Below are positions 1-64,000 of a stretch of 64,000 bases of DNA, one piece after another. Under the pieces are notes generated by a model. It searched no databases. It was not told the DNA's origin and worked only from the letters and a program-made list of their open reading frames with translations. The stretch's first letter is position 1. Every line of letters starts with the position of its first letter. The stretch lies in assembly GCA_947499595.1 (NCBI GenBank), contig CANMOY010000008.1, positions 41,757 through 105,756 of the forward strand. The letters are read 5' to 3'. The translations under genes and the position numbers were made by a program. The DNA comes from an uncultured Mesonia sp. (lineage in GTDB: Bacteria; Bacteroidota; Bacteroidia; Flavobacteriales; Flavobacteriaceae).

Positions 1-137
1 TAGCGTACTCAATTTATAGGTGTAGTAATAAAATTCATGAGTTTGCTTTTGCGTCAAGCGGAAATAAAGACTGACTAAAATGCTAAATTTGATATAATTA
101 TTACCCGGGTTTGGCGTTATGTAGTAAGCAATTCTTT

Positions 138-145
138 TATATTTG
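138..145 (+). promoter_or_regulatory. Putative -7 promoter box for the TPR gene
   Basis: TATATTTG is a perfect match to the Bacteroidota -7 consensus TAnnTTTG and ends 23 nt before the ATG at 169. No TTTG lies at the usual 19-nt spacing (the nearest is at 110-113, 24 nt away), so the upstream element is weak. Confidence 0.5.
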
Positions 146-168
146 AGTTTTGATAAAAAAGCGACTTT

Positions 169-3100
169 ATGTTTAAAACAATAGGATTTTGTTTAGTATT
201 AGGAATCGGTTCGGGTTTCTCGAGTTACAGTCAGCAAACCGCAGTGTATACCGAGAATTTTATGACCTACCAGCAGGCGACTCGTTTATTCAATAAACAG
301 CAGTACCAAGCCGCACAAAATTTGTTTAAAGAGGCCAAGCAGTTAACGCAAAGCGAAGAGCTTAAAGCCGATTGTGATTATTATATCGCGCTCTGTGCGG
401 TGCGAACACAGGCTAGCAACGCCGAACAACTCTTAGATAATTTTGTTCAAAATCACCCCACCAGTACCAAACGAAATTCGGCCTACTATAACGTAGCCAA
501 TTATTACTTTTCGGCTGGCAATTACGTGGAAGCTAGGAACTGGTATAATAAGGTAGATGTAGATGGTCTAAGCAAAGAAGAAAAAACTACTTATTATTTT
601 AATAATGGGTACACCTATTTTAAGGCCGGTAGAACAAACGAGGCAAAGAAGTACTTGAACCGCGTGCGAGACGATCAAGAATTTGGGGCACAGGCGAAAT
701 ACTATTTGGGTTTTATGGCTTATGAAGGCGATGAATATGAAGAAGCCAACCAGATGTTTGATGCCGTTAAAGGTGATAAACGTTTAGACAAGACCTTGTC
801 TTACTTTCAAGCCGATATGAATTTTAAATTGGGAAAGTTTGAAGAAGCCATTGCTTTGGGTAAAGAACAGCTAGATCGCTCTAACCGACTTGAAAAATCT
901 GAACTGAATAAAATAATAGGAGAAAGCTATTTTAACTTAGGGCAATATGAAGAGGCTATTCCATATTTAAAAGAATACCAAGGGAAGCGAGGTAAATGGA
1001 ATAACACCGATTATTACCAGTTAGGTTATGCTTATTATAAACAAGGCGAGTATCAAAATGCTATAAATGAATTCAATAAAATTATAGACGGTCAAAATCA
1101 CGTGGCACAGAATGCCTATTACCATCTGGCAGAATCTTATGTAGAATTAAACCAGAAACAACAGGCACTTAACGCTTTTAAAAATGCCTCTGAAATGGAT
1201 TTTGAGCCTAAGATTCAAGAAGACGCTGCGCTTAATTACGCCAAGTTGAGCTATGAAATAGGAAACTCCTACAAAAGTATTCCCGAAGTATTAACCGATT
1301 TTGTTGAGCGTTATCCCAATAATCCGGCCACGACCGAGATACAGAACCTTTTAATCGATTCTTATATCACTAGTAAAAACTATAAAAAAGCACTAGATCT
1401 TTTAGAGGGTAGCAAACGCTTTAACGATAAGCAAGTGTATCAAAAAGTTAGTTTTTATAGAGGGGTAGAGCTGTATAATGAGAACCGTTACAGCGAAGCA
1501 CTACATTACTTTAATCAATCTTTGGCTAATCGTAGCGATGCCTTATTTACGGCTAAAGCTACCTATTGGAAGGCCGAGACGCAATATAATTTAGGTAATT
1601 TTAAAGAAGCTTTAATTGGGTACAAGGAGTTTCTAGGTATGCCAAAAGCCAATGAAACCGAGGCCATGCAAGCCATAGATTATAATATTGCTTATGCCTA
1701 TTTTAAAACCAAAGACTATACCCAAGCCATAAAGCATTTTAAAAAATATAGCGAACAAGAATCGGTGCCTTTAGCACAAAAAAACGACACCTATTTAAGA
1801 CTAGGCGATAGTTATTTTGTAAGCAGTGATTATTGGCCCGCGATGGAGGCTTATAATAAAGCCATTGGCTTAAAGGGTATTGACTCTGATTACGCGTACT
1901 TTCAAAAAGCCATAAGCTATGGTTTTGTAGATAAGAATGAGCGTAAAATTGAAGATTTAAACAATTTCATTGCCAAGTATCCTACAAGTATTTATAAAGA
2001 TGATGCCTTGTATGAATTGGGAAATACCTATGTGGCCGAAGGTAAAACCAACCAAGCTCTTGCAGCATATAAACGTTTGCAAAAAGAACTACCTACTAGC
2101 TCGTATGTTTCAAAATCTATGCTAAAGGTAGGATTGCTGTATTATAACAACAATCAAGGCGAACAGGCATTGGGAACATTTAAAAAGGTCGTAGCCGATT
2201 ACCCCAATACCACCGAAGCCAACCAAGCGGTAAAAACCGCGCGTAGCATTTATGTAGATTTAGGAAGAACAGAGAAGTATGCCCAATGGGTAGGCGGTCT
2301 TGATTTTGTTGAGGTAGCCGATTCTGATATCGATAACGCTACTTATGAGGCGGCAGAATTACCATTTATTGAAAATAAAATGACCCAAGCCAAAAAAGGA
2401 TTTGAAAAATACTTGAATCAATTCCCTAAAGGTTTACACGCTTTATCGGCTCACTTTTATTTGGCTCAAATCAATTACGCCGATGAAAATTATGCAGCGG
2501 CCATTCCGCATTACCAATATGTAATCAATCAGTCGCGCAGTGAGTTTACAGAGCAATCCTTAGCTCGACTGGGTCAGGTTTACCTTGAACAAGAAGATTA
2601 TAAATCGGCTATTCCAATTTTAACTCGATTGGAACAAGAAGCAGATTTTCCACAAAATATCACCTTTGCGCAGTCAAATTTAATGAAAGCCTATTATGCG
2701 CAAGAGCAGTATGCACAAACCATCACCTACGCCGATCGCGTACTTGAAAATCAGAAAATAGAAAACAGTATAAAGAGTGATGCGCAAGTTTTTATTGCTC
2801 GGGCGGCGATAAAATTAGGCGATGATGCAAAGGCTAGAAAGGCGTATGAAGCCGTAAAGAAAATAGCACAAGGAGCATTGGCAGCAGAAGCACATTATTA
2901 TGATGCTTACTTTTTACGCGAAGATGGCGCCTATCAAAAGTCAAACGAGGCGGTGCAAACTTTAGCCAGAGATTATTCGGGTTATAAGAAATTTGGAGGC
3001 AAAGGACTTCTCGTGATGGCAAAAAATTTCTATGATTTGAATGATGCCTATCAGAGTACCTATGTGTTAGAAAATATCATCAAGAATTTTAAAGCCTACC

Positions 3101-3192
3101 CCGATTTGGTTGAAGAAGCTAAAGCCGAATTGATTCGTATAAAAACCAATGAAGCCAAAACCAATTCTTCTGTAGAAACCCCTCAAAATTAG
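169..3192 (+). CDS. Large periplasmic tetratricopeptide-repeat protein
   Basis: This 1007-residue protein starts with a signal peptide (about residues 1-22, ending ...SSYSQQ) and then consists almost entirely of TPR-like helical hairpins. Repeated motifs such as YYxLGxxYYKxGxYxxAIxxF recur every 33-37 residues from about 30 to 990. No enzymatic domain is visible. Such proteins act as scaffolds that bind partner proteins in the periplasm or at the outer membrane. It is followed after about 40 nt by an outer-membrane beta-barrel gene and then an amidohydrolase, all on the same strand, so the three are probably co-transcribed and the TPR protein may work with the barrel. The partner is inference; the fold assignment is secure. 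Confidence 0.85.
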   Translation: MFKTIGFCLVLGIGSGFSSYSQQTAVYTENFMTYQQATRLFNKQQYQAAQNLFKEAKQLTQSEELKADCDYYIALCAVRTQASNAEQLLDNFVQNHPTSTKRNSAYYNVANYYFSAGNYVEARNWYNKVDVDGLSKEEKTTYYFNNGYTYFKAGRTNEAKKYLNRVRDDQEFGAQAKYYLGFMAYEGDEYEEANQMFDAVKGDKRLDKTLSYFQADMNFKLGKFEEAIALGKEQLDRSNRLEKSELNKIIGESYFNLGQYEEAIPYLKEYQGKRGKWNNTDYYQLGYAYYKQGEYQNAINEFNKIIDGQNHVAQNAYYHLAESYVELNQKQQALNAFKNASEMDFEPKIQEDAALNYAKLSYEIGNSYKSIPEVLTDFVERYPNNPATTEIQNLLIDSYITSKNYKKALDLLEGSKRFNDKQVYQKVSFYRGVELYNENRYSEALHYFNQSLANRSDALFTAKATYWKAETQYNLGNFKEALIGYKEFLGMPKANETEAMQAIDYNIAYAYFKTKDYTQAIKHFKKYSEQESVPLAQKNDTYLRLGDSYFVSSDYWPAMEAYNKAIGLKGIDSDYAYFQKAISYGFVDKNERKIEDLNNFIAKYPTSIYKDDALYELGNTYVAEGKTNQALAAYKRLQKELPTSSYVSKSMLKVGLLYYNNNQGEQALGTFKKVVADYPNTTEANQAVKTARSIYVDLGRTEKYAQWVGGLDFVEVADSDIDNATYEAAELPFIENKMTQAKKGFEKYLNQFPKGLHALSAHFYLAQINYADENYAAAIPHYQYVINQSRSEFTEQSLARLGQVYLEQEDYKSAIPILTRLEQEADFPQNITFAQSNLMKAYYAQEQYAQTITYADRVLENQKIENSIKSDAQVFIARAAIKLGDDAKARKAYEAVKKIAQGALAAEAHYYDAYFLREDGAYQKSNEAVQTLARDYSGYKKFGGKGLLVMAKNFYDLNDAYQSTYVLENIIKNFKAYPDLVEEAKAELIRIKTNEAKTNSSVETPQN

Positions 3193-3233
3193 AAAAAATA
3201 GCTATGTTATATAATCATAAATTCAATACTTCT

Positions 3234-4979
3234 ATGCGTTTTAAATTAGGTATATCCATTGGCTTATTCCTTGTTAGCACAGCCTTAAGTTTTGCCCAAG
3301 AAGACAAAGAAGAGCAAGGCGATATAGATACCGAACGCTTGATAATTGTAAAACCATATTCGCCCACGGTAAGTGATGCTTTTAAAATTAAGCAGAACCC
3401 AGTGATCAATGATTCTACCGAGCGACAAAAGAAAAAAGTAAACTACACCATTAATTCTTTTCCAGTAGCCTCAACTTTTACCCCAGCAAAGGGCAGAGCG
3501 GCCCGAGTGCAACAACAGGCTTTACCCGCAAGTTTTGATAATTATGCTTCTTTAGGTGTAGGCAACTACTTTAATGTAGACGCTGCTTTTTTCGGACGCA
3601 TCCCGCTAAGTCGTTACCAAGATCTCAATTTAAGTTTTACCCACCAATCTACCCAAGGAGGAATAGACGGAGTAGCCTTAGATGATGAGTTTTATGATAC
3701 CCAACTCAAGCTAGGTTATGAGCAAGAAACACGTAGTTTTACCTGGGGTACACAAATTAATGCCTTACACCAGTCTTTTAATTGGTACGGTTTACCGCAA
3801 GAATTTTTTATTCCAGAACCTTTGTTAGACGGTATAGAAACCGGTCACGCTTATTTAGGTGGCGGACTAGATGCTTATTTAAATACGGGAGAAGGGGTGT
3901 TTCAAGCTATTGATTTAAGCTATATGCGCTTCGCAGATAATTGGGGTGCAGGTGAGAACCGATTGGTTTTAACCCCTAAATTTGAACTGCCTTTAACGCA
4001 ATTGCCTGTAGACCTAGAGCTCAAATTTGATTATGTAAATGGTAATTTTGACGAACAACCCAATAATGTAAGTTTTATGCCTAAATACGCTTACCTCAAT
4101 TCGAGTATTAGTCCGCGTATCGTCTTGTCAGATCAAGATTACTCAGTGCAATTAGGTGCCGAACTGGTTTACAGTATGGATGTTGAAAACGAGAAAAATA
4201 ATTTTTATATCTACCCAAAAGTCAGTGGTAGTTACCGTTTAGCAGGCGATTATTTTACGGTTTATGGGGGCGCTCAAGGCGGATTAAAACAAAACTCTTA
4301 TTATGGTTTTACCCAAAACAATCCGTTTGTAGCGCCGGCATTGGTGGTTGCCCCCACCGATAAACAATATGATGTTTTTGTAGGTGGTAAAGGTAAGTTT
4401 ACCGAAGCCTTAAGCTATAATGTAAAAGCCAGTTACCAAAATGAAGTTAATAAAGCCTTATTTAAGCATAGCACAGATAACCAAAATGTAAGCCCTCGTG
4501 AGGGTTACGAATATTTCAATAGCTTTGGCGTGGTTTACGATGAGGTAAATACATTACAATTATTTGCAGAATTGCAATTGGATATTAACAATCAATTTAA
4601 CCTAAAATTAAACGGAAGTTTTTATAGCTACGGTGAAGACAGAGAGCCAGAAGCTTGGAATTTACCACAATTTGAAAGTCAACTTATGTTAAATTATGCG
4701 ATTGACCAAAAATGGTTAATAAGCGCGAGTATGCTGGCAATGGGCGAGAGAAAAGATAGTTTATTTATTATTGATAGCACCCCAGAGTCTAGTGCACAAA
4801 CCCAATCGTTAGACGCTTTTATAGATGCCAATTTACGGGTAGATTATCAATTCACCGAGCAATGGGGATTCTTTTTAAGAGGTAACAACCTACTAGGCGA
4901 TAATTATGAGCGTTGGTATGCATATCCTACACAAGGTTTGCAAATTATGGCGGGAGCCACTTATCAATTTGATTGGTAA
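3234..4979 (+). CDS. Outer-membrane beta-barrel protein, TonB-receptor-like, no visible plug
   Basis: From the ATG at 3234 the protein is 581 residues and begins with a clear signal peptide (MRFKLGISIGLFLVSTALSFAQ); an in-frame ATG at 3204 would place ten polar residues before it, so 3234 is preferred. The mature part is rich in alternating aromatic/polar strands typical of an outer-membrane barrel and ends with ...GATYQFDW, an aromatic C-terminus as barrel proteins have. An N-terminal plug domain of normal size is not apparent, and the length is below that of full TonB-dependent receptors (700 or more residues). It is located between the TPR gene and an amidohydrolase with short spacers. The substrate is unknown; it could be a plug-less porin-like relative or a component of an envelope complex with the TPR protein. 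Confidence 0.7.
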   Translation: MRFKLGISIGLFLVSTALSFAQEDKEEQGDIDTERLIIVKPYSPTVSDAFKIKQNPVINDSTERQKKKVNYTINSFPVASTFTPAKGRAARVQQQALPASFDNYASLGVGNYFNVDAAFFGRIPLSRYQDLNLSFTHQSTQGGIDGVALDDEFYDTQLKLGYEQETRSFTWGTQINALHQSFNWYGLPQEFFIPEPLLDGIETGHAYLGGGLDAYLNTGEGVFQAIDLSYMRFADNWGAGENRLVLTPKFELPLTQLPVDLELKFDYVNGNFDEQPNNVSFMPKYAYLNSSISPRIVLSDQDYSVQLGAELVYSMDVENEKNNFYIYPKVSGSYRLAGDYFTVYGGAQGGLKQNSYYGFTQNNPFVAPALVVAPTDKQYDVFVGGKGKFTEALSYNVKASYQNEVNKALFKHSTDNQNVSPREGYEYFNSFGVVYDEVNTLQLFAELQLDINNQFNLKLNGSFYSYGEDREPEAWNLPQFESQLMLNYAIDQKWLISASMLAMGERKDSLFIIDSTPESSAQTQSLDAFIDANLRVDYQFTEQWGFFLRGNNLLGDNYERWYAYPTQGLQIMAGATYQFDW

Positions 4980-4991
4980 AAAGAATTGATT

Positions 4992-6614
4992 ATGAAGAAT
5001 ATACTGTTTAGTTGCTGTATGCTTATGCTTTTTAGCGCTTGTGAACAGCGCGAAGAGGTTGATTTAATAGTAAGCAATGCTAAAGTTTATACTGTGAATG
5101 ATGCCTTTGATGTGGTGAAGGGTTTTGCTGTTAAAGATGGAAAAATCGTAGCCTTGGGAGGTTACGAAGATTTGCATTTACAGTATAAAGCCAAGCAAAG
5201 CTTTGATGCCAAAGGCAAAGCTATTTATCCTGGCTTTATTGACGCGCACGCTCATTTTTATAACTTGGCTATGCAGCAGCAAAGGGTAGAGCTAACCGGC
5301 ACTAAAAGTTTTGATGAGGTTTTAGAAAGGTTAAAAGCTTTTCAAGAGCAAGAACAACGCCAGTTTATTATAGGTAGGGGTTGGGATCAAAACGATTGGC
5401 CCAATAAGGAATTTCCTACTAACAAAGCCTTAGATGACTTGTTTCCTGACACGCCAGTGGTGCTTACACGCATAGATGGGCACGCGCTTTTGGCTAATAC
5501 CAAAGCTTTGCAATTGGCCAATCTTAATGCCGATACCGAAATATCAGGTGGGCAATTATTAAAGCACCAAGGAGAATTAACAGGAGTGTTGATAGATAAT
5601 GCCATGCAGCCGGTGCAAGCTATTATTCCAGAGCCTACGCGTGCTACCCAAATTGATGCTTTGCTAGCAGCACAAGAGATAGCTTTTAAAAACGGTTTAA
5701 CCAGTATAGCCGATGCAGGATTAAACAAAAATAAAATTGAATTGATTGATAGTTTGCAACAGGCGGATGTGCTAAAGGTTAGACTTTATGCTATGCTAGC
5801 CAATAATGCAGAGGAGATTGATTATTTTTTAGAACGAGGACCGCTAAAAACCGATTTTTTAAACCTTAGATCTGTTAAGGTGTTTGCCGACGGCGCTTTG
5901 GGTTCTCGAGGTGCGGCGCTAAAACAGCCTTACTCCGATAAAAAAGGACATTATGGGAGTATGCTTATTGGTATATCCGATTTTAAAGCACTAGCCCAAA
6001 AACTTTCTCAATCTTCTTGGCAAATGAATACCCATGCCATAGGAGATTCTGCAAATACCGTGGTGTTGAGCACTTATAAAAACCTTTTAAAAGATAAACC
6101 CAACAGAAGGTGGAGAGTTGAGCATGCCCAGGTGGTAGCTCCCCAAGATTTTAATTATTTTGATAAAAATATCATTCCGTCTGTACAGCCCACTCACGCA
6201 ACAAGCGATATGTATTGGGCAAAAGATCGGCTAGGTGAAAAGAGATTGCAAAATGCTTATGCCTATAAGAAACTTTTAGAGGCGGCTGGCTTGGTAGCTT
6301 TGGGAACCGATTTCCCGATAGAAAAGGTAAACCCTATGCTTACTTTTTATGCGGCTGTAGCCCGAAAAGATTTGGAGAACTATCCGACCAACGGATTTCA
6401 AAAGGCTCAGGCTTTGACACGAGAAGAAGCATTAAAAGGCATGACTATTTGGGCAGCCTATGCTAATTTTGAAGAACAAGAAAAAGGCAGTATTGCCGTG
6501 GGAAAATTTGCCGATTTTGTTGTGTTAAACCAAGATTTGATGAAAGTGAGTGAGCAGCAGTTGCCGCTTACCCGTGTTTTGGCAACTTATGTAAATGGCG
6601 AAAAAGTATATTAA
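4992..6614 (+). CDS. Lipoprotein amidohydrolase family 3 (YtcJ-like)
   Basis: The protein is 540 residues from the ATG at 4992; a TTG two codons earlier is less likely. The start MKNILFSCCMLMLFSAC is a lipoprotein signal with a lipobox ending at Cys17, so the enzyme is likely anchored in an envelope membrane. The amidohydrolase fold shows the metal-binding HxH motif (GFIDAHAHF, around residue 85), a C-terminal GTDFPIE segment carrying the expected Asp, and the closing GKFADFVVLN strand typical of this superfamily. Members hydrolyse amide or similar bonds in small molecules; the substrate cannot be read from sequence. It follows the barrel gene by 12 nt and ends 9 nt from a convergent methyltransferase gene. 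Confidence 0.8.
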   Translation: MKNILFSCCMLMLFSACEQREEVDLIVSNAKVYTVNDAFDVVKGFAVKDGKIVALGGYEDLHLQYKAKQSFDAKGKAIYPGFIDAHAHFYNLAMQQQRVELTGTKSFDEVLERLKAFQEQEQRQFIIGRGWDQNDWPNKEFPTNKALDDLFPDTPVVLTRIDGHALLANTKALQLANLNADTEISGGQLLKHQGELTGVLIDNAMQPVQAIIPEPTRATQIDALLAAQEIAFKNGLTSIADAGLNKNKIELIDSLQQADVLKVRLYAMLANNAEEIDYFLERGPLKTDFLNLRSVKVFADGALGSRGAALKQPYSDKKGHYGSMLIGISDFKALAQKLSQSSWQMNTHAIGDSANTVVLSTYKNLLKDKPNRRWRVEHAQVVAPQDFNYFDKNIIPSVQPTHATSDMYWAKDRLGEKRLQNAYAYKKLLEAAGLVALGTDFPIEKVNPMLTFYAAVARKDLENYPTNGFQKAQALTREEALKGMTIWAAYANFEEQEKGSIAVGKFADFVVLNQDLMKVSEQQLPLTRVLATYVNGEKVY

Positions 6615-6623
6615 ATCCCAGTA

Positions 6624-7349
6624 TTAATTATTATAAGTAATTTGTGCTAAGTAATCATAGTGCTCGCCCGCAAGCAATTGTTTACACGAAAATCCTTGAG
6701 CTGAAGCAGCTAATTTTAATTTTTCAAAATCGATATAAAGCCAATCAAAACACTGGCTTTTTTGTTCTTTATATTGTATTTGATATTGAACCTCTCCATA
6801 ATACTTTTGTGAGGTTATTTTTGATAAGGATTCGTCTTCCTCTTCATATAAGTACCGCAAATCTGAAGAGTCGATTAACAATTGTCCGCCGGGTTTTAAA
6901 ATCTTTTTAAGCTGCTGAAAAAAAGATTCCAATTGATTGAGCTTTCCTATAATACCACTACCGTTCATAAGCATCAGGATAGTGTCAAATTGTTCTTCAA
7001 CCTCAAAAAAGCTTTTTACTTGGGCATCTTTAATTCCGCGTAAGCGACATACTTCTATGGCTTTAGCAGAAATATCTATGGCGGTAACTTTTAGGCCCTT
7101 TTTTTGTAAGTACAAGGAGTGGCTGCCCGCGCAGCAACCAACATCAAGGCAATGACCAAAACTATTTTTAAGCGCTTTTTGCTCTATAGCTGGCATATCT
7201 TCGAAAGCTCTGAAGAGATAGGCAGTGGGAATTTCATCTTCATCGAAATCTTCTTGCCAAACGCGAATTGATTCGGCTTGACCGTTAGTAAAATAATCGT
7301 GAACGGCTTGTCCAAAAATATCGGGATTATAGGTTTTATCTTGTTTCAT
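6624..7349 (-). CDS. Class I SAM-dependent methyltransferase
   Basis: This 241-residue protein has the SAM-binding glycine-rich motif I (LDVGCCAGSHSLYLQKKG, about residue 88), an acidic motif after it (VTAIDIS), and a post-motif helix typical of Rossmann-fold methyltransferases, with FDTILMLMNGSGIIG in place of motif IV. The target is unknown. It is transcribed away from the Cys-cluster gene that begins only 18 nt beyond its start codon, so the two promoters must overlap the opposite gene. It converges with the amidohydrolase gene, and no obvious terminator hairpin lies in the 9-nt gap. Confidence 0.8.
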   Translation of the reverse strand: MKQDKTYNPDIFGQAVHDYFTNGQAESIRVWQEDFDEDEIPTAYLFRAFEDMPAIEQKALKNSFGHCLDVGCCAGSHSLYLQKKGLKVTAIDISAKAIEVCRLRGIKDAQVKSFFEVEEQFDTILMLMNGSGIIGKLNQLESFFQQLKKILKPGGQLLIDSSDLRYLYEEEDESLSKITSQKYYGEVQYQIQYKEQKSQCFDWLYIDFEKLKLAASAQGFSCKQLLAGEHYDYLAQITYNN

Positions 7350-7355
7350 TTCATT

Positions 7356-7363
7356 TACTTTTG
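7356..7363 (+). promoter_or_regulatory. -7 promoter box, predicted leaderless start
   Basis: TACTTTTG matches TAnnTTTG perfectly and ends 4 nt before the ATG at 7368. This supports 7368 rather than the upstream in-frame codon at 7278 as the start and predicts an mRNA with almost no leader. Confidence 0.55.
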
Positions 7364-7367
7364 TGGT

Positions 7368-7862
7368 ATGGAAGATTTGCTGAAAAACCTACCCAAAAAC
7401 GCCAAAGATAAGCATAAGCAGAACAAAAAGTTTTTTGCTAAGCTTAAAAAAAAGCCACCTAAGCATCTCGATGTCTTGATGCAAGATTTACACGAGGAAG
7501 AATTTGCTAAAGATTACTGTTTAGATTGTGCTAACTGCTGTAAAACTACTGGACCGCTTTTCACGGATAAAGATATAAAACGGATTTCGAAATTTTTGAG
7601 AATGAAACCTGCAAACTTTATAGCCACCTATTTGCGTATTGATGAAGATCAAGATTATGTTTTGCAGCAGCTGCCTTGTGCTTTTCTGGCCGAAGATAAC
7701 AGGTGTTTGATTTATGAAGTGCGGCCAAAGGCTTGCGCCGAATTTCCGCACACCGATCGGAAAAAATTTCATCAAATTACTAATTTAACACTTAAAAATG
7801 TGGCTATCTGCCCTGCAGCGTATGCAATTGTTGAGGCGATGAAAGAGAAAATTAAAGTTTAA
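7368..7862 (+). CDS. YkgJ-family cysteine cluster protein
   Basis: From the ATG at 7368 the protein has 164 residues. It carries the cysteine cluster CLDCANCCKTTGP near residue 50 plus further cysteines (LPCAFL, NRCLIYEVRPKACAEFPH, VAICPAA), the pattern of the YkgJ/UPF0153 family, which is thought to bind zinc or an Fe-S cluster. A basic N-terminal 35 residues (KDKHKQNKKFFAKLKKKPPKH) precedes it. The function of the family is poorly known. An in-frame start at 7278 would lie inside the divergent methyltransferase gene and upstream of the promoter box, so I reject it. Confidence 0.8.
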   Translation: MEDLLKNLPKNAKDKHKQNKKFFAKLKKKPPKHLDVLMQDLHEEEFAKDYCLDCANCCKTTGPLFTDKDIKRISKFLRMKPANFIATYLRIDEDQDYVLQQLPCAFLAEDNRCLIYEVRPKACAEFPHTDRKKFHQITNLTLKNVAICPAAYAIVEAMKEKIKV

Positions 7863-8025
7863 ATAGAATAATTTGTTCGCCAAGATAACATAGAGCTTTA
7901 TTGTGGCCTGTACCTAACTTATTAACAATGGAACAGGTGTTTTCATCAAAAAGTATCAAAGCGAGATGAATATTAAAGGTTCCCAGAATTTAATAGTTTT
8001 ACAGTTACCCATAATTACACCCAAG

Positions 8026-9252
8026 CTATTCGTAAATCAAATAATTAGCTCTCATTTTTTTAAATTCTTCAAGTGCCGGTTGCCAAGTTTTGCGAATGGC
8101 TTCTGGGCTTAAACCTGCTTCGATTTGAGATTGTAATTTTGCAGTGCCCGCTAACTTGGTGAAAAAAGAGTTAAAGAATTTACTTTTATCGGCAGTATTT
8201 TGATAGGCTTCAATCAGCCAATCTAATTGTATTTTATTTTCGATTTTACTATTTGAGAGGTTCCTGCCATAACATAATTGACCCATATGTTTTGGGTTTT
8301 TGGCCCCCTCATTGGCTTTTGGGATATAGGAATAATCAAAATAGTTTTTGGATAAAAAAGGTGAACCAAAAACTTGGAATTGCAAGGCTGTACCACGCCC
8401 TGCATTTACCTGGGTGCCCTCAAAAAAACAAAGACTAGGGTATAGTTTTATAGCCTGAGCGTTGGGAAGATTTGGCGAGGGTTTTATGGGTAAAATATAC
8501 CGGTCTTGGCGCCTGTAATTTTTTACTGGAATAACTTCTAATTCGGGTTTTACGCCCCTTTCGAGCCAATTTTGTCCTATAATCATTTGGGCATATTCGC
8601 CTATACTCATACCGTGTACAATAGGTATAGGATGCATTCCTACAAAACTTTTATGTTGTAATTCTAAAACGGGACCGTCTACATAAGCGCCATTGGGGTT
8701 AGGCCTATCGAGAACTAAAACAGCAATATTGTTTTCGGCAGCAGCCTCTAGTACATAATGCAAAGTTGAAATATAAGTGTAAAACCGGGTGCCTACATCT
8801 TGTATGTCAAAAATGAGTAAATCTATACCTTCTAGTTGTGCTGGAGTGGGTTTTTTGTTTTTTCCATACAGCGAAATGATGGGTAGACCCGTTTGTGTAT
8901 CCATACCGTTTTTTACTTGCTCGCCTGCATCTGCCTTACCTCTAAAACCATGCTCGGGTGAGAAAACACGAACAATATTAAAATTATGTGCCAATAAGCT
9001 ATCGACCAAATGGGTATATGCTCCGTTTTCTTTAAATATAACCGAGGTCTGATTCCCTACTATTCCGATACGTTTACCTTTGAGTTTATTAAAATAAGCT
9101 TGTGTTTGGTTTGCTCCTACCATTAATGTACTTGAGGGTGAAGCCTGGCGCTCGGTATTGTGGGTTTGTTTTTCTGAATTTGTTTGAGCCTGACAAGAAA
9201 CCAGACCTAAAACCGCAAGAAAAAGTGTATTTTTGACCAATTGAAAAAACAT
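8026..9252 (-). CDS. DUF1343 lipoprotein, NamZ-like exo-N-acetylmuramidase
   Basis: This is a 408-residue protein with a lipoprotein signal (FLAVLGLVSC, lipobox Cys20), so it is envelope-anchored. The body matches DUF1343 (GH171): GKRIGIVGNQTSV near residue 60, VRVFSPEHGFRGKADAGE, DIQDVGTRFYTYISTLHYVL and VLDRPNPNG. Characterised members (NamZ) release N-acetylmuramic acid from the non-reducing end of peptidoglycan fragments, so a role in muropeptide recovery is likely by family. Its ATG at 9252 overlaps by 12 bp the TTG start proposed for the divergent permease gene. The 163 bases beyond its stop (7863-8025) contain nothing I recognise. Confidence 0.8.
   Translation of the reverse strand: MFFQLVKNTLFLAVLGLVSCQAQTNSEKQTHNTERQASPSSTLMVGANQTQAYFNKLKGKRIGIVGNQTSVIFKENGAYTHLVDSLLAHNFNIVRVFSPEHGFRGKADAGEQVKNGMDTQTGLPIISLYGKNKKPTPAQLEGIDLLIFDIQDVGTRFYTYISTLHYVLEAAAENNIAVLVLDRPNPNGAYVDGPVLELQHKSFVGMHPIPIVHGMSIGEYAQMIIGQNWLERGVKPELEVIPVKNYRRQDRYILPIKPSPNLPNAQAIKLYPSLCFFEGTQVNAGRGTALQFQVFGSPFLSKNYFDYSYIPKANEGAKNPKHMGQLCYGRNLSNSKIENKIQLDWLIEAYQNTADKSKFFNSFFTKLAGTAKLQSQIEAGLSPEAIRKTWQPALEEFKKMRANYLIYE
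9228..9235 (+). promoter_or_regulatory. -7 promoter box inside the 5' end of the divergent gene
   Basis: TATTTTTG is a perfect TAnnTTTG match, located within the signal-peptide codons of the minus-strand DUF1343 gene and ending 5 nt before the TTG at 9241. It would drive the permease gene with little or no 5' leader. Confidence 0.45.
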
Positions 9253-10503
9253 AAGCTAAAATTGAATTTCGAATTTTTTATAAGTAAGCGCCTTATCGGT
9301 GCTAAAGATTATAAAAGTAGTATATCTGCACCAATTATTAAAATAGCGGTTACTGCAATTGCAGTAGGAGTGGTTATGATGTTGGTTGCCGTAGCTACAG
9401 GTGTGGGGCTACAGCAAAAGATCCGCGATAAAATAGCGGCATTTAATGGGCATGTTAAAATAAGCAGTATTAATAATACAGATGCACAGATTTCGGTTAT
9501 TCCTATCGATAAGCATCAAGAGTTTTACCCCGATTTTAATCAAATTGAAGGTATAAAACACATTCAGGCGGTGGCTACCAAATATGGGGTCATACGTACC
9601 GCCGAAACTTTTGAAGGAATTGTAGTTAAAGGGGTAGGCCAAGATTATAACTGGACGTATTTTGAAGAGTATTTGGTATCTGGAAGGTTGCCGCAATTTA
9701 AAGCAAACTCACCCAATAGTAAAGAAATTCTAATCTCTTCTTATCTGGCAAAGCGATTGAAGTTTGAGTTAGATGATCAAGTGGTGGTCTATTTTATGAA
9801 TGATGAAAATCAAAAACGACCTCGCTTAGTCGCTTTTGAAGTGGTAGGAATATACAATTCTGGCTTTCAGGAATTTGACGAAACTTTTTTACTAGCCGAT
9901 ATTACCCAAATACAACGTTTAAACAAATGGGATGCTAATCAAATAGGATATTTTGAGGTGTTTGTAGATAACTTTAAAGAGCTTCCTCAAAAGGGAAGAG
10001 CAATTTATGAACACATTAGTTCTTTCTTAGATGCCGTGAGCATTCAGCAAGAATATGCTTCAATTTTTGAATGGTTGGCCTTATTTGATTTTAATATCGG
10101 ACTTATTATTGGAATTATGATTTTGGTCTCAGGCATTAATATGATAACAGCTTTACTGGTACTCATACTAGAAAGAACCCCCATGATTGGAATGCTTAAA
10201 GCCTTGGGCGCAACAGATTGGAGTATCCGTAAAATATTCCTTTATAACGCCGCCTATTTAATACTAAAGGGTTTATTTTGGGGTAATGTAATTGGTATTG
10301 GTTTGTTGCTTATTCAAAAACATTTTAAGCTGATTGCCCTCAACCCAGAAACCTATTATGTTACCGAAGCACCTGTATTTTTAAATTGGAATTACGTTGT
10401 ACTAATAAATTTTGGTACACTTTTACTTTGTTTATTTATGCTTTTAATACCTAGTATATTAATTGCAAGAATAAACCCGGTGAAGGCGATAAAGTTTGAC
10501 TGA
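9241..10503 (+). CDS. ABC transporter permease, FtsX/LolE-MacB type
   Basis: This 420-residue membrane protein has the FtsX/MacB permease layout: one transmembrane helix near residues 30-55, a periplasmic domain of about 220 residues, and three C-terminal helices (about 280-305, 325-355 and 380-410). The conserved stretch ILERTPMIGMLKALGATDWSIR between the second and third helices is the cytoplasmic coupling segment of lipoprotein-release and MacB-like exporters. It likely exports or releases lipoproteins from the inner membrane; no ATPase subunit gene is in the window. The start is a TTG at 9241, 5 nt after a -7 box; an alternative TTG at 9262 removes seven residues. No ATG lies near the N-terminus. 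Confidence 0.8.
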   Translation: MKKHKLKLNFEFFISKRLIGAKDYKSSISAPIIKIAVTAIAVGVVMMLVAVATGVGLQQKIRDKIAAFNGHVKISSINNTDAQISVIPIDKHQEFYPDFNQIEGIKHIQAVATKYGVIRTAETFEGIVVKGVGQDYNWTYFEEYLVSGRLPQFKANSPNSKEILISSYLAKRLKFELDDQVVVYFMNDENQKRPRLVAFEVVGIYNSGFQEFDETFLLADITQIQRLNKWDANQIGYFEVFVDNFKELPQKGRAIYEHISSFLDAVSIQQEYASIFEWLALFDFNIGLIIGIMILVSGINMITALLVLILERTPMIGMLKALGATDWSIRKIFLYNAAYLILKGLFWGNVIGIGLLLIQKHFKLIALNPETYYVTEAPVFLNWNYVVLINFGTLLLCLFMLLIPSILIARINPVKAIKFD

Positions 10504-10615
10504 TTTTTGCCTCTCGCTTAAAGCGGATTTAAATTGTCAAATTCTTATTTTTATAAGATTTTAAACCTATTTTGTTAAGCATTTATTAGAATTTTATTAC
10601 TCGTAATATGTTTCT

Positions 10616-10623
10616 TACCTTTG
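10616..10623 (+). promoter_or_regulatory. -7 promoter box for the cysteine synthase gene
   Basis: TACCTTTG matches TAnnTTTG perfectly, 19 nt upstream of the ATG at 10643. The expected -33 position holds only a T-rich stretch. Confidence 0.5.
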
Positions 10624-10642
10624 CAGCCGAAAAAATTGCACG

Positions 10643-11623
10643 ATGGATTATAAAAACAATATATTAGAAACCATAGGAAATACCCCATTGGTTAAAATAA
10701 ATAAATTAGCTGCCGATATTCCTGCTTTGGTTTTGGCAAAGTATGAAACTTTTAATCCGGGTAACTCGGTAAAAGACCGTATGGCAGTGAAAATGATTGA
10801 AGATGCCGAAAAAGAAGGAAAAATAAAACCAGGAGGTACTATAATTGAAGGAACCTCAGGAAATACAGGTATGGGGCTGGCTCTAGCTGCAATTGTAAAA
10901 GGTTACAAAATGGTTTGTGTAATTGCAGATAAACAAAGCAAAGAAAAGATAGATATTTTACGCGCCGTGGGGAGTGAGGTGGTTGTTTGCCCCACCGATG
11001 TAGAACCAGACGATCCTCGTTCTTATTATTCTACTTCTAAGCGTTTAGCCGAGGAGACTCCTAATTCGTGGTATGTAAACCAATATGATAACCCCAGTAA
11101 TGCCAAAGCGCATTATGAAAGCACCGGACCAGAAATTTGGAAACAAACCGAGGGTAAGGTTACGCATTTTGTAGTTGGAGTGGGCACGGGAGGTACTATT
11201 TCGGGAGTTGGTAAATACCTTAAAGAACAAAATCCCGATGTTAAGGTTTGGGGTATAGATACCTATGGTAGCGTTTTTAAAAAATACCATGAAACCGGTA
11301 TATTTGATGAAAAGGAGATCTACCCGTATGTTACCGAAGGAATTGGCGAGGATATTTTACCTAAAAATGTAGACTTCTCAATTATTGATGGTTTTACCAA
11401 AGTAACCGACAAAGATGCTGCTGTATATACTCAAAAATTAGCTAAAGAAGAAGGCATGTTTTTAGGAAATTCTGCAGGTGCCGCTATGAAAGGCTTGTTA
11501 CAGCTAAAAGAACATTTTACTAAAGACGATGTGGTGGTAGTATTGTTTCACGACCATGGGAGTCGCTATGTAGGTAAAATGTTTAATGATGATTGGATGA
11601 AAGCCCAAGGTTTCCTAGACTAA
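10643..11623 (+). CDS. PLP-dependent cysteine synthase / beta-synthase family enzyme
   Basis: This 326-residue fold-type II PLP enzyme shows the lysine motif NPGNSVKDRMA (Lys about residue 44), the substrate loop EGTSGNTGMGLA, the phosphate-binding GVGTGGTISGVGKYL, and a C-terminal GNSAGAA. The architecture is that of O-acetylserine sulfhydrylase (CysK/CysM) without the CBS domains of full-length cystathionine beta-synthase. It probably makes cysteine from O-acetylserine and sulfide, but related enzymes use O-phosphoserine or homocysteine, so the exact substrate is open. It is monocistronic, with its own promoter box and a good terminator. Confidence 0.85.
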   Translation: MDYKNNILETIGNTPLVKINKLAADIPALVLAKYETFNPGNSVKDRMAVKMIEDAEKEGKIKPGGTIIEGTSGNTGMGLALAAIVKGYKMVCVIADKQSKEKIDILRAVGSEVVVCPTDVEPDDPRSYYSTSKRLAEETPNSWYVNQYDNPSNAKAHYESTGPEIWKQTEGKVTHFVVGVGTGGTISGVGKYLKEQNPDVKVWGIDTYGSVFKKYHETGIFDEKEIYPYVTEGIGEDILPKNVDFSIIDGFTKVTDKDAAVYTQKLAKEEGMFLGNSAGAAMKGLLQLKEHFTKDDVVVVLFHDHGSRYVGKMFNDDWMKAQGFLD

Positions 11624-11642
11624 AAAATTAAAATACTACATT

Positions 11643-11669
11643 AAATCCTGCCGAAAGCAGGATTTTTTT
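11643..11669 (+). terminator. Rho-independent terminator
   Basis: A 9-bp stem (AAATCCTGC / GCAGGATTT) with loop CGAAA is followed by a T run ending at 11669, 20 nt after the cysteine synthase stop codon. Confidence 0.85.
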
Positions 11670-11688
11670 ATTAAATAAATTACAACCC

Positions 11689-13785
11689 ATGAATAAATAT
11701 TTGTATTGCATATTCGTATTATTACTCAGTTTAAATCCGCTTTTAGCTCAAGATCAATTAAATACAGATAAGAGTCTGTTCGTTGAATTAGATCTTAAAA
11801 ATCCGAGTAGGGAGATTAATGATGCAGTAGCTATGCTACAAGTGAGTGGAGGAGTAGCCCCTTATACGTATTATTGGAGCAATAAGGAAACTTCTATGCA
11901 AGCCACTAAATCTACAGGATTAATTGAAGGTATGTCTCATCACGTTCGTGTAGTAGATAGTCAAGGTAATGAAGTTACCAAAACCTTTAAAATCCCCGCC
12001 CAATCGATTACCGAAATTTTTAACAGCAAGGTACAACCTGCCGTTGATGTATTGGCGAGTATTCTTTTTTGGGATCCTTTTGCTAGTTTGGGCGTATATG
12101 ACCCCGTGGTTTACACCCAACATGAGCGTATTGGCATTCCTAATTGGGATGCCACAACGCAGTCTGCCTATACCTTGAAAACTTGGTTGGTAGACGAAGG
12201 TGAATCCGTTAAAACCGGAGAAAAGATAGCAATAATACAAAGTGATAGCAGTAAAGAAATTCCGGTTTTTGCTAGTGTAAACGGTAGTTTAGAACATAAA
12301 GTAGGTGTAGGGGAAGTAATCTACAATCCAGATGATCAAAAAGATGTGATACAAGCCAATGCGCACATTTTGGCACGCATCGTATTTGAAGAGCCACGAC
12401 CTTTATTGCATAATAATGGAGAGGTAAGAACCAATACCATTCCGTTTATTGTGATTTGGCTTATTTTAGGAAGTATATTTTTCACCTTTCGTTTGGGGTT
12501 TATCAACATCAGTGGTTTTAAGCATTCCATTGATCTAGCAAGAGGTAAATATGACAATCCCGATGCACCGGGAACTATAACCCACTTTCAAGCCATGGCA
12601 ACAGCCGTATCGGCTACCGTTGGATTAGGAAATATCGCAGGTGTGGCAGTGGCCATATCTTTGGGAGGAGCCGGAGCAACTTTTTGGATGTTTCTAGCTG
12701 GTTTTTTTGCGATGTCACTAAAATTTGTTGAATGTACGCTAGGGGTAAAATACCGATTTATCAATAAAGAGGGGCGTATATTTGGTGGACCTATGAATTA
12801 CCTGCGTTACGGTTTAGAAAAGAAAAACCTAAAAGGTCTTGGAAAATTCTTGGCAATTCTATTTGCTGTACTCGGGGTAGGTGCCTCTTTTGGCGGAGGA
12901 AATATGTTGCAATCTAACCAGGCCTTTAAAATAGTATCAGAACAATTACCTTTCCTGCAAGGTCACGGCTTTTGGTTTGGTGTTATTTTTGCCCTGCTAA
13001 TAGGTGCTGTTATTATAGGTGGTATAAACAGTATTGCCCGAGTAACCGGTAGGGTTGTTCCATTTATGGCGGCGGTTTATATTATTGGTTGTTTAATTGT
13101 TATTGGTGTGCATATTGAAAATATAGGCGGAGCATTCGCAGCTATTTTTAACGGTGCCCTTTCTGCCGATGCGCTCAAAGGCGGATTTATTGGCGTATTG
13201 ATTATTGGCCTACAACGAGCTGCATTCTCTAGTGAAGCAGGAGTAGGATCGGCAGCTATTGCCCACAGTGCCTCAAAAACAAATACTCCCATCGCCGATG
13301 GTTTTACCTCATTAGTAGAGCCATTTATAGATACTATGGTGGTGTGTACTATGACCGCGCTAGTGCTTATCTTTTCGGGAATGCACGAGAGAACAGGCTT
13401 AGGTGGGGTAGAGCTAACCTCAGACGCTTTTGGTAGTGTAATTTCTTGGTTCCCAGCAGTATTGGCTTTTGCTGTTTTCTTATTCGCTTTTTCAACAATG
13501 GTCTCTTGGTCGTATTACGGAATGCGTTCATGGACCTACCTTTTTGGTAGAAGCAAACAATCTGAACTTGTTTTTAAAGTATTGTTTTTAGTTTTTGTAG
13601 TGCTCGGAGCTTCAGTAAGTTTAGGGGCGGTGTTAACCTTTGCCGATATGATGATTTTGGCCATGTCTTTTCCTAATATTATCGGGTTGTATTTATTATC
13701 ATCGGAGGTTAGAGCAGATTTAAAATTGTATTTAGCCCAACTCAAGAAGGGTGAACTTTACATAAACCCTAAGTTTAGGGAATAA
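11689..13785 (+). CDS. Sodium:alanine symporter (AGCS) with SprB-like and lipoyl-like N-terminal domains
   Basis: This is a 698-residue protein. Residues 1-20 are a signal peptide. Residues about 30-100 form an SprB-repeat-like beta domain (VSGGVAPYTYYWSN...GLIEG...VRVVDSQG). Residues about 160-232 look like a biotinyl/lipoyl domain (WLVDEGESVKTGEKIAIIQS...GSLEHKVGVGEVI). From about 250 to 690 it is an AGCS alanine/sodium symporter with about ten helices and the family motifs ATAVSATVGLGNIAGVAVAI and SSEAGVGSAAIAHS. The segment ASILFWDPF at 123-131 resembles the start of the first AGCS helix, so the lipoyl-like domain may be inserted just after it. The other paralog in this window has the same arrangement. 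It likely imports alanine or glycine with Na+; the role of the extra domains is unknown, and a modifiable lysine in the lipoyl-like hairpin is not clearly conserved. Confidence 0.85.
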   Translation: MNKYLYCIFVLLLSLNPLLAQDQLNTDKSLFVELDLKNPSREINDAVAMLQVSGGVAPYTYYWSNKETSMQATKSTGLIEGMSHHVRVVDSQGNEVTKTFKIPAQSITEIFNSKVQPAVDVLASILFWDPFASLGVYDPVVYTQHERIGIPNWDATTQSAYTLKTWLVDEGESVKTGEKIAIIQSDSSKEIPVFASVNGSLEHKVGVGEVIYNPDDQKDVIQANAHILARIVFEEPRPLLHNNGEVRTNTIPFIVIWLILGSIFFTFRLGFINISGFKHSIDLARGKYDNPDAPGTITHFQAMATAVSATVGLGNIAGVAVAISLGGAGATFWMFLAGFFAMSLKFVECTLGVKYRFINKEGRIFGGPMNYLRYGLEKKNLKGLGKFLAILFAVLGVGASFGGGNMLQSNQAFKIVSEQLPFLQGHGFWFGVIFALLIGAVIIGGINSIARVTGRVVPFMAAVYIIGCLIVIGVHIENIGGAFAAIFNGALSADALKGGFIGVLIIGLQRAAFSSEAGVGSAAIAHSASKTNTPIADGFTSLVEPFIDTMVVCTMTALVLIFSGMHERTGLGGVELTSDAFGSVISWFPAVLAFAVFLFAFSTMVSWSYYGMRSWTYLFGRSKQSELVFKVLFLVFVVLGASVSLGAVLTFADMMILAMSFPNIIGLYLLSSEVRADLKLYLAQLKKGELYINPKFRE

Positions 13786-13796
13786 TTTTTTTGATT

Positions 13797-14150
13797 TTAG
13801 GTAACCAAGCGGTCTTTGTGTTGAAAAAAAGCGTAAAGACCGCTTCCTATTAAATAGCAGCCTACATCTAAAAGGTCTGCCGTATAACGGCTGTTTACCT
13901 GCGGTAGATAGCATTCAAAATATAAAGAATAGCCCAACACCAAGACCACGAGCATCAAAACCGTAAAACGAAACGAAGGAAAAACAAACTGCATTACACC
14001 TTGAATAATACCTAATACAACAGGCATGCAAAGAATATCCATCAAATGGTTGTTAAAGACAGCAGGTAAACTGTAATGGCTGGCATTGAGTCCTAAATAG
14101 ATAAGTGCTATCGCGGTACTTACGATCCATAACCTGCGGGTATAACTCAT
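13797..14150 (-). CDS. Small four-helix membrane protein, unknown function
   Basis: From the ATG at 14150 the protein is 117 residues (MSYTRRLWIVS...) with about four hydrophobic helices and a polar C-terminus ending HKDRLVT. The start is chosen because ATGA at 14147-14150 overlaps the stop of the small upstream gene, a classic translational-coupling arrangement; the same frame is open back to 14210. I do not recognise the family. Its last codons contain an 11-bp inverted repeat (13807-13817 / 13835-13845). It converges with the first AGCS gene, whose stop is 11 nt away. Confidence 0.65.
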   Translation of the reverse strand: MSYTRRLWIVSTAIALIYLGLNASHYSLPAVFNNHLMDILCMPVVLGIIQGVMQFVFPSFRFTVLMLVVLVLGYSLYFECYLPQVNSRYTADLLDVGCYLIGSGLYAFFQHKDRLVT

Positions 14151-14311
14151 ATTAGTAAAAAAGAAATAAGCCAAGCCAAAAAAGCACCAATAGCCAATAC
14201 ACCACTCCATAAGTAAAAACCAACATCACCTAGAAACCTTAGGAAGGCATTTGAGCTTTGTCGTAGGCTATTTTTTTGTTTTGATTTTTCTTTTTTAGGT
14301 GGGGTTTCCAT
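14147..14311 (-). CDS. 54-residue membrane protein, coupled to the next gene
   Basis: I read a 55-codon frame from the ATG at 14311 to the TGA at 14147-14149. It encodes a lysine-rich start (METPPKKEKSKQKNS), a short amphipathic stretch and one or two hydrophobic segments (FYLWSGVLAIGAFLAWLISF). Its TGA overlaps the ATG of the downstream membrane-protein gene by 4 nt (ATGA), which supports it as real. The family is not recognised. A 16-bp perfect inverted repeat lies 22 nt upstream of its start. Confidence 0.6.
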   Translation of the reverse strand: METPPKKEKSKQKNSLRQSSNAFLRFLGDVGFYLWSGVLAIGAFLAWLISFLLI

Positions 14312-14332
14312 GCTGCTTTTGTACTGCTTATA

Positions 14333-14368
14333 TTTTAGCCTAAAAATATACTTATTTTTAGGCTAAAA
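14333..14368. promoter_or_regulatory. Perfect 16-bp inverted repeat with 4-nt loop
   Basis: TTTTAGCCTAAAAATA (14333-14348), loop TACT, then its exact complement (14353-14368). It lies in the divergent region between the small membrane-gene pair (-) and the DUF2851 gene (+). It lacks the GC-rich stem of a normal terminator; it could be an operator or an RNA hairpin acting on either gene. Confidence 0.6.
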
Positions 14369-14474
14369 AAAATGGCAAAACCTACATGTTTATAATTTAT
14401 TAGGTATCTTTAAGCCTATGTTGTTATAAATGAGCGATTAAAAGCTATCGGATAGGTTTTGTTTGTCTTGTAAT

Positions 14475-15746
14475 ATGAAAGAAGATTATTTACATTATGT
14501 ATGGAAATTTAAAAAATTTAATTTCCTAAATCTAAAAACCAGTCGGGGTCTACCCATTGTTGTTAAACATGTAGGCTGGCATAATGAAGATAAAAGCGGT
14601 CCCGATTTCTTTGATGCGAGAATTCAAATCGATGACCAATTGTGGGCGGGTAATGTTGAAATTCATCTTAAGGCAAGCGATTGGTTTGCACATCATCATC
14701 ATACTGATAAAGCTTATGATAATGTTATCTTGCATGTGGTGTGGGAAGAAGATATGCCCGTTTATAGAAGCGATGGTAGCAGTATACCTAGTCTTTGCTT
14801 GAAGCATTACGTAAATCTAGAAAGTTTAGAACACTACCAAGAATTATCCAGGCAAAAAAAGTTTATCAACTGCGAAAACCTCTTGCCCGATTTTTCAACT
14901 TTTATCGTACATAGCTGGCAAGAGAAGTTATACGTACGCCGTTTAGAGCAAAAAACAGAGTACATTCAACTTTTATTAAAAAACACCAAAAACGATTGGG
15001 AAAAAGTTTTGTTTATTCTCTTCGCTAAAGGCTTTGGTCTTAACGTAAACGGTTCATCCTTTCAACAGATGGCTGCTAATATTCCATTTAACCTAGTACG
15101 TAAAACGCAAAAAGTTCAAGTCCTAGAAGCCTTGTTTATGGGGATGTGTAAATTATTAGAAAGTGAGAAAGAAGATGTCTATTATCAAGAACTCCAAAAA
15201 GAATTTACATTTCTTCGCCATAAATACCAATTGGTAAGTATTACAAACCCCTTGGCATTTTTTAGGTTAAGACCATCTAATTTTCCTAGCATTCGGTTAG
15301 CTCAGTTAGCTTATTTATATCAGGATTCGGCCAATTTTTTTAATTTACTGATTGAAAAACCCGATATTCAATTATGGAGAGATCTCTTATTTAAAGTTAA
15401 AACCAGCCCGTATTGGGAAACGCATTATAATTTTGAGGTCAACTCCAAAACTAGGGTAAAAAAACTCTCTACTTCTTTCGTAGATTTAATGATCATCAAT
15501 GTATTGGTTCCCTTTAGCTTTAGTTATCACAAAGCCCGCGGAAAAGAAGTGGTAGATGATTTGTTTAGCATAATGAGTTCGCTTAAAGCGGAAGAAAATG
15601 CTCGTGTTAAAAAATTTAAACAATTAAAGCCAGAAATGGTACAAAATGCTTGGCATTCGCAATCTTTACTAAGCTTATACCAAGATTATTGTAAAAAACA
15701 AAAATGCTTAAATTGTCAAATTGGTGTATCTTTGCTTAACAAATAA
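14475..15746 (+). CDS. DUF2851 family protein
   Basis: The protein is 423 residues from the ATG at 14475; a TTG four codons upstream is less likely. It matches DUF2851, a family found widely in Bacteroidota: HYVWKFKKFNFLNLKTSRG at the start, GWHNEDKSGPDFFDARIQID, and WAGNVEIHLKASDWFAHHHH. The C-terminus has a small cysteine pair (KCLNCQ). The GPDF...VEIHLKASDW pattern resembles nuclease-type acidic/lysine motifs, but no activity is established and that link is only my inference. The next gene's promoter box lies inside its final codons. Confidence 0.85.
   Translation: MKEDYLHYVWKFKKFNFLNLKTSRGLPIVVKHVGWHNEDKSGPDFFDARIQIDDQLWAGNVEIHLKASDWFAHHHHTDKAYDNVILHVVWEEDMPVYRSDGSSIPSLCLKHYVNLESLEHYQELSRQKKFINCENLLPDFSTFIVHSWQEKLYVRRLEQKTEYIQLLLKNTKNDWEKVLFILFAKGFGLNVNGSSFQQMAANIPFNLVRKTQKVQVLEALFMGMCKLLESEKEDVYYQELQKEFTFLRHKYQLVSITNPLAFFRLRPSNFPSIRLAQLAYLYQDSANFFNLLIEKPDIQLWRDLLFKVKTSPYWETHYNFEVNSKTRVKKLSTSFVDLMIINVLVPFSFSYHKARGKEVVDDLFSIMSSLKAEENARVKKFKQLKPEMVQNAWHSQSLLSLYQDYCKKQKCLNCQIGVSLLNK
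15727..15734 (+). promoter_or_regulatory. -7 promoter box for the pspC-like gene
   Basis: TATCTTTG is a perfect TAnnTTTG match inside the last codons of the DUF2851 gene and 16 nt before the ATG at 15751. No clear TTTG lies 19 nt upstream. Confidence 0.4.
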
Positions 15747-15750
15747 CCCT

Positions 15751-15981
15751 ATGCTTAACCTTATTTATAAAATTCGCTATTATTTTGAACGCAATGGCTT
15801 TTATGTAAGCACTCGCCTAGCTGATAGGTTGGGGATAAAGGTTAAAAGCGTGCGCTTGTTTTTTATTTACCTTTCATTTGCTACTTTAGGAGTGGGCTTT
15901 GCTGTTTATTTAACGCTTGCCTTTTGGTTAAAATTAAAGGATTTAATCTATACCAAAAGAAGTTCTGTATTTGATTTGTAA
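15751..15981 (+). CDS. PspC-domain membrane protein
   Basis: This 76-residue protein starts at the ATG at 15751; the frame is open from 15721, but that overlaps the DUF2851 end and precedes the promoter box. It has a PspC-like layout: a short basic amphipathic region, STRLADRLGIKVKSVRLFFIYLS, then one hydrophobic helix (FATLGVGFAVYLTLAFWL). PspC-family proteins sense or respond to envelope stress in other bacteria. The K+ channel gene begins 3 nt after its stop, so the two are very likely co-translated. Confidence 0.7.
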   Translation: MLNLIYKIRYYFERNGFYVSTRLADRLGIKVKSVRLFFIYLSFATLGVGFAVYLTLAFWLKLKDLIYTKRSSVFDL

Positions 15982-15984
15982 AAT

Positions 15985-17016
15985 ATGCAAAAAATCTCAA
16001 CCAAAGTACTTTTAGCTTTAGTTTTACTCGTTGTGATTGTAATAGGTGGCGTGATAGGTTTTAAGTTGCTTGCCGATTACTCGTGGATAGATGCTTTCTA
16101 TATGACGGTAATTACCGTTACTACAGTGGGTTTTGGTGAGGTAGTACCCTTAACGCCAGACCAAAAATTATTTACCGGAATTTACATCATATTGAGTATA
16201 TCTATTTTTGGATATGCGATATCAACGGTTATTGAATTTATTCTGAGTACTAACAATATTGGTACTTTAAAACAAAGACGTATGCAAAAAGAAATTTCAG
16301 CGTTTACCAATCATATTATAGTGTGTGGCTATGGTCGAAATGGTAAAGAGGCAGTGCAAAAATTGAGTTCAAATAAAATGAATTTTGTTATAATTGAAAA
16401 TTCTGAAGAACAACTCGATCAAATCCGCCAAGAGGGTTTTTATTATATTGCTGGTGACGCCACCCAAGATGAGGTGTTAGAAATGGCAGGTATAGAAAAA
16501 GCAAAAGTGCTTTTGTGCTCCTTGCCCAGCGATGCAGATAATCTTTTTATTGTACTTTCGGCAAGACAGCTCAATCAAGACCTTACTATAATCAGCCGGT
16601 CTACAGATGAAAGCTCAAATAAAAAGCTAAAACTAGCAGGAGCAGATCAAGTCATTATGCCCGATCGTATTGGTGGTAGTCATATGGCTTCTTTGGTTGT
16701 AAACCCAGATTTGATTGAGTTTATGAGCGAGTTGGCAAATATTAATGAGAACGAAGAGGTAGAAGATCAAATTTTGGTTAAGAAACTTAACTTCTCTTTA
16801 TTAGGACGCTCAACGCCTATGAGCATTGCCGAATTAAACCTTAGAAAAGATACGGGATGCAGTATTATAGGGGTTCACGATAAAACCGGCGGATACACAA
16901 TAAATCCAGAGGCTGACATGAATTTAGATGAGTTTTCACAATTGATAATAGTGGGAAATATGCATCAAATGCGTAAACTTAAAAGCAAATATCCTAGCCT
17001 TAATTTTAAAATATAA
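15985..17016 (+). CDS. Potassium channel with RCK/TrkA domains
   Basis: This 343-residue protein has two transmembrane helices (about 5-28 and 63-85) flanking a pore loop with the selectivity filter TVTTVGFGE (about residues 44-52). A cytoplasmic RCK/TrkA-N Rossmann domain follows (IIVCGYGRNG at about 113-122, IAGDATQDEVLEMAGI), and then a TrkA-C-like domain (about 260-343). It should be a ligand-gated K+ channel of the MthK/Kch type. It is tightly linked to the PspC-like gene and lies between two Na+:alanine symporter paralogs, so it may help to balance membrane potential or osmolarity; that link is inference. Confidence 0.85.
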   Translation: MQKISTKVLLALVLLVVIVIGGVIGFKLLADYSWIDAFYMTVITVTTVGFGEVVPLTPDQKLFTGIYIILSISIFGYAISTVIEFILSTNNIGTLKQRRMQKEISAFTNHIIVCGYGRNGKEAVQKLSSNKMNFVIIENSEEQLDQIRQEGFYYIAGDATQDEVLEMAGIEKAKVLLCSLPSDADNLFIVLSARQLNQDLTIISRSTDESSNKKLKLAGADQVIMPDRIGGSHMASLVVNPDLIEFMSELANINENEEVEDQILVKKLNFSLLGRSTPMSIAELNLRKDTGCSIIGVHDKTGGYTINPEADMNLDEFSQLIIVGNMHQMRKLKSKYPSLNFKI

Positions 17017-17110
17017 ACGGGATAGCAAGTACTTTTTCTTTAAATAGTAAGCTAAAAATTTAATTTTTTTTTAATATTGCTATCTATTCTATCAAAAAAC
17101 AAGATATCTT

Positions 17111-19204
17111 ATGAGAAAGTATTTACTTTCGTTTTTATTTTTTTTACTGATTTTTTCATCGCTGCAAGCTCAAGAAGATTTTAATGAGAAAGATATTAAA
17201 GTCGTACCAGAGCTAATTAATCCGTCAAATTTAATCAATGACGGAATTATTGAATTGAATGTTACAGGGGGCGTTCCTCCTTATACTTTTAAGTGGAGCG
17301 ACCAAGGCACTTCGCTAAAATCTAACAAAGCAACTGGTGTTGTTGAGGGTATTGATTATACAGTAGTAATTACCGATGCTGAACAAAATACGTTAACCAA
17401 ATCTTACCGTATACCTGCCGAGTCAATTACAGAAAACTTTAATGGCGCGTTTAAACCCATTGTAGATAATCTAGCTTCAATTTTATTTTGGGATCCTTTT
17501 TCGGCTATAGGCTTATACGATCCTATCGTTTATGCCGATGAAAAAAATATCCCAATTCCTAATTGGTATTCAGGAATTCAAGACGCCTATAAATTAGAGA
17601 AGTGGTTGGTAAAAGAAGGAGAACATGTAAATAGAAACCAGGCCATTGCTATAATTAAATCGGAAAAAGAAGGAAATATAGAAGTTAAAGCATCTGCAAG
17701 TGGAACGCTAACCCATTTGACGTCTGAAGGAAATACCATTTACGATTACCAAAATACAGAAGATGTAATTGAAGCTGGAGCACATTTTTTTGCTAAGGTA
17801 AAATACGATGAGCCAGTAATATTGACACATCCCAACGGAGACCCTATTACTTTTCCTATTCCTTTTATTGTAGTTTGGTTAATTTTAGGAGCTGCCTTTT
17901 TTACTTTAAGAATGGGCTTTATAAACCTAAGAGGGTTTCGTCACGCTTTAGATTTAGCTAAAGGAAAATATGACGACCCCAATGCTCCAGGTAGGATTAC
18001 CCATTTTCAAGCACTGGCTACAGCGGTTTCGGCAACCGTTGGTTTAGGAAATATTGCAGGTGTAGCAGTGGCCATTTCTTTAGGTGGTGCAGGGGCAACC
18101 TTTTGGATGATTTTAGCCGGACTGTTAGGAATGTCTTCTAAGTTTGTAGAATGTACTTTGGGTGTAAAATATAGGTTTATCAGTAAAGAAGGAAAGATTT
18201 TTGGGGGACCAATGAACTATCTCCGCTACGGATTAGAAAAACGAAATATGTCTGGTTTAGGTAAATTTTTAGCAGGTTTCTTTGCCGTCTTAGGAGTAGG
18301 AGCATCTTTTGGAGGAGGTAATATGTTTCAAGCCAATCAATCTTTTGAGATCTTATCGGGCCAATTTCAATTTTTAGAGGGACACGGCTTTATCTTCGGA
18401 CTTGTGGTTGCGGCTTTGGTAGCAGTAGTGATTATTGGAGGTATTTCAAGTATTGCTAAAGTTACCGGTAAGGTGGTTCCTTTCATGGCAGCGATTTATG
18501 TTTTGGGAGCCTTAATTGTTATTGGTATAAATATTGAAAATATTGGCCCAGCCTTTAATGCTATTTTTGAAGGCGCTTTTAATCCTTCGGCCCTAAAAGG
18601 GGGAATTATCGGGGTGCTTATTGTAGGTTTTCAGAGAGCTGCTTTTTCTAATGAAGCAGGTGTAGGTTCTGCAGCTATTGCCCATAGTGCGGCAAAAACA
18701 AATCATCCTCCATCAGAAGGTTTTGTAGCTTTGCTAGAGCCTTTTATCGATACCGTAGTAGTTTGTACGCTTACCGCATTGGTTTTAATTTTTACAGGAA
18801 TGCACGAAGTTGAAGGAATAGGCGGAGCTCAGCTTACCTCAGAAGCCTTTGCTAGTGTAATATCTTGGTTTCCCTATGTATTGGCGGCCGCGGTATTTTT
18901 GTTCGCTTTTTCAACAATGATTTCTTGGTCTTATTACGGTATGAGAGCTTGGACTTATTTATTTGGGAAGTCAAACCAATCGGAATTAATTTATAAATTA
19001 CTATTTTTATTGTTTGTTGTTGTAGGGGCATCGGTAAGTTTAGGGGCTGTGTTAGATTTTTCTGATATGATGATTCTAGCCATGTCTTTCCCCAATATCA
19101 TTGGGTTGTATATATTATCTGGAGAAGTACGTGATGATTTACGGGAGTATTTGAGAAAATTAAAAGCCGGTGAGTTATTCAAAAAGCAAAAAATTAAAGT
19201 GTAA
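17111..19204 (+). CDS. Second sodium:alanine symporter (AGCS) with SprB-like and lipoyl-like domains
   Basis: This 697-residue paralog of the gene at 11689 has the same order of parts. It has a signal peptide (1-20), an SprB-like domain (about 30-100; VTGGVPPYTFKWSD), the segment LASILFWDPF (121-130), and a lipoyl-like domain (about 160-232; WLVKEGEHVNRNQAIAIIKS...SGTLTHLTSEGNTI). The AGCS transporter core follows from residue 250, with ATAVSATVGLGNIAGVAVAI and SNEAGVGSAAIAHSAAKT. The transporter cores of the two copies are very similar while the N-terminal domains are more diverged. It is followed after 11 nt by the helix-hairpin-helix gene. The 94 bases upstream hold a weak 8-bp inverted repeat (17021-17028 / 17077-17084) and no clear promoter box. 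Confidence 0.85.
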   Translation: MRKYLLSFLFFLLIFSSLQAQEDFNEKDIKVVPELINPSNLINDGIIELNVTGGVPPYTFKWSDQGTSLKSNKATGVVEGIDYTVVITDAEQNTLTKSYRIPAESITENFNGAFKPIVDNLASILFWDPFSAIGLYDPIVYADEKNIPIPNWYSGIQDAYKLEKWLVKEGEHVNRNQAIAIIKSEKEGNIEVKASASGTLTHLTSEGNTIYDYQNTEDVIEAGAHFFAKVKYDEPVILTHPNGDPITFPIPFIVVWLILGAAFFTLRMGFINLRGFRHALDLAKGKYDDPNAPGRITHFQALATAVSATVGLGNIAGVAVAISLGGAGATFWMILAGLLGMSSKFVECTLGVKYRFISKEGKIFGGPMNYLRYGLEKRNMSGLGKFLAGFFAVLGVGASFGGGNMFQANQSFEILSGQFQFLEGHGFIFGLVVAALVAVVIIGGISSIAKVTGKVVPFMAAIYVLGALIVIGINIENIGPAFNAIFEGAFNPSALKGGIIGVLIVGFQRAAFSNEAGVGSAAIAHSAAKTNHPPSEGFVALLEPFIDTVVVCTLTALVLIFTGMHEVEGIGGAQLTSEAFASVISWFPYVLAAAVFLFAFSTMISWSYYGMRAWTYLFGKSNQSELIYKLLFLLFVVVGASVSLGAVLDFSDMMILAMSFPNIIGLYILSGEVRDDLREYLRKLKAGELFKKQKIKV

Positions 19205-19215
19205 AATAAAAGTAA

Positions 19216-20085
19216 ATGAAAAGCAAATTATCCCATTTCAGGTTCAATAAAAGAGAACAAAATGGGATTTTTGTTTTTATAATCCTTATAGTTCTTGGCT
19301 TTTTTATCATTGCTTTTAAAGAGCATCTGTTTGTTGGGGCTAGAACAGTTAGTCTAAAGCAAGATCAAGCGTATGAAGCTCAAATAGATAGTCTAAAACG
19401 GAAAGCTGCCGCGGAAAGAGTGGCGTATCAGCAAAAACCATTTAATCCTAATTTTATAAGCGATTACAAAGGATATCTACTAGGTATGAAGGTAGATGAA
19501 ATAGACAGACTTCATGCTTTTAGAGCCAAAGAGCAATGGATTAATTCTGCACAAGAATTTCAAGCGGTAACAAAGGTTTCAGATTCTTTACTTACTGCCA
19601 TCGCTCCACTGTTTAAGTTTCCAGATTGGGTGAAGCAGAATCAAATCCGTAAAGCTGCAGAACCAAAGCATCTTAGTTATGCTAAAAAAAGTGATTTGAA
19701 TACTATGACCTTTGAAGAGCTGGTACAAGTTAAAGGGATTGGTGAGGTTTTAGCCAATCGTATAATCAAATACAGAACAAAACTTGGCGGATTCCTTCAC
19801 GATATTCAATTAAAAGATATTTATGGGTTAAATTATGAAGCCCAGAAAAATTTGCTAGCATTAAGCACGGTAAAAACCCCTCCAGCACACAGCAAAAGAG
19901 ATCTTAATACCATTGAGGTGATTGAGCTTTCAGAAATTCCTTACTTTAATTATGAGAGTGCCAGAGATGTAGTGCAATACCGTAAGTTACATCAAAAAAT
20001 TAAAAATTTTAACGAGTTGGCAAAAATTGAGTCCTTTCCAGCTCATAAATTAGATAGAATACAATTATATTTGAAGATTGATTGA
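19216..20085 (+). CDS. Membrane-anchored helix-hairpin-helix protein (ComEA-like)
   Basis: This 289-residue protein has a basic N-terminus, one transmembrane helix (about residues 17-35, IFVFIILIVLGFFIIAF), a coiled-coil-like linker, and two tandem helix-hairpin-helix units. The first is DLNTMTFEELVQVKGIGEVLANRIIKYR (quoted in part: VKGIGEVLANRI), at about 158-190. The second is DLNTIEVIELSEIPYFNYE (about 232-250). This is the ComEA-type DNA-binding arrangement, so it may bind DNA at the cell surface during uptake. The second unit lacks the canonical GIG turn and may be degenerate. It probably shares a transcript with the upstream symporter. Confidence 0.75.
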   Translation: MKSKLSHFRFNKREQNGIFVFIILIVLGFFIIAFKEHLFVGARTVSLKQDQAYEAQIDSLKRKAAAERVAYQQKPFNPNFISDYKGYLLGMKVDEIDRLHAFRAKEQWINSAQEFQAVTKVSDSLLTAIAPLFKFPDWVKQNQIRKAAEPKHLSYAKKSDLNTMTFEELVQVKGIGEVLANRIIKYRTKLGGFLHDIQLKDIYGLNYEAQKNLLALSTVKTPPAHSKRDLNTIEVIELSEIPYFNYESARDVVQYRKLHQKIKNFNELAKIESFPAHKLDRIQLYLKID

Positions 20086-20127
20086 AAAATCAAATAAACA
20101 GCAATTGTTAAAAGAAAAAGAAGAAAT

Positions 20128-21285
20128 ATGTATTTTACAGAAGAGCACGAACTCTTTAGGCAGAGTTTAAAGGAGTTTTTACAGAAAGAAGTCGTTCCGC
20201 ATATCGATAAATGGGAAAAATCAGGTACTATAGAGCGTTTTATCTGGAAAAAATTTGGAGAGATGGGATACTTTGGGATTAACTACCCAGAGCAATACGG
20301 CGGACTAGATTTAGATCTTTTTTACACCGTTATTTTTCTCGAGGAATTACAAAAAATTAATTCTGGAGGGTTTGCAGCTGCAATGTGGGCGCACGCCTAC
20401 CTAGCGATGACTCACTTAGCAAAAGAAGGAGATGAGCGTATTAAAGAGGAATATTTGGCGCCTAGTATTGCTGGAGATAAAATAGGTTGTCTTTGCATCA
20501 CAGAGCCTTTCGGCGGATCTGACGTAGCTGGAATGAAATCAACCGCAGTTAAAAAAGGAGATAAGTATATCTTAAATGGCTCAAAGACCTTTATAACCAA
20601 CGGTGTTTATTCTGATTATCTTGTGGTTGCTGCCAAAACGGCTCCCGAAAAAGGAAATAAAGGAATGAGTATTTTTGTAGTCGATCGCGATACTCCGGGA
20701 ATTGCAGCTACAAAATTAGATAAATTGGGATGGCGGGCTTCAGATACCGGTGAAATTAGCTTCACTGACGTTGAAATTCCTGCAGAAAATTTAATGGGAG
20801 AAGAAGGTAAAGGTTTCCCCTATATCATGCAGCATTTTGCTTTAGAAAGATTGATAATGGGAGTTAACGCCCACGCTAGGGCCGAGTTTGCGTTAGATTA
20901 TACGCTTCAGTATATGAGCGAGCGAGAAGCCTTTGGTAAAACCATAAATAAGTTTCAAGCCTTAAGGCATAAAATGGCCGAAATAGCAAGTGAAGTTGAA
21001 ATGTGTAAGACGTTTAATTATGCTATCACTAAACAACTTGATGAAGGAGCCTATGTTGTAAAAGAGGCAAGTATGTCAAAATTACTTTCAACTAAAATGG
21101 CAGATAGCGCTATTTACGACTGCTTGCAAATGTTAGGCGGTTATGGTTATATTGAGGATTATCCTTTAGCACGATTGCTTCGCGATTCACGATTAGGACC
21201 TATTGGAGGAGGAACTAGTGAGATTCTGAAAGAGATTATTGCCAAAATGATTATAGATGGCAAAAGTTATAAGCCGGCAACTTAG
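20128..21285 (+). CDS. Acyl-CoA dehydrogenase
   Basis: This 385-residue flavoenzyme has the full acyl-CoA dehydrogenase fold. The FAD/substrate signature CITEPFGGSDVAGMKST is at about residue 120, the mid beta-domain is TFITNGVYSDYLVVAAKT, and the C-terminal helical domain carries the catalytic-base region QMLGGYGYIEDYPLARLLRD (about 332-351) and GGTSEILKEIIAK. It oxidises an acyl-CoA to the 2-enoyl-CoA in fatty-acid or branched-chain amino-acid breakdown; chain-length preference is not visible. It is alone on its transcript or follows the HHH gene by 42 nt, and it ends before a strong hairpin. Confidence 0.9.
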   Translation: MYFTEEHELFRQSLKEFLQKEVVPHIDKWEKSGTIERFIWKKFGEMGYFGINYPEQYGGLDLDLFYTVIFLEELQKINSGGFAAAMWAHAYLAMTHLAKEGDERIKEEYLAPSIAGDKIGCLCITEPFGGSDVAGMKSTAVKKGDKYILNGSKTFITNGVYSDYLVVAAKTAPEKGNKGMSIFVVDRDTPGIAATKLDKLGWRASDTGEISFTDVEIPAENLMGEEGKGFPYIMQHFALERLIMGVNAHARAEFALDYTLQYMSEREAFGKTINKFQALRHKMAEIASEVEMCKTFNYAITKQLDEGAYVVKEASMSKLLSTKMADSAIYDCLQMLGGYGYIEDYPLARLLRDSRLGPIGGGTSEILKEIIAKMIIDGKSYKPAT

Positions 21286-21330
21286 TATTATTTAGGTTTG
21301 TAAAACCAAGAAATAACTACACATTAGCAA

Positions 21331-21368
21331 AAAAATCAGGTTAAACTACTATATTTAACCTGATTTTT
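21331..21368 (+). terminator. Rho-independent terminator
   Basis: A perfect 15-bp stem (AAAAATCAGGTTAAA / TTTAACCTGATTTTT) with an 8-nt loop, A-rich before and T-rich after, lies between the acyl-CoA dehydrogenase stop and the recombinase start. Confidence 0.85.
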
Positions 21369-21374
21369 CTATTT

Positions 21375-22268
21375 ATGGATGCTATTCAAAAATTCCTGGA
21401 TTACTTAAAGGTTGAGAAAAACTATTCTTCTCATACACTTATGGCTTATAAAAATGATTTGGTTGATTTTGAGCAATACTTGCAACAGACTAAACCCGAC
21501 ACCAGCATTGTAAAAGCTACTTACTCTTCTTGTAGAGCCTGGTTCGTAGAACTTTCTCAGCGAGGTTTAGATAATCGTAGCATCAATCGTAAGGTTTCTA
21601 CTTTGCGTAGTTTTTATTCTTTTTTGTTAAAGATACGCGAGATAGAGAAAAGCCCATTAAGCCAACATAAACCTATTAAGGTCAAGAAAAATTTACGTGT
21701 GCCCTTTTCTAAAGAAGAAATGAAAAGAGTGTTTGATTCTTTACCCAACAATAGCTTTTTAGGCTCTAGAGATCGTTTGCTCATCGAGTTGCTTTATGCT
21801 ACAGGTATGCGACGAGCAGAGTTAATGAATTTGCGTTTGGAAGATATAGACCTAGAACAAATGACGGTTAATGTTTTAGGTAAGCGCAATAAAGAACGAC
21901 GTATACCTCTATTAAATAGATTGGTATTTCCAATTGAAGCCTATCTAAATTTTCGTAAAAAACATTTATCACAGTTAAAAAAGGAGAGTCCTTATCTTTT
22001 TATTACAGACAAAGGTAATCCAGTTTATGCCGATTGGGTTTATAAGAAAGTCAATCAAATTTTTAGAACTTTTTCTCAAAAAAAGGTTTGTAGTCCGCAT
22101 ATCTTACGACATAGTTTTGCTACTCACTTATTAACAGAAGGTGCTAACATACAAGAAATCAAAGAGTTGTTGGGTCATTCTAGTTTAGCCTCTACAGAGG
22201 TTTATGCAAAAAATGACATTCAAGGATTGCGCAAAGTTTATCTTTCAGCTCACCCGCGTTCTAAATAA
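21375..22268 (+). CDS. Tyrosine recombinase XerC/XerD
   Basis: This 297-residue protein has the length and layout of XerC/XerD. An N-terminal core-binding SAM-like domain (FLDYLKVEKNYSSHTLMAY, about residues 6-24) is followed by a catalytic domain with all expected residues: Arg in LLYATGMRRAELMNL, Lys in VLGKRNKERRIPL, the HxxR motif in HILRHSFATHLL, His in LLGHSSLAST and the nucleophile Tyr in TEVYAK. It resolves chromosome dimers. No mobile-element features flank it, so I take it to be the housekeeping enzyme rather than an integrase. It starts only 6 nt after the upstream terminator. Confidence 0.9.
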   Translation: MDAIQKFLDYLKVEKNYSSHTLMAYKNDLVDFEQYLQQTKPDTSIVKATYSSCRAWFVELSQRGLDNRSINRKVSTLRSFYSFLLKIREIEKSPLSQHKPIKVKKNLRVPFSKEEMKRVFDSLPNNSFLGSRDRLLIELLYATGMRRAELMNLRLEDIDLEQMTVNVLGKRNKERRIPLLNRLVFPIEAYLNFRKKHLSQLKKESPYLFITDKGNPVYADWVYKKVNQIFRTFSQKKVCSPHILRHSFATHLLTEGANIQEIKELLGHSSLASTEVYAKNDIQGLRKVYLSAHPRSK

Positions 22269-22316
22269 TTGAAAATTAAGGTATTGAAAAAAAATATAAA
22301 AAAAAGTAAAAAAAAG

Positions 22317-22348
22317 TTTTGCGTAATTGATAAACAACTCTATATTTG
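22317..22348 (+). promoter_or_regulatory. Strong promoter of the tRNA-tuf operon
   Basis: TTTTG (22317-22321), a 19-nt spacer, then TATATTTG (22341-22348): both Bacteroidota promoter elements at the canonical distance, about 48 nt before the first tRNA. An A-rich tract lies immediately upstream, as at other strong stable-RNA promoters. Confidence 0.8.
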
Positions 22349-22396
22349 CAGTCCGTTAGAAAAGCGGTAGTTCTTTAAGAATAGACGAAACAAAGT

Positions 22397-22470
22397 GCCG
22401 ATGTAGCTCAGCTGGCTAGAGCAGCTGATTTGTAATCAGCAGGTCGTGGGTTCGAGTCCCTCCATCGGCT
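22397..22470 (+). tRNA. tRNA-Thr(TGT)
   Basis: This is a 74-nt cloverleaf with acceptor stem GCCGATG/CATCGGC and discriminator T. The anticodon loop TTTGTAA gives anticodon TGT. The T arm GTGGGTTCGAGTCCC is canonical. No CCA is encoded. It is first in the tRNA cluster ahead of tuf. Confidence 0.95.
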
Positions 22471-22507
22471 CTATTCTATGAAATAATGATTCAAAATTAA
22501 TTAAATT

Positions 22508-22590
22508 GGGGAGATACTCAAGTGGCCAACGAGGACAGACTGTAAATCTGTTGTTTTTTAACTTCGCAGGTTCGAATCCTGCTCTCCCCA
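22508..22590 (+). tRNA. tRNA-Tyr(GTA)
   Basis: This 83-nt tRNA has acceptor GGGGAGA/TCTCCCC, a long variable arm as expected for bacterial tRNA-Tyr, anticodon loop CTGTAAA (anticodon GTA) and T arm GCAGGTTCGAATCCTGC. Confidence 0.95.
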
Positions 22591-22614
22591 CAAAATTTAG
22601 AAATAATTTGGAAT

Positions 22615-22687
22615 GCGGGAGTAGCTCAGTTGGTAGAGCGTCAGCCTTCCAAGCTGAATGTCGCCAGTTCGAACCTGGTCTCCCGCT
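22615..22687 (+). tRNA. tRNA-Gly(TCC)
   Basis: This 73-nt tRNA has acceptor GCGGGAG/CTCCCGC, anticodon loop CTTCCAA (anticodon TCC) and T loop TTCGAAC. Confidence 0.95.
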
Positions 22688-22756
22688 CTATTTTCTTTAA
22701 GTGAAAGCTGAAGAGGGTAGGGCTTTACTTGTATAAAAGTAACTCTGAATCACTAG

Positions 22757-22828
22757 GCCGACGTAGCTCAGGGGTAGAGCGCTTCCTTGGTAAGGAAGAG
22801 GTCACGAGTTCAATTCTCGTCGTTGGCT
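22757..22828 (+). tRNA. tRNA-Thr(GGT)
   Basis: This 72-nt tRNA has acceptor GCCGACG/CGTTGGC (one G-T pair), anticodon loop TTGGTAA (anticodon GGT) and T loop TTCAATT. It is the last tRNA before EF-Tu. Confidence 0.95.
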
Positions 22829-22936
22829 CAAAAAGCGTAAGTCGCTTACTTATACTGGCAGCTTTTTAAAGTTGTTTTTTGTATTGTATATAATTTGAAC
22901 ACTAATATATAACTAAGATTAAAACAAGTATTAATT

Positions 22937-24124
22937 ATGGCAAAGGAAACTTATGATCGTTCCAAACCGCACTTGAATATAGGTACAATTGGACACGTAG
23001 ATCACGGAAAAACAACTTTAACTGCAGCTATTACTAAGGTTTTAGCTGATGCTGGGTATTCAGAGGCTTCTGCTTTTGATCAAATTGATAATGCTCCAGA
23101 AGAAAAAGAAAGAGGTATTACAATTAACTCTTCTCACGTAGAGTATGCTACTGCAAATCGTCACTATGCACACGTTGACTGTCCAGGTCACGCCGATTAC
23201 GTAAAGAACATGGTAACTGGTGCTGCTCAAATGGACGGTGCTATTCTTGTGGTTGCTGCTACAGATGGTCCTATGCCACAAACTCGTGAGCACATCTTGT
23301 TAGGTCGTCAGGTAGGAATTCCTAGAATTGTTGTTTTCTTAAACAAAGTTGATTTAGTAGATGATGAAGAGCTTTTAGAGCTAGTGGAAATGGAAGTTAG
23401 AGACTTGTTATCTTTCTATGAGTATGATGGTGACAATGGTCCTATCGTTGCAGGTTCTGCATTAGGAGCTTTAGAGGGAGAGCAAAAGTGGGTTGATACA
23501 GTATTAGAGCTTATGGAAGCTGTTGATAACTGGATCGAGTTGCCAGAGCGTGATGTTGATAAGCCATTCTTAATGCCTATCGAAGATGTATTCTCTATTA
23601 CAGGTCGTGGTACTGTTGCAACTGGTCGTATTGAGACTGGTATCGCAAACACTGGAGATCCTGTAGAGATTATTGGTATGGGTGCAGAGAAATTAACTTC
23701 AACTATTACTGGTATTGAGATGTTCCGTCAGATATTAGATAGAGGTGAAGCTGGTGATAACGCTGGTATCTTATTGAGAGGTATTGAGAAGACTCAGATT
23801 TCAAGAGGTATGGTAATTACTAAGCCAGGTTCTGTAACTCCTCACGCTAAGTTTAAGGCAGAGGTTTATATCTTGAAAAAAGAAGAAGGTGGTCGTCACA
23901 CGCCATTCCATAACAACTACCGTCCTCAGTTCTACGTAAGAACAACTGATGTTACAGGTACTATTAGTCTTCCTGATGGAGTTGAGATGGTAATGCCAGG
24001 TGATAACTTAACTATTCACGTTGAGTTGATTCAGCCAATCGCAATGAATGTTGGTCTTCGTTTTGCTATCCGTGAAGGAGGTAGAACAGTAGGTGCTGGT
24101 CAGGTTACTGAAATTTTAGACTAA
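22937..24124 (+). CDS. tuf: Translation elongation factor Tu
   Basis: This 395-residue GTPase delivers aminoacyl-tRNA to the ribosome. The G1 motif GHVDHGKT is at residues 19-26, the switch [10 protein letters not shown] at about 81-88, and the G4 NKVD at about 136-139; domains II and III follow with [13 protein letters not shown] and the C-terminal [14 protein letters not shown]. It follows four tRNA genes and precedes tRNA-Trp and secE, the usual Bacteroidota arrangement. Its codon choice is strongly biased, as expected for a highly expressed gene. The leader of about 108 nt after the last tRNA holds no obvious regulatory element. Confidence 0.98.
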
Positions 24125-24135
24125 TTTAAATATAG

Positions 24136-24171
24136 TTTAGGTTAAGGTTTGCTACCAAACCTTAACCTAAA
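24136..24171 (+). promoter_or_regulatory. Perfect 16-bp hairpin between tuf and tRNA-Trp
   Basis: TTTAGGTTAAGGTTTG and its exact complement are separated by CTAC. No T run follows, and the tRNA-Trp acceptor starts 4 nt later, so this is more likely an RNA-processing or mRNA-stabilising hairpin at the tuf 3' end than a terminator. Confidence 0.65.
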
Positions 24172-24175
24172 TCCT

Positions 24176-24248
24176 ACGGGTTTAGCTCAGTTGGTAGAGC
24201 ACTGGTCTCCAAAACCAGGTGTCGGGAGTTCGAGTCTCTCAACCCGTG
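24176..24248 (+). tRNA. tRNA-Trp(CCA)
   Basis: This 73-nt tRNA has acceptor ACGGGTT/AACCCGT, discriminator G, anticodon loop CTCCAAA (anticodon CCA) and T arm GGGAGTTCGAGTCTCTC. It lies between tuf and secE, as in many bacteria. Confidence 0.95.
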
Positions 24249-24251
24249 CAA

Positions 24252-24300
24252 AGCACTGGAAAAGTGCTGGTCAAATCGGTTTTATATTAAGACCGATTTG
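24252..24300 (+). other. Two hairpins downstream of tRNA-Trp
   Basis: AGCACT/AGTGCT (24252-24268, 5-nt loop) is followed by CAAATCGGT/ACCGATTTG (24272-24300, 11-nt loop). Neither has a T run. Together with the following terminator-like hairpin they could serve tRNA 3' processing or attenuation before secE. Confidence 0.45.
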
Positions 24301-24318
24301 CTGAATTAAAACAAATTC

Positions 24319-24339
24319 AAAGGCGATGCGCCTTTTTTT
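24319..24339 (+). terminator. Terminator or attenuator upstream of secE
   Basis: AAAGGCG/CGCCTTT with a 3-nt loop and a T7 run lies 48 nt before the secE start. It probably ends or attenuates the tRNA-tuf-trnW transcript. No perfect TAnnTTTG box follows it, so secE-nusG may depend on read-through or on a weak box such as ATCTTTTG (24364-24371). Confidence 0.65.
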
Positions 24340-24386
24340 CTTCAGAGAAGAGATAAAGATGCTCATCTTTTGTAAACCTTAATAAA

Positions 24387-24584
24387 ATGGCAGGAATCGT
24401 AAAATATATATCTGAGTCTTATAGTGAATTGAAAAATCATGTTACTTGGCCTTCATATGCAGAAGGGCAAAGGCTTACGGTTATAGTGCTTGTTTTTTCG
24501 GTAATATTCTCTTTAGCAATTTGGGGGGTGGATACTGTTTTTAGTTCTGTGATTGAGCAGTATTTTGATTGGGTTAAATCTTAA
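24387..24584 (+). CDS. secE: Preprotein translocase subunit SecE
   Basis: This 65-residue single-helix SecE has the conserved amphipathic stretch YSELKNHVTWPSYAEGQRLT (residues about 12-31), then one transmembrane helix (about 33-55). SecE clamps SecY in the SecYEG channel. nusG follows after 14 nt. This is the short SecE form with only the essential third helix of the E. coli protein. Confidence 0.93.
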   Translation: MAGIVKYISESYSELKNHVTWPSYAEGQRLTVIVLVFSVIFSLAIWGVDTVFSSVIEQYFDWVKS

Positions 24585-24598
24585 GAATTACAAGTAAT

Positions 24599-25150
24599 AT
24601 GTCTGAAGATAATTTGAAGAAGTGGTACGTTGTTCGTGCGGTAAGTGGTCAAGAGAATAAGGTTAAAGATTATATCGAGAAAGAGATTTCTTATCAAGGT
24701 TTAGAAGATTTTGTAGATCAAGTTTTAGTGCCTACAGAGAAAGTTATACAAATTAGAAATGGTAAGAAAATAAACAAAGAAAGAGTTTATTTTCCTGGTT
24801 ATGTAATGGTTCAGGCAAATTTAAGTGGTGAGGTGCCGCATATCATTAAAAGTATCAATGGTGTGATAGGTTTCTTGGGTGAAACTAAAGGTGGTGATCC
24901 TGTGCCTTTAAGACGTTCTGAAGTAAATAGAATGTTAGGTAAAGTTGATGAGCTTTCTGTTAAAAAGGATACCGTGGCTATTCCATACACAGTTGGAGAA
25001 ACAGTTAAAGTGATAGACGGACCTTTTAATGGCTTTAACGGTACTGTAGAAAAGGTAAATGAAGAAAAACGCAAGCTTGAGGTGATGGTGAAAATTTTTG
25101 GAAGAAAGACACCGGTAGAGTTGAGCTATATGCAAGTTGAGAAAATATAA
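24599..25150 (+). CDS. nusG: Transcription termination/antitermination protein NusG
   Basis: This 183-residue protein has an N-terminal NGN domain (KKWYVVRAVSGQENKVK, residues 7-23; YFPGYVMVQANL, about 61-72) and a C-terminal KOW domain (VGETVKVIDGPFNGFNGTVE, about 129-148). NusG binds RNA polymerase and couples it to Rho or the ribosome. It begins the secE-nusG-rplKAJL-rpoBC block, with 69 nt before rplK. Confidence 0.97.
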   Translation: MSEDNLKKWYVVRAVSGQENKVKDYIEKEISYQGLEDFVDQVLVPTEKVIQIRNGKKINKERVYFPGYVMVQANLSGEVPHIIKSINGVIGFLGETKGGDPVPLRRSEVNRMLGKVDELSVKKDTVAIPYTVGETVKVIDGPFNGFNGTVEKVNEEKRKLEVMVKIFGRKTPVELSYMQVEKI

Positions 25151-25219
25151 ATTGTTACATATATAGAATTATTGTTAATGCTTCCACTTTAAAAATAATT
25201 CAATTTTAAATTTTTAAAA

Positions 25220-25657
25220 ATGGCAAAAGAAGTAAGTAAGGTTGTAAAGCTACAAGTTAAAGGAGGAGCGGCGAACCCGTCTCCACCAGTAGGACCTGCT
25301 TTGGGTGCGGCCGGTGTGAATATCATGGAATTCTGTAAGCAATTCAATGGTAGAACACAAGATAAAGCTGGAAAGGTGTTGCCTGTTGTGATTACAGTAT
25401 ATAAAGATAAATCTTTTGATTTTGTAATTAAAACACCACCTGCTGCAGTGCAAATTATGGAAGCAGCCAAAGTTAAGAAAGGTTCTGGAGAGCCAAACCG
25501 TAAAAAAGTCGCTAGTATTACTTGGGATCAAGTAAAAGCTATAGCAGAAGACAAAATGCAAGATTTGAATGCATTCACCGTAGATTCAGCCATGAAGATG
25601 GTAGCGGGTACTGCTCGATCTATGGGAGTGAATGTTAAAGGTGAAGCACCATTTTAA
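25220..25657 (+). CDS. rplK: 50S ribosomal protein L11
   Basis: This 145-residue L11 has the proline-rich rRNA/thiostrepton-site segment [20 protein letters not shown] (residues about 16-35) and the C-terminal RNA-binding domain ending [10 protein letters not shown]. It forms the GTPase-associated centre with 23S rRNA. It is the first of four ribosomal protein genes in a row; the 69-nt gap after nusG shows no hairpin. Confidence 0.97.
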
Positions 25658-25675
25658 TCTATAAAGAACTAAAAA

Positions 25676-26374
25676 ATGGCAAAATTAACAAAAAAGCAAA
25701 AAGAAGCTCAATCTAAAATAGATTCTTCTAAATCATACACGGTAGCCGAGGCTTCTGCTTTAATTAAAGAGGTATCAAATGTAAATTTTGATCCTTCTGT
25801 AGATTTAGCAGTACGTCTAAACGTTGATCCGCGTAAAGCGAATCAAATGGTAAGAGGGGTGGTAACGCTTCCTCACGGTACTGGTAAAGATGTAAAAGTA
25901 TTGGCTTTAGTAACTCCAGATAAGGAGCAAGAAGCTAAAGATGCTGGTGCAGACTTTGTAGGTTTAGATGAGTACTTAGATAAAATAAAAGGAGGTTGGA
26001 CAGACGTTGATGTGATTATCACAATGCCGAGCGTAATGGGTAAATTAGGACCATTAGGTAGAGTTTTAGGGCCTAGAGGTTTGATGCCTAACCCTAAAAC
26101 CGGAACGGTAACTATGGATATCGCTAAAGCTGTAGCTGATGTAAAAGCTGGTAAAATTGACTTCAAAGTTGATAAAACTGGTATCGTGCACGCAGGTATA
26201 GGAAAAGCCTCTTTTGATGCAGAGAAAATTGCTGGAAACGCAAGAGAATTATTAACTACTTTGGTGAAATTGAAGCCGCAAGCGGCTAAAGGTGTGTATA
26301 TTAAAAGTATTCACATGTCTAGTACAATGAGCCCAAGTGTTGCAATTGATACTAAAAGGTATACTGAGCAATAA
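25676..26374 (+). CDS. rplA: 50S ribosomal protein L1
   Basis: This 232-residue L1 has the conserved segments [19 protein letters not shown] (about residues 119-137) and [11 protein letters not shown]. It forms the L1 stalk that moves deacylated tRNA from the E site, and in many bacteria it represses its own operon translation. It is 18 nt after rplK; rplJ begins 10 nt after its stop. Confidence 0.97.
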
Positions 26375-26384
26375 ATAAATCATT

Positions 26385-26906
26385 ATGACAAGAGAAGAAA
26401 AATCACAAGTAATAAAGGATTTAACAGCCCAGTTAGCAGATACATCTACCATCTATTTAACAGATATCTCTGGTTTAGATGCTGGAACTACTTCAAATTT
26501 AAGAAGAGCTTGTTTTAAAGCAAACGTTTCGCTATCTGTAGTTAAAAATACCTTATTAGCAAAAGCTATGGAAAGCTCTGATAAAGATTTCGGAGACTTA
26601 CCACAAGTACTTAAAGGAAATACTTCTATTATGATTTCTGAAACTGGAAATGCTCCAGCAAAAGTAATCAAAGAATTTAGAAAGAAGTCTGAAAAACCAT
26701 TATTAAAAGGAGCTTTTATAGATGAAGCTATCTATGTAGGTGACGAAAACCTTGAAGCCTTAGCCAATATCAAGTCTAAAGACGAAGTTATTGGAGATAT
26801 CATTGGTCTATTACAATCGCCTGCTAAAAACGTTGTTTCTGCACTTAAATCAGGAGGCGGAAAAATCGCTGGTATTTTAAAGACTCTTTCTGAAAAGGAA
26901 GGATAA
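26385..26906 (+). CDS. rplJ: 50S ribosomal protein L10
   Basis: This 173-residue L10 (P0) has the N-terminal rRNA-binding domain (SGLDAGTTSNLRRACFKANV, VVKNTLLAKAM) and the C-terminal helix that binds L7/L12 dimers (about 130-173). Unlike in E. coli there is no long leader before it: only 10 nt separate it from rplA, so L10-type autoregulation of a dedicated leader is not evident. Confidence 0.96.
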   Translation: MTREEKSQVIKDLTAQLADTSTIYLTDISGLDAGTTSNLRRACFKANVSLSVVKNTLLAKAMESSDKDFGDLPQVLKGNTSIMISETGNAPAKVIKEFRKKSEKPLLKGAFIDEAIYVGDENLEALANIKSKDEVIGDIIGLLQSPAKNVVSALKSGGGKIAGILKTLSEKEG

Positions 26907-26967
26907 AAAACGTACGCACTTTTTAACAATTATATAAACTAAATTACACATTTTAAAACGATAGAAA

Positions 26968-27342
26968 ATGGCAGATTTAAAAGATTTCGCAGAACAGTTA
27001 GTTAACTTAACAGTAAAAGAAGTTAATGAGTTAGCTGATATTTTAAAAGAAGAATATGGTATTGAGCCTGCTGCTGCTGCAGTAGCTGTTGCTGGTGGTG
27101 CTGCCGCTGGTGGTGAAGAAGCTGAAGAGCAAACAGAATTCGACGTGATTCTTAAGTCAGCTGGAGCTTCAAAATTAGCAGTAGTTAAATTGGTTAAAGA
27201 ATTAACTGGTTTAGGATTAAAAGATGCTAAAGGATTAGTAGATGGTGCACCTGCTCCAGTAAAAGAAGGTGTTGCTAAAGACGAAGCTGAGGCATTAAAA
27301 TCTCAATTAGAAGAGGCAGGAGCTGAGGTTGAGCTTAAATAA
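26968..27342 (+). CDS. rplL: 50S ribosomal protein L7/L12
   Basis: This 124-residue protein has an N-terminal dimerisation domain ([20 protein letters not shown]), an alanine/glycine-rich hinge (about residues 36-50), and the C-terminal factor-binding domain ([20 protein letters not shown]). It recruits EF-Tu and EF-G to the ribosome. It is present in several copies per ribosome; the hairpin after the gene may help set a higher output than for rpoB. Confidence 0.97.
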
Positions 27343-27364
27343 GCTTAACAAGCAATATTATTTA

Positions 27365-27403
27365 GGTTTAGACCTCAAGCATTGCGTCTTGAAGGTCTAA
27401 ACC
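27365..27403 (+). terminator. Attenuator-like hairpin between rplL and rpoB
   Basis: GGTTTAGACC-TCAAG pairs with CTTGA-(A)-GGTCTAAACC, 15 bp with one bulged A and an 8-nt loop; only ATTTT follows. The weak T run suggests partial termination or an RNase site that lowers rpoBC relative to rplL, as is known from the E. coli rplL-rpoB junction. Confidence 0.55.
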
Positions 27404-27514
27404 ATTTTGCGTATGTATACGCAGCGTTTAGTCGCAAACATTATAACTTTAATTAAGTGTTTAATTTTTAGAGCTTCAAATTAAAATTAAATACTTTCAA
27501 ATTCCGTCAAATAG

Positions 27515-30500
27515 ATGTTAGAAACGCAAGTTGAAAGATTGAATTTTTCTTCTGTTAAAAACAGACCAGATTATCCTGACTTTTTGGATATTCAGATAAA
27601 ATCGTTTCAGGATTTTTTTCAATTAGAAACCAAATCAGAAGAAAGAGGGAATGAAGGATTATACAATACTTTCCTAGAAAATTTTCCCATTACCGATACC
27701 CGCAACCAATTTGTTTTAGAATTTCTAGATTACTTTATTGATACTCCTAGATATTCTATTCAAGAATGTATAGAAAGAGGCTTAACTTACAGTGTACCTC
27801 TAAAAGCCCGTTTAAAATTATATTGTACAGATCCCGAGCACGAAGATTTTGAAACTATAGTGCAAGATGTTTATTTGGGAACTATACCTTACATGACCCC
27901 TAGTGGTACCTTCTGTATTAACGGAGCAGAACGTGTGGTTGTATCTCAATTACACCGTTCACCAGGCGTTTTCTTTGGGCAATCTTTTCATGCAAACGGA
28001 ACAAAACTATATTCTGCAAGAGTAATTCCTTTTAAAGGCTCTTGGATAGAATTTGCTACCGATATCAATAGCGTAATGTATGCTTATATCGATAGAAAGA
28101 AAAAATTACCAGTTACCACCTTGTTTAGAGCTATCGGCTTTGAGCGAGATAAAGATATTTTAGAAATATTTGATCTTGCTGAAGAAGTAAAAGTGTCTAA
28201 ATCTGGACTTAAAAAGGTGTTGGGTAGAAAACTTGCTGCCCGTGTACTTAACACTTGGTATGAAGATTTTGTAGATGAAGATACTGGAGAAGTGGTTTCT
28301 ATAGAAAGAAACGAAATTGTTCTTGATCGAGATACAGAACTTGAGAAAGAACATATCGAAGAAATTCTTGAAACCGGTACAAAAACCATTTTATTACACA
28401 AAGAAGATAATAGCACAGGCGATTACGCTATTATTCATAATACACTTCAAAAAGACCCCACCAATTCAGAAAAAGAAGCGGTAGAACACATATATAGACA
28501 ATTGCGTAACGCAGAACCGCCTGATGAGGAAACCGCTCGCGGAATTATAGACAAGCTTTTCTTCTCTGATCAGCGCTATAATTTGGGTGAAGTTGGGCGT
28601 TACCGAATGAATAAAAAATTAGGTTTAGATATCGCAATGGATAAGCAAGTGCTTACCAAAGAAGATATCATAACCATTATAAAATATTTAATTGAGTTAA
28701 TCAATTCAAAAGCTGAAATTGATGATATTGACCACTTGTCTAACCGTCGTGTTAGAACTGTAGGTGAGCAATTATCACAACAGTTTGGTGTGGGGCTAGC
28801 TCGTATGGCTAGAACCATTCGTGAGCGAATGAATGTTCGTGATAACGAAGTGTTTACTCCAATAGATTTGATTAACGCGAAGACCTTGTCTTCTGTTATT
28901 AATTCTTTCTTTGGTACCAACCAACTTTCGCAGTTTATGGATCAAACCAACCCTTTAGCCGAAATTACGCATAAGCGTAGATTGTCTGCTTTAGGACCAG
29001 GAGGTTTATCTAGAGAGCGTGCAGGTTTTGAAGTGCGAGATGTTCACTACACACATTACGGAAGATTATGTCCTATTGAAACCCCGGAAGGGCCGAATAT
29101 TGGACTGATTTCTTCGCTATCGGTTTACGCTAAGGTAAACGCTATGGGATTCATCGAAACTCCATATAGAAAAGTAGAAGAAGGGAAGATAGATTTGGCT
29201 AATGAACCAGTTTATTTTTCTGCCGAAGAAGAAGAGGAAAAGTTAATTGCGCAGGCCAACATTCCTACCAAAGAGGACGGGACAATCGATGCCGAAAAGG
29301 TTATTGCCCGAATGGAAGGTGATTTCCCTGTTGTAGATCCTAAAGAAGTTCACTTTACGGATGTAGCACCTAACCAAATTTCTTCTATTTCAGCTTCATT
29401 GATTCCCTTCTTAGAGCATGATGATGCTAACCGAGCCTTGATGGGATCAAACATGATGCGTCAGGCAGTTCCATTATTGCGTGTAGATTCACCAATCGTA
29501 GGAACAGGCTTAGAGAGACAAGTTGCTTCAGATTCGCGAGTGTTGATTAACGCAGAAGGAGAAGGAACTGTTAAATATGTAGACGCACGTAAAATTACTA
29601 TTGAATACGATCGTACAGAAGAAGAACGCATGGTAAGTTTTGACTCTGATGATAAAACCTACGATTTAATTAAGTTTAGAAAAACCAACCAAGGTACTTC
29701 GGTAAACTTAAAACCGATTGTTAAGGTGGGTGACCGTGTTTCTAAAGGACAAGTACTTTGCCAAGGTTATGCTACCGAGGCAGGAGAGTTAGCTTTGGGA
29801 AGAAACATGAAAGTTGCTTTTATGCCTTGGAAAGGATATAACTTTGAGGATGCAATTGTTATCTCAGAGCGTGTAGTTCGTGAAGATTTGTTCACTTCTA
29901 TTCATATCGATGAATATTCATTGGAGGTGAGAGACACCAAATTAGGTAATGAAGAGTTGACTAATGATATACCTAACGTATCTGAAGAAGCCACCAAAGA
30001 TTTGGATGAGCACGGAATGATTCGTATCGGAGCAGAAGTTAAGCCAGGCGATATCTTAATCGGTAAGATTACTCCAAAAGGAGAATCTGATCCTACTCCC
30101 GAAGAAAAGTTATTACGCGCTATTTTTGGAGATAAAGCAGGAGATGTTAAAGATGCATCTTTAAAAGCTTCACCTTCTTTAAATGGAGTAGTAATTAACA
30201 AGAAACTTTTTGCTCGTGCGGTTAAGGATAAAAGAAAGCGTGCAAAAGATAAAGAAGAAATTGCCAAACTCGAAGATAAGTACAAAGTTAAATTTGAAAC
30301 GCTTAAAAATGAGTTGATCGATAAACTTTTTGCTATTGTAGGCGGTAAAACAGCTCAAGGTGTTAAAAATGATCTAGGAGAAGATATCTTACCAAAAGGT
30401 AAGAAGTATACCTTGAAGATGTTAAATTCTGTTGATGATTATACCCATTTAACGCAAGGTACTTGGACTACCGACGAGCATACTAATGCTTTGGTAGCCG

Positions 30501-31327
30501 ACTTAATACACAATTATAAAATTAAAGAAAATGACCTGCAAGGTAACCTTAGAAGAGAAAAGTTTACCATATCTGTAGGAGATGAGTTGCCATCTGGTAT
30601 CATTAAATTGGCTAAGGTTTATATTGCTAAAAAGCGTAAATTAAAAGTAGGAGATAAAATGGCAGGTCGTCACGGTAACAAAGGTATTGTTGCTCGTATT
30701 GTTCGACAAGAGGATATGCCATTCCTTGAAGATGGAACCCCGGTTGATATTGTACTTAATCCACTAGGTGTACCTTCTCGTATGAATATCGGTCAGATTT
30801 ATGAAACCGTATTAGGTTGGGCAGGAGAGAAATTAGGTCAGAAATATGCTACACCAATTTTTGATGGTGCAACTATAGACCAAATTAATGAGTTAACCGA
30901 TAAGGCTGGGATACCACGATTTGGACATACTTATCTATATGATGGGGGAACTGGTGATCGTTTTGATCAAGCGGCAACTGTAGGAATCATCTACATGTTA
31001 AAGTTAGGTCATATGATTGAAGATAAGATGCACGCCAGAAGTATTGGGCCATATTCGTTAATTACGCAACAACCACTTGGAGGTAAAGCTCAATTTGGAG
31101 GTCAGCGTTTTGGAGAGATGGAAGTTTGGGCACTTGAAGCTTATGGAGCATCAAGTACACTACGTGAAATCTTAACGGTAAAATCTGATGACGTAATAGG
31201 AAGGGCTAAAACTTACGAAGCAATCGTGAAGGGTGAGCCAATGCCAGAACCAGGACTGCCAGAATCTTTTAATGTATTAATGCACGAATTAAAAGGTTTA
31301 GGGTTAGATATTAAATTAGAAGAATAA
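27515..31327 (+). CDS. rpoB: DNA-directed RNA polymerase beta subunit
   Basis: This 1270-residue beta subunit has the rifampicin-region motif [20 protein letters not shown] with [13 protein letters not shown] (about residues 460-500), the [16 protein letters not shown] segment, and the active-centre motif [12 protein letters not shown] (about 1048-1059). The rifampicin-pocket residues look wild type (DQTN, HKRR). The length is in the usual range for the phylum. Its start lies 172 nt after rplL, the only sizeable gap in the block. Confidence 0.98.
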
Positions 31328-31382
31328 TTCAAGTAGTAACAACGATTATTCAAATTAGCAAAATTCTTTAGTACCATACATT

Positions 31383-34300
31383 ATGGCAAGAAATAATGAC
31401 AAGAATACACAAAAGAGATTTAATAAAATCTCGATAGGTTTAGCATCTCCAGAGGCTATTTTAGCAGAATCTCGAGGAGAAGTGCTTAAACCTGAAACCA
31501 TTAACTACCGTACGCACAAACCAGAAAGAGATGGGCTTTTTTGTGAGCGAATCTTCGGTCCTGTAAAAGATTATGAATGTGCTTGTGGAAAATACAAACG
31601 CATTCGTTACCGCGGGATTGTTTGTGACCGATGTGGGGTAGAGGTTACTGAAAAGAAAGTTCGTCGTGACCGTGTGGGTCACATCAATTTGGTAGTTCCT
31701 GTAGCACATATTTGGTATTTTAGATCGTTACCTAATAAGATTGGATATTTATTAGGTATACCTTCTAAGAAATTAGATATGATAATTTACTACGAGAGAT
31801 ACGTAGTAATTCAACCGGGAATCGCTAAAAATGAAGAAGGAGAACCTTTACAAAAAATGGATTTCCTTACAGAAGAAGAATACCTAAACATCTTAGACAG
31901 CTTACCACAAGAAAATCTTTATCTAGAAGATGAAGATCCTAATAAGTTTATCGCTAAGATGGGAGCAGAGTGTCTTATTGAGATTTTAAAACGTCTAGAC
32001 TTAGACGAATTATCTTACGAGTTAAGACATAAGGCAAACAATGAAACTTCTAAGCAGCGTAAAACAGAAGCGCTAAAACGTCTTCAAGTTGTTGAAGCTT
32101 TTAGAGAGGCTAACGAAAGAAAAGAAAATAAACCTGAATGGATGATAATGAAAGCCATTCCGGTAATTCCACCAGAGTTAAGACCATTGGTGCCGTTAGA
32201 TGGTGGGCGTTTTGCAACTTCAGATTTAAACGATCTATATAGACGAGTAATTATTAGAAATAATCGATTAAAGCGTCTTATGGAAATTAAGGCACCTGAA
32301 GTGATTTTACGTAACGAAAAACGTATGCTTCAGGAATCTGTAGATAGTTTGTTTGATAATACCAGAAAATCTTCTGCTGTTAAAACAGATTCTAACAGAC
32401 CGCTTAAATCTTTATCTGATTCGTTAAAAGGAAAGCAAGGACGTTTCCGTCAGAATTTATTAGGAAAACGTGTAGATTATTCGGCTCGTTCGGTAATTGT
32501 TGTTGGTCCAGAAATGAAATTGTTTGAGTGTGGTTTGCCGAAAAACATGGCTGCCGAATTATATAAGCCTTTTATTATTAGAAAGCTTATAGAACGCGGT
32601 ATTGTTAAAACGGTTAAATCGGCTAAAAAAATTATAGATAAAAAAGAACCAGTTGTTTGGGATATATTAGAGAATGTGCTTAAAGGACATCCGGTTTTAT
32701 TAAACCGTGCTCCAACTTTGCACAGATTGGGAATTCAAGCATTCCAGCCTAAATTAATTGAAGGTAAAGCAATTCGTTTACACCCGCTTGTTTGTACGGC
32801 ATTTAACGCCGATTTTGACGGAGATCAAATGGCGGTGCATTTACCATTAGGCCCAGAAGCAATACTAGAAGCTCAATTGCTTATGCTTGCCTCTCATAAT
32901 ATTTTAAACCCAGCTAACGGTTCGCCAGTTACTGTACCTTCTCAAGATATGGTGCTTGGTTTGTATTATATGACCAAAGAAAGAAAATCTACACCCGAGC
33001 GTAAAGTATTAGGTGAAGGACTTACTTTCTACTCTGCAGAAGAGGTAATTATTGCTTATAATGAGAAGAAGGTTGAAATCAATTCTAGTATTAAAGTAAA
33101 AACAGAAGACTTTAATGAAGAAGGAGAGTTGGTTCCACAAATTATTGAAACAACCGTTGGTCGTGTTTTATTTAATGAAGAAGTTCCAAGAGCAGCTGGT
33201 TTTATTAATGAAGTATTGACAAAAAAATCGCTTCGAGATATTATTGGTAATATCTTAAAAGTGACTAGTGTACCTGAGACAGCCGAATTCCTTGACAAAA
33301 TTAAAAGTCTAGGTTATGGATTTGCTTTTAGAGGTGGATTATCATTCTCGCTAGGGGATATTATTATTCCGGCCGAAAAAGAAGGTATGATTCAAGATGC
33401 TAATGAGCAAGTTGAAGGTATTATGGCCAATTATAATATGGGTCTTATTACCAACAATGAGCGTTATAACCAGGTAATTGATATTTGGACGGCGACCAAT
33501 GCTAATCTTACTGAATTAGCAATGAAGAGAATCCGCGAAGATAACCAAGGTTTTAACTCGGTTTATATGATGCTGGATTCAGGAGCACGTGGTTCGAAAG
33601 AACAGATTAGACAGCTTACCGGTATGCGTGGACTTATGGCAAAGCCTAAAAAGTCGAACTCTGGAGGTGGAGAAATTATTGAGAATCCAATTTTATCTAA
33701 CTTTAAAGAAGGTCTTTCAATTTTAGAATACTTTATCTCTACCCACGGTGCACGTAAAGGTCTTGCAGATACCGCACTTAAAACTGCAGATGCTGGTTAC
33801 TTAACTCGTAGATTGGTAGATGTATCGCAAGATGTAATTATTAATGAGGTAGATTGCGGTACCCTTAGAGGAATCGAAGTTAGCCCACTGAAGAAAAATG
33901 AAGAGATTGTTGAGAGTCTTGCCGAAAGAATTATCGGTAGAACTGCTCTTAATGATGTGATTGACCCTATATCTGAGGAAGTTTTAGCCGTAGCTGGTCA
34001 AGAAATATCTGAAGAAATAGCTAAGAAAATAGATGCTTCTGTATTAGAAAGTGTCGAAGTTAGATCTGCTCTTACTTGTGAAGCTAAACAAGGGGTTTGT
34101 GTTAAATGTTATGGTCGAAACTTAGCTACCGGGAAAACGGTACAAAAAGGTGAAGCCGTTGGTGTAGTAGCCGCTCAATCAATTGGAGAGCCAGGTACAC
34201 AGTTAACCTTGAGAACGTTCCACGTAGGAGGTATTGCAGGTAACATCTCTGAAGATAGTAAACTTGAAACTAAATTTGCAGGTATCGTAGATATCGAAGA

Positions 34301-35684
34301 CCTTAAAACTGTTAAGGGAGAAGATAATGAAGGTAATCCTGTAGATGTGATTATCTCGCGAACTTCTGAATTGAAAATAAGAGATGCCAAAACAAATATT
34401 GTATTAAGTAACAACCTAATTCCTTATGGTGCACAATTATTTGTGAAGCCAGGAACAAAAGTTGAAAAAGGTACTGTGATTTGTCAATGGGATCCTTATA
34501 ATGGTGTGATTATTTCTGAATTTGCTGGTAAAATTAAATTCGAAAATATTGAGCAGGGAGTTACTTATCAAGTTGAAACCGATGAGCAAACTGGTTTCCA
34601 AGAAAAAGTAATTTCTGAATCGAAAAATAAAAAGAAAATCCCTACTTTATTAATTATGGGTAAAGGCGACGAGGTAATTCGTTCGTATAACTTGCCAGTC
34701 GGCGCCCACTTAATGGTAGATGACGGGGAGAAAATTAAAATAGGTAAAGTTTTAGTGAAGATACCACGTAAATCATCTAAAGCAGGTGATATTACTGGAG
34801 GTCTTCCTAGAGTTACTGAGCTATTTGAAGCACGTAATCCATCTAATCCAGCTGTAGTATCAGAGATTGATGGGGTAGTTTCGTTTGGTAAAATTAAACG
34901 AGGTAACCGTGAAATCATCGTTGAATCAAAACTGGGAGAGGTTAAGAAATACTTAGTGAAATTGTCTAATCAAATTCTTGTTCAAGAAAATGATTACGTA
35001 AGAGCGGGTATGCCTTTATCTGATGGATCTATTACCCCAGAAGATATTTTAAATATCAAGGGGCCTAGCGCGGTACAACAGTACTTGGTAAATGAAGTAC
35101 AGGAAGTATATCGCTTGCAAGGGGTGAAAATTAACGATAAGCATTTTGAAGTAGTAGTACGTCAAATGATGCGTAAAGTTAAAATTCAAGATCCAGGAGA
35201 TACTATTTTCCTTGAGAATCAATTAATTCATAAAGATGATTTTATTGATGAGAACGATGAGATTTTTGGTAAAAAAGTTGTTGAAGACGCGGGAGATAGT
35301 GCAAATCTAAAAGCGGGTCAAATTGTGACTGCACGTCAATTAAGAGATGAGAATTCTTTATTAAGACGTGAAGACAAGCAATTGGTTACGGCTAGAGATG
35401 CACAACCAGCGACTGCCACACCAATACTGCAAGGTATTACAAGAGCTTCTTTACAGACCAAGTCTTTCATCTCTGCGGCTTCTTTCCAGGAAACCACAAA
35501 AGTATTGAACGAAGCTGCTGTAAGCGGTAAAGTTGATACCTTAGAAGGACTTAAAGAAAATGTAATCGTAGGACACAAGATTCCAGCAGGAACCGGATTA
35601 AGAGAATACGATGATATTATTGTTGGTTCTAAAGAAGAATTGGATCAAATGCTGGAAGCCAAACAAGAAGTGAATTATAATTAA
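31383..35684 (+). CDS. rpoC: DNA-directed RNA polymerase beta' subunit
   Basis: This 1433-residue beta' subunit has the N-terminal zinc ribbon (CACGKYKR...CDRCGVEV, about residues 66-85), the absolutely conserved metal-binding [12 protein letters not shown] (about 475-486) and a second zinc site ([19 protein letters not shown]). The trigger-loop/bridge-helix region is intact ([18 protein letters not shown]). It follows rpoB by 55 nt; a DUF3467 gene follows after 13 nt. Confidence 0.98.
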
Positions 35685-35697
35685 TACTGAACGTACA

Positions 35698-36012
35698 ATG
35701 AGCGAAGATCAAAAAAATAAAAAGAATCAATTAAATATTGAGCTCGATAATGAAACGGCACAAGGTAAATACAGTAACTTGGCCATCATAAATCATTCTC
35801 CGGCAGAATTTGTGGTTGATTTTGTGAGTATTATGCCAGGAGCCCCAAAAAGTAAGGTGCAATCTAGGATTATTCTTACTCCGCAGCACGCCAAACGACT
35901 GCATAAGGCACTTGGTGAAAATATACAGCGTTTTGAGCAAGCACATGGTACTATAGAAAACGATGATAAGCCACCCATCCCATTAAATTTTGGGCCTACT
36001 GGTCAAGCTTAA
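35698..36012 (+). CDS. DUF3467 family protein
   Basis: This 104-residue protein matches DUF3467: IELDNETAQGKYSNLAIINH near residue 13, FVVDFVSIMPGAPKSKVQSR and ILTPQHAKRLHKALGENI. It is commonly encoded directly after rpoC in Bacteroidota, here 13 nt away and before the operon's terminator. Its function is unknown; the location suggests a link to transcription or to ribosome-rate genes. Confidence 0.85.
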   Translation: MSEDQKNKKNQLNIELDNETAQGKYSNLAIINHSPAEFVVDFVSIMPGAPKSKVQSRIILTPQHAKRLHKALGENIQRFEQAHGTIENDDKPPIPLNFGPTGQA

Positions 36013-36018
36013 TAAAAG

Positions 36019-36051
36019 AAACTCCGAAGTAAGAACTTCGGAGTTTTTTTT
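36019..36051 (+). terminator. Terminator of the rpoBC operon
   Basis: A 12-bp stem (AAACTCCGAAGT/ACTTCGGAGTTT), loop AAGA and a T8 run directly follow the DUF3467 stop codon. Confidence 0.92.
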
Positions 36052-36135
36052 GGTATTTAGTAAATTTTAATCACACATCTTAAAATGAGTATAAAAAATT
36101 TTCAAAAAAATTATTTTATTTTGATTATTTATTAA

Positions 36136-36575
36136 GTTATATTTATAAAATTAACTAAAATAATATTTTATAAAAAAAATTACTTACTTACATTAGCTAG
36201 TTCAGGGATGTGGGCGCAAGAAACCTATCCAGCAGTTTATTATTATTACATAGAAGAAAAAGAAGCTGGAATTTCTTTTTTTAGCGAGAGGCACAAAGAT
36301 TACACTATCATTATTAGTGAAAGTTCTTATGCTATACAAAGCTTAAGTCCTTATCCCGCAAATAGCCAAGTGCAAATACATTATCAATTTGAAGGAGCAA
36401 CTTCAAGCTACATCAGTATTACTTCTGTACAAAAGCAGTAAGCAATAATTATATATTGAATGTAGATGATCCCAATTTTAATATTGAGGTTGCTAACTAT
36501 ACCTCTAGGATTTATGTGGTTACTCTTTATTGCGACGGTGAAAGCGTTGAATCAAAAAATCTTGTAGTACAATAA
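36136..36575 (+). pseudogene. Frameshifted, start-less secreted-protein gene
   Basis: One frame is open from 36136 and encodes a signal-peptide-like stretch (FYKKNYLLTLASSGMWAQ) followed by about 75 residues up to the TAA at 36439-36441 (...SSYISITSVQKQ). The sequence then continues sensibly in another frame up to the TAA at 36573-36575 (NNYILNVDDPNFNIEVANY...VVTLYCDGESVESKNLVVQ). A single-base change in CAAAAG at about 36430-36435 would join the two. No ATG, GTG or TTG starts the signal peptide; the first in-frame ATG, 36208, is inside it. I take this as a decayed gene for a small secreted protein. It does not clearly share the type A tail of the three genes that follow. A sequencing error in the A run could explain the frameshift but not the missing start. 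Confidence 0.6.
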
Positions 36576-36586
36576 AAATTTAAATC

Positions 36587-37285
36587 ATGAAAAGAATTAT
36601 AAAATTAGTTATTTGCTTGTTAAGCCTAACTAGCTTCGCACAAGTGGCCCCGCTAGAAAATCATACTTGGTATTTAGAGAAATTGGTGATTAACGGGAAT
36701 GATTTTCTGCCACCAAGTGCCTATCAAAATAGTTATACTGCAAATTTTGCCAACAATGCAGATTTTATTTTTTTAGCCGCTTGTTATCCAGTTGATGGTA
36801 CATTGACGTACAATCAAAACCAAAATTTTAATATTAATTTTGCGGGCTATCCTTTAGATTGTGATGGCTTATCTCAGCAAGTTATAGATTATGATTTAAA
36901 AATAATCAACGATTATGTTAATACTAATGCACCAAATAATCCTTTTTCTTATTCCTTCAATTATCAATCTAATTTTATAGTGTTAACAGTAACTAACGGC
37001 AATGGCGATAAGGCCATATACCGTAACCAACAACTTGGGATTTCTAGTAATGAAAAATCAGAAGTTGATCTTTATCCTAATCCTGTGACAAGCAGTTTTC
37101 AATTAGATATAAATGCTGGGAGCAATATTAAAACAGTTCGTATTTTTTCCGTTAACGGCAAAGAAGTAATGCATTTTAAACAACCACAAGGCAGTTATAA
37201 TGTATCTCAACTTTCACCGGGTATTTATTTTGTAAAAATTGAGGGTGAATACGTTAAGAATAATATGAAGCTTTTAAAAATTTAA
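36587..37285 (+). CDS. Secreted T9SS type A protein, tandem copy 1
   Basis: This 232-residue protein has a signal peptide (MKRIIKLVICLLSLTSFA), a constant start to the mature part (QVAPLENHTWYLEKLVINGND), a variable middle (about 40-140) with two cysteines, and a C-terminal T9SS type A sorting domain of about 80 residues (VDLYPNPVTSSFQLD...SVNGKEVM...LSPGIYFVKIEG). It should be exported by the type IX system and attached or released at the cell surface. It is the first of three tandem paralogs separated by 3 nt each. The function of the mature part is not recognised. Confidence 0.85.
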   Translation: MKRIIKLVICLLSLTSFAQVAPLENHTWYLEKLVINGNDFLPPSAYQNSYTANFANNADFIFLAACYPVDGTLTYNQNQNFNINFAGYPLDCDGLSQQVIDYDLKIINDYVNTNAPNNPFSYSFNYQSNFIVLTVTNGNGDKAIYRNQQLGISSNEKSEVDLYPNPVTSSFQLDINAGSNIKTVRIFSVNGKEVMHFKQPQGSYNVSQLSPGIYFVKIEGEYVKNNMKLLKI

Positions 37286-37288
37286 ATC

Positions 37289-37993
37289 ATGGAAGCAATT
37301 ATAAAATTAGTTATTTGTTTATTGAGCCTAACTAGCTTTGCGCAAGTAGCCCCACTAGAAAATCATACTTGGTATTTAGAAAAATTGGTGATCAACGGGA
37401 ATGATGTATTTCCGCCACAAAATTTAAATCCTTATAATGATTTTAACTGGAACAATCAACAAGATTATTTTGTAGTGCAATCTTGTTCGGATTTACTTGG
37501 AATAATGATTTATGATGACGGGAATAGTCAATTCACTATAACCAATTCTTCGGTAGGACCAGGCGAATGTCCGAGTGTTCCAGATGCTGATATGTTTGAT
37601 ACCACGTATATCTTCGAGTTTTATGATTTCTATACTGGTCATCCAACCCCATTTACTTATGCTTTTACTAATGTATCCAATTATATTGTCTTAACAATTA
37701 CTAGCGCCAATGGGGATCAAGCCATATACCGTAACCAACAACTTGGGGTTTCTAGCAATGACAAATTAGAAGTTGACCTTTATCCTAATCCCGCAACAAG
37801 CAGTTTTCAATTAGATATAAATGCTGGGAGCAATATTAAAACAGTTCGTATTTTTTCCGTTAACGGAAAAGAAGTAATGTATTTTAAGCAACCACAAGGC
37901 AGTTATAATGTATCTCAACTTTCACCAGGTATTTATTTTGTAAAAATTGAGGGTGAATACGTTAAGAATAATATCAAGCTTTTAAAAATTTAA
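37289..37993 (+). CDS. Secreted T9SS type A protein, tandem copy 2
   Basis: This 234-residue second copy has nearly the same signal peptide, constant mature N-terminus and sorting domain as copy 1 (the last about 80 residues differ at only a few positions), but a quite different middle (about residues 40-140; NPYNDFNWNNQQDYFVVQ, two cysteines, PSVPDADMFDTTYIFEFYDF). The start is the ATG at 37289 in ATGGAAGCA, 3 nt after copy 1's stop, within a repeated boundary AAATTTAAATCATG. The pattern of constant ends and a swapped centre suggests duplication followed by gene conversion at the ends or fast change in the centre. Confidence 0.85.
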   Translation: MEAIIKLVICLLSLTSFAQVAPLENHTWYLEKLVINGNDVFPPQNLNPYNDFNWNNQQDYFVVQSCSDLLGIMIYDDGNSQFTITNSSVGPGECPSVPDADMFDTTYIFEFYDFYTGHPTPFTYAFTNVSNYIVLTITSANGDQAIYRNQQLGVSSNDKLEVDLYPNPATSSFQLDINAGSNIKTVRIFSVNGKEVMYFKQPQGSYNVSQLSPGIYFVKIEGEYVKNNIKLLKI

Positions 37994-37996
37994 ATC

Positions 37997-38686
37997 ATGA
38001 AAGCAATTATAAAATTAGTTATTTGTTTGTTAAGCCTAACTAGCTTTGCGCAAGTAGCCCCACTAGAAAATCATACTTGGTATTTAGAAAAATTGGTAAT
38101 TAACAATACAGACTTTTCTGTGCCGAATGGGTTTAGTAATTCTTATTTCGCAAATTTTACTAACGGTGCAGATTATTCCCTAAATGCACCCTGTTATCCC
38201 ATTCAAGGAACATTAAGCTATAGTCAAAACCAAACTTTTAATATCAATGATGCAAGTTCACCTTTAGACTGTGACGGCTTGCCTCAGCAAGTAACAGAAT
38301 ATGATGAAAAAATAATGTTTAGCATTAATCTTTCAAACAATCCATTTTCTTACGTCTTTAGTTACAAGTCCAATTATATTGAACTAACAATTACTAACGC
38401 CAATGGCGATCAAGCTATATACCGTAACCAACAACTTGGGATTTCTAACAATGACAAACCAGAAGTTGATCTTTATCCTAACCCCGCAACAAGCAGTTTT
38501 CAATTAGATAAAGATGCTGGGAGCAATGTTAAAACAGTTCGTATTTTTTCCGTTAACGGAAAAGAAGTAATGCATTTTAAAAAACCACAAGGCAGTTATA
38601 ATATATCTCAACTTTCACCGGGTATTTATTTTGTAAAAATTGAGGGTCAAATAGGGCAGAAAATGAAGAAAATCATTATAGAATAA
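37997..38686 (+). CDS. Secreted T9SS type A protein, tandem copy 3
   Basis: This 229-residue third copy has the same signal peptide and constant start, and a middle that resembles copy 1 (CYPIQGTLSYSQNQTFNIN...LDCDGLPQQV) rather than copy 2. The sorting domain is shared (VDLYPNPATSSFQLD), but the last 12 residues differ: GQIGQKMKKIIIE instead of GEYVKNNMKLLKI. The KKIIIE ending is closer to the usual T9SS type A end, so the tails of copies 1 and 2 look derived. A bidirectional terminator follows. Confidence 0.85.
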   Translation: MKAIIKLVICLLSLTSFAQVAPLENHTWYLEKLVINNTDFSVPNGFSNSYFANFTNGADYSLNAPCYPIQGTLSYSQNQTFNINDASSPLDCDGLPQQVTEYDEKIMFSINLSNNPFSYVFSYKSNYIELTITNANGDQAIYRNQQLGISNNDKPEVDLYPNPATSSFQLDKDAGSNVKTVRIFSVNGKEVMHFKKPQGSYNISQLSPGIYFVKIEGQIGQKMKKIIIE

Positions 38687-38704
38687 GCTGCCTAAGTCAT
38701 AATT

Positions 38705-38737
38705 AAAAAACCTAACTGAGTAGTTAGGTTTTTTTTT
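38705..38737. terminator. Bidirectional terminator between the T9SS array and prfC
   Basis: A 13-bp stem AAAAAACCTAACT/AGTTAGGTTTTTT with loop GAGT has a T run on both strands. It serves the plus-strand array and the minus-strand prfC, whose stop is 23 nt away. Confidence 0.9.
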
Positions 38738-38759
38738 AGTTTTATTTTTAAAATAAAGT

Positions 38760-40346
38760 TTAGAACTCAGAAGTGAGATGAAATTTAATTGTTGGGTATT
38801 TTTGTTGGGTCATTTGCAATGAAAATGCAGAATCGGCTAAAAATACCAATTGGTTCTTTTTATCTTTGGCTAAATATTTAGCCTTTACCCTTTTAAACTC
38901 TTTAAACTCCTCATTTTTTTCATCAGAGGGTTCTACCCACAGCGCTTTATACACATTTAGATTTTCATAATTGCATTTTGCCCCATACTCATGTTCCAAT
39001 CTGTACTGTATAACCTCAAATTGTAAGGCGCCTACAGTACCAATTACCTTTCGGTTATTCAACTCGAGTTTAAATAGTTGTGCCACTCCTTCATCCATCA
39101 ATTGGTCAATACCTTTTTCTAGCTGCTTTGACTTCATGGGGTCTGCATTGTTGATGTATCTAAAATGCTCTGGACTAAAACTAGGTATTCCTTTGTATTG
39201 CATTTTTTCGCCTTCGGTAAGCGTGTCGCCTATTTTAAAGTTGCCTGTGTCGTGCAAGCCTACGATGTCACCCGGATATGAAATATCTACGATTTCTTTT
39301 TTCTCTGCAAAAAAGGCATTGGGACTACTAAACTTCACCTTCTTTTGATTTCTTACGTGTAAATAGGGCTTGTTACGCTCAAAAGTTCCCGAGACAATTT
39401 TCACAAAAGCCAGTCTATCTCTGTGTTTAGGATCCATATTGGCATGTATTTTAAACACGAATCCGCTAAATTTATCTTCTGTAGGTTCTACCAAACGCGT
39501 ATCGCTTTCTTTAGGCCTGGGGCTAGGAGCAATTCTTATAAAACAATCAAGCAATTCTCTCACTCCAAAATTATTTAAAGCACTACCAAAAAATACGGGT
39601 TGTAAATCGGCTTTTCTGTATTCTTCAATATCAAACTCAGGATAAACGCTTAAGGCCAAGTCTAAATTATCTCTTAGCTCTTCGGCGTGTTTTTCGCCAA
39701 TTAGTTCATCGAGTTCTGGGTTTTTAATTTCATCTATTTCTACCGTTTCCTCAATATCTTTTCGAGGGTCTCCAGTAAATAGATTTACATTTTTCTCCCA
39801 AATATTATAAATCCCTTTGAAATCATATCCCATACCAATAGGAAAACTTAGTGGAGTGACGTGTAAGCCTAACTTTTGCTCAATTTCATCAAGCAAATCA
39901 AAAGCATCTTTTCCTTCTCGGTCTAGTTTATTGATGAAAACAATAATGGGTATTTTGCGCATACGGCAAACCTTAACCAATTTTTCGGTTTGTTCTTCGA
40001 CTCCTTTAGCTACATCTACCACCACAATAACACTATCTACTGCAGTTAAAGTTCTAAAGGTGTCTTCGGCAAAATCCTTGTGACCCGGCGTATCTAGAAT
40101 ATTGATTTTAATATCTTTATATTCAAAAGCTAGTACCGAGGTGGCCACAGAAATACCACGTTGGCGCTCAATTTCCATAAAATCACTAGTGGCGCCTTTT
40201 TTTATTTTATTAGATTTTACCGCTCCAGCCTCTTGAATGGCCCCTCCAAAAAGCAATAATTTTTCTGTAAGCGTAGTTTTACCGGCATCAGGATGCGAAA
40301 CGATACCAAAGGTTCTACGCTTGTTTATTTCTTGTTTTAACTTCAT
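38760..40346 (-). CDS. prfC: Peptide chain release factor 3
   Basis: From the ATG at 40346 the protein is 528 residues, the normal RF3 length; the frame is open 63 codons further but that extension is unlike RF3 and passes the promoter box. The G1 motif SHPDAGKTTLTEK is at residues 16-28, the switch region RGISVATSV follows, then DTPGHKDF, and NKLDREGKD at G4. RF3 is a GTPase that recycles RF1/RF2 after termination. A -7 box ends 4 nt before the start, so the message may be leaderless. Confidence 0.95.
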   Translation of the reverse strand: MKLKQEINKRRTFGIVSHPDAGKTTLTEKLLLFGGAIQEAGAVKSNKIKKGATSDFMEIERQRGISVATSVLAFEYKDIKINILDTPGHKDFAEDTFRTLTAVDSVIVVVDVAKGVEEQTEKLVKVCRMRKIPIIVFINKLDREGKDAFDLLDEIEQKLGLHVTPLSFPIGMGYDFKGIYNIWEKNVNLFTGDPRKDIEETVEIDEIKNPELDELIGEKHAEELRDNLDLALSVYPEFDIEEYRKADLQPVFFGSALNNFGVRELLDCFIRIAPSPRPKESDTRLVEPTEDKFSGFVFKIHANMDPKHRDRLAFVKIVSGTFERNKPYLHVRNQKKVKFSSPNAFFAEKKEIVDISYPGDIVGLHDTGNFKIGDTLTEGEKMQYKGIPSFSPEHFRYINNADPMKSKQLEKGIDQLMDEGVAQLFKLELNNRKVIGTVGALQFEVIQYRLEHEYGAKCNYENLNVYKALWVEPSDEKNEEFKEFKRVKAKYLAKDKKNQLVFLADSAFSLQMTQQKYPTIKFHLTSEF

Positions 40347-40350
40347 GCGG

Positions 40351-40358
40351 CAAAAATA
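40351..40358 (-). promoter_or_regulatory. -7 promoter box for prfC, predicted leaderless
   Basis: On the minus strand TATTTTTG ends 4 nt before the prfC ATG. TTTTG lies 17 nt further upstream (40376-40380), slightly closer than the usual 19. Confidence 0.6.
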
Positions 40359-40465
40359 CTTAAATTTTGTTGAAACAAAACCTCCTGTTTTTAATTCTGA
40401 TTGATTATTGTAAATAATAAAAAAGTATGTAACTTTTAACCAATTAATTTTTATTAAATAATGCG

Positions 40466-40473
40466 TACCTTTA
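40466..40473 (+). promoter_or_regulatory. Possible -7 box for the surface-module operon
   Basis: TACCTTTA matches TAnnTTTG in seven of eight positions, 78 nt before the ATG at 40552. The 205-nt divergent region with prfC is very AT-rich and has no better candidate on this strand. Confidence 0.3.
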
Positions 40474-40551
40474 CCCCAAATTAAAATTTTATTCTTCTGT
40501 ACTTGAGTGGATAAGCTTTTATTAAACCTAACCAATAAATTTTCTTTCTAT

Positions 40552-43500
40552 ATGAAGGTGTTTTTACGAGTTCTGTTTTTACTCTTTTTCTTATTTGTTT
40601 TTGTTTTTTCTTATTCTCAGCAAAAACAACCGCCATCAATTTTTAGCATAGACGCTATTATTTTAGGAAACAACAGCGTATTTGCCACTACCACTGTATC
40701 GGGTAGAATTTATCGAGATGCTAATAATAATGGTACCCAGGATCCGTTTGAGAATGGTATCCCTAACGTAGATGTTTTAATTTTTGGGGCAACCATTTCT
40801 CAAGCTGTTTCAACCGATGCTAACGGAGATTGGATAGCGGTTATCGATCCGGGGCCAACCACTATTGCTATTGATAATACTGATTTACCTCCAGGGTATA
40901 TTCAAACAGAAGGTACAAATCCACAAACCATTAATGCTGTTGCCAATGTCGATAATTTTACCGATAAGGATGGTTTTTATTTTGAAGGTCAAATAAACGG
41001 TCATTTATATTTTGATGTCAATGGTAATGGATCACAAGATTCAGGCGAACCCGATATGCCTAATGTCACCATAAACATTACCGATACTTTTGGGCAAGTT
41101 ACCAGTGTGAGTACAGATGCCAATGGAGACTGGCTAGCTACGGTTGCAGCTGTAGACGTAAGTATTGATATAGATGATAACGACCCCGACTTCCCTACAG
41201 GAGCTATACAAACTGAAGGAACAGATCCTACCCCTTTTACGGTAATCAATAATACCAATACTTTTACCGAAAATGACGGTTTTTATGAACAAGGTATATT
41301 AGAAGGGCATCTTTATTTAGATGTAAATGGTAACGGAACACAAGACACAAGTGAACCAGATTTAGCCAATATCGATGTGAACGTTGTTGATGCTTTGGGA
41401 ACTACTCATGCCTTAATTACTGATGCAAACGGAAACTGGTCGGTAATTTTGCCAGCAGGAAATGCTACCTCTACCATAGATGTTAATGATCCCGATTTCC
41501 CCACAGGAGCGGTGCAAACCGAAGGTACTAACCCTACTACAACTATGGTGGTGAACAATCAAACCGTTAGCGATGATGGAGTGTTAAATGATGGTTTTTT
41601 TGAATCAGGCACATTAGAGGGGCACGCTTATCTTGATAAAAATGGAAATGGAAGTCAAGACCCTACAGAGCCAGACTTGATCAACGTAGATGTAAACATT
41701 ACAACTTCTTTAGGTACTAACTTGGTTGTGGTTACAGATGCTGCAGGAAATTGGAGTGCTATGGTTCCTATTGGGAATACCACCGCTTTTATAGATGTAA
41801 ATGATCCTGATTTCCCCACTGGTGCTATACAGACAGAAGGAACCAATCCTACCACAAGTTTTGTTACTTTGAATACGGTGGTAAGCGATGACGGGACTAC
41901 AGTAAATGATGGATTTTATGAAGTAGGTACCTTAGAAGGTCGAGTTTATTTTGACGCTAATGGTAACGGTACCCAAGACAATCAAGAAACAGGTATTGCC
42001 AACGTTAGAGTAAATATTACCGATGTGTTTAACACTACTCAAGTAGTTACCACTGATGGAAACGGAGATTGGTCTGTAAACTTGCCAGCAGGTACAGCAG
42101 TTTCAGACATTGAGAATAGCGATTTGCCAAACGGGGTGGTGCAAACCGAAGGAACAGATCCTACAACCAGCACCATTGTGACAGGTCAAATTACAAGCGA
42201 TGACGGACCCAATACCAATGATGGTTTCTTTGCTGAAGGCACACTGCTAGGCCACTTGTACCACGACCAAAATAATAACGGTGTTCAAGATGCGGGAGAA
42301 CCTAATCTACCCAATGTAGATGTTCAGATAACCAATAGCTTGGGTAATACTACGGTGGTCACTACTAATGCAACTGGAGATTGGTCCATTACCACTCCAG
42401 TGGGAAATACAACTTCTTTAATCGATGTTAACGATCCAGATTTTTTAGTAGGAGCCGTACAAACCCAGGGTACGAATCCTACCACTACTGCCATTACGGC
42501 AAATAACGTTTTAAATGAAGTTCCAGACGGATTTTATTTGCCAGCTCAAAACTTAGGTACGCTGCAAGGTCATCTTTATTTTGATAGCAACGGAAACGGA
42601 ACTCAAGATGCCGGTGAGCCCGATTTAAGTTATGTAGATGTGGTAATAACCGATTCGCAAGGAATAATTCAAGTGGTAACTACAAATACTGCGGGCGATT
42701 GGAGTGCAAACGTGCCAGCCGGTAATACGCAATCGGCTATTGATAGAAATGATCCAGATTTTCCTGCGGGTGCCATTCAAACCGAAGGTACAGACCCTAG
42801 TATTACCGCTGTTACTGCCAATAATACGATAAGCGAAACACCAGATGGCTTCTCATTTACAAATCAGGCAACAGGAACTTTACAAGGTCATGTATACTAC
42901 GATGTAAATGGTAACGGAACCCAAGATAGTGGTGAACCCAATTTTTCAAATGTTCAAATTATTGTTCAGGATGCCGCAAACTTAATCTATAATACTGTTA
43001 CCGATGCCAATGGAGATTGGTCTGTAGTGGTTAATGCAGGGGCTGCGACCTCAAACATTAACAATGCCGACTTACCACCTGGTTTTGTGCAAACCCAAGG
43101 TACTGATCCTACAACAACTAATGTAGTAGCCAATACCGTAACAGCTGAGACTCCCGATGGCTTTACAGATTCAAACTTACCTCTTGGTGAATTAACGGGA
43201 CATATCTATTTTGATAGTAATAATAATGCCACCCAGGATACTGGAGAACCCAATTTGCCTAATGTAGATGTGCAAATCATAGATGTGAATGGTATAATAC
43301 AAGTAATTTCTACAGATGCTAATGGAGATTGGAAGGTAACGGTACCCGAAGGTTTAACCACTTCAGATATAGTCTTAACCGATCCAGATATGCCTGCGAA
43401 TGTGGTTCAGACCGAGGGTTCTAATCCAACAATAACTGTAGTGGTACAAAATACTTCTACAAGCGAAGTGCCAGATGGTTTCTTTTTACCTAATACTCAA

Positions 43501-44424
43501 TTTGGAATGCTTCAAGGTCATTTGTATGAGGATTCAAATAATAATGGCACACAAGATGCCGGCGAACCCGACTTACCTAATGTTGACGTAGTAATAACCG
43601 ATGCACTGGGTATACAACAAACCTTGGTTACCGATGCTGCCGGAAATTGGAGTGTTAGCGTGCCAGAGGGTATAACCCGTAGCGAAATTCAAACTACAGA
43701 TCCAGATTTTCCTGCTGGTGCGGTACAAACCCAAGGAACAAACCCTACGCTTACCGTGGTGGTGGCAAACACTACAACCAGTGAAGTACCTGACGGATTT
43801 TTCGCCATCGGTAATGAAGTTGAAGTTTTTAGAGGGATTGTTTACTTGGATGTAAACGGTAACGGAACCCAAGATGACAATGAGCCAGGTATTCCAAACA
43901 TTCCGGTACAAATCACCGATGGTCAAGGAAATATGATTCAAGTACAAACAGATAGTCAAGGGGAATGGGAAGAAGAGATATTTACAGGGCAAGTATTGTC
44001 TTATATAGATGTAGATAGTCCTAATTTTCCCTCCTACTCGTATCAGACAGAAGGGAGTAATCCTAGTAGTTTTACTTTGCTGAAGGATACACCAATTTTC
44101 GAGAAAAATGGTTATCACTTAGAACCTTTACACATATACAATGCGATTTCTCCTAATGGTGATGGTAAAAATGACGTACTTATTATTCAAGGTATCGAGC
44201 GTTATCCTGATAATGAATTCAAGGTGTTCAATCGTTGGGGAGTGTTGGTTTATGAAGCGAAAGGTTATGGACAAGACAATAAGTTTTTTACTGGCTTTAG
44301 TCAAGGAAGAGCCACCCTTAATAAGGATGAAAAATTACCTTCAGGAACTTACTTTTACACCTTAAAGTATAGAGATAGTAATAATCAAGAACGAGATTTA
44401 GACGGTTATTTGTACATCAATTAA
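40552..44424 (+). CDS. Giant SdrD B-like repeat surface protein with T9SS type B sorting domain
   Basis: The protein is 1290 residues from the ATG at 40552; a GTG 15 codons earlier is less likely because the signal peptide starts at MKVFLRVLFLLFF. Eleven copies of an SdrD B-like domain of about 105 residues follow, each opening GHLYxDxNGNGTQDxGEP, a DxNxNGxxD calcium-binding loop, and continuing NVDVxITDxxG and TDAxGNWSVxVPxG. The last about 90 residues (SPNGDGKNDVL...FKVFNRWGVLVYEA...GTYFYTLKYRD) are a gliding-motility-type (CHU/type B) T9SS sorting domain. It is probably a Ca2+-stiffened surface adhesin or motility adhesin. The PorP/SprF and OmpA-like genes follow directly, as for SprB-type adhesins. 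Confidence 0.92.
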   Translation: MKVFLRVLFLLFFLFVFVFSYSQQKQPPSIFSIDAIILGNNSVFATTTVSGRIYRDANNNGTQDPFENGIPNVDVLIFGATISQAVSTDANGDWIAVIDPGPTTIAIDNTDLPPGYIQTEGTNPQTINAVANVDNFTDKDGFYFEGQINGHLYFDVNGNGSQDSGEPDMPNVTINITDTFGQVTSVSTDANGDWLATVAAVDVSIDIDDNDPDFPTGAIQTEGTDPTPFTVINNTNTFTENDGFYEQGILEGHLYLDVNGNGTQDTSEPDLANIDVNVVDALGTTHALITDANGNWSVILPAGNATSTIDVNDPDFPTGAVQTEGTNPTTTMVVNNQTVSDDGVLNDGFFESGTLEGHAYLDKNGNGSQDPTEPDLINVDVNITTSLGTNLVVVTDAAGNWSAMVPIGNTTAFIDVNDPDFPTGAIQTEGTNPTTSFVTLNTVVSDDGTTVNDGFYEVGTLEGRVYFDANGNGTQDNQETGIANVRVNITDVFNTTQVVTTDGNGDWSVNLPAGTAVSDIENSDLPNGVVQTEGTDPTTSTIVTGQITSDDGPNTNDGFFAEGTLLGHLYHDQNNNGVQDAGEPNLPNVDVQITNSLGNTTVVTTNATGDWSITTPVGNTTSLIDVNDPDFLVGAVQTQGTNPTTTAITANNVLNEVPDGFYLPAQNLGTLQGHLYFDSNGNGTQDAGEPDLSYVDVVITDSQGIIQVVTTNTAGDWSANVPAGNTQSAIDRNDPDFPAGAIQTEGTDPSITAVTANNTISETPDGFSFTNQATGTLQGHVYYDVNGNGTQDSGEPNFSNVQIIVQDAANLIYNTVTDANGDWSVVVNAGAATSNINNADLPPGFVQTQGTDPTTTNVVANTVTAETPDGFTDSNLPLGELTGHIYFDSNNNATQDTGEPNLPNVDVQIIDVNGIIQVISTDANGDWKVTVPEGLTTSDIVLTDPDMPANVVQTEGSNPTITVVVQNTSTSEVPDGFFLPNTQFGMLQGHLYEDSNNNGTQDAGEPDLPNVDVVITDALGIQQTLVTDAAGNWSVSVPEGITRSEIQTTDPDFPAGAVQTQGTNPTLTVVVANTTTSEVPDGFFAIGNEVEVFRGIVYLDVNGNGTQDDNEPGIPNIPVQITDGQGNMIQVQTDSQGEWEEEIFTGQVLSYIDVDSPNFPSYSYQTEGSNPSSFTLLKDTPIFEKNGYHLEPLHIYNAISPNGDGKNDVLIIQGIERYPDNEFKVFNRWGVLVYEAKGYGQDNKFFTGFSQGRATLNKDEKLPSGTYFYTLKYRDSNNQERDLDGYLYIN

Positions 44425-44433
44425 TAAAATAGT

Positions 44434-45363
44434 ATGAACAAGAATTTTTTTCTTTTAATCATAAGTATGGTGCTTTTTGTGCCATTTAGTAATGCACAAC
44501 AAGACGCACAATTTACACAATATATGTACAATCCGCTTAGCTTTAACCCAGCCTATGCGGGTAGTCGTGATGTGCTTAGTGCCGTTCTAATTCATCGTTC
44601 ACAATGGTTGGGCGTACAAGGAGCTCCAACCACACAGCATTTGAGTGGTCATAGCCCAATAAATGAGACTATGAGTGTAGGCTTAAATATTATGCGTGAT
44701 GAGGTAGGGCCAATGCAAGAAAATACTATTCAAGCAAGTTATAGCTACGGTATTTTTCTTAATCGAAGCTTGAGACTTAACTTCGGTTTGCAATTGGGAG
44801 CAAATTTACTCGATGTAGATTTTAATAAATTATCAATTAGAGACCCTAATGATCCCAACTTTGCCGAAAATATCGATAAGAAGTTTTCGCCACAATTCGG
44901 TTTAGGTGCCATGCTATATGATGAAAATTATTATATTGGAATTAGCGTTCCAAATCTGGTTGAAACCGAACATTTTGATCAATCCAATAATTCAAATTCG
45001 AAAACTTTAGTAAAAGAAAAAGCCTCTTTCTATCTAACTGGGGGGTACGTTTGGCAAGTTTCTCCCAATTTAAAATTTAAGCCTACTTTACTATCAAAAA
45101 TTACAACGGGCTCTCCCTTGCAAATAGATATTTCAACAAACTTCTTGTTGTATGATAAATTTACGCTAGGAGCTGCTTACCGTTGGGATTCGGCTATAAG
45201 TGCATTGGCTGCATTTCAAATTTCAGACTCCTGGTTGATAGGTGTTGCCTACGATATGGAAACAACTTCATATTCAGCCTACAACAATGGTAGCTTAGAA
45301 GCCTTTTTGAGATTTGAATTATTCAAGAAATACAATAAAATGCTAACGCCACGATTCTTCTAA
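44434..45363 (+). CDS. PorP/SprF family type IX secretion outer-membrane protein
   Basis: This 309-residue protein has a signal peptide (about 1-21, ...VPFSNAQ), then DAQFTQYMYNPLSFNPAYAGSRD (quoted in part: YNPLSFNPAYAGSRD), the diagnostic N-terminal motif of PorP/SprF. The rest is beta-rich and ends with RFF. Members of this family are outer-membrane barrels that help to deliver or hold a T9SS type B cargo encoded next to them; here the cargo is the upstream repeat adhesin (gap 9 nt). It probably has no general role in T9SS. Confidence 0.92.
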   Translation: MNKNFFLLIISMVLFVPFSNAQQDAQFTQYMYNPLSFNPAYAGSRDVLSAVLIHRSQWLGVQGAPTTQHLSGHSPINETMSVGLNIMRDEVGPMQENTIQASYSYGIFLNRSLRLNFGLQLGANLLDVDFNKLSIRDPNDPNFAENIDKKFSPQFGLGAMLYDENYYIGISVPNLVETEHFDQSNNSNSKTLVKEKASFYLTGGYVWQVSPNLKFKPTLLSKITTGSPLQIDISTNFLLYDKFTLGAAYRWDSAISALAAFQISDSWLIGVAYDMETTSYSAYNNGSLEAFLRFELFKKYNKMLTPRFF

Positions 45364-45367
45364 AAAA

Positions 45368-47695
45368 ATGGTTATGAAAATGCAAAATATCACTTACTTA
45401 CTTTTTCTTTTCACCTTTTTCTTTCAAAGCTCATTATTGGCTCAAGAAGATAAGTTAAAAGAAGCAGATAAAATGTTCGATAGGTATGCCTTTATAGATG
45501 CCCGAGAAATATACTTAGAAGTAGCAAAAGCGGGCTATGAGTCTGAAAACCTTTTTAAAAAACTTGGGGACTCTTATTATTTTAACGGAGAACTTACTCA
45601 AGCACTCAATTGGTATGAAAAGCTCTATGGATTGAAGTCAGAAAATCTAGATGAGAGTTATTTGTTTAGGTATGCCATGGCTTTAAAAAGTAATGAGCAG
45701 TACAAAAAATCGGATTCGGTGCTTCTAGAATTTGAAAAATTAAAAGAAAATGATTCGCGGGTTGAACTTTTAAAAGGAGAACGAAATTACCTCGAATTAA
45801 TTGAATTGCAGTCCGGTAAATTTGAAATTGAATTGGCTAATATCAATTCAAAGTTATCAGACTTTTCGCCCCAAGTGGTTGATAGTTTGTTGATTTTTGC
45901 ATCCAATAAGGAAGTTGCTTCTACAGTAAAAAGGGTTCATGAATGGAATAAACAACCTTACTTAGACTTATATTTTGTAAAGCTTAATGAAGATAATCAA
46001 ATTGTGAGCGAGCCAACCCCATTTGAAGAAACCATTAATTCAAAATTCCACGAATCTTCGGCTTGTATGACAAAAGATGGCTTAACCCTCTATTTTACTC
46101 GAAATAATTACAATAAGAAAAAATACGGAAAAAGTGAGGAGGGAATCAATTTTTTAAAAATATATAAATCAGAACGTGAAAGTATAGATGCCCCTTGGGG
46201 AACACCAGAGGAGTTACCCTTTAATAATGATAACTATTCCGTAGCACATCCTACCTTAAATAAAGACGAGACTAAGTTATTTTTCGCTTCAGATATGCCA
46301 GGTACTAGAGGAATGTCCGATATTTATTTTGTCGAAATTTTAGCTGACGGCTTTGGGGATCCTGTAAATTTAGGCGAGCACATTAATACAGAAGCCAGGG
46401 AAACCTTCCCATACTTTTCAGATAAAAATGAGCTTTATTTTGCCAGTGATGGGCATATTGGTCTAGGAGGTCTAGATGTATTTGTCACCGTTTCGAAAGA
46501 GGATGGTACATTTGGCGAAGTTTTTAATGTTGGCGCACCTATAAACAGTTCAAAAGATGATTTTAGCTTCGTATTTACGCAAGGAAGCAAAAAAGGTTTT
46601 TTTGCTAGTAACCGTCCAGGCGGATTAGGCGAAGATGATATCTATCATTTCACACAAAAAGAAGATTTAATAACCGCCTGTCAACAATATGTGAGCGGAG
46701 TAATTACGCAAACCGAGAACCAGCAACCCATTGCTGGAGTGAAAGTAGAGTTGTATGATGAAAATTTAACATTTTTAGATGAAACGGTTACAGATGATGA
46801 AGGGGGCTATGAATTTACTCTTGATTGCGATACACGTTATATTATACGAGTTTCAAAAGATCAATTCAAAACCGATGAGAAGCTCTTAAAATCAGGTTCT
46901 GAATTTGAGAAAAATTTTGATCTTCCTTTGAATGTAGAGAAAGGTGGTAATTCAACCTTGGGCGTAACTAAAGCGGGAAAAGGAGATGATTTACGAAGTC
47001 TGCTACAACTCGACCCTATTTATTTTGATTTAGATGATAGTCAGATAAGAGCAGATGCTGAGGTGGAATTACAAAAAATCGTTGCAGTACTTAAAAAGTA
47101 TCCTGAGATGAAAATTGATATCCGATCGCATACCGACAGTAGAGCAGGAGATGCCTACAATATGTTGTTATCAGAAAAAAGAGCAAAAGCAACCGTATCA
47201 TACCTTCGCAACCAAGGTATTTCTTCAGGAAGAATATCAGGAAAGGGTTATGGCGAAACACAATTAATTAATCATTGTGAAAACAACGTACCTTGCTCTG
47301 AGCAAGAACACCAATTAAATCGTAGGTCAGAATTTATCATATTAAATGATAATGAAACCCCAGAGATTTTAAGAAAAAATATCAGTAAACGTCAGCAAGA
47401 AAGTCAGCAAATAAAAGACAAAGCAGAAAACAAGGAGCTCACTACAACTTACGATTTTACTAGTAATGAGATTTATTATACCGTTCAAATTGCAGCCGTA
47501 AATAAAAACAATCCTTTGGTTGGTTTTAATGAAGTTTCTGGTGTATTTAACCATGTTTATCCCGATGGGCTAAGAAGATATTTCTCTAAGTTATTTAAAA
47601 CTAGAGAGGAAGCAGATCAATATAAGTTGGTCGTTCGTGAAGCTGGTATAAAAGGTGCTTTCGTGGTAGGAATTCAAGGGCAAAACAGGTTCTAA
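45368..47695 (+). CDS. OmpA-family protein with TPR, PD40, Ig-like and SPOR domains
   Basis: This 775-residue protein contains a signal peptide (to about residue 26, LLAQ), a TPR-like region (about 30-135), PD40/WD40-like beta-propeller repeats (about 165-440; LFFASDMPGTRGMSD, LYFASDGHIGLGGLD, KGFFASNRPGGLGEDD) and a carboxypeptidase-regulatory-like domain (about 455-525). An OmpA peptidoglycan-binding domain follows (about 550-665; IYFDLDDSQIRADAEVELQK, DIRSHTDSRAGDAYN), then a C-terminal SPOR-like domain (about 695-770; YYTVQIAAVNK). It likely ties the adhesin-PorP complex to the cell wall. It ends the three-gene operon. Confidence 0.92.
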   Translation: MVMKMQNITYLLFLFTFFFQSSLLAQEDKLKEADKMFDRYAFIDAREIYLEVAKAGYESENLFKKLGDSYYFNGELTQALNWYEKLYGLKSENLDESYLFRYAMALKSNEQYKKSDSVLLEFEKLKENDSRVELLKGERNYLELIELQSGKFEIELANINSKLSDFSPQVVDSLLIFASNKEVASTVKRVHEWNKQPYLDLYFVKLNEDNQIVSEPTPFEETINSKFHESSACMTKDGLTLYFTRNNYNKKKYGKSEEGINFLKIYKSERESIDAPWGTPEELPFNNDNYSVAHPTLNKDETKLFFASDMPGTRGMSDIYFVEILADGFGDPVNLGEHINTEARETFPYFSDKNELYFASDGHIGLGGLDVFVTVSKEDGTFGEVFNVGAPINSSKDDFSFVFTQGSKKGFFASNRPGGLGEDDIYHFTQKEDLITACQQYVSGVITQTENQQPIAGVKVELYDENLTFLDETVTDDEGGYEFTLDCDTRYIIRVSKDQFKTDEKLLKSGSEFEKNFDLPLNVEKGGNSTLGVTKAGKGDDLRSLLQLDPIYFDLDDSQIRADAEVELQKIVAVLKKYPEMKIDIRSHTDSRAGDAYNMLLSEKRAKATVSYLRNQGISSGRISGKGYGETQLINHCENNVPCSEQEHQLNRRSEFIILNDNETPEILRKNISKRQQESQQIKDKAENKELTTTYDFTSNEIYYTVQIAAVNKNNPLVGFNEVSGVFNHVYPDGLRRYFSKLFKTREEADQYKLVVREAGIKGAFVVGIQGQNRF

Positions 47696-47735
47696 AAAAA
47701 GGCTAAACCGCCATTATAATTTAGTTTATCTCAAA

Positions 47736-47751
47736 TACTTTTGTATTTTTG
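47736..47751 (+). promoter_or_regulatory. Two adjacent -7 boxes for idi
   Basis: TACTTTTG (47736-47743) and TATTTTTG (47744-47751) are both perfect TAnnTTTG matches in tandem; the second ends 6 nt before the ATG at 47758 and the first 14 nt before it. Two start sites or one leaderless start are possible. Confidence 0.5.
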
Positions 47752-47757
47752 ATAACT

Positions 47758-48273
47758 ATGGAAGAACAAGTGATTTTGGTAAACGAGAAGGATGAGCAAA
47801 TCGGTTTGATGGAAAAAATTGAAGCTCACGAAAAGGCTCTGTTGCATAGAGCATTCTCGGTTTTTGTCTTTAACGACAAAAATGAAGTGATGATTCAACA
47901 ACGTGCCTTTGGGAAATACCATTCCCCAGGCTTATGGACCAATACTTGCTGTAGTCATCAAAAGCCAGGCGAAACCAATACGCAGGCCGGTGAAAGGCGA
48001 CTGCAAGAAGAAATGGGTTTTACCACGCCTTTAAAAGAAGTTACTTCTTTTATATATAAAGCTCCATTTGACAACGGTTTAACAGAACATGAATTTGACT
48101 ATATCTTAATTGGACATTATAATGATGTGCCTCAAATTAACGAAGAAGAGGTAGCTTCGTGGAAATGGGTTAGCTTAGATTTTTTGAAAAAAGACATCGA
48201 AGCCAATCCCGATATTTATACCGCTTGGTTTAAAATTATTTTCGAAAAGTATTATCAATATATTTCAAAATAA
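47758..48273 (+). CDS. idi: Isopentenyl-diphosphate delta-isomerase, type I
   Basis: The protein is 171 residues from the ATG at 47758; a TTG three codons earlier falls inside a promoter box. The Nudix fold has the isomerase-specific signatures HRAFSVFVFND, PGLWTNTCCSHQKPGE with the catalytic Cys, and RRLQEEMGF. It interconverts IPP and DMAPP for isoprenoid, quinone and carotenoid synthesis. The next gene starts 1 nt after its stop, so idi, the pterin gene and manA form a tight operon although their pathways differ. Confidence 0.93.
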   Translation: MEEQVILVNEKDEQIGLMEKIEAHEKALLHRAFSVFVFNDKNEVMIQQRAFGKYHSPGLWTNTCCSHQKPGETNTQAGERRLQEEMGFTTPLKEVTSFIYKAPFDNGLTEHEFDYILIGHYNDVPQINEEEVASWKWVSLDFLKKDIEANPDIYTAWFKIIFEKYYQYISK

Positions 48274-48274
48274 C

Positions 48275-48685
48275 ATGGTAAGCGTTTGTAGGAAAGCACA
48301 TTTTAATGCGGCTCATAGGCTTTTTAATAAAGAATGGAGCGATGAAAAAAATAAAGCTGTATTTGGTAAGTGTAGCAATCCGCTATATCATGGTCATAAT
48401 TATGAGCTGGAAGTTCAAGTAACTGGACCGGTAGATCCAATTACGGGTTTTGTTATTGATTTAGGACTATTAAAGCAATTAATTAAAGAAAAGGTTGAAG
48501 ACGTTTTAGATCATAAAAACCTAAATTTGGAAGTTCCAGAATTTAAAGACTTAAATCCTACAGCAGAAAACATAGCCATTGTTATTTTTAATTATTTGAG
48601 ACCATATTTAGATGAAGAATTAAAGCTTGCTATTACCTTATACGAAACACCTAGGAATTTTGTAAAATATGAAGGAAAGGAATAA
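48275..48685 (+). CDS. 6-pyruvoyl-tetrahydropterin synthase / 6-carboxytetrahydropterin synthase family
   Basis: This 136-residue enzyme has the zinc-binding histidines of the family (HFNAAHRL near residue 9, YHGHNYELEV near residue 38), the catalytic Cys in VFGKCSN, and the C-terminal ETPRNFVKYE with the pterin-binding Glu. It could be QueD (queuosine pathway) or a pterin-synthesising PTPS; the sequence alone does not decide. It lies between idi and manA; the manA ATG lies 17 bp inside its 3' end. Confidence 0.85.
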   Translation: MVSVCRKAHFNAAHRLFNKEWSDEKNKAVFGKCSNPLYHGHNYELEVQVTGPVDPITGFVIDLGLLKQLIKEKVEDVLDHKNLNLEVPEFKDLNPTAENIAIVIFNYLRPYLDEELKLAITLYETPRNFVKYEGKE

Positions 48686-49661
48686 GGAAGCTAAGCTAAG
48701 CCCACTTTTATTTAAACCTATCTTAAAACAAAAAGTATGGGGAGGTACTCGTTTAGTTAAAGAGTTTAATAAGCCCGCGAATTTTGACAAAATTGGAGAA
48801 AGTTGGGAAATAAGTGATGTCGAAGGCAATTCTTCTGTGGTTGCTCAAGGACCATTTGAAGGTCAAACTTTAAACGCTCTTTTACAAAATTATAAAGAAG
48901 AATTGGTAGGGCCTAAAATCTATGAGAAATTTGGAAATACTTTTCCGCTTTTAATTAAGTTTATAGACGCTAGCGAGAATTTATCGGTGCAACTGCATCC
49001 CGATGATCATTTAGCGCAAAAACGCCATAACAGTTTTGGTAAAACTGAAATGTGGTATGTAGTAAAAACTGATGATGATGCTCATTTAATTACGGGCTTT
49101 AAGCAATCCTGTACCAAAGAAAACTATTTAAAAGCATTAAACCATGGTAAATTAGCCTCAATTTTAAAAAAAGAGCCGGTTAAGCCTGGTGATGTTTTTT
49201 TTATAAGCCCTGGTTTAATTCACGCCATTGGTAAGGGTACCTTATTGGCCGAAATACAGCAGACTAGTGATGTTACTTACCGAGTGTATGATTGGGACCG
49301 TGTTGATATTGATGGGAATAAACGTGAATTGCATACAGATTTGGCAATAGATGCCATTGATTTTTCTTTTCCTATTCATTATAAAATATCCTATGAAGAG
49401 AAAGTTAATCAACCTGTAAGCCTAGTTGAAAATATATTTTTTACTACTCAAAAACTCAATTTGGTAGATGTAACCGATTTTTCTATTGAAATTATAGATT
49501 CGTTTGTTATTCTAATTGTTATTGAAGGAAAAATAATAATTAAAGATAAGCATAATACAATGAGCGTTGAAGCGGGGCAGAGCGTTCTTATACCTTACCA
49601 ATTAAAACAAGCAGTGAATATTTCTGCCAAACAGGCTACAGTTCTTCATGTGAGCATTTAA
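48669..49661 (+). CDS. manA: Mannose-6-phosphate isomerase, type I
   Basis: This 330-residue cupin has the zinc-site motifs of type I phosphomannose isomerase: ENLSVQLHPDD (about residue 97), KTEMWYVV (about 120) and the conserved C-half GLIHAIGKGTLLAEIQQTSD (about 178-197) with YRVYDWDR. It interconverts fructose-6-phosphate and mannose-6-phosphate for mannose use or glycan precursors. Its start overlaps the preceding gene by 17 bp, indicating coupled translation. Confidence 0.9.
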   Translation: MKERNKEAKLSPLLFKPILKQKVWGGTRLVKEFNKPANFDKIGESWEISDVEGNSSVVAQGPFEGQTLNALLQNYKEELVGPKIYEKFGNTFPLLIKFIDASENLSVQLHPDDHLAQKRHNSFGKTEMWYVVKTDDDAHLITGFKQSCTKENYLKALNHGKLASILKKEPVKPGDVFFISPGLIHAIGKGTLLAEIQQTSDVTYRVYDWDRVDIDGNKRELHTDLAIDAIDFSFPIHYKISYEEKVNQPVSLVENIFFTTQKLNLVDVTDFSIEIIDSFVILIVIEGKIIIKDKHNTMSVEAGQSVLIPYQLKQAVNISAKQATVLHVSI

Positions 49662-49699
49662 TATTAACTTGAATTCTTTTTTTACACGTATAAATAGAC

Positions 49700-49707
49700 T
49701 AATTTTG
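49700..49707 (+). promoter_or_regulatory. -7 promoter box for the small helical protein gene
   Basis: TAATTTTG is a perfect TAnnTTTG match 20 nt before the ATG at 49728. A T-rich tract, but no TTTG, lies at the -33 position. Confidence 0.45.
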
Positions 49708-49727
49708 GCGAATAAAATTATAATGCT

Positions 49728-49994
49728 ATGGCAAGTAAGAAAAACCTGAAAAAAGATTTAAATTATGTGATGAGCGATATTATAGAAACCGCTATCATAT
49801 ATCAAATAGCTCATCCAGAGGAAGACGCAAAAGAAACAGATGCTATTATTGCAGATGCCGTTAGCGATTTCAATGCCATGATTACAAAAATTAACCAAAG
49901 AGATGTAGAGCATAAGGGTAAGCACCTTAAAGAAGTGAGCAAAGAAATTGAAACTAAAGCACACGACTTAATTTCAAGAATCAACGCTTTGTAA
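49728..49994 (+). CDS. Small acidic/basic helical protein, unknown function
   Basis: This 88-residue soluble protein is predicted to be all-helical (DLNYVMSDIIETAIIYQIAH near residue 9, then a charged linker PEEDAKETDA and a long helix to the end). It has no signal peptide, cysteines or known motif. I do not recognise a characterised family, but the even helical heptad pattern suggests a two- to three-helix bundle. It has its own promoter box and converges with gldG, whose stop codon lies 5 nt beyond its own. Confidence 0.7.
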   Translation: MASKKNLKKDLNYVMSDIIETAIIYQIAHPEEDAKETDAIIADAVSDFNAMITKINQRDVEHKGKHLKEVSKEIETKAHDLISRINAL

Positions 49995-49999
49995 ATATT

Positions 50000-51670
50000 T
50001 TAGCGAGCGTACTTTCGCCTTCTAAGATTATAGTAAAGAACTGCAGCTATCGTTAGTATAAATAGCGGTAAGCCTAAATTTAAAAGTTGCCAAGTTAAAC
50101 GTTCTTGTGCAACTTTTTCTGTATTTAAGAAAGCCAATTTTACATCTTTACTACGAAGTGCTAAAAGGCCTTTATCATCTAGCATATAGTTTACCGCATT
50201 TATCAAAAGCGACTTGTTTCCATAAGTGGTTCCAGTAAATCGGTCAAAACCTAATTCAATAGGCCCATTTTTACCATATTCATTTTTAACGATATCTCCA
50301 TCGGCTATAACTACCATTTGAGTGGAATCACTACTTTCTCTATAGTCTTTATAATCTATCGGTTTAATTCTTTTATCATAAACCGATTTAAATTTTCCTT
50401 CTATTAAAACACCTATATTCTTGGTGCCTTGATTAAAACCTTTAGCTTCAGTTTGGCTTACGAGTTCCTGTAAATTAAGTAAACTTGGTACTTATTCTAA
50501 TTTGGTTTTCGGTGAGCTGTGTAATAAAATGGTCTTTTTTAATCCCTTTCTTTCAAGTGTGTCTATGGGGCTAGAAAACTCGAGTTTTACCGCTTCTATA
50601 TTTTTGATTATTGGATGCTCTTTTGTGCTTATAGCTAAAGGTGAATAAAACCAAGGTATTGGTTTAAACTGAGTGTTGTTGCCTTCGCCCTGAGCTAAAA
50701 CCAATGGTGCCGATACAAGGTCTTGTACCAAGCTTGGATTAATTCGTATACCGTAGCTAAAAAAATAATCTTGTAAATTCAAGTTTTTCGGCATCGCAAG
50801 AGCAGTGTTTTCTGGATTGCTAAACAAACTATCCTTTTCAATTATAACCCCTTCAGTCAGCCAAAGCATTTTACCGCCTTGCATTAAGTACTGGTCTAAA
50901 ACAAATTTTTCTTTTTCTGTGAAAGCCCTACTAGGTTTAGCTTCAATTACCAAGTCAAACCCTTCAAGTTGTTTTAATGTCTTAACAGGGTTTAAGGCAG
51001 TAGAATCTAAAGTAAAAGGTGCTATATAGTAAAACTCTTTAAGCGAATTTACAAAATCGGCTATATAAGGATCTGCTAATTCTCCATTACCGCGCATTAC
51101 CGCAATTTTTTTGGTCTTTTCGTATACCAACTGGTTTAGCGCACTGGTAAAATTATATTCAAGATTTGCAATAGAAAGGTTTACTATCTCTTCATTATTA
51201 CTTGTAATATTCTTTTTCAAAAGCGGAATTTTCACTTGTTTGCCATTTAATTCGGCAACAGCCCAAGGAAACATAAGCCGCTCTGTTAACTTGCCATTTT
51301 CTCTTATGTTAAGCGATTCTGGCGTCATTCCTGATTGGTAAAATCTCTGAGCTACTTGTTGAGCGTCTTCCTCTTGATTAAGGGGATTGATAAATTGAAA
51401 TTTGACATTTTTATTTAAAGCGGAAAACTCTTCTAGCAAATATTGGGTTTCCAATTGAAGCCTTTTAAATTCACCGGGAAAATCTCCTTTTAAAAATACG
51501 CTTATAGCAACAGGTTCTGTTACATCAGCAATTATTTTTTTGGTGTTGTTTGATAAGGTGTACTGCTGGGCTGAGGTCAAATCAAATCGGTAAAAGAAAA
51601 AGTTACCCAAGATGTTGATCAAAACAATTCCTAACACAAAAAGGAGTAATGGTTTTAGATTTTTAAGCAT
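50000..51670 (-). pseudogene. gldG: gldG, gliding motility ABC component, with an internal in-frame stop codon
   Basis: Reading from the ATG at 51670 the frame runs 392 codons to a TAA at 50492-50494 (...HSSPKTKLE-stop). The same frame then continues without any further stop (VPSLLNLQELVSQTEAKGF...) to the TAA at 50000-50002. The total of 556 residues plus stop is the normal GldG length, and both halves match GldG: an N-terminal helix (about 8-28), DVTEPVAISVFLKGDFPGEFKRL (quoted in part: VAISVFLKGDFPG), and the C-terminal helix LPLFILTIAAVLYYN. One base change (for example CAA to TAA) explains it. As given, the product lacks the last 164 residues and the membrane anchor. GldG with GldF and GldA is needed for gliding and T9SS function in Flavobacterium johnsoniae. 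A sequence error is the main alternative. Confidence 0.9.
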
Positions 51671-51671
51671 A

Positions 51672-52403
51672 CTAAGCGATTTCTTTACGGATTTGGTTTC
51701 TGGTTAAAAATATAAATAGGGCGATAATACTAAAAAAATAAATGAGATCGCGAGTGTCTATCACGCCACGACTTATACTTTTATAGTGATAATTAATCCC
51801 CAGATAAGTAAGATCATATTGTTGGTTTCCTAGGAGGTGGATGCCTTCTAGATTATCTAAACCAACAAAGAAAATAAATAATAGTAGCACCGAGGCCATA
51901 AAAGCCATTATTTGATTTTTTGAAATACTTGAACAAAATAAACTTATGGCAGCATAGGTAGCACTTAATAAGACTAATCCGATATAACTGGTGAAGAGTG
52001 CTCCAAAATCGGCATTTCCTGGTGTTTTACCCAACTGGTAAATGCTAAATACGTAAAGGGTGGTTGGTAAAATGGCCATTAAACTTATGGTTAGAACGCC
52101 TAGATATTTACCCCATACTAATTGATTCTGAGAAATTGGCTTGGTAAGTAATAGCTCTAGTGTGCCCTGCTTTTTTTCTTCAGAAAAACTACGCATACTT
52201 ATCGCAGGAATTAAAAATATAAAAATCCAGGGAGCAATAGTAAAAAACGGAGTGAGATTGGCAAATCCGAAATCAAGTATATTGTACCCGGTGTTAAACA
52301 CCCACAAAAACAAACCGTTAAGTGTTAGGAATACACCAATCACCAAATAGCCGGTGAGATTAGAAAAAAAAGATTGGAGTTCTTTTAAATAAATAGCTTT
52401 CAT
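51672..52403 (-). CDS. gldF: Gliding motility ABC transporter permease GldF
   Basis: This 243-residue membrane protein has six predicted helices and the GldF pattern: MKAIYLKELQSFFSNLTGYL start, APWIFIFLIPAISMRSFSEEKKQGTLELLLTKPI (quoted in part: MRSFSEEKKQGTLELLLTKP), the motif found in ABC-2 permeases. It forms an ABC transporter with GldG and the ATPase GldA; gldA is not in this window. gldG starts 1 nt after its stop. It lies downstream of the small monooxygenase gene, overlapping it by 1 nt. Confidence 0.92.
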   Translation of the reverse strand: MKAIYLKELQSFFSNLTGYLVIGVFLTLNGLFLWVFNTGYNILDFGFANLTPFFTIAPWIFIFLIPAISMRSFSEEKKQGTLELLLTKPISQNQLVWGKYLGVLTISLMAILPTTLYVFSIYQLGKTPGNADFGALFTSYIGLVLLSATYAAISLFCSSISKNQIMAFMASVLLLFIFFVGLDNLEGIHLLGNQQYDLTYLGINYHYKSISRGVIDTRDLIYFFSIIALFIFLTRNQIRKEIA

Positions 52404-52699
52404 TAATCTAAAGTATAAAGTTTATCTAGTGTCCAAGCCTCTGGTTTGGCATTAAAACCTGCTTTAGTTGCTGGCCAAATTAATTTAAATAATTGGGAAT
52501 GACGATAGCGCTCTAAAGCCTCTTGGTTTTCCCAATAACTATAGGTAAAAAATATATTATCATGATTTTTGTCTTGATAGAGTTCTAAGAATTGGCAGCC
52601 TTCAAAACCTCTTATTTTTGTTTTGTATTCTTCAAAAAGAGATTTAAAATCAATTACGGCCTCTGGTTTAAAAGACAATTTAACTATTCGTACTATCAT
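52403..52699 (-). CDS. Antibiotic biosynthesis monooxygenase-domain protein (ABM-like)
   Basis: This 98-residue protein has the ferredoxin-like ABM fold: IVRIVKLSFKPEAVIDFKSL, FEGCQFLELYQDKNHDNIFF and SYWENQEALERYRHSQLFK. Members are small cofactor-free quinol monooxygenases or similar stress enzymes; some only bind. Its ends overlap the neighbouring genes by 1 nt each, so it is translated as part of the gldF/gldG operon, but a role in gliding is not known. Confidence 0.8.
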   Translation of the reverse strand: MIVRIVKLSFKPEAVIDFKSLFEEYKTKIRGFEGCQFLELYQDKNHDNIFFTYSYWENQEALERYRHSQLFKLIWPATKAGFNAKPEAWTLDKLYTLD

Positions 52700-53529
52700 T
52701 AATTAAAATTTATGGTTATGGTGTCTAGCAATTTTAGCCCCAGTAAGGTCGAGGCACTTCCTACAGTATGTGGGTTACTTTTATAGATAGCAATTTCTAA
52801 GTAATTGGCCGTGTTAAAAATAGCCATTTTTTTACCCTCTTCTTCTCGAATTTCTTTAGCCTCATTAAAGTCTATAGCGTGGCTATAGGTATCGTATATT
52901 TTTGTAAAACGCGTGGTTCGCGCACTTATTACAAAATCACGCCCTTTTCCTATTTGCTGAATGGTATTACGCGTTACATTGGTTACCACATTGCCATAAT
53001 TGTCTATATATATAACGTGACCTTGTATTTGATTTTGAGCATCATTTATTTGAGGCTTTATCGCTTTTAATTGTTTAATTGCTGTAATGGGTTTTCCAAT
53101 AACCTCTAGCGTACCACCTCGTGCAATATGAGATGCTACTTTTACAAATATATCTAAAACCGGAAAAGTGGTTTCGACCGCATCGTGGATATTGATTTCT
53201 ACAATTTTTTGTGGATTGATTTCTGATGCGATTAACGAAAGGATTCCATTGTCTGCACAAATAAAATAATGATTATCTAAAGCAATGGCTAAATGTTTGT
53301 TTTCTGGTGTGATTTCTGAATCAACACCAATAATATGAATGCTGCCTTTTGGAAAAGTGTGATAAGCATTTTTGATAATATAAGCCGCTTCTAAAGTATG
53401 AAAAGGAGATACCTCATGGCTTATATCAACAATATTAACATCGCCAAGCTCACTAAAAATAGAACCCTTTATAGCCCCAATAGAGGGGTCTTTAAATCCA
53501 AAGTCTGTCGTAAGCGTAATAATGGGCAT
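52699..53529 (-). CDS. SAM hydroxide adenosyltransferase (DUF62 family)
   Basis: This 276-residue protein has the N-terminal TTDFGFKDPSIGAIKGSI (residues 6-23), DISHEVSPFHTLEAAYI, GVDSEI, DNGILSLI and YIDNYGNVVTN motifs of the SAM hydroxide adenosyltransferase / fluorinase superfamily (DUF62). Characterised non-fluorinating members hydrolyse SAM to adenosine and methionine. It is the first gene of the operon with gldF and gldG, a neighbourhood often seen in Flavobacteriaceae. It diverges from phoH with a 93-nt gap. Confidence 0.88.
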   Translation of the reverse strand: MPIITLTTDFGFKDPSIGAIKGSIFSELGDVNIVDISHEVSPFHTLEAAYIIKNAYHTFPKGSIHIIGVDSEITPENKHLAIALDNHYFICADNGILSLIASEINPQKIVEINIHDAVETTFPVLDIFVKVASHIARGGTLEVIGKPITAIKQLKAIKPQINDAQNQIQGHVIYIDNYGNVVTNVTRNTIQQIGKGRDFVISARTTRFTKIYDTYSHAIDFNEAKEIREEEGKKMAIFNTANYLEIAIYKSNPHTVGSASTLLGLKLLDTITINFN

Positions 53530-53571
53530 AAAAGTTAATCTTTAAATGCTAAACTTTACTTAGTTTTTGCG

Positions 53572-53579
53572 TAAATTTG
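53572..53579 (+). promoter_or_regulatory. -7 promoter box for phoH
   Basis: TAAATTTG is a perfect TAnnTTTG match, 43 nt before the phoH start. No TTTG lies 19 nt upstream. Confidence 0.5.
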
Positions 53580-53622
53580 TGATGCGAATTTAATTATAAA
53601 AGACCAATAAATACACGCCCAT

Positions 53623-54576
53623 TTGAACGAAGTTGAAATAGAATTACAAGAGATAAGTCCAAAAGAATTTTTTGGGTCTCAAAATAGTAACATACAATTG
53701 TTAAAACGCTATTTTCCGAAACTTAAAATTGTTGCTCGAGGAAATAAAATTAAAGCATTTGGAGATGAAGAACGATTAATAGAATTTGATAAGCGTCTTC
53801 ATATGCTGTTAGAGTACTTTGCCAAGTATAATAAACTTGATGAAAACGGGATTGAGCGTATACTCACAAGTGATAAAAAAGAAGATTACGAGACAAGTCT
53901 TTCCAGTTCAGATATTTTAGTTCACGGCGTAGGGGGCAGGTTAATTAAGGCTCAAACGGCCAACCAGCGTAAACTGGTTGAGCTCTGCCAAAAGAATGAT
54001 CTGGTATTCGCAGTTGGACCTGCTGGTACAGGTAAAACATACACCGGCGTTGCACTAGCTGTAAAAGCACTAAAAGAAAGACAAGTTAGAAGAATAATTT
54101 TAACCCGACCCGCAGTTGAAGCAGGAGAAAACTTAGGCTTTTTGCCAGGTGATTTGAAAGAAAAATTAGACCCATATATGCAGCCACTTTATGATGGTTT
54201 ACGCGATATGATTCCGCATGAAAAGCTTGAATCTTTTATTGAAAAAGGAACTATACAAATAGCCCCCATGGCGTTTATGCGTGGTAGGACTCTTGACGAT
54301 GCTTTTGTAATTCTTGATGAAGCACAAAACACCACCCACGCCCAAATGAAGATGTTTTTAACACGAATGGGGAAAAACGCTAAATTCATGATTACAGGCG
54401 ATCCAGGTCAAATAGACCTTCCGCCGCGCGTTACCTCTGGCTTAAAAGAAGCCCTTTTGGTACTTAAAGGTATTAAAGGAATTGGTATGGTATTTCTTGA
54501 CGATAAAGATGTAATAAGACATAAATTGGTAAAAGAAGTAATCGCAGCCTATAAAAAAATAGAAACTCCAGAATAA
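53623..54576 (+). CDS. phoH: PhoH family ATPase
   Basis: This 317-residue protein has a short N-terminal KH-like region (residues about 1-80), then the PhoH P-loop domain: Walker A GPAGTGKT (about 134-141), TRPAVEAGENLGFLPGDLKEK, Walker B VILDEAQNTTHAQMKMFLTR (about 227-246) and TGDPGQIDLP. PhoH proteins are RNA-linked ATPases; YbeZ-like members act with ribosome or RNA maturation factors. The start is TTG at 53623; the frame has a stop five codons upstream and no ATG, so no earlier start is possible. purC follows after 3 nt. Confidence 0.92.
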   Translation: MNEVEIELQEISPKEFFGSQNSNIQLLKRYFPKLKIVARGNKIKAFGDEERLIEFDKRLHMLLEYFAKYNKLDENGIERILTSDKKEDYETSLSSSDILVHGVGGRLIKAQTANQRKLVELCQKNDLVFAVGPAGTGKTYTGVALAVKALKERQVRRIILTRPAVEAGENLGFLPGDLKEKLDPYMQPLYDGLRDMIPHEKLESFIEKGTIQIAPMAFMRGRTLDDAFVILDEAQNTTHAQMKMFLTRMGKNAKFMITGDPGQIDLPPRVTSGLKEALLVLKGIKGIGMVFLDDKDVIRHKLVKEVIAAYKKIETPE

Positions 54577-54579
54577 AAA

Positions 54580-55539
54580 ATGACAAATACCCTAACTCAA
54601 ACTCAGTTCAATTTCCCTAATCAAAAAAGACATTATAAAGGGAAAGTACGCGAGGTATATTTTTTAGAAAATGATTTGTTAGTCATGATTGCGACCGATA
54701 GGTTGAGTGCTTTTGATGTCATATTACCTAAAGGCATTCCTTATAAAGGTCAAATACTAAACCAGATTGCAACAAAAATGATGCAAGAGACTGCAGATAT
54801 TGTACCCAATTGGCTAGAGGCAACCCCAGATCCCAACGTAGCTATAGGAAAAAGTTGTGAGCCTTTTAAAGTAGAAATGGTTATTCGTGGCTATTTGGCA
54901 GGCCACGCCGCTAGAGAGTACAAGGCAGGAAATAGAATTTTAAGTGGTGTTGCTCTGCCAGAGGGACTAAGAGAAAATGACAAATTGCCTGAACCCATAA
55001 TCACGCCAGCCACCAAAGCAGAGCAAGGGGATCATGACGAAGATATATCGCGAGAAGAAATTATTCAAAAGGGTATAGTAAGTGACGAAGATTATTTACA
55101 ATTAGAGAAATATACTTATGCACTTTTTCAAAGAGGGTCTGAGATTGCCGCTTCACGCGGATTGATTTTAGTAGATACCAAATATGAATTTGGAAAAACA
55201 AAATCAGGTGAAATTGTATTAATCGATGAAATACATACACCCGATTCTTCACGTTACTTTTACGCCGACGGTTATGAGGAGAGACAAAAGAACAATCAAA
55301 AACAAAAACAATTATCTAAGGAGTTTGTTCGAGAATGGTTAATTGAAAACAATTTTCAAGGTAAGCCAGGTCAAAAGTTACCCGAAATGAGTGACGCGTT
55401 TTGCGAACTCGTTTCAAAACGCTACATAGAGCTGTATGAGAAAATTACTGGTGAGAAATTTATAAAAGCATCATTAGAAAATTTAGCGGAAAGAATAGAA
55501 AAAAATATTAAGCAATATTTAAGTAACAAAAAGAATTAA
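54580..55539 (+). CDS. purC: Phosphoribosylaminoimidazole-succinocarboxamide synthase
   Basis: This 319-residue SAICAR synthase has the long-form family layout: [20 protein letters not shown] (about residues 16-35, ATP-binding), [39 protein letters not shown] and the C-terminal [14 protein letters not shown]. It joins aspartate to carboxyaminoimidazole ribotide in purine synthesis. It is co-transcribed with phoH and ends at a strong hairpin. Confidence 0.95.
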
Positions 55540-55548
55540 AAATTTTTT

Positions 55549-55580
55549 AAAAAGCCATCTCAAATAAGAGGTGGTTTTTT
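55549..55580. terminator. Bidirectional terminator between purC and topoisomerase IB
   Basis: AAAAAGCCATCTC/GAGGTGGTTTTT forms a 13-bp stem with two G-T pairs and a 6-nt loop, with a T run on the plus strand and an A run upstream that serves the convergent gene. Confidence 0.85.
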
Positions 55581-55596
55581 AATTATATTTAGGATT

Positions 55597-56688
55597 TTAA
55601 TTTTTTGCGCACGAACTTTCTTTCTTAGGAATATTTAACTCATAGCTCTCAACTAATTTTAAAATTTGACACTCTGTAGGTGATAAGTATTTATTTTCTG
55701 AAACGTTATCTATTTCATTTAAAGCGCCCTTCCTATATTGTTGAGGTAGAATTGGGTGTACGTAATACTTTTTACAAACCGCTCTTGTGTTTCCCAAATT
55801 TTTTGCGGTTTCATCGTATGCCTTAAGAATATTCTTTTCAATTGTTTTTTGATCCTCGGTTTTAGGCAGGTCTACTAAATATTCATAAAAAATACAACTA
55901 GCTCCCCACGTCCTAAAGTCTTTTGCCGAGTAAAATTCTCCGCAACTGGATTGTATGTAATTATTAATCAAACCGCTATCAATGGTTTCTTTGTCACCAT
56001 TTTTATCGTAATAGCTAAACAACTCCCAACCTGGTATTTCTTCACATTTATTAATCAATCGCATAAGTTCGGGGTCATCTACAACTATATGATGTTTCCT
56101 CCCCTTTTTTCCGATGAAATCGATAGACATTTCATCCTCCTTTCTAGAAATATGCTTATTGCGTAAAGTAGATAAACCATAGGTTTTATTTTTTTTGGCG
56201 TAATACTGGTTCCCCACCCGTATATGGGTTTCTTCTAGCAGCTTAATTACAATGGCTAATACCTTTTCTTTTGGCATCCCTGGACGGTTCAAATCTTTTT
56301 CTAAACGCTTACGAATAATAGGTAATTTTTTCCCAAAAGCAAGCATTTTAAAAAATTTGGTCTGATTTTTAAATTTAGACCAAATAGGATGGTATTTATA
56401 CACCTTTCGTTGTTTAGTATCTCTTCCTACAGCTTGCAAATGTCCGTTTTCTAAATGAGTAATTCTTACTTTTTGCCACCTTGGAGGGATTCGTAGCTTT
56501 TTAAATCGCTCAATTTGCTTTTTTGCTTTTATTTTTCTTTTTTGGTTATCTGTGTAATAAAATCCTCTACCGTGCTTGTGCCTTTTAATGGTTAGTTCTT
56601 TATCTTTTATATAAATTAAATTAGCTAAGGCGGCGAATTCTTTTGGAGAATTATCCAATTGTTGTAGGCGATTTATATCTAGCTCCAT
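55597..56688 (-). CDS. DNA topoisomerase IB, poxvirus-like
   Basis: This 363-residue enzyme has the catalytic residues of poxvirus-type topoisomerase IB: Arg in ETHIRVGNQYYAKKNKTYGL (about residue 156), the beta-hairpin Lys region FIGKKGRKHHI, Arg in SAKDFRTWGAS (about 259) and the nucleophile Tyr in CKKYYVHP (about 324). It relaxes positive and negative supercoils without ATP. Bacterial copies are scattered, and it is probably a transferred but long-resident gene; codon use here looks like its neighbours. It has its own transcript after the M42 peptidase hairpin. Confidence 0.9.
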   Translation of the reverse strand: MELDINRLQQLDNSPKEFAALANLIYIKDKELTIKRHKHGRGFYYTDNQKRKIKAKKQIERFKKLRIPPRWQKVRITHLENGHLQAVGRDTKQRKVYKYHPIWSKFKNQTKFFKMLAFGKKLPIIRKRLEKDLNRPGMPKEKVLAIVIKLLEETHIRVGNQYYAKKNKTYGLSTLRNKHISRKEDEMSIDFIGKKGRKHHIVVDDPELMRLINKCEEIPGWELFSYYDKNGDKETIDSGLINNYIQSSCGEFYSAKDFRTWGASCIFYEYLVDLPKTEDQKTIEKNILKAYDETAKNLGNTRAVCKKYYVHPILPQQYRKGALNEIDNVSENKYLSPTECQILKLVESYELNIPKKESSCAKN

Positions 56689-56766
56689 ACTTATTTTTCT
56701 TTTCTAAAGTTAAAAAAGCTAACTTTAAGAATTGCCTAATGAAAAGTGAATTTTTATTTAAAATAA

Positions 56767-56800
56767 AACAAGGGCATTTGAATTTTCAGATGCCCTTGTT
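56767..56800 (-). terminator. Terminator after the M42 peptidase gene
   Basis: A 16-bp stem (AACAAGGGCATTTGAA/TTCAGATGCCCTTGTT, one G-T pair) with a 2-nt loop; read on the minus strand it is followed by a T-rich tract. It lies between the peptidase stop (56823) and the topoisomerase start (56688). Confidence 0.8.
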
Positions 56801-56822
56801 CTATAACGATGATATTAAAAAT

Positions 56823-57911
56823 TTAATTAAAATAACTAAAAGTTTCGCCGTCTTTTATTTTTAATAAACTTTCATAAATCAGTTTGATTACGTTTTCTAC
56901 ATCTTGGCGGTGAACCATTTCAACGGTAGTGTGCATATAACGTAGAGGCAAAGAAATTAGCGCGGAGGCTACGCCACCGTTACTGTAGGCAAAGGCATCG
57001 GTATCGGTTCCAGTAGCTCTGCTAACCGCTGCACGTTGAAAAGGAATGTTTTTCTCTGTTGCAGTGTCAATAATCATTTCTCTTAGTTTATTTTGAACAG
57101 CAGGAGCATAACTTATAACTGGGCCATCACCAATTTTGGTTTCGCCTTCTTTCTTTTTGTCAATCATAGGAGTTGTCGTGTCGTGCGTCACATCTGTAAC
57201 TATGGCTACATTTGGCTTTATTCTTTGCGTAATCATTTCAGCTCCTCTTAATCCGATCTCTTCTTGTACAGAATTGGTAATGTAAAGGCCAAAGGGTAAT
57301 TCTATCTTATTTTCTTTTAAAAGCCTAGCTACTTCAGCAATCATAAAGCCACCCATCCTATTATCTAGTGCACGACACACAAATTTATTTTCGTTTAAAA
57401 TAAAGAATTCATCAGGATAGGTGATAACGCAACCTACATGCACACCAAGTTTTTCTACTTCCTCTTTGGTTGTGCAACCTACATCAATGGTGATGTTTTC
57501 TAATTTAGGGTGTTCTTCATTGCTTTTATCTCTAGTGTGAATGGCTGGCCAGCCAAAAACGCCTTTAACGATTCCATTTTTAGTATGAATATTAACTCGT
57601 TTAGATGCAGCAATCATGTGGTCACTTCCTCCATTTCTAATTACGTGAATCAGTCCATCTTCGGTTATATAATTTACATACCAAGAAATTTCATCAGCAT
57701 GTCCTTCGATAACAACTTTAAAAGGTGCATCTGGGTTAATAACTCCTACAGCAGTTCCGTAAGTATCTGTGATGAATTTATCCACGTAAGGTTTTAGGTA
57801 GTTCATCCAAAGCTTCTGACCCTCCCATTCATATCCTGTGGGAGCAGCATTATTTAAATAGCTTTCAAGAAAATTTAATGATGACTTGTTTAATAGTGAA
57901 TCTTCGAGCAT
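56823..57911 (-). CDS. M42 family metallopeptidase (aminopeptidase)
   Basis: This 362-residue protein has the M42 metal ligands in order: VIEGHADEISWYV (about residue 68), CRALDNRMGGFM (about 180), SVQEEIGLRGAE (about 213), ATGTDTDAF (about 307) and a final TTVEMVHRQDVENV. Proteins of this family (glutamyl aminopeptidase, TET peptidases, endoglucanase-annotated homologs) assemble into tetrahedral dodecamers and cut residues from peptides in the cytoplasm. The neighbouring DUF4294 gene diverges from it. Confidence 0.92.
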   Translation of the reverse strand: MLEDSLLNKSSLNFLESYLNNAAPTGYEWEGQKLWMNYLKPYVDKFITDTYGTAVGVINPDAPFKVVIEGHADEISWYVNYITEDGLIHVIRNGGSDHMIAASKRVNIHTKNGIVKGVFGWPAIHTRDKSNEEHPKLENITIDVGCTTKEEVEKLGVHVGCVITYPDEFFILNENKFVCRALDNRMGGFMIAEVARLLKENKIELPFGLYITNSVQEEIGLRGAEMITQRIKPNVAIVTDVTHDTTTPMIDKKKEGETKIGDGPVISYAPAVQNKLREMIIDTATEKNIPFQRAAVSRATGTDTDAFAYSNGGVASALISLPLRYMHTTVEMVHRQDVENVIKLIYESLLKIKDGETFSYFN

Positions 57912-57976
57912 AGAAATTTATTTTTTTTTGATTCACGAATGTACACAATAAATTTTTCATTTGCCGATTTGTACTT

Positions 57977-57984
57977 TACTTTTG
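57977..57984 (+). promoter_or_regulatory. -7 promoter box deciding the DUF4294 start
   Basis: TACTTTTG is a perfect TAnnTTTG match. It lies downstream of the TTG at 57961, so translation cannot begin there on this transcript; the next in-frame start is GTG at 58018. Confidence 0.5.
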
Positions 57985-58017
57985 GTATGGTTTTCGATCA
58001 TATTAAAACAAAAAATC

Positions 58018-58689
58018 GTGCGCAGCTTTTTAATTTTTATATTCTCTATTACTTTTCCTTTATTTGGTTTTTCTCAGAAGGTGACCACCCAATCTTCGAG
58101 TAGAAATAAGGAAATTAAATTAAAATATTTGGTAGAAAATGATAGTACCATTGTAGATCCTGTTAAATTAGAAGAGGTTGTGTTACTTAGCCCAATGAAA
58201 TTCAAGAGTAGGTTAGAGCGCAGAGAATATTTAATTTTAAAACGAAAAACTAGAAAGGTATGGCCTTATGCTACACTAGCTGCCGAACGTTTACAGACAT
58301 TAAATAAGCGGCTCGAAAATCTTGAAAGAAAGGCAGATAAACGCCGATATACCAAGATAATCCAACGCTATATTGAAGAAGAGTTTACCGAAGAGCTTAA
58401 AAAACTTACAAAAACAGAAGGCCAGATTTTGGTTAAATTAATGTATCGGCAAACAGGTGAAACTACTTTTGATATTGTGAGAAATTTGAAAAGTGGTTGG
58501 CGTGCCTTCTGGTACAATACTACAGCCAGTTTATTTAATATCTCACTTAAAGAAAAATATGATCCTACTAATATAAAAGAAGATTATTATATCGAGCATA
58601 TCTTACAACGTTCTTTTCAGCGAGGTATTTTAGAACGTCAGCCAGCTGTAGATGAAATTAATTTAATAAACTTAAAAAAGAAATTCTAA
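58018..58689 (+). CDS. DUF4294 family secreted protein
   Basis: From the GTG at 58018 the protein is 223 residues with a signal peptide (RSFLIFIFSITFPLFGFSQ) and the DUF4294 region rich in charged helices (RLERREYLILKRKTRKVWPYA, LNKRLENLERKADKRRYTK, IVRNLKSGWRAFWYNTTASL). The frame is open from 57961, but that start precedes the promoter box. DUF4294 is found in Bacteroidota; its function is unknown and the WRAFWYN motif suggests an envelope structural role. It is monocistronic. Confidence 0.8.
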   Translation: MRSFLIFIFSITFPLFGFSQKVTTQSSSRNKEIKLKYLVENDSTIVDPVKLEEVVLLSPMKFKSRLERREYLILKRKTRKVWPYATLAAERLQTLNKRLENLERKADKRRYTKIIQRYIEEEFTEELKKLTKTEGQILVKLMYRQTGETTFDIVRNLKSGWRAFWYNTTASLFNISLKEKYDPTNIKEDYYIEHILQRSFQRGILERQPAVDEINLINLKKKF

Positions 58690-58730
58690 TTATTGGAAAG
58701 ATTATTTCTATTTTAAACTTTTATGTATTA

Positions 58731-58756
58731 AAAAACCCGAGCCTTGGCTCGGGTTT
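58731..58756 (-). terminator. Terminator of the SusC/SusD operon
   Basis: An 11-bp GC-rich stem AAACCCGAGCC/GGCTCGGGTTT with a 2-nt loop; on the minus strand it is followed by a T6 run, about 50 nt after the SusD stop. It may also end the DUF4294 transcript. Confidence 0.85.
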
Positions 58757-58803
58757 CCTAACAATATATAGTCTAGTGGAACGGACCGGCTATTGTTATC
58801 AAA

Positions 58804-60231
58804 TTAATCTTCATCCCAAAATAAGGGTGTCTGTTGATCATCACCTCCAATGGCGGTAGAACCCGCTTCATAATTGGCGGCATTTAAATTTTGCTCATTG
58901 ATAGGGTAAGTATATCGTAAAGGTACTGGGTTACCCGATTGAGCTGCAGTATTTAGTGTTGGATTGTTTAATTTTCTCCAAACATACCAGCCTTGCATTG
59001 GGTTATCAAACATAGCTATCCAGAATTGCTTTCCTACCAATTCTTTCCAATTGGCGGCATTATAACTTACTCCAGGCTGGGCAAGATAGGCTGCTGCTAA
59101 GGATGAATCTCCCGTCCAATAGGTAATACTCGCAGTAATTCCGTTCTCATAATGTGAAGCGGCATTACTCACTCCACCTACACCTTCCGCGGCAGCTTGA
59201 GCCAAGAGAAATTCTACTTCTGCGTAATCCATTAGAATACCTGGGTGAGAAGGATCAGTCATTTTATCACTGAGATGAGTGTGTGAGCCGTATGGACTTT
59301 CTGCACCATATGTCCCGCCAATATATCCGCTAACGTTGTCGTCAAAATAAGCCATTCGGCGCGGATCATCTAAAGTATTCATATAGTCAACTATCGTATT
59401 GGCGGCCACATAATCATTACGACCACTTTGTATCACATCTTCCCAAATTGGGTTGGTGTTTGGTGGTGAATCTAAATAATTAAATAAAGCATTGTCATCG
59501 TTCGATGTCATTACTCCATTAGTGGTTGCTGCTTGTATAGCATCATTGGCTAAAGTAGCGTTAACATTAATTAATCGGGCTCCCAATCGTAATAATAGGG
59601 AGTTGCTAAACTTTTGCCATTTGGCCATATCTCCACCATAAATTAAATCTTGACTTGAGAATCCTTGGCCTGCAAAATCACTATTTATGGCAATTAACTG
59701 CATTATTAAGTCTTCATAAATGCCAGCCGCATTATCGTATTTTGGCAGATAATTGTCTTTAGCTAACGCCTCGGTATAGGGGATATCGCCAAAGGTATCA
59801 ACCAGAAACTGCCAGGTATACACTTCAATAACAGTAATTTGTGCTACTCGTGCATCAACTTCTTCTTGCGTTAATAAGTCTTCGTTCTCAAGCACGGTTT
59901 CTTTCGCATCTTTTAGATCACGTAATACATTTCTATATAAAACGGACCAATGGTTTTGAGGGATATTTCTTTCTCTCAATTCATAATTTGGTTCATCTAA
60001 ATAAGTCGTAGCGGTTAAGTACTGACTTATGAACCTGAATATATTAGTATTTACATTTAAGTTTGCATTTTGATCAGACAAACTTTTTGTTGCATTACTA
60101 AATAGAAATCCTGCGGGAACGCTTTCCGGATTTTTAGGATCTTCATTCAATCGCTCGTATTTATCATCACTACACGCAGTAATTAATAGCAGTAGTGAGA
60201 ATAAGGGTATGATATATTTTTTCATTGTCAT
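58804..60231 (-). CDS. SusD/RagB-family nutrient-binding outer-membrane lipoprotein
   Basis: This 475-residue lipoprotein has the signal MKKYIIPLFSLLLLITAC (lipobox Cys near 20), then RLNEDPKNPESVPAGFLFSN near residue 28, TPR-like helices and the C-terminal KQFWIAMFDNPMQGWYVWRKLNNP typical of SusD-like proteins. It covers the SusC barrel and captures the nutrient on the cell surface. The start is ATG at 60231, with ATG two codons later (60225) an equal candidate. It follows susC by 3 nt. The substrate is not evident; no glycoside hydrolase or sulfatase is adjacent. Confidence 0.9.
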   Translation of the reverse strand: MTMKKYIIPLFSLLLLITACSDDKYERLNEDPKNPESVPAGFLFSNATKSLSDQNANLNVNTNIFRFISQYLTATTYLDEPNYELRERNIPQNHWSVLYRNVLRDLKDAKETVLENEDLLTQEEVDARVAQITVIEVYTWQFLVDTFGDIPYTEALAKDNYLPKYDNAAGIYEDLIMQLIAINSDFAGQGFSSQDLIYGGDMAKWQKFSNSLLLRLGARLINVNATLANDAIQAATTNGVMTSNDDNALFNYLDSPPNTNPIWEDVIQSGRNDYVAANTIVDYMNTLDDPRRMAYFDDNVSGYIGGTYGAESPYGSHTHLSDKMTDPSHPGILMDYAEVEFLLAQAAAEGVGGVSNAASHYENGITASITYWTGDSSLAAAYLAQPGVSYNAANWKELVGKQFWIAMFDNPMQGWYVWRKLNNPTLNTAAQSGNPVPLRYTYPINEQNLNAANYEAGSTAIGGDDQQTPLFWDED

Positions 60232-60234
60232 AAT

Positions 60235-63200
60235 TTAAAAGGTTAATTTAAGACTTGCACCAAACTCACGTACGGCAGGATATGCACCAGATTGGTAACC
60301 TTGTACATTTCCTGAGCTTAATCCAGCTTCTGGATCAGAAAACGGTATATTCTTATCGATTATCCATAAATTTCTACCTATCAAAGAAATTGATGCGGTA
60401 TTAATAAATGTTTTTTCTAAAAGATTGTCATTAAATCTATATGTTAAGTTTACTTCACGTAGTTTAACAAAAGAAGCATCGTAAACGTGATCTTTATTAG
60501 CCGCACGAGCATATCCGTATGGATTTGCATAGGTATTAAAACTAGCGCGGGTAGTGTTGGGTTGGCCATCTTCGGTTACTCCAGGTAGAATTAACCCACC
60601 GCTATCTGCACCATTAGTTACAGGATCTCTTAAAGGATTCCCAAGGTCATTTAAGCCAGTTGTATTTTTATACAAACCAGTAGCATAACCGTACCAAGTA
60701 TCAAGAGAAAAGATATCACCACCTTTTTGTATATCAATTAAAAAACCTAAACTTAAGTTCTTATATTTAAAAGTGTTTTGAATACCACCAGTCCAATCTG
60801 GTTGAATGTTACCAATGATATTGTTGTTGCTATCGGTAGTTAAATAATATCCATTAGAACCAACAACACGCTGGCCATTTTCATTGTAAATATAGTCTGT
60901 TCCACGAATAGCTCCGTATGGCTGCCCTGGACTAGCATCTATTGTTATTCCTCCTTGTAAACTTGCCAAAGGTAAGTTGTCTAAACCTTCCTCTAAAGAT
61001 ATCACTTCACTTCTGTTCCGCGCCCAGTTTACAGTCATATTCCAACTGAAATCTTCCATTTTTATGGGGTTAAGACGCATTTGTACTTCAAACCCTTTAT
61101 TTTCTAAAGAACCCGCATTTCGAATTGTTGAGTTAAAACCTGTCGCATTTGAAATCGAAACAGGAGTAATTAGATCTTCAGTAGTATTATTATAATACGT
61201 TACATCAAATCCAAGTCGGTTTTTAAGGAAATTAGCTTCTAAACCGAACTCATAAGCTTTAAGGCGCTCAGGTTTTAGGTCTGGATTTCTAAGTAAGTTA
61301 ACATTACTAGCTACTGCAGCCCCTCCAAACGGATCAAGCAAAGCTAAGGTCTGAATTATTCGCTGTGGATCGGTATCATTAGAAACCTCTGCATAGTTGG
61401 CTCTAAATTTTGCAAAAGATAACCAGTCTTCTTCAATAATATTTGAAAGTAAAATACTGGTTGAGATAGAAGGGTAGTAATAGGAATTATTATCTGCCGG
61501 TAGCGAAGAAGAACGGTCTCTTCTTAACGTACCTTCAATAAAATACGTATTTAAATATCCTAAACTTGCACGAGCATATAATCCATCTACCATTTTTGTG
61601 GCTTCGTATTCGGTTGGTGCTAATAAGTTAGATACCGTATTACTTAAACTATATAAACCAGGTACGCGAAGACCGCCATTCGTAGATTGCGAAATACTAT
61701 TCCAATCTTGACGTCTTAAATTCCAACCTGCAATACCCTCTAGATTTAAATCATCGCTTAAATCTTTATTAAAAGATAGTATAATGTCATAATTGTATTC
61801 AGACTGGGTATTTAAATATTTAGAGTAACCAGAGACTCCAGAACTTCCTACATTTCTTCGTTCTTCACGGATTTCATTGTAGGTGTCAAAAGTAAATCTT
61901 CCTAATACACTAAAAACATCATTAAGCTCATAGTTTAAATTGAAATTACCAAAGTATCTATGACGATTATCGGTTTGGTAATTTTCATAACGGGTCCAGT
62001 ATGGGTTGTCTGAATAAATAGGTCTTAAATCGGTTCTACTTCTTGGATTCCAAGTAATATTTTGACGCGTTAATAAATAAGCCTCTTTTTGTTCTTTTAA
62101 GTCAACGTTTGTCTGCCACCATTGTCTAAACTGCTGCATCGGGTTTTCAGAATCATAACCCGTACCATATCTTCCTTTACCATCTGTTTTTACATAATTA
62201 AAGGTAGCACCTGCCTTAAACTTTTCCGTAAGGTCCTGCTGGCCGCTAAACTTAATTGTATTTCTTTTTATTTTACTATTGGGTAAAACACCTTCTTGAT
62301 CAAAGTTAGTAACGCTTAAGCGAAATGTACCTGTGTCGCTTCCGCCATCTAATGCAAAAGAATTGATGGTAGTCATTCCAGTTTCCCAAATTGAATTTGG
62401 GTCATTTTTTCCTGGCAACCATGGTGTTGCTTGCCCAAAAGTAGGTAAAGACGGATAGATAGAATTCCATTGATTTACCATTATATTAGGATTAAATGCG
62501 GCTCCATACGAGGCATCTTCGGTAAACGGTGTATACAAAGTGTTATAAACACCATTACCATTTGAATCTACGTTGGTAAAATAAGGGTCCCAAGGTTGAG
62601 AACCGGGCTGGTCTTCCCAGTAAATAGCATCGCCGTTTACATCAGTCCCAATCCTATCAGAATAATAAGGACCGTAACCAGCACCATATTCCTTCTGATA
62701 CTCTGGTAGAGTTTCATCATTTACCTCAGAAACCATTACCGTTGATGAAACACTTACCCCAATACCTTTACGCTTTTGCCCCTTCTTAGTTTCAATAATA
62801 ATAGCACCATTGGCGGCTCTTGATCCGTAAAGTGCAGTTGCTGCAGCTCCTTTTAGAACGTTAATAGAGGCAATATCCTCGGGGTTAATATCTGTTGCAG
62901 CATTACCGTAGTCGTATCCTCCTCGACCACCTTGCTGATCGGTAGTATTATTATTACTATTATCTATAATGATACCATCGATTACGTATAGGGCTTGGTT
63001 ATTTCCTGTTAAAGAGGCATTTCCTCGAATAACAGTATTAGACGATCCGCCCATAGTTCCTGAAGGATTGACTTGTAAACCGGCAACTTTACCTTGAAGC
63101 GAGTTTACAAAGTTTGATTGGGGTACATCCGAAACCTCATTACCACTAACTTCTTGGGTGGCATAACCTAATGATTTCTTTTCACGCTCAATACCTAAAG

Positions 63201-63525
63201 CGGTTACTACTACTTCATCTAACTCTGAAGCGTCAGCTTTCATAATTACATCTATAGTAGATTTGCTCCCTACCATTTTTTTAGTGGTTACCATTCCCAC
63301 ATAACTAAACACTAAGGTTGATTCTGAAGAAGCACTAATACTATAAATTCCATCGAAATCAGTCTGTGTTCCTTGTGTAGTGCCTTCAATTAATACGTTT
63401 ACACCAGGTAAAGGCATCCCTGTTTCATCGGTTACCGTTCCAGTAACTGTTTTTTCTTGAGCCATAATTAATGTACTCATGAAAAAAAACAGAAGTGATG
63501 AAATCACTTTCATTTTAGTTTTCAT
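60235..63525 (-). CDS. SusC/RagA-family TonB-linked outer-membrane transporter
   Basis: From the ATG at 63525 the protein is 1096 residues; 27 more codons are open upstream but contain no signal-like start. It has a signal peptide (MKTKMKVISSLLFFFMSTLIMAQ), a CarboxypepD_reg-like domain (TVTGTVTDETGMPLPGVNVL, about 25-100), a TonB-box region (ELDEVVVTALG), a plug domain (about 110-230; NVLKGAAATALYGSRAANGAI) and a large beta-barrel ending in FGASLKLTF. Together with SusD it imports a large nutrient using TonB energy. The pair stands alone: no extracytoplasmic sigma factor or degradative enzyme lies next to it in the window. Confidence 0.93.
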   Translation of the reverse strand: MKTKMKVISSLLFFFMSTLIMAQEKTVTGTVTDETGMPLPGVNVLIEGTTQGTQTDFDGIYSISASSESTLVFSYVGMVTTKKMVGSKSTIDVIMKADASELDEVVVTALGIEREKKSLGYATQEVSGNEVSDVPQSNFVNSLQGKVAGLQVNPSGTMGGSSNTVIRGNASLTGNNQALYVIDGIIIDNSNNNTTDQQGGRGGYDYGNAATDINPEDIASINVLKGAAATALYGSRAANGAIIIETKKGQKRKGIGVSVSSTVMVSEVNDETLPEYQKEYGAGYGPYYSDRIGTDVNGDAIYWEDQPGSQPWDPYFTNVDSNGNGVYNTLYTPFTEDASYGAAFNPNIMVNQWNSIYPSLPTFGQATPWLPGKNDPNSIWETGMTTINSFALDGGSDTGTFRLSVTNFDQEGVLPNSKIKRNTIKFSGQQDLTEKFKAGATFNYVKTDGKGRYGTGYDSENPMQQFRQWWQTNVDLKEQKEAYLLTRQNITWNPRSRTDLRPIYSDNPYWTRYENYQTDNRHRYFGNFNLNYELNDVFSVLGRFTFDTYNEIREERRNVGSSGVSGYSKYLNTQSEYNYDIILSFNKDLSDDLNLEGIAGWNLRRQDWNSISQSTNGGLRVPGLYSLSNTVSNLLAPTEYEATKMVDGLYARASLGYLNTYFIEGTLRRDRSSSLPADNNSYYYPSISTSILLSNIIEEDWLSFAKFRANYAEVSNDTDPQRIIQTLALLDPFGGAAVASNVNLLRNPDLKPERLKAYEFGLEANFLKNRLGFDVTYYNNTTEDLITPVSISNATGFNSTIRNAGSLENKGFEVQMRLNPIKMEDFSWNMTVNWARNRSEVISLEEGLDNLPLASLQGGITIDASPGQPYGAIRGTDYIYNENGQRVVGSNGYYLTTDSNNNIIGNIQPDWTGGIQNTFKYKNLSLGFLIDIQKGGDIFSLDTWYGYATGLYKNTTGLNDLGNPLRDPVTNGADSGGLILPGVTEDGQPNTTRASFNTYANPYGYARAANKDHVYDASFVKLREVNLTYRFNDNLLEKTFINTASISLIGRNLWIIDKNIPFSDPEAGLSSGNVQGYQSGAYPAVREFGASLKLTF

Positions 63526-64000
63526 ATTTCTTGTTTTATTTGAATTAGCCAATTCTAAAGTACAAAAATTGATAGAACAAAATGTTAAAACTTGTTTTTT
63601 TAACAAATTAAAGAGTGGTTTTGTTAAAAAAGTATTAAAACCATTTTAGTCTGTGTTTGATTTCATTTAGTAATGATGAAGGCTAATATTTTGATTTTTC
63701 TGTAAATGCAGTCTTAACTCTTTCGCTTTCGCGGAATTATTTCCGTCACCTATTATTAACTGGAAAAGCATAAATAGGAGGAGAGGGGTATTACTTAACC
63801 TTATATTTTCGTTATAGAAGTGAGCCCTTTTTATAATAGCATAATTAAGTCTATTTCCATTTCGGTAGACTTGAAAAAAAACTTTTAAAAACTTTAGGTG
63901 GTTAAATCACTTGTTAGCAAGCCATTAGTATTTCATTAAAAAATAAATCAAAAAAAAGCCCATAAAAAGTTTGTGCAATGGAATAAAGGTTCTACATTTG
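63526..64000. other. Gene-free region upstream of susC
   Basis: About 475 bases without a credible reading frame on either strand. It includes the AT-rich susC leader, a minor hairpin CGGAA/TTCCG at 63732-63745 that follows the sequence CTTTCGCTTTCGC, and a strong outward promoter at the very end. I found no RNA gene or repeat in it. Confidence 0.5.
63970..64000 (+). promoter_or_regulatory. Strong outward promoter at the window end
   Basis: TTTG (63970-63973), a 19-nt spacer, then TACATTTG (63993-64000): both Bacteroidota elements match perfectly at the same spacing as at the tRNA-tuf operon, with an A-rich tract upstream. The transcript would begin just past the window. Confidence 0.7.

Follow-up and report, generated by a model that had tools for sequence, protein, structure and literature searches.

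Our results support a model in which AGCS proteins first acquired an SprB-like domain and later a lipoyl-like barrel before TM1, at one locus; we put at about one in two the probability of this reading, in which the added domains likely form a built-in periplasmic accessory module. The two symporters considered here lie in a 64,000-nt stretch of DNA from an uncultured Mesonia sp. (GCA_947499595.1, CANMOY010000008.1, positions 41,757–105,756, forward strand), referred to below as the window, and all features described are on its + strand. Both proteins begin with a predicted signal peptide and an SprB-like domain, continue with the pre-TM1 helix that carries FWDPF and with a lipoyl-like barrel, and end in the AGCS core. 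The open reading frames, Pfam matches and a structure model of copy B confirm the preliminary description of this DNA, which had placed SprB-like and lipoyl-like domains at the N-termini of both proteins.

Architecture of the two symporters

Copy A (698 aa; 11689..13785) and copy B (697 aa; 17111..19204) share one layout and align over their full length with 65% identity. Both were recognized from their open reading frames and from matches to TIGR00835 (371 bits for A and 397 for B; cut-off 272.65) and Na_Ala_symp (PF01235; 389 and 417 bits; cut-off 24), which place them within the AGCS profile family. The core, which has the AgcS fold, spans residues 252–686 of copy A (12442..13746), as delimited by Pfam, TIGR00835 and the A/B alignment, and residues 251–685 of copy B (17861..19165). 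The signal peptide proposed earlier for both proteins is supported as a prediction, comprising residues 1–20 in copy A (11689..11748; sequence reading and the alignment with B) and in copy B (17111..17170; sequence reading and a model helix at residues 2–23). Together with the acidic character of the extension and the basic loop after TM1, the signal peptide predicts a periplasmic location for the extension.

The AlphaFold2 model of copy B, built on a 117-row alignment, has a mean pLDDT of 85.3 and a pTM of 0.82; prediction with the two window sequences alone gave a pLDDT of 33. The model consists of strands at residues 30–100, a helix at 106–125, a second set of strands at 141–237 and a first core helix beginning at residue 252. 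When the whole model was searched against PDB folds, LeuT-fold cores filled the lists, and such a search barely probes the extension, for which the fold matches were weak (E 4e-3 to 1e-2). A carboxylase (8rth) also appeared in the whole-model search at E 5.1e-4, a match that is not assigned to a particular domain.

The SprB-like, Ig-type domain occupies residues 30–106 of copy A (11776..12006; Pfam and the A/B alignment) and 29–105 of copy B (17195..17425), where the modeled strands at 30–100 have block pLDDT values of 78–92. On whole proteins, the SprB profile (PF13573) scored 29.0 bits for copy B, above the cut-off of 28, and 23.7 bits for copy A, which taken alone falls below the curated cut-offs for both SprB and Biotin_lipoyl. 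The cut-out domain of copy B scored 34.1 bits, and among 27 cut-out domains (both window copies and 25 relatives) the profile matched 27 of 27 at E ≤ 0.1, with a best E of 4.4e-11. Beyond the profile match, the domain shares with the SprB repeat the motif GGxPPYxYxW and a TVTD-like stretch. SprB adhesins are large, repetitive and secreted by the type IX system. The domain described here, unlike the many-repeat adhesin, is present as one copy on a membrane transporter, and we do not regard these proteins as SprB adhesins. SprB itself is described as a cell-surface gliding adhesin (PMC7807042), and the non-AGCS matches listed for the SprB part in a search of 149 Flavobacteriaceae genomes lay in frames of 782–5092 aa.

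Insertion site, distribution and probable origin of the extension

The helix carrying FWDPF spans residues 107–139 in copy A (12007..12105; A/B alignment) and 106–138 in copy B (17426..17524; model helices 106–125 and 129–132), and the motif is conserved among relatives: L125, F126, W127, D128 and F130 of copy B are kept in 117/117 aligned rows, and P129 in 116/117. The number of residues separating the pre-TM1 aromatic from TM1 rises from a median of 2 in plain AGCS proteins to 7–10 in signal-peptide-only forms, 31–33 in SprB-only forms and 122–123 in barrel-bearing forms (37 rows). This loop-length series, the existence of barrel-less relatives and the nesting in the core tree (below) all support the earlier suggestion that FWDPF and IPFIVxWL belong to one first-helix region split by an insertion.

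The near-invariance of FWDPF, the low dN/dS of its helix (0–0.06, a constraint about that of the core) and the constant insert size would also be expected if the extension were mainly an element for folding, stability or self-association that engages no outside partner. However, the solved AgcS core (6cse; AGCS, TC 2.A.25) manages without such an extension: its chain begins just before TM1, aligns from its residue 15 and, unlike copies A and B, carries neither an SprB-like nor a lipoyl-like domain. The long extension was also not found in most of the 149 Flavobacteriaceae genomes, and we consider this explanation possible but doubtful.

Two protein searches, one listing its best 120 of 581 matches and the other its best 120 of 918, gave 235 database relatives, of which 221 have a barrel-sized insert, 13 have SprB-only spacing and 1 lacks the motif used. 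Because the insert recurs so widely in this list, the layout is not a product of chance or mis-assembly. The architecture had been called non-standard, and it is indeed unusual for AGCS proteins, but it is not peculiar to the source genome. Nor is it general: near full-length matches to the 220-aa extension (E ≤ 1.5e-50) were found for 27 genes, one of which (G400) is a short frame of 373 aa, in 21 of the 149 genomes, whereas 144 of 149 have an AGCS gene. We therefore reject a universal AGCS extension, a possibility that the preliminary description had itself raised. In a second genome set, 32 of 296 genomes matched, comprising 17 SprB-only forms (16 from their N-termini, and G557 assigned by frame length alone), 14 with frames of at least 690 aa (12 with their N-termini read, G130 and G234 counted by frame length) and one fragment (G543). 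Searches of open PMC papers, judged by title and the opening of the abstract, yielded none on an alanine or AGCS symporter fused to an SprB or lipoyl domain.

Copy B is the copy kept at the locus in relatives. Adjoining it in the window is a K+ channel gene (15985..17016; Ion_trans_2, TrkA_N and TrkA_C by Pfam), which is context separate from the symporter protein; of 80 barrel-bearing relatives (best 80 of 374), 48 have this gene at the locus. In other Flavobacteriales the same gene lies in a recognizably similar neighborhood, with the SprB-like domain present and the barrel absent. Neighbor identities at these SprB-only loci are often weak (24–41% for the comEA-like gene and 34–75% for the acyl-CoA dehydrogenase), DUF2851 is found at only 7 of 15 of them, and some of these neighbors may represent different members of the same families.

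In a tree built from the core only, the barrel-bearing forms make up one clade nested among SprB-only forms, with moderate support (85/81; 88% of 200 bootstrap trees). An AU test of the alternative, in which the SprB-only forms are a single clade, was borderline (p 0.053). Of the 19 plain loci selected for the first core tree, 6 failed the motif filter, as did L097; L107 was omitted as truncated, and the program warned of long branches meeting near the outgroup. The tree used with the AU test left out 13 plain rows and 7 hand-picked rows (long branches or near-copies). Since support for the clade is moderate and the AU result borderline, these trees do not decide between one gain and several losses. 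We infer one barrel insertion followed by duplication, a single gain being the most economical account of the tree.

Although the barrel evolves faster than any other part of the protein, its dN/dS of 0.07–0.36 is well below 1, in agreement with the earlier claim that a layout kept in two diverged copies is under selection. Comparisons with L125 and L126 had saturated or nearly saturated dS, copy A of L123 was used without its SprB part, which had a broken frame and 4 codons, and three values could not be computed. The rapid evolution of the barrel counts against a tight, universal docking face. It would also fit a lineage-specific decoration of little function, in which two common beta domains were captured by chance and tolerated, as would the fact that our genome and database searches found the barrel as an AGCS fusion only within part of one order. 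We consider such decoration improbable, given the dN/dS values and the presence of the full extension in both paralogues and in all 80 listed loci, which come from many genera. This list holds the best 80 of 374 matches, ranked by their resemblance to the extension itself, and some of the 374 may be non-transporter SprB-repeat proteins.

A lipoyl-like barrel without a conserved acceptor lysine

The inserted lipoyl-like (barrel-sandwich) domain covers approximately residues 146–237 of copy A (12124..12399), with boundaries set by barrel-less relatives, and 145–236 of copy B (17543..17818), where the modeled strands at 141–237 have block pLDDT values of 84–96; SprB-only relatives have no counterpart. 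Biotin_lipoyl (PF00364) scored 29.3 bits for the whole of copy B (33.6 bits for its cut-out domain), above the cut-off of 22.1, and a weak 15.5 bits for copy A. The profile matched 26 of the 27 cut-out domains at E ≤ 0.1, with a best E of 3.4e-8.

This similarity raises the possibility that the barrel is a working lipoylated or biotinylated carrier that acts next to the transporter as a redox or acyl arm. Its profile relatives among PDB chains are E2 lipoyl and carboxylase carrier chains, and the only other match in its own genome is a SucB-type E2 protein (36% identity over residues 129–185 of the 220-aa query). However, the 117-row alignment contains no hairpin column with a conserved lysine, and among the 21 hairpins that match SucB in length, 17 have Gly at the acceptor position and 1 has Lys. 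Lysine occupies this position in 23/109 rows when the hairpin is counted from the N-terminal side, but in 2/109 when it is counted from the C-terminal side. Lipoate and biotin ligases are cytoplasmic, and the signal peptide predicts export of the domain to the periplasm, away from them. Thus, the lipoylation or biotinylation envisaged earlier is not supported, and we reject the barrel as a lipoyl or biotin carrier because its hairpin tip has no conserved acceptor lysine; the chance that it is one appears very slight. Relative to PF00364 and E2 lipoyl domains, the barrel differs in the missing lysine, in its predicted periplasmic location and in an extra C-terminal GAHxxAxIxYDEP.

Divergence of the copies and a possible accessory role

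The two copies differ at a motif of the core. Ser515 of copy A (13231..13233; alignment) replaces the Asn of SNEAG, a motif taken from our alignment and not from a database. With rows assigned to A-type or B-type according to their identity with copies A and B, this position is Ser in 17/17 A-type rows (SSEAG) and Asn in 78/79 B-type rows; copy B itself has Asn, as do 23/23 SprB-only rows and 26/26 signal-peptide-only and plain rows. Because the change lies close to where TM7 breaks and to the presumed substrate site, copy A, probably a later duplicate, is likely to differ in substrate or turnover from copy B. A search for riboswitches as a clue to substrate found none in the window at Rfam gathering thresholds, where the only hits were five tRNAs.

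We favor a model in which the extension serves as an accessory module, with partner docking or gate control as its proposed function. The SprB-like domain would have been gained first and the barrel second, at one conserved locus. The FWDPF helix would pack against the outside of the core and, in the placement we propose, hold both beta domains above the periplasmic entrance or next to it. There they could bind a partner, be it the cell wall, a protein of the envelope or a second copy of the symporter, and this binding would place or tune the transporter as 4F2hc does for LAT. The likeness, an amino-acid transporter whose accessory domain lies outside the cytoplasm, is a comparison of how the systems might work. 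4F2hc modulates the substrate affinity and specificity of LAT (PMC7589757), is disulphide-linked to it (PMC4192586) and has a domain of the alpha-amylase family (PMC8537225). It is thus a separate subunit, whereas the accessory domains described here are in the same polypeptide as the transporter.

A more elaborate version, which we consider a long shot, is that a captured lipoyl domain, originally part of a 2-oxoglutarate dehydrogenase E2, lost its lysine, became lodged in the first-helix loop of this LeuT-fold symporter and now forms a gate-side lid that, partnered by the SprB-like domain, senses or binds an envelope component. In this version copy A, with its altered SNEAG, would be a transceptor that binds substrate and reports amino-acid supply instead of feeding the cell.

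In summary, the AGCS fold can take up whole domains between the pre-TM1 helix and TM1, and there a lipoyl-type fold is used without its cofactor lysine, on the predicted periplasmic side. One symporter gene, apparently at one chromosomal address, exists in forms with one or two extra domains, and related signal-peptide-only forms complete the series. This natural experiment may make the effect of accessory domains on a LeuT-fold transporter measurable through natural homologues and domain deletions.

The extension and its domains

The window carries two AGCS symporter genes, copy A (11689–13785, forward strand) and copy B (17111–19204, forward strand), which encode 698 and 697 aa, lie 3.3 kb apart, share 65% identity and were the only AGCS genes returned by a search of the genome. 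Both pass the curated AGCS models alike, and the alignment of AgcS (6cse) with copy B begins at residue 251 and runs onwards. Ahead of this core lies an N-terminal extension, comprising a signal peptide predicted from the sequence (residues 1–20), an SprB-like, Ig-like unit matched by the SprB repeat profile (residues 29–105), a pre-TM1 helix and a lipoyl-like barrel matched by the biotin/lipoyl family (residues ~139–240). The preliminary description had proposed both domains, and the assignments hold: at E ≤ 0.1, SprB matches were found in 27/27 members and lipoyl matches in 26/27, and an AF2 model of copy B, built from a 117-sequence alignment, is confident across both. When whole proteins are scored, B lies over the curated cut-offs for SprB and for biotin/lipoyl, and A lies under both. 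Top PDB relatives of the SprB-like domain by profile include intimin and phage neck and decoration proteins, those of the barrel are carrier domains of E2 and carboxylases, and a viral library gave weak matches of the extension to lipoyl-binding and SprB-repeat proteins. The genome that contains the window is Mesonia-like: residues 1–245 of copy B, used as a query against a protein database, are 98% identical to a Mesonia sp. HuA40 protein. An AGCS symporter with an SprB-like and lipoyl-like extension is a real, conserved architecture within a known transporter family, a variant and not a new kind; our search of open PMC papers found no paper on such a protein.

The layout also appears to be maintained by selection, as had been suggested. 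Nei–Gojobori dN/dS against four Mesonia genomes, with two of the four comparisons at or close to saturation, was 0.006–0.07 in the core, 0–0.06 in the pre-TM1 helix, 0–0.15 in the SprB-like domain and 0.07–0.36 in the barrel, and so was below 1 in every part and highest in the barrel.

A barrel inserted before TM1

The two flanking segments originally read as split pieces of the first AGCS helix region correspond to the pre-TM1 helix and TM1. In an alignment of 117 rows (109 with the barrel and 8 without it), L125, F126, W127, D128 and F130 of the FWDPF segment before the barrel are kept in all 117 and P129 in 116, and the NG at 242–243 after it is present in 117/117. The distance from the pre-TM1 aromatic residue to the TM1 proline is 1–30 residues (median 2) in plain AGCS proteins (n = 13), 7–10 in signal-peptide-only forms (n = 13), 31–33 in SprB-only forms (n = 23) and 122–123 in barrel-bearing forms (n = 37). 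This series and the conserved flanks argue that ~90 residues were put between the pre-TM1 helix and TM1.

Lipoylation or biotinylation of the barrel, which had been considered, finds no support, since no hairpin column holds a conserved lysine across the 109 barrel-bearing rows. The genome's own SucB-type E2 has SDKA at the hairpin tip; of the 21 hairpins equal to it in length, 17 have Gly at the acceptor position and 1 has Lys. Across all 109 rows, Lys occupies that position in 23 if the hairpin is numbered from its N-terminal end and in 2 if it is numbered from its C-terminal end. Judged by its sequence, the barrel is not a cofactor carrier.

Distribution, neighbourhood and history

Some AGCS protein is present in 144 of 149 Flavobacteriaceae genomes (148 genera), whereas the long extension occurs in only 21 (27 genes), with SprB-only forms in 2 more, so the extension is not a feature of all AGCS proteins. 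A phylum-wide draw of 390 genomes, searched with a 154-aa query at E ≤ 1e-8, which remote forms could escape, gave the extension on a 692–717 aa frame in 8, all Flavobacteriaceae and the window's own included; in the other 6 matching genomes, SprB-type matches lay in 1004–2966 aa frames. Among database relatives (the best 120 from each of two protein searches), 221/235 have a barrel-sized insert.

At 80 named barrel-bearing loci, the best 80 of 374 and some of them cut by contig ends, the recurring order is DUF2851 (69/80), K+ channel (48), AGCS B (80), comEA-like (75), acyl-CoA dehydrogenase (77), xerD (73) and tuf (65). SprB-only forms occur in database entries labelled Sinomicrobium and Ascidiimonas and in genomes of other Flavobacteriales families. 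Of the 19 genomes with an SprB-only form in the Flavobacteriaceae and wider surveys, 15 were compared, and each locus matches 2–6 of the six neighbour genes (xerD 14/15, tuf 13, comEA-like 13, acyl-CoA dehydrogenase 12, DUF2851 7, K+ channel 4), with varying gene order and orientation and some weak matches (comEA-like, 24–41% identity). The simplest reading is that the barrel-bearing and SprB-only forms are orthologous.

One genus of another Flavobacteriales family has a barrel-bearing gene (loci L110, L112 and L115) that groups within the Mesonia-like clade; other members of that family have SprB-only forms. In two regions from this genus (L236, L237), the neighbours are just 24–39% identical to those of the window, and the gene could have been replaced in place.

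Trees were built from core columns alone. In a careful tree of 66 rows, rooted on signal-peptide-only forms, the barrel-bearing rows form one clade (support 85/81; 88% of 200 bootstrap trees), which joins the Sinomicrobium and Ascidiimonas SprB-only rows at 100/98. SprB-only rows form a single clade in 0% of bootstrap trees, and the AU test disfavours such a clade at a borderline level (p 0.053). Many Flavobacteriaceae AGCS proteins of ~545 aa (for example, loci L063–L092) have an apparent signal peptide, a pre-TM1 loop of 7–10 residues and no extra domain, which suggests that the signal peptide was acquired before the domains. The simplest history is gain of the signal peptide, then the SprB-like domain, then the barrel. 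Within the barrel-bearing clade, the A-type copies group together at 100/100 on a long stem (0.33), and the duplication was therefore later; the A and B pair occurs in 15 of the best 80 of 374 loci, in Mesonia, Zunongwangia, Salegentibacter, Haloflavibacter and Christiangramia.

Elsewhere in the window, 36587–38686 encodes three paralogues in a row, each of ~230 aa and ending in a type IX sorting tail. Identity to the first is 65% for the second and 72% for the third; all three agree at 34 of the first 36 positions, and the middle has diverged. An apparent surface-adhesin cluster at 40507–47695 begins with a protein of 1305 aa that carries eight SdrD_B-type stretches as well as a CHU_C type IX signal domain; a PorP/SprF protein and an OmpA-family protein follow it.

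Divergence of copy A and a possible role for the extension

Prominent among the positions fixed differently between A and B is residue 514 (B numbering), which is the Asn of SNEAG in 78/79 B-type, 23/23 SprB-only and 26/26 other rows and Ser in 17/17 A-type rows. In the AF2 model it lies three residues ahead of a helix break at 517, which we take to be the unwound part of LeuT-fold TM6, and Ser at this position may point to changed substrate handling in A. Few AGCS members have been characterised, and the substrates assigned to them by annotation may be mistaken (PMC12795558). Directly upstream of copy B is a K+ channel gene (15985–17016; Ion_trans_2, TrkA_N, TrkA_C), possibly linked in function to Na+-coupled uptake.

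The extension is acidic (32 D+E versus 18 K+R); the loop that follows TM1, in a manual assignment of segments on the AF2 model, is basic (5 K+R). Under the positive-inside rule, these charges would therefore place the N-terminus, and with it the extension, outside. The favoured reading is that the extension would be a fused periplasmic module that may dock a partner or sit beside the gate; the anatomy supports its being an accessory module.
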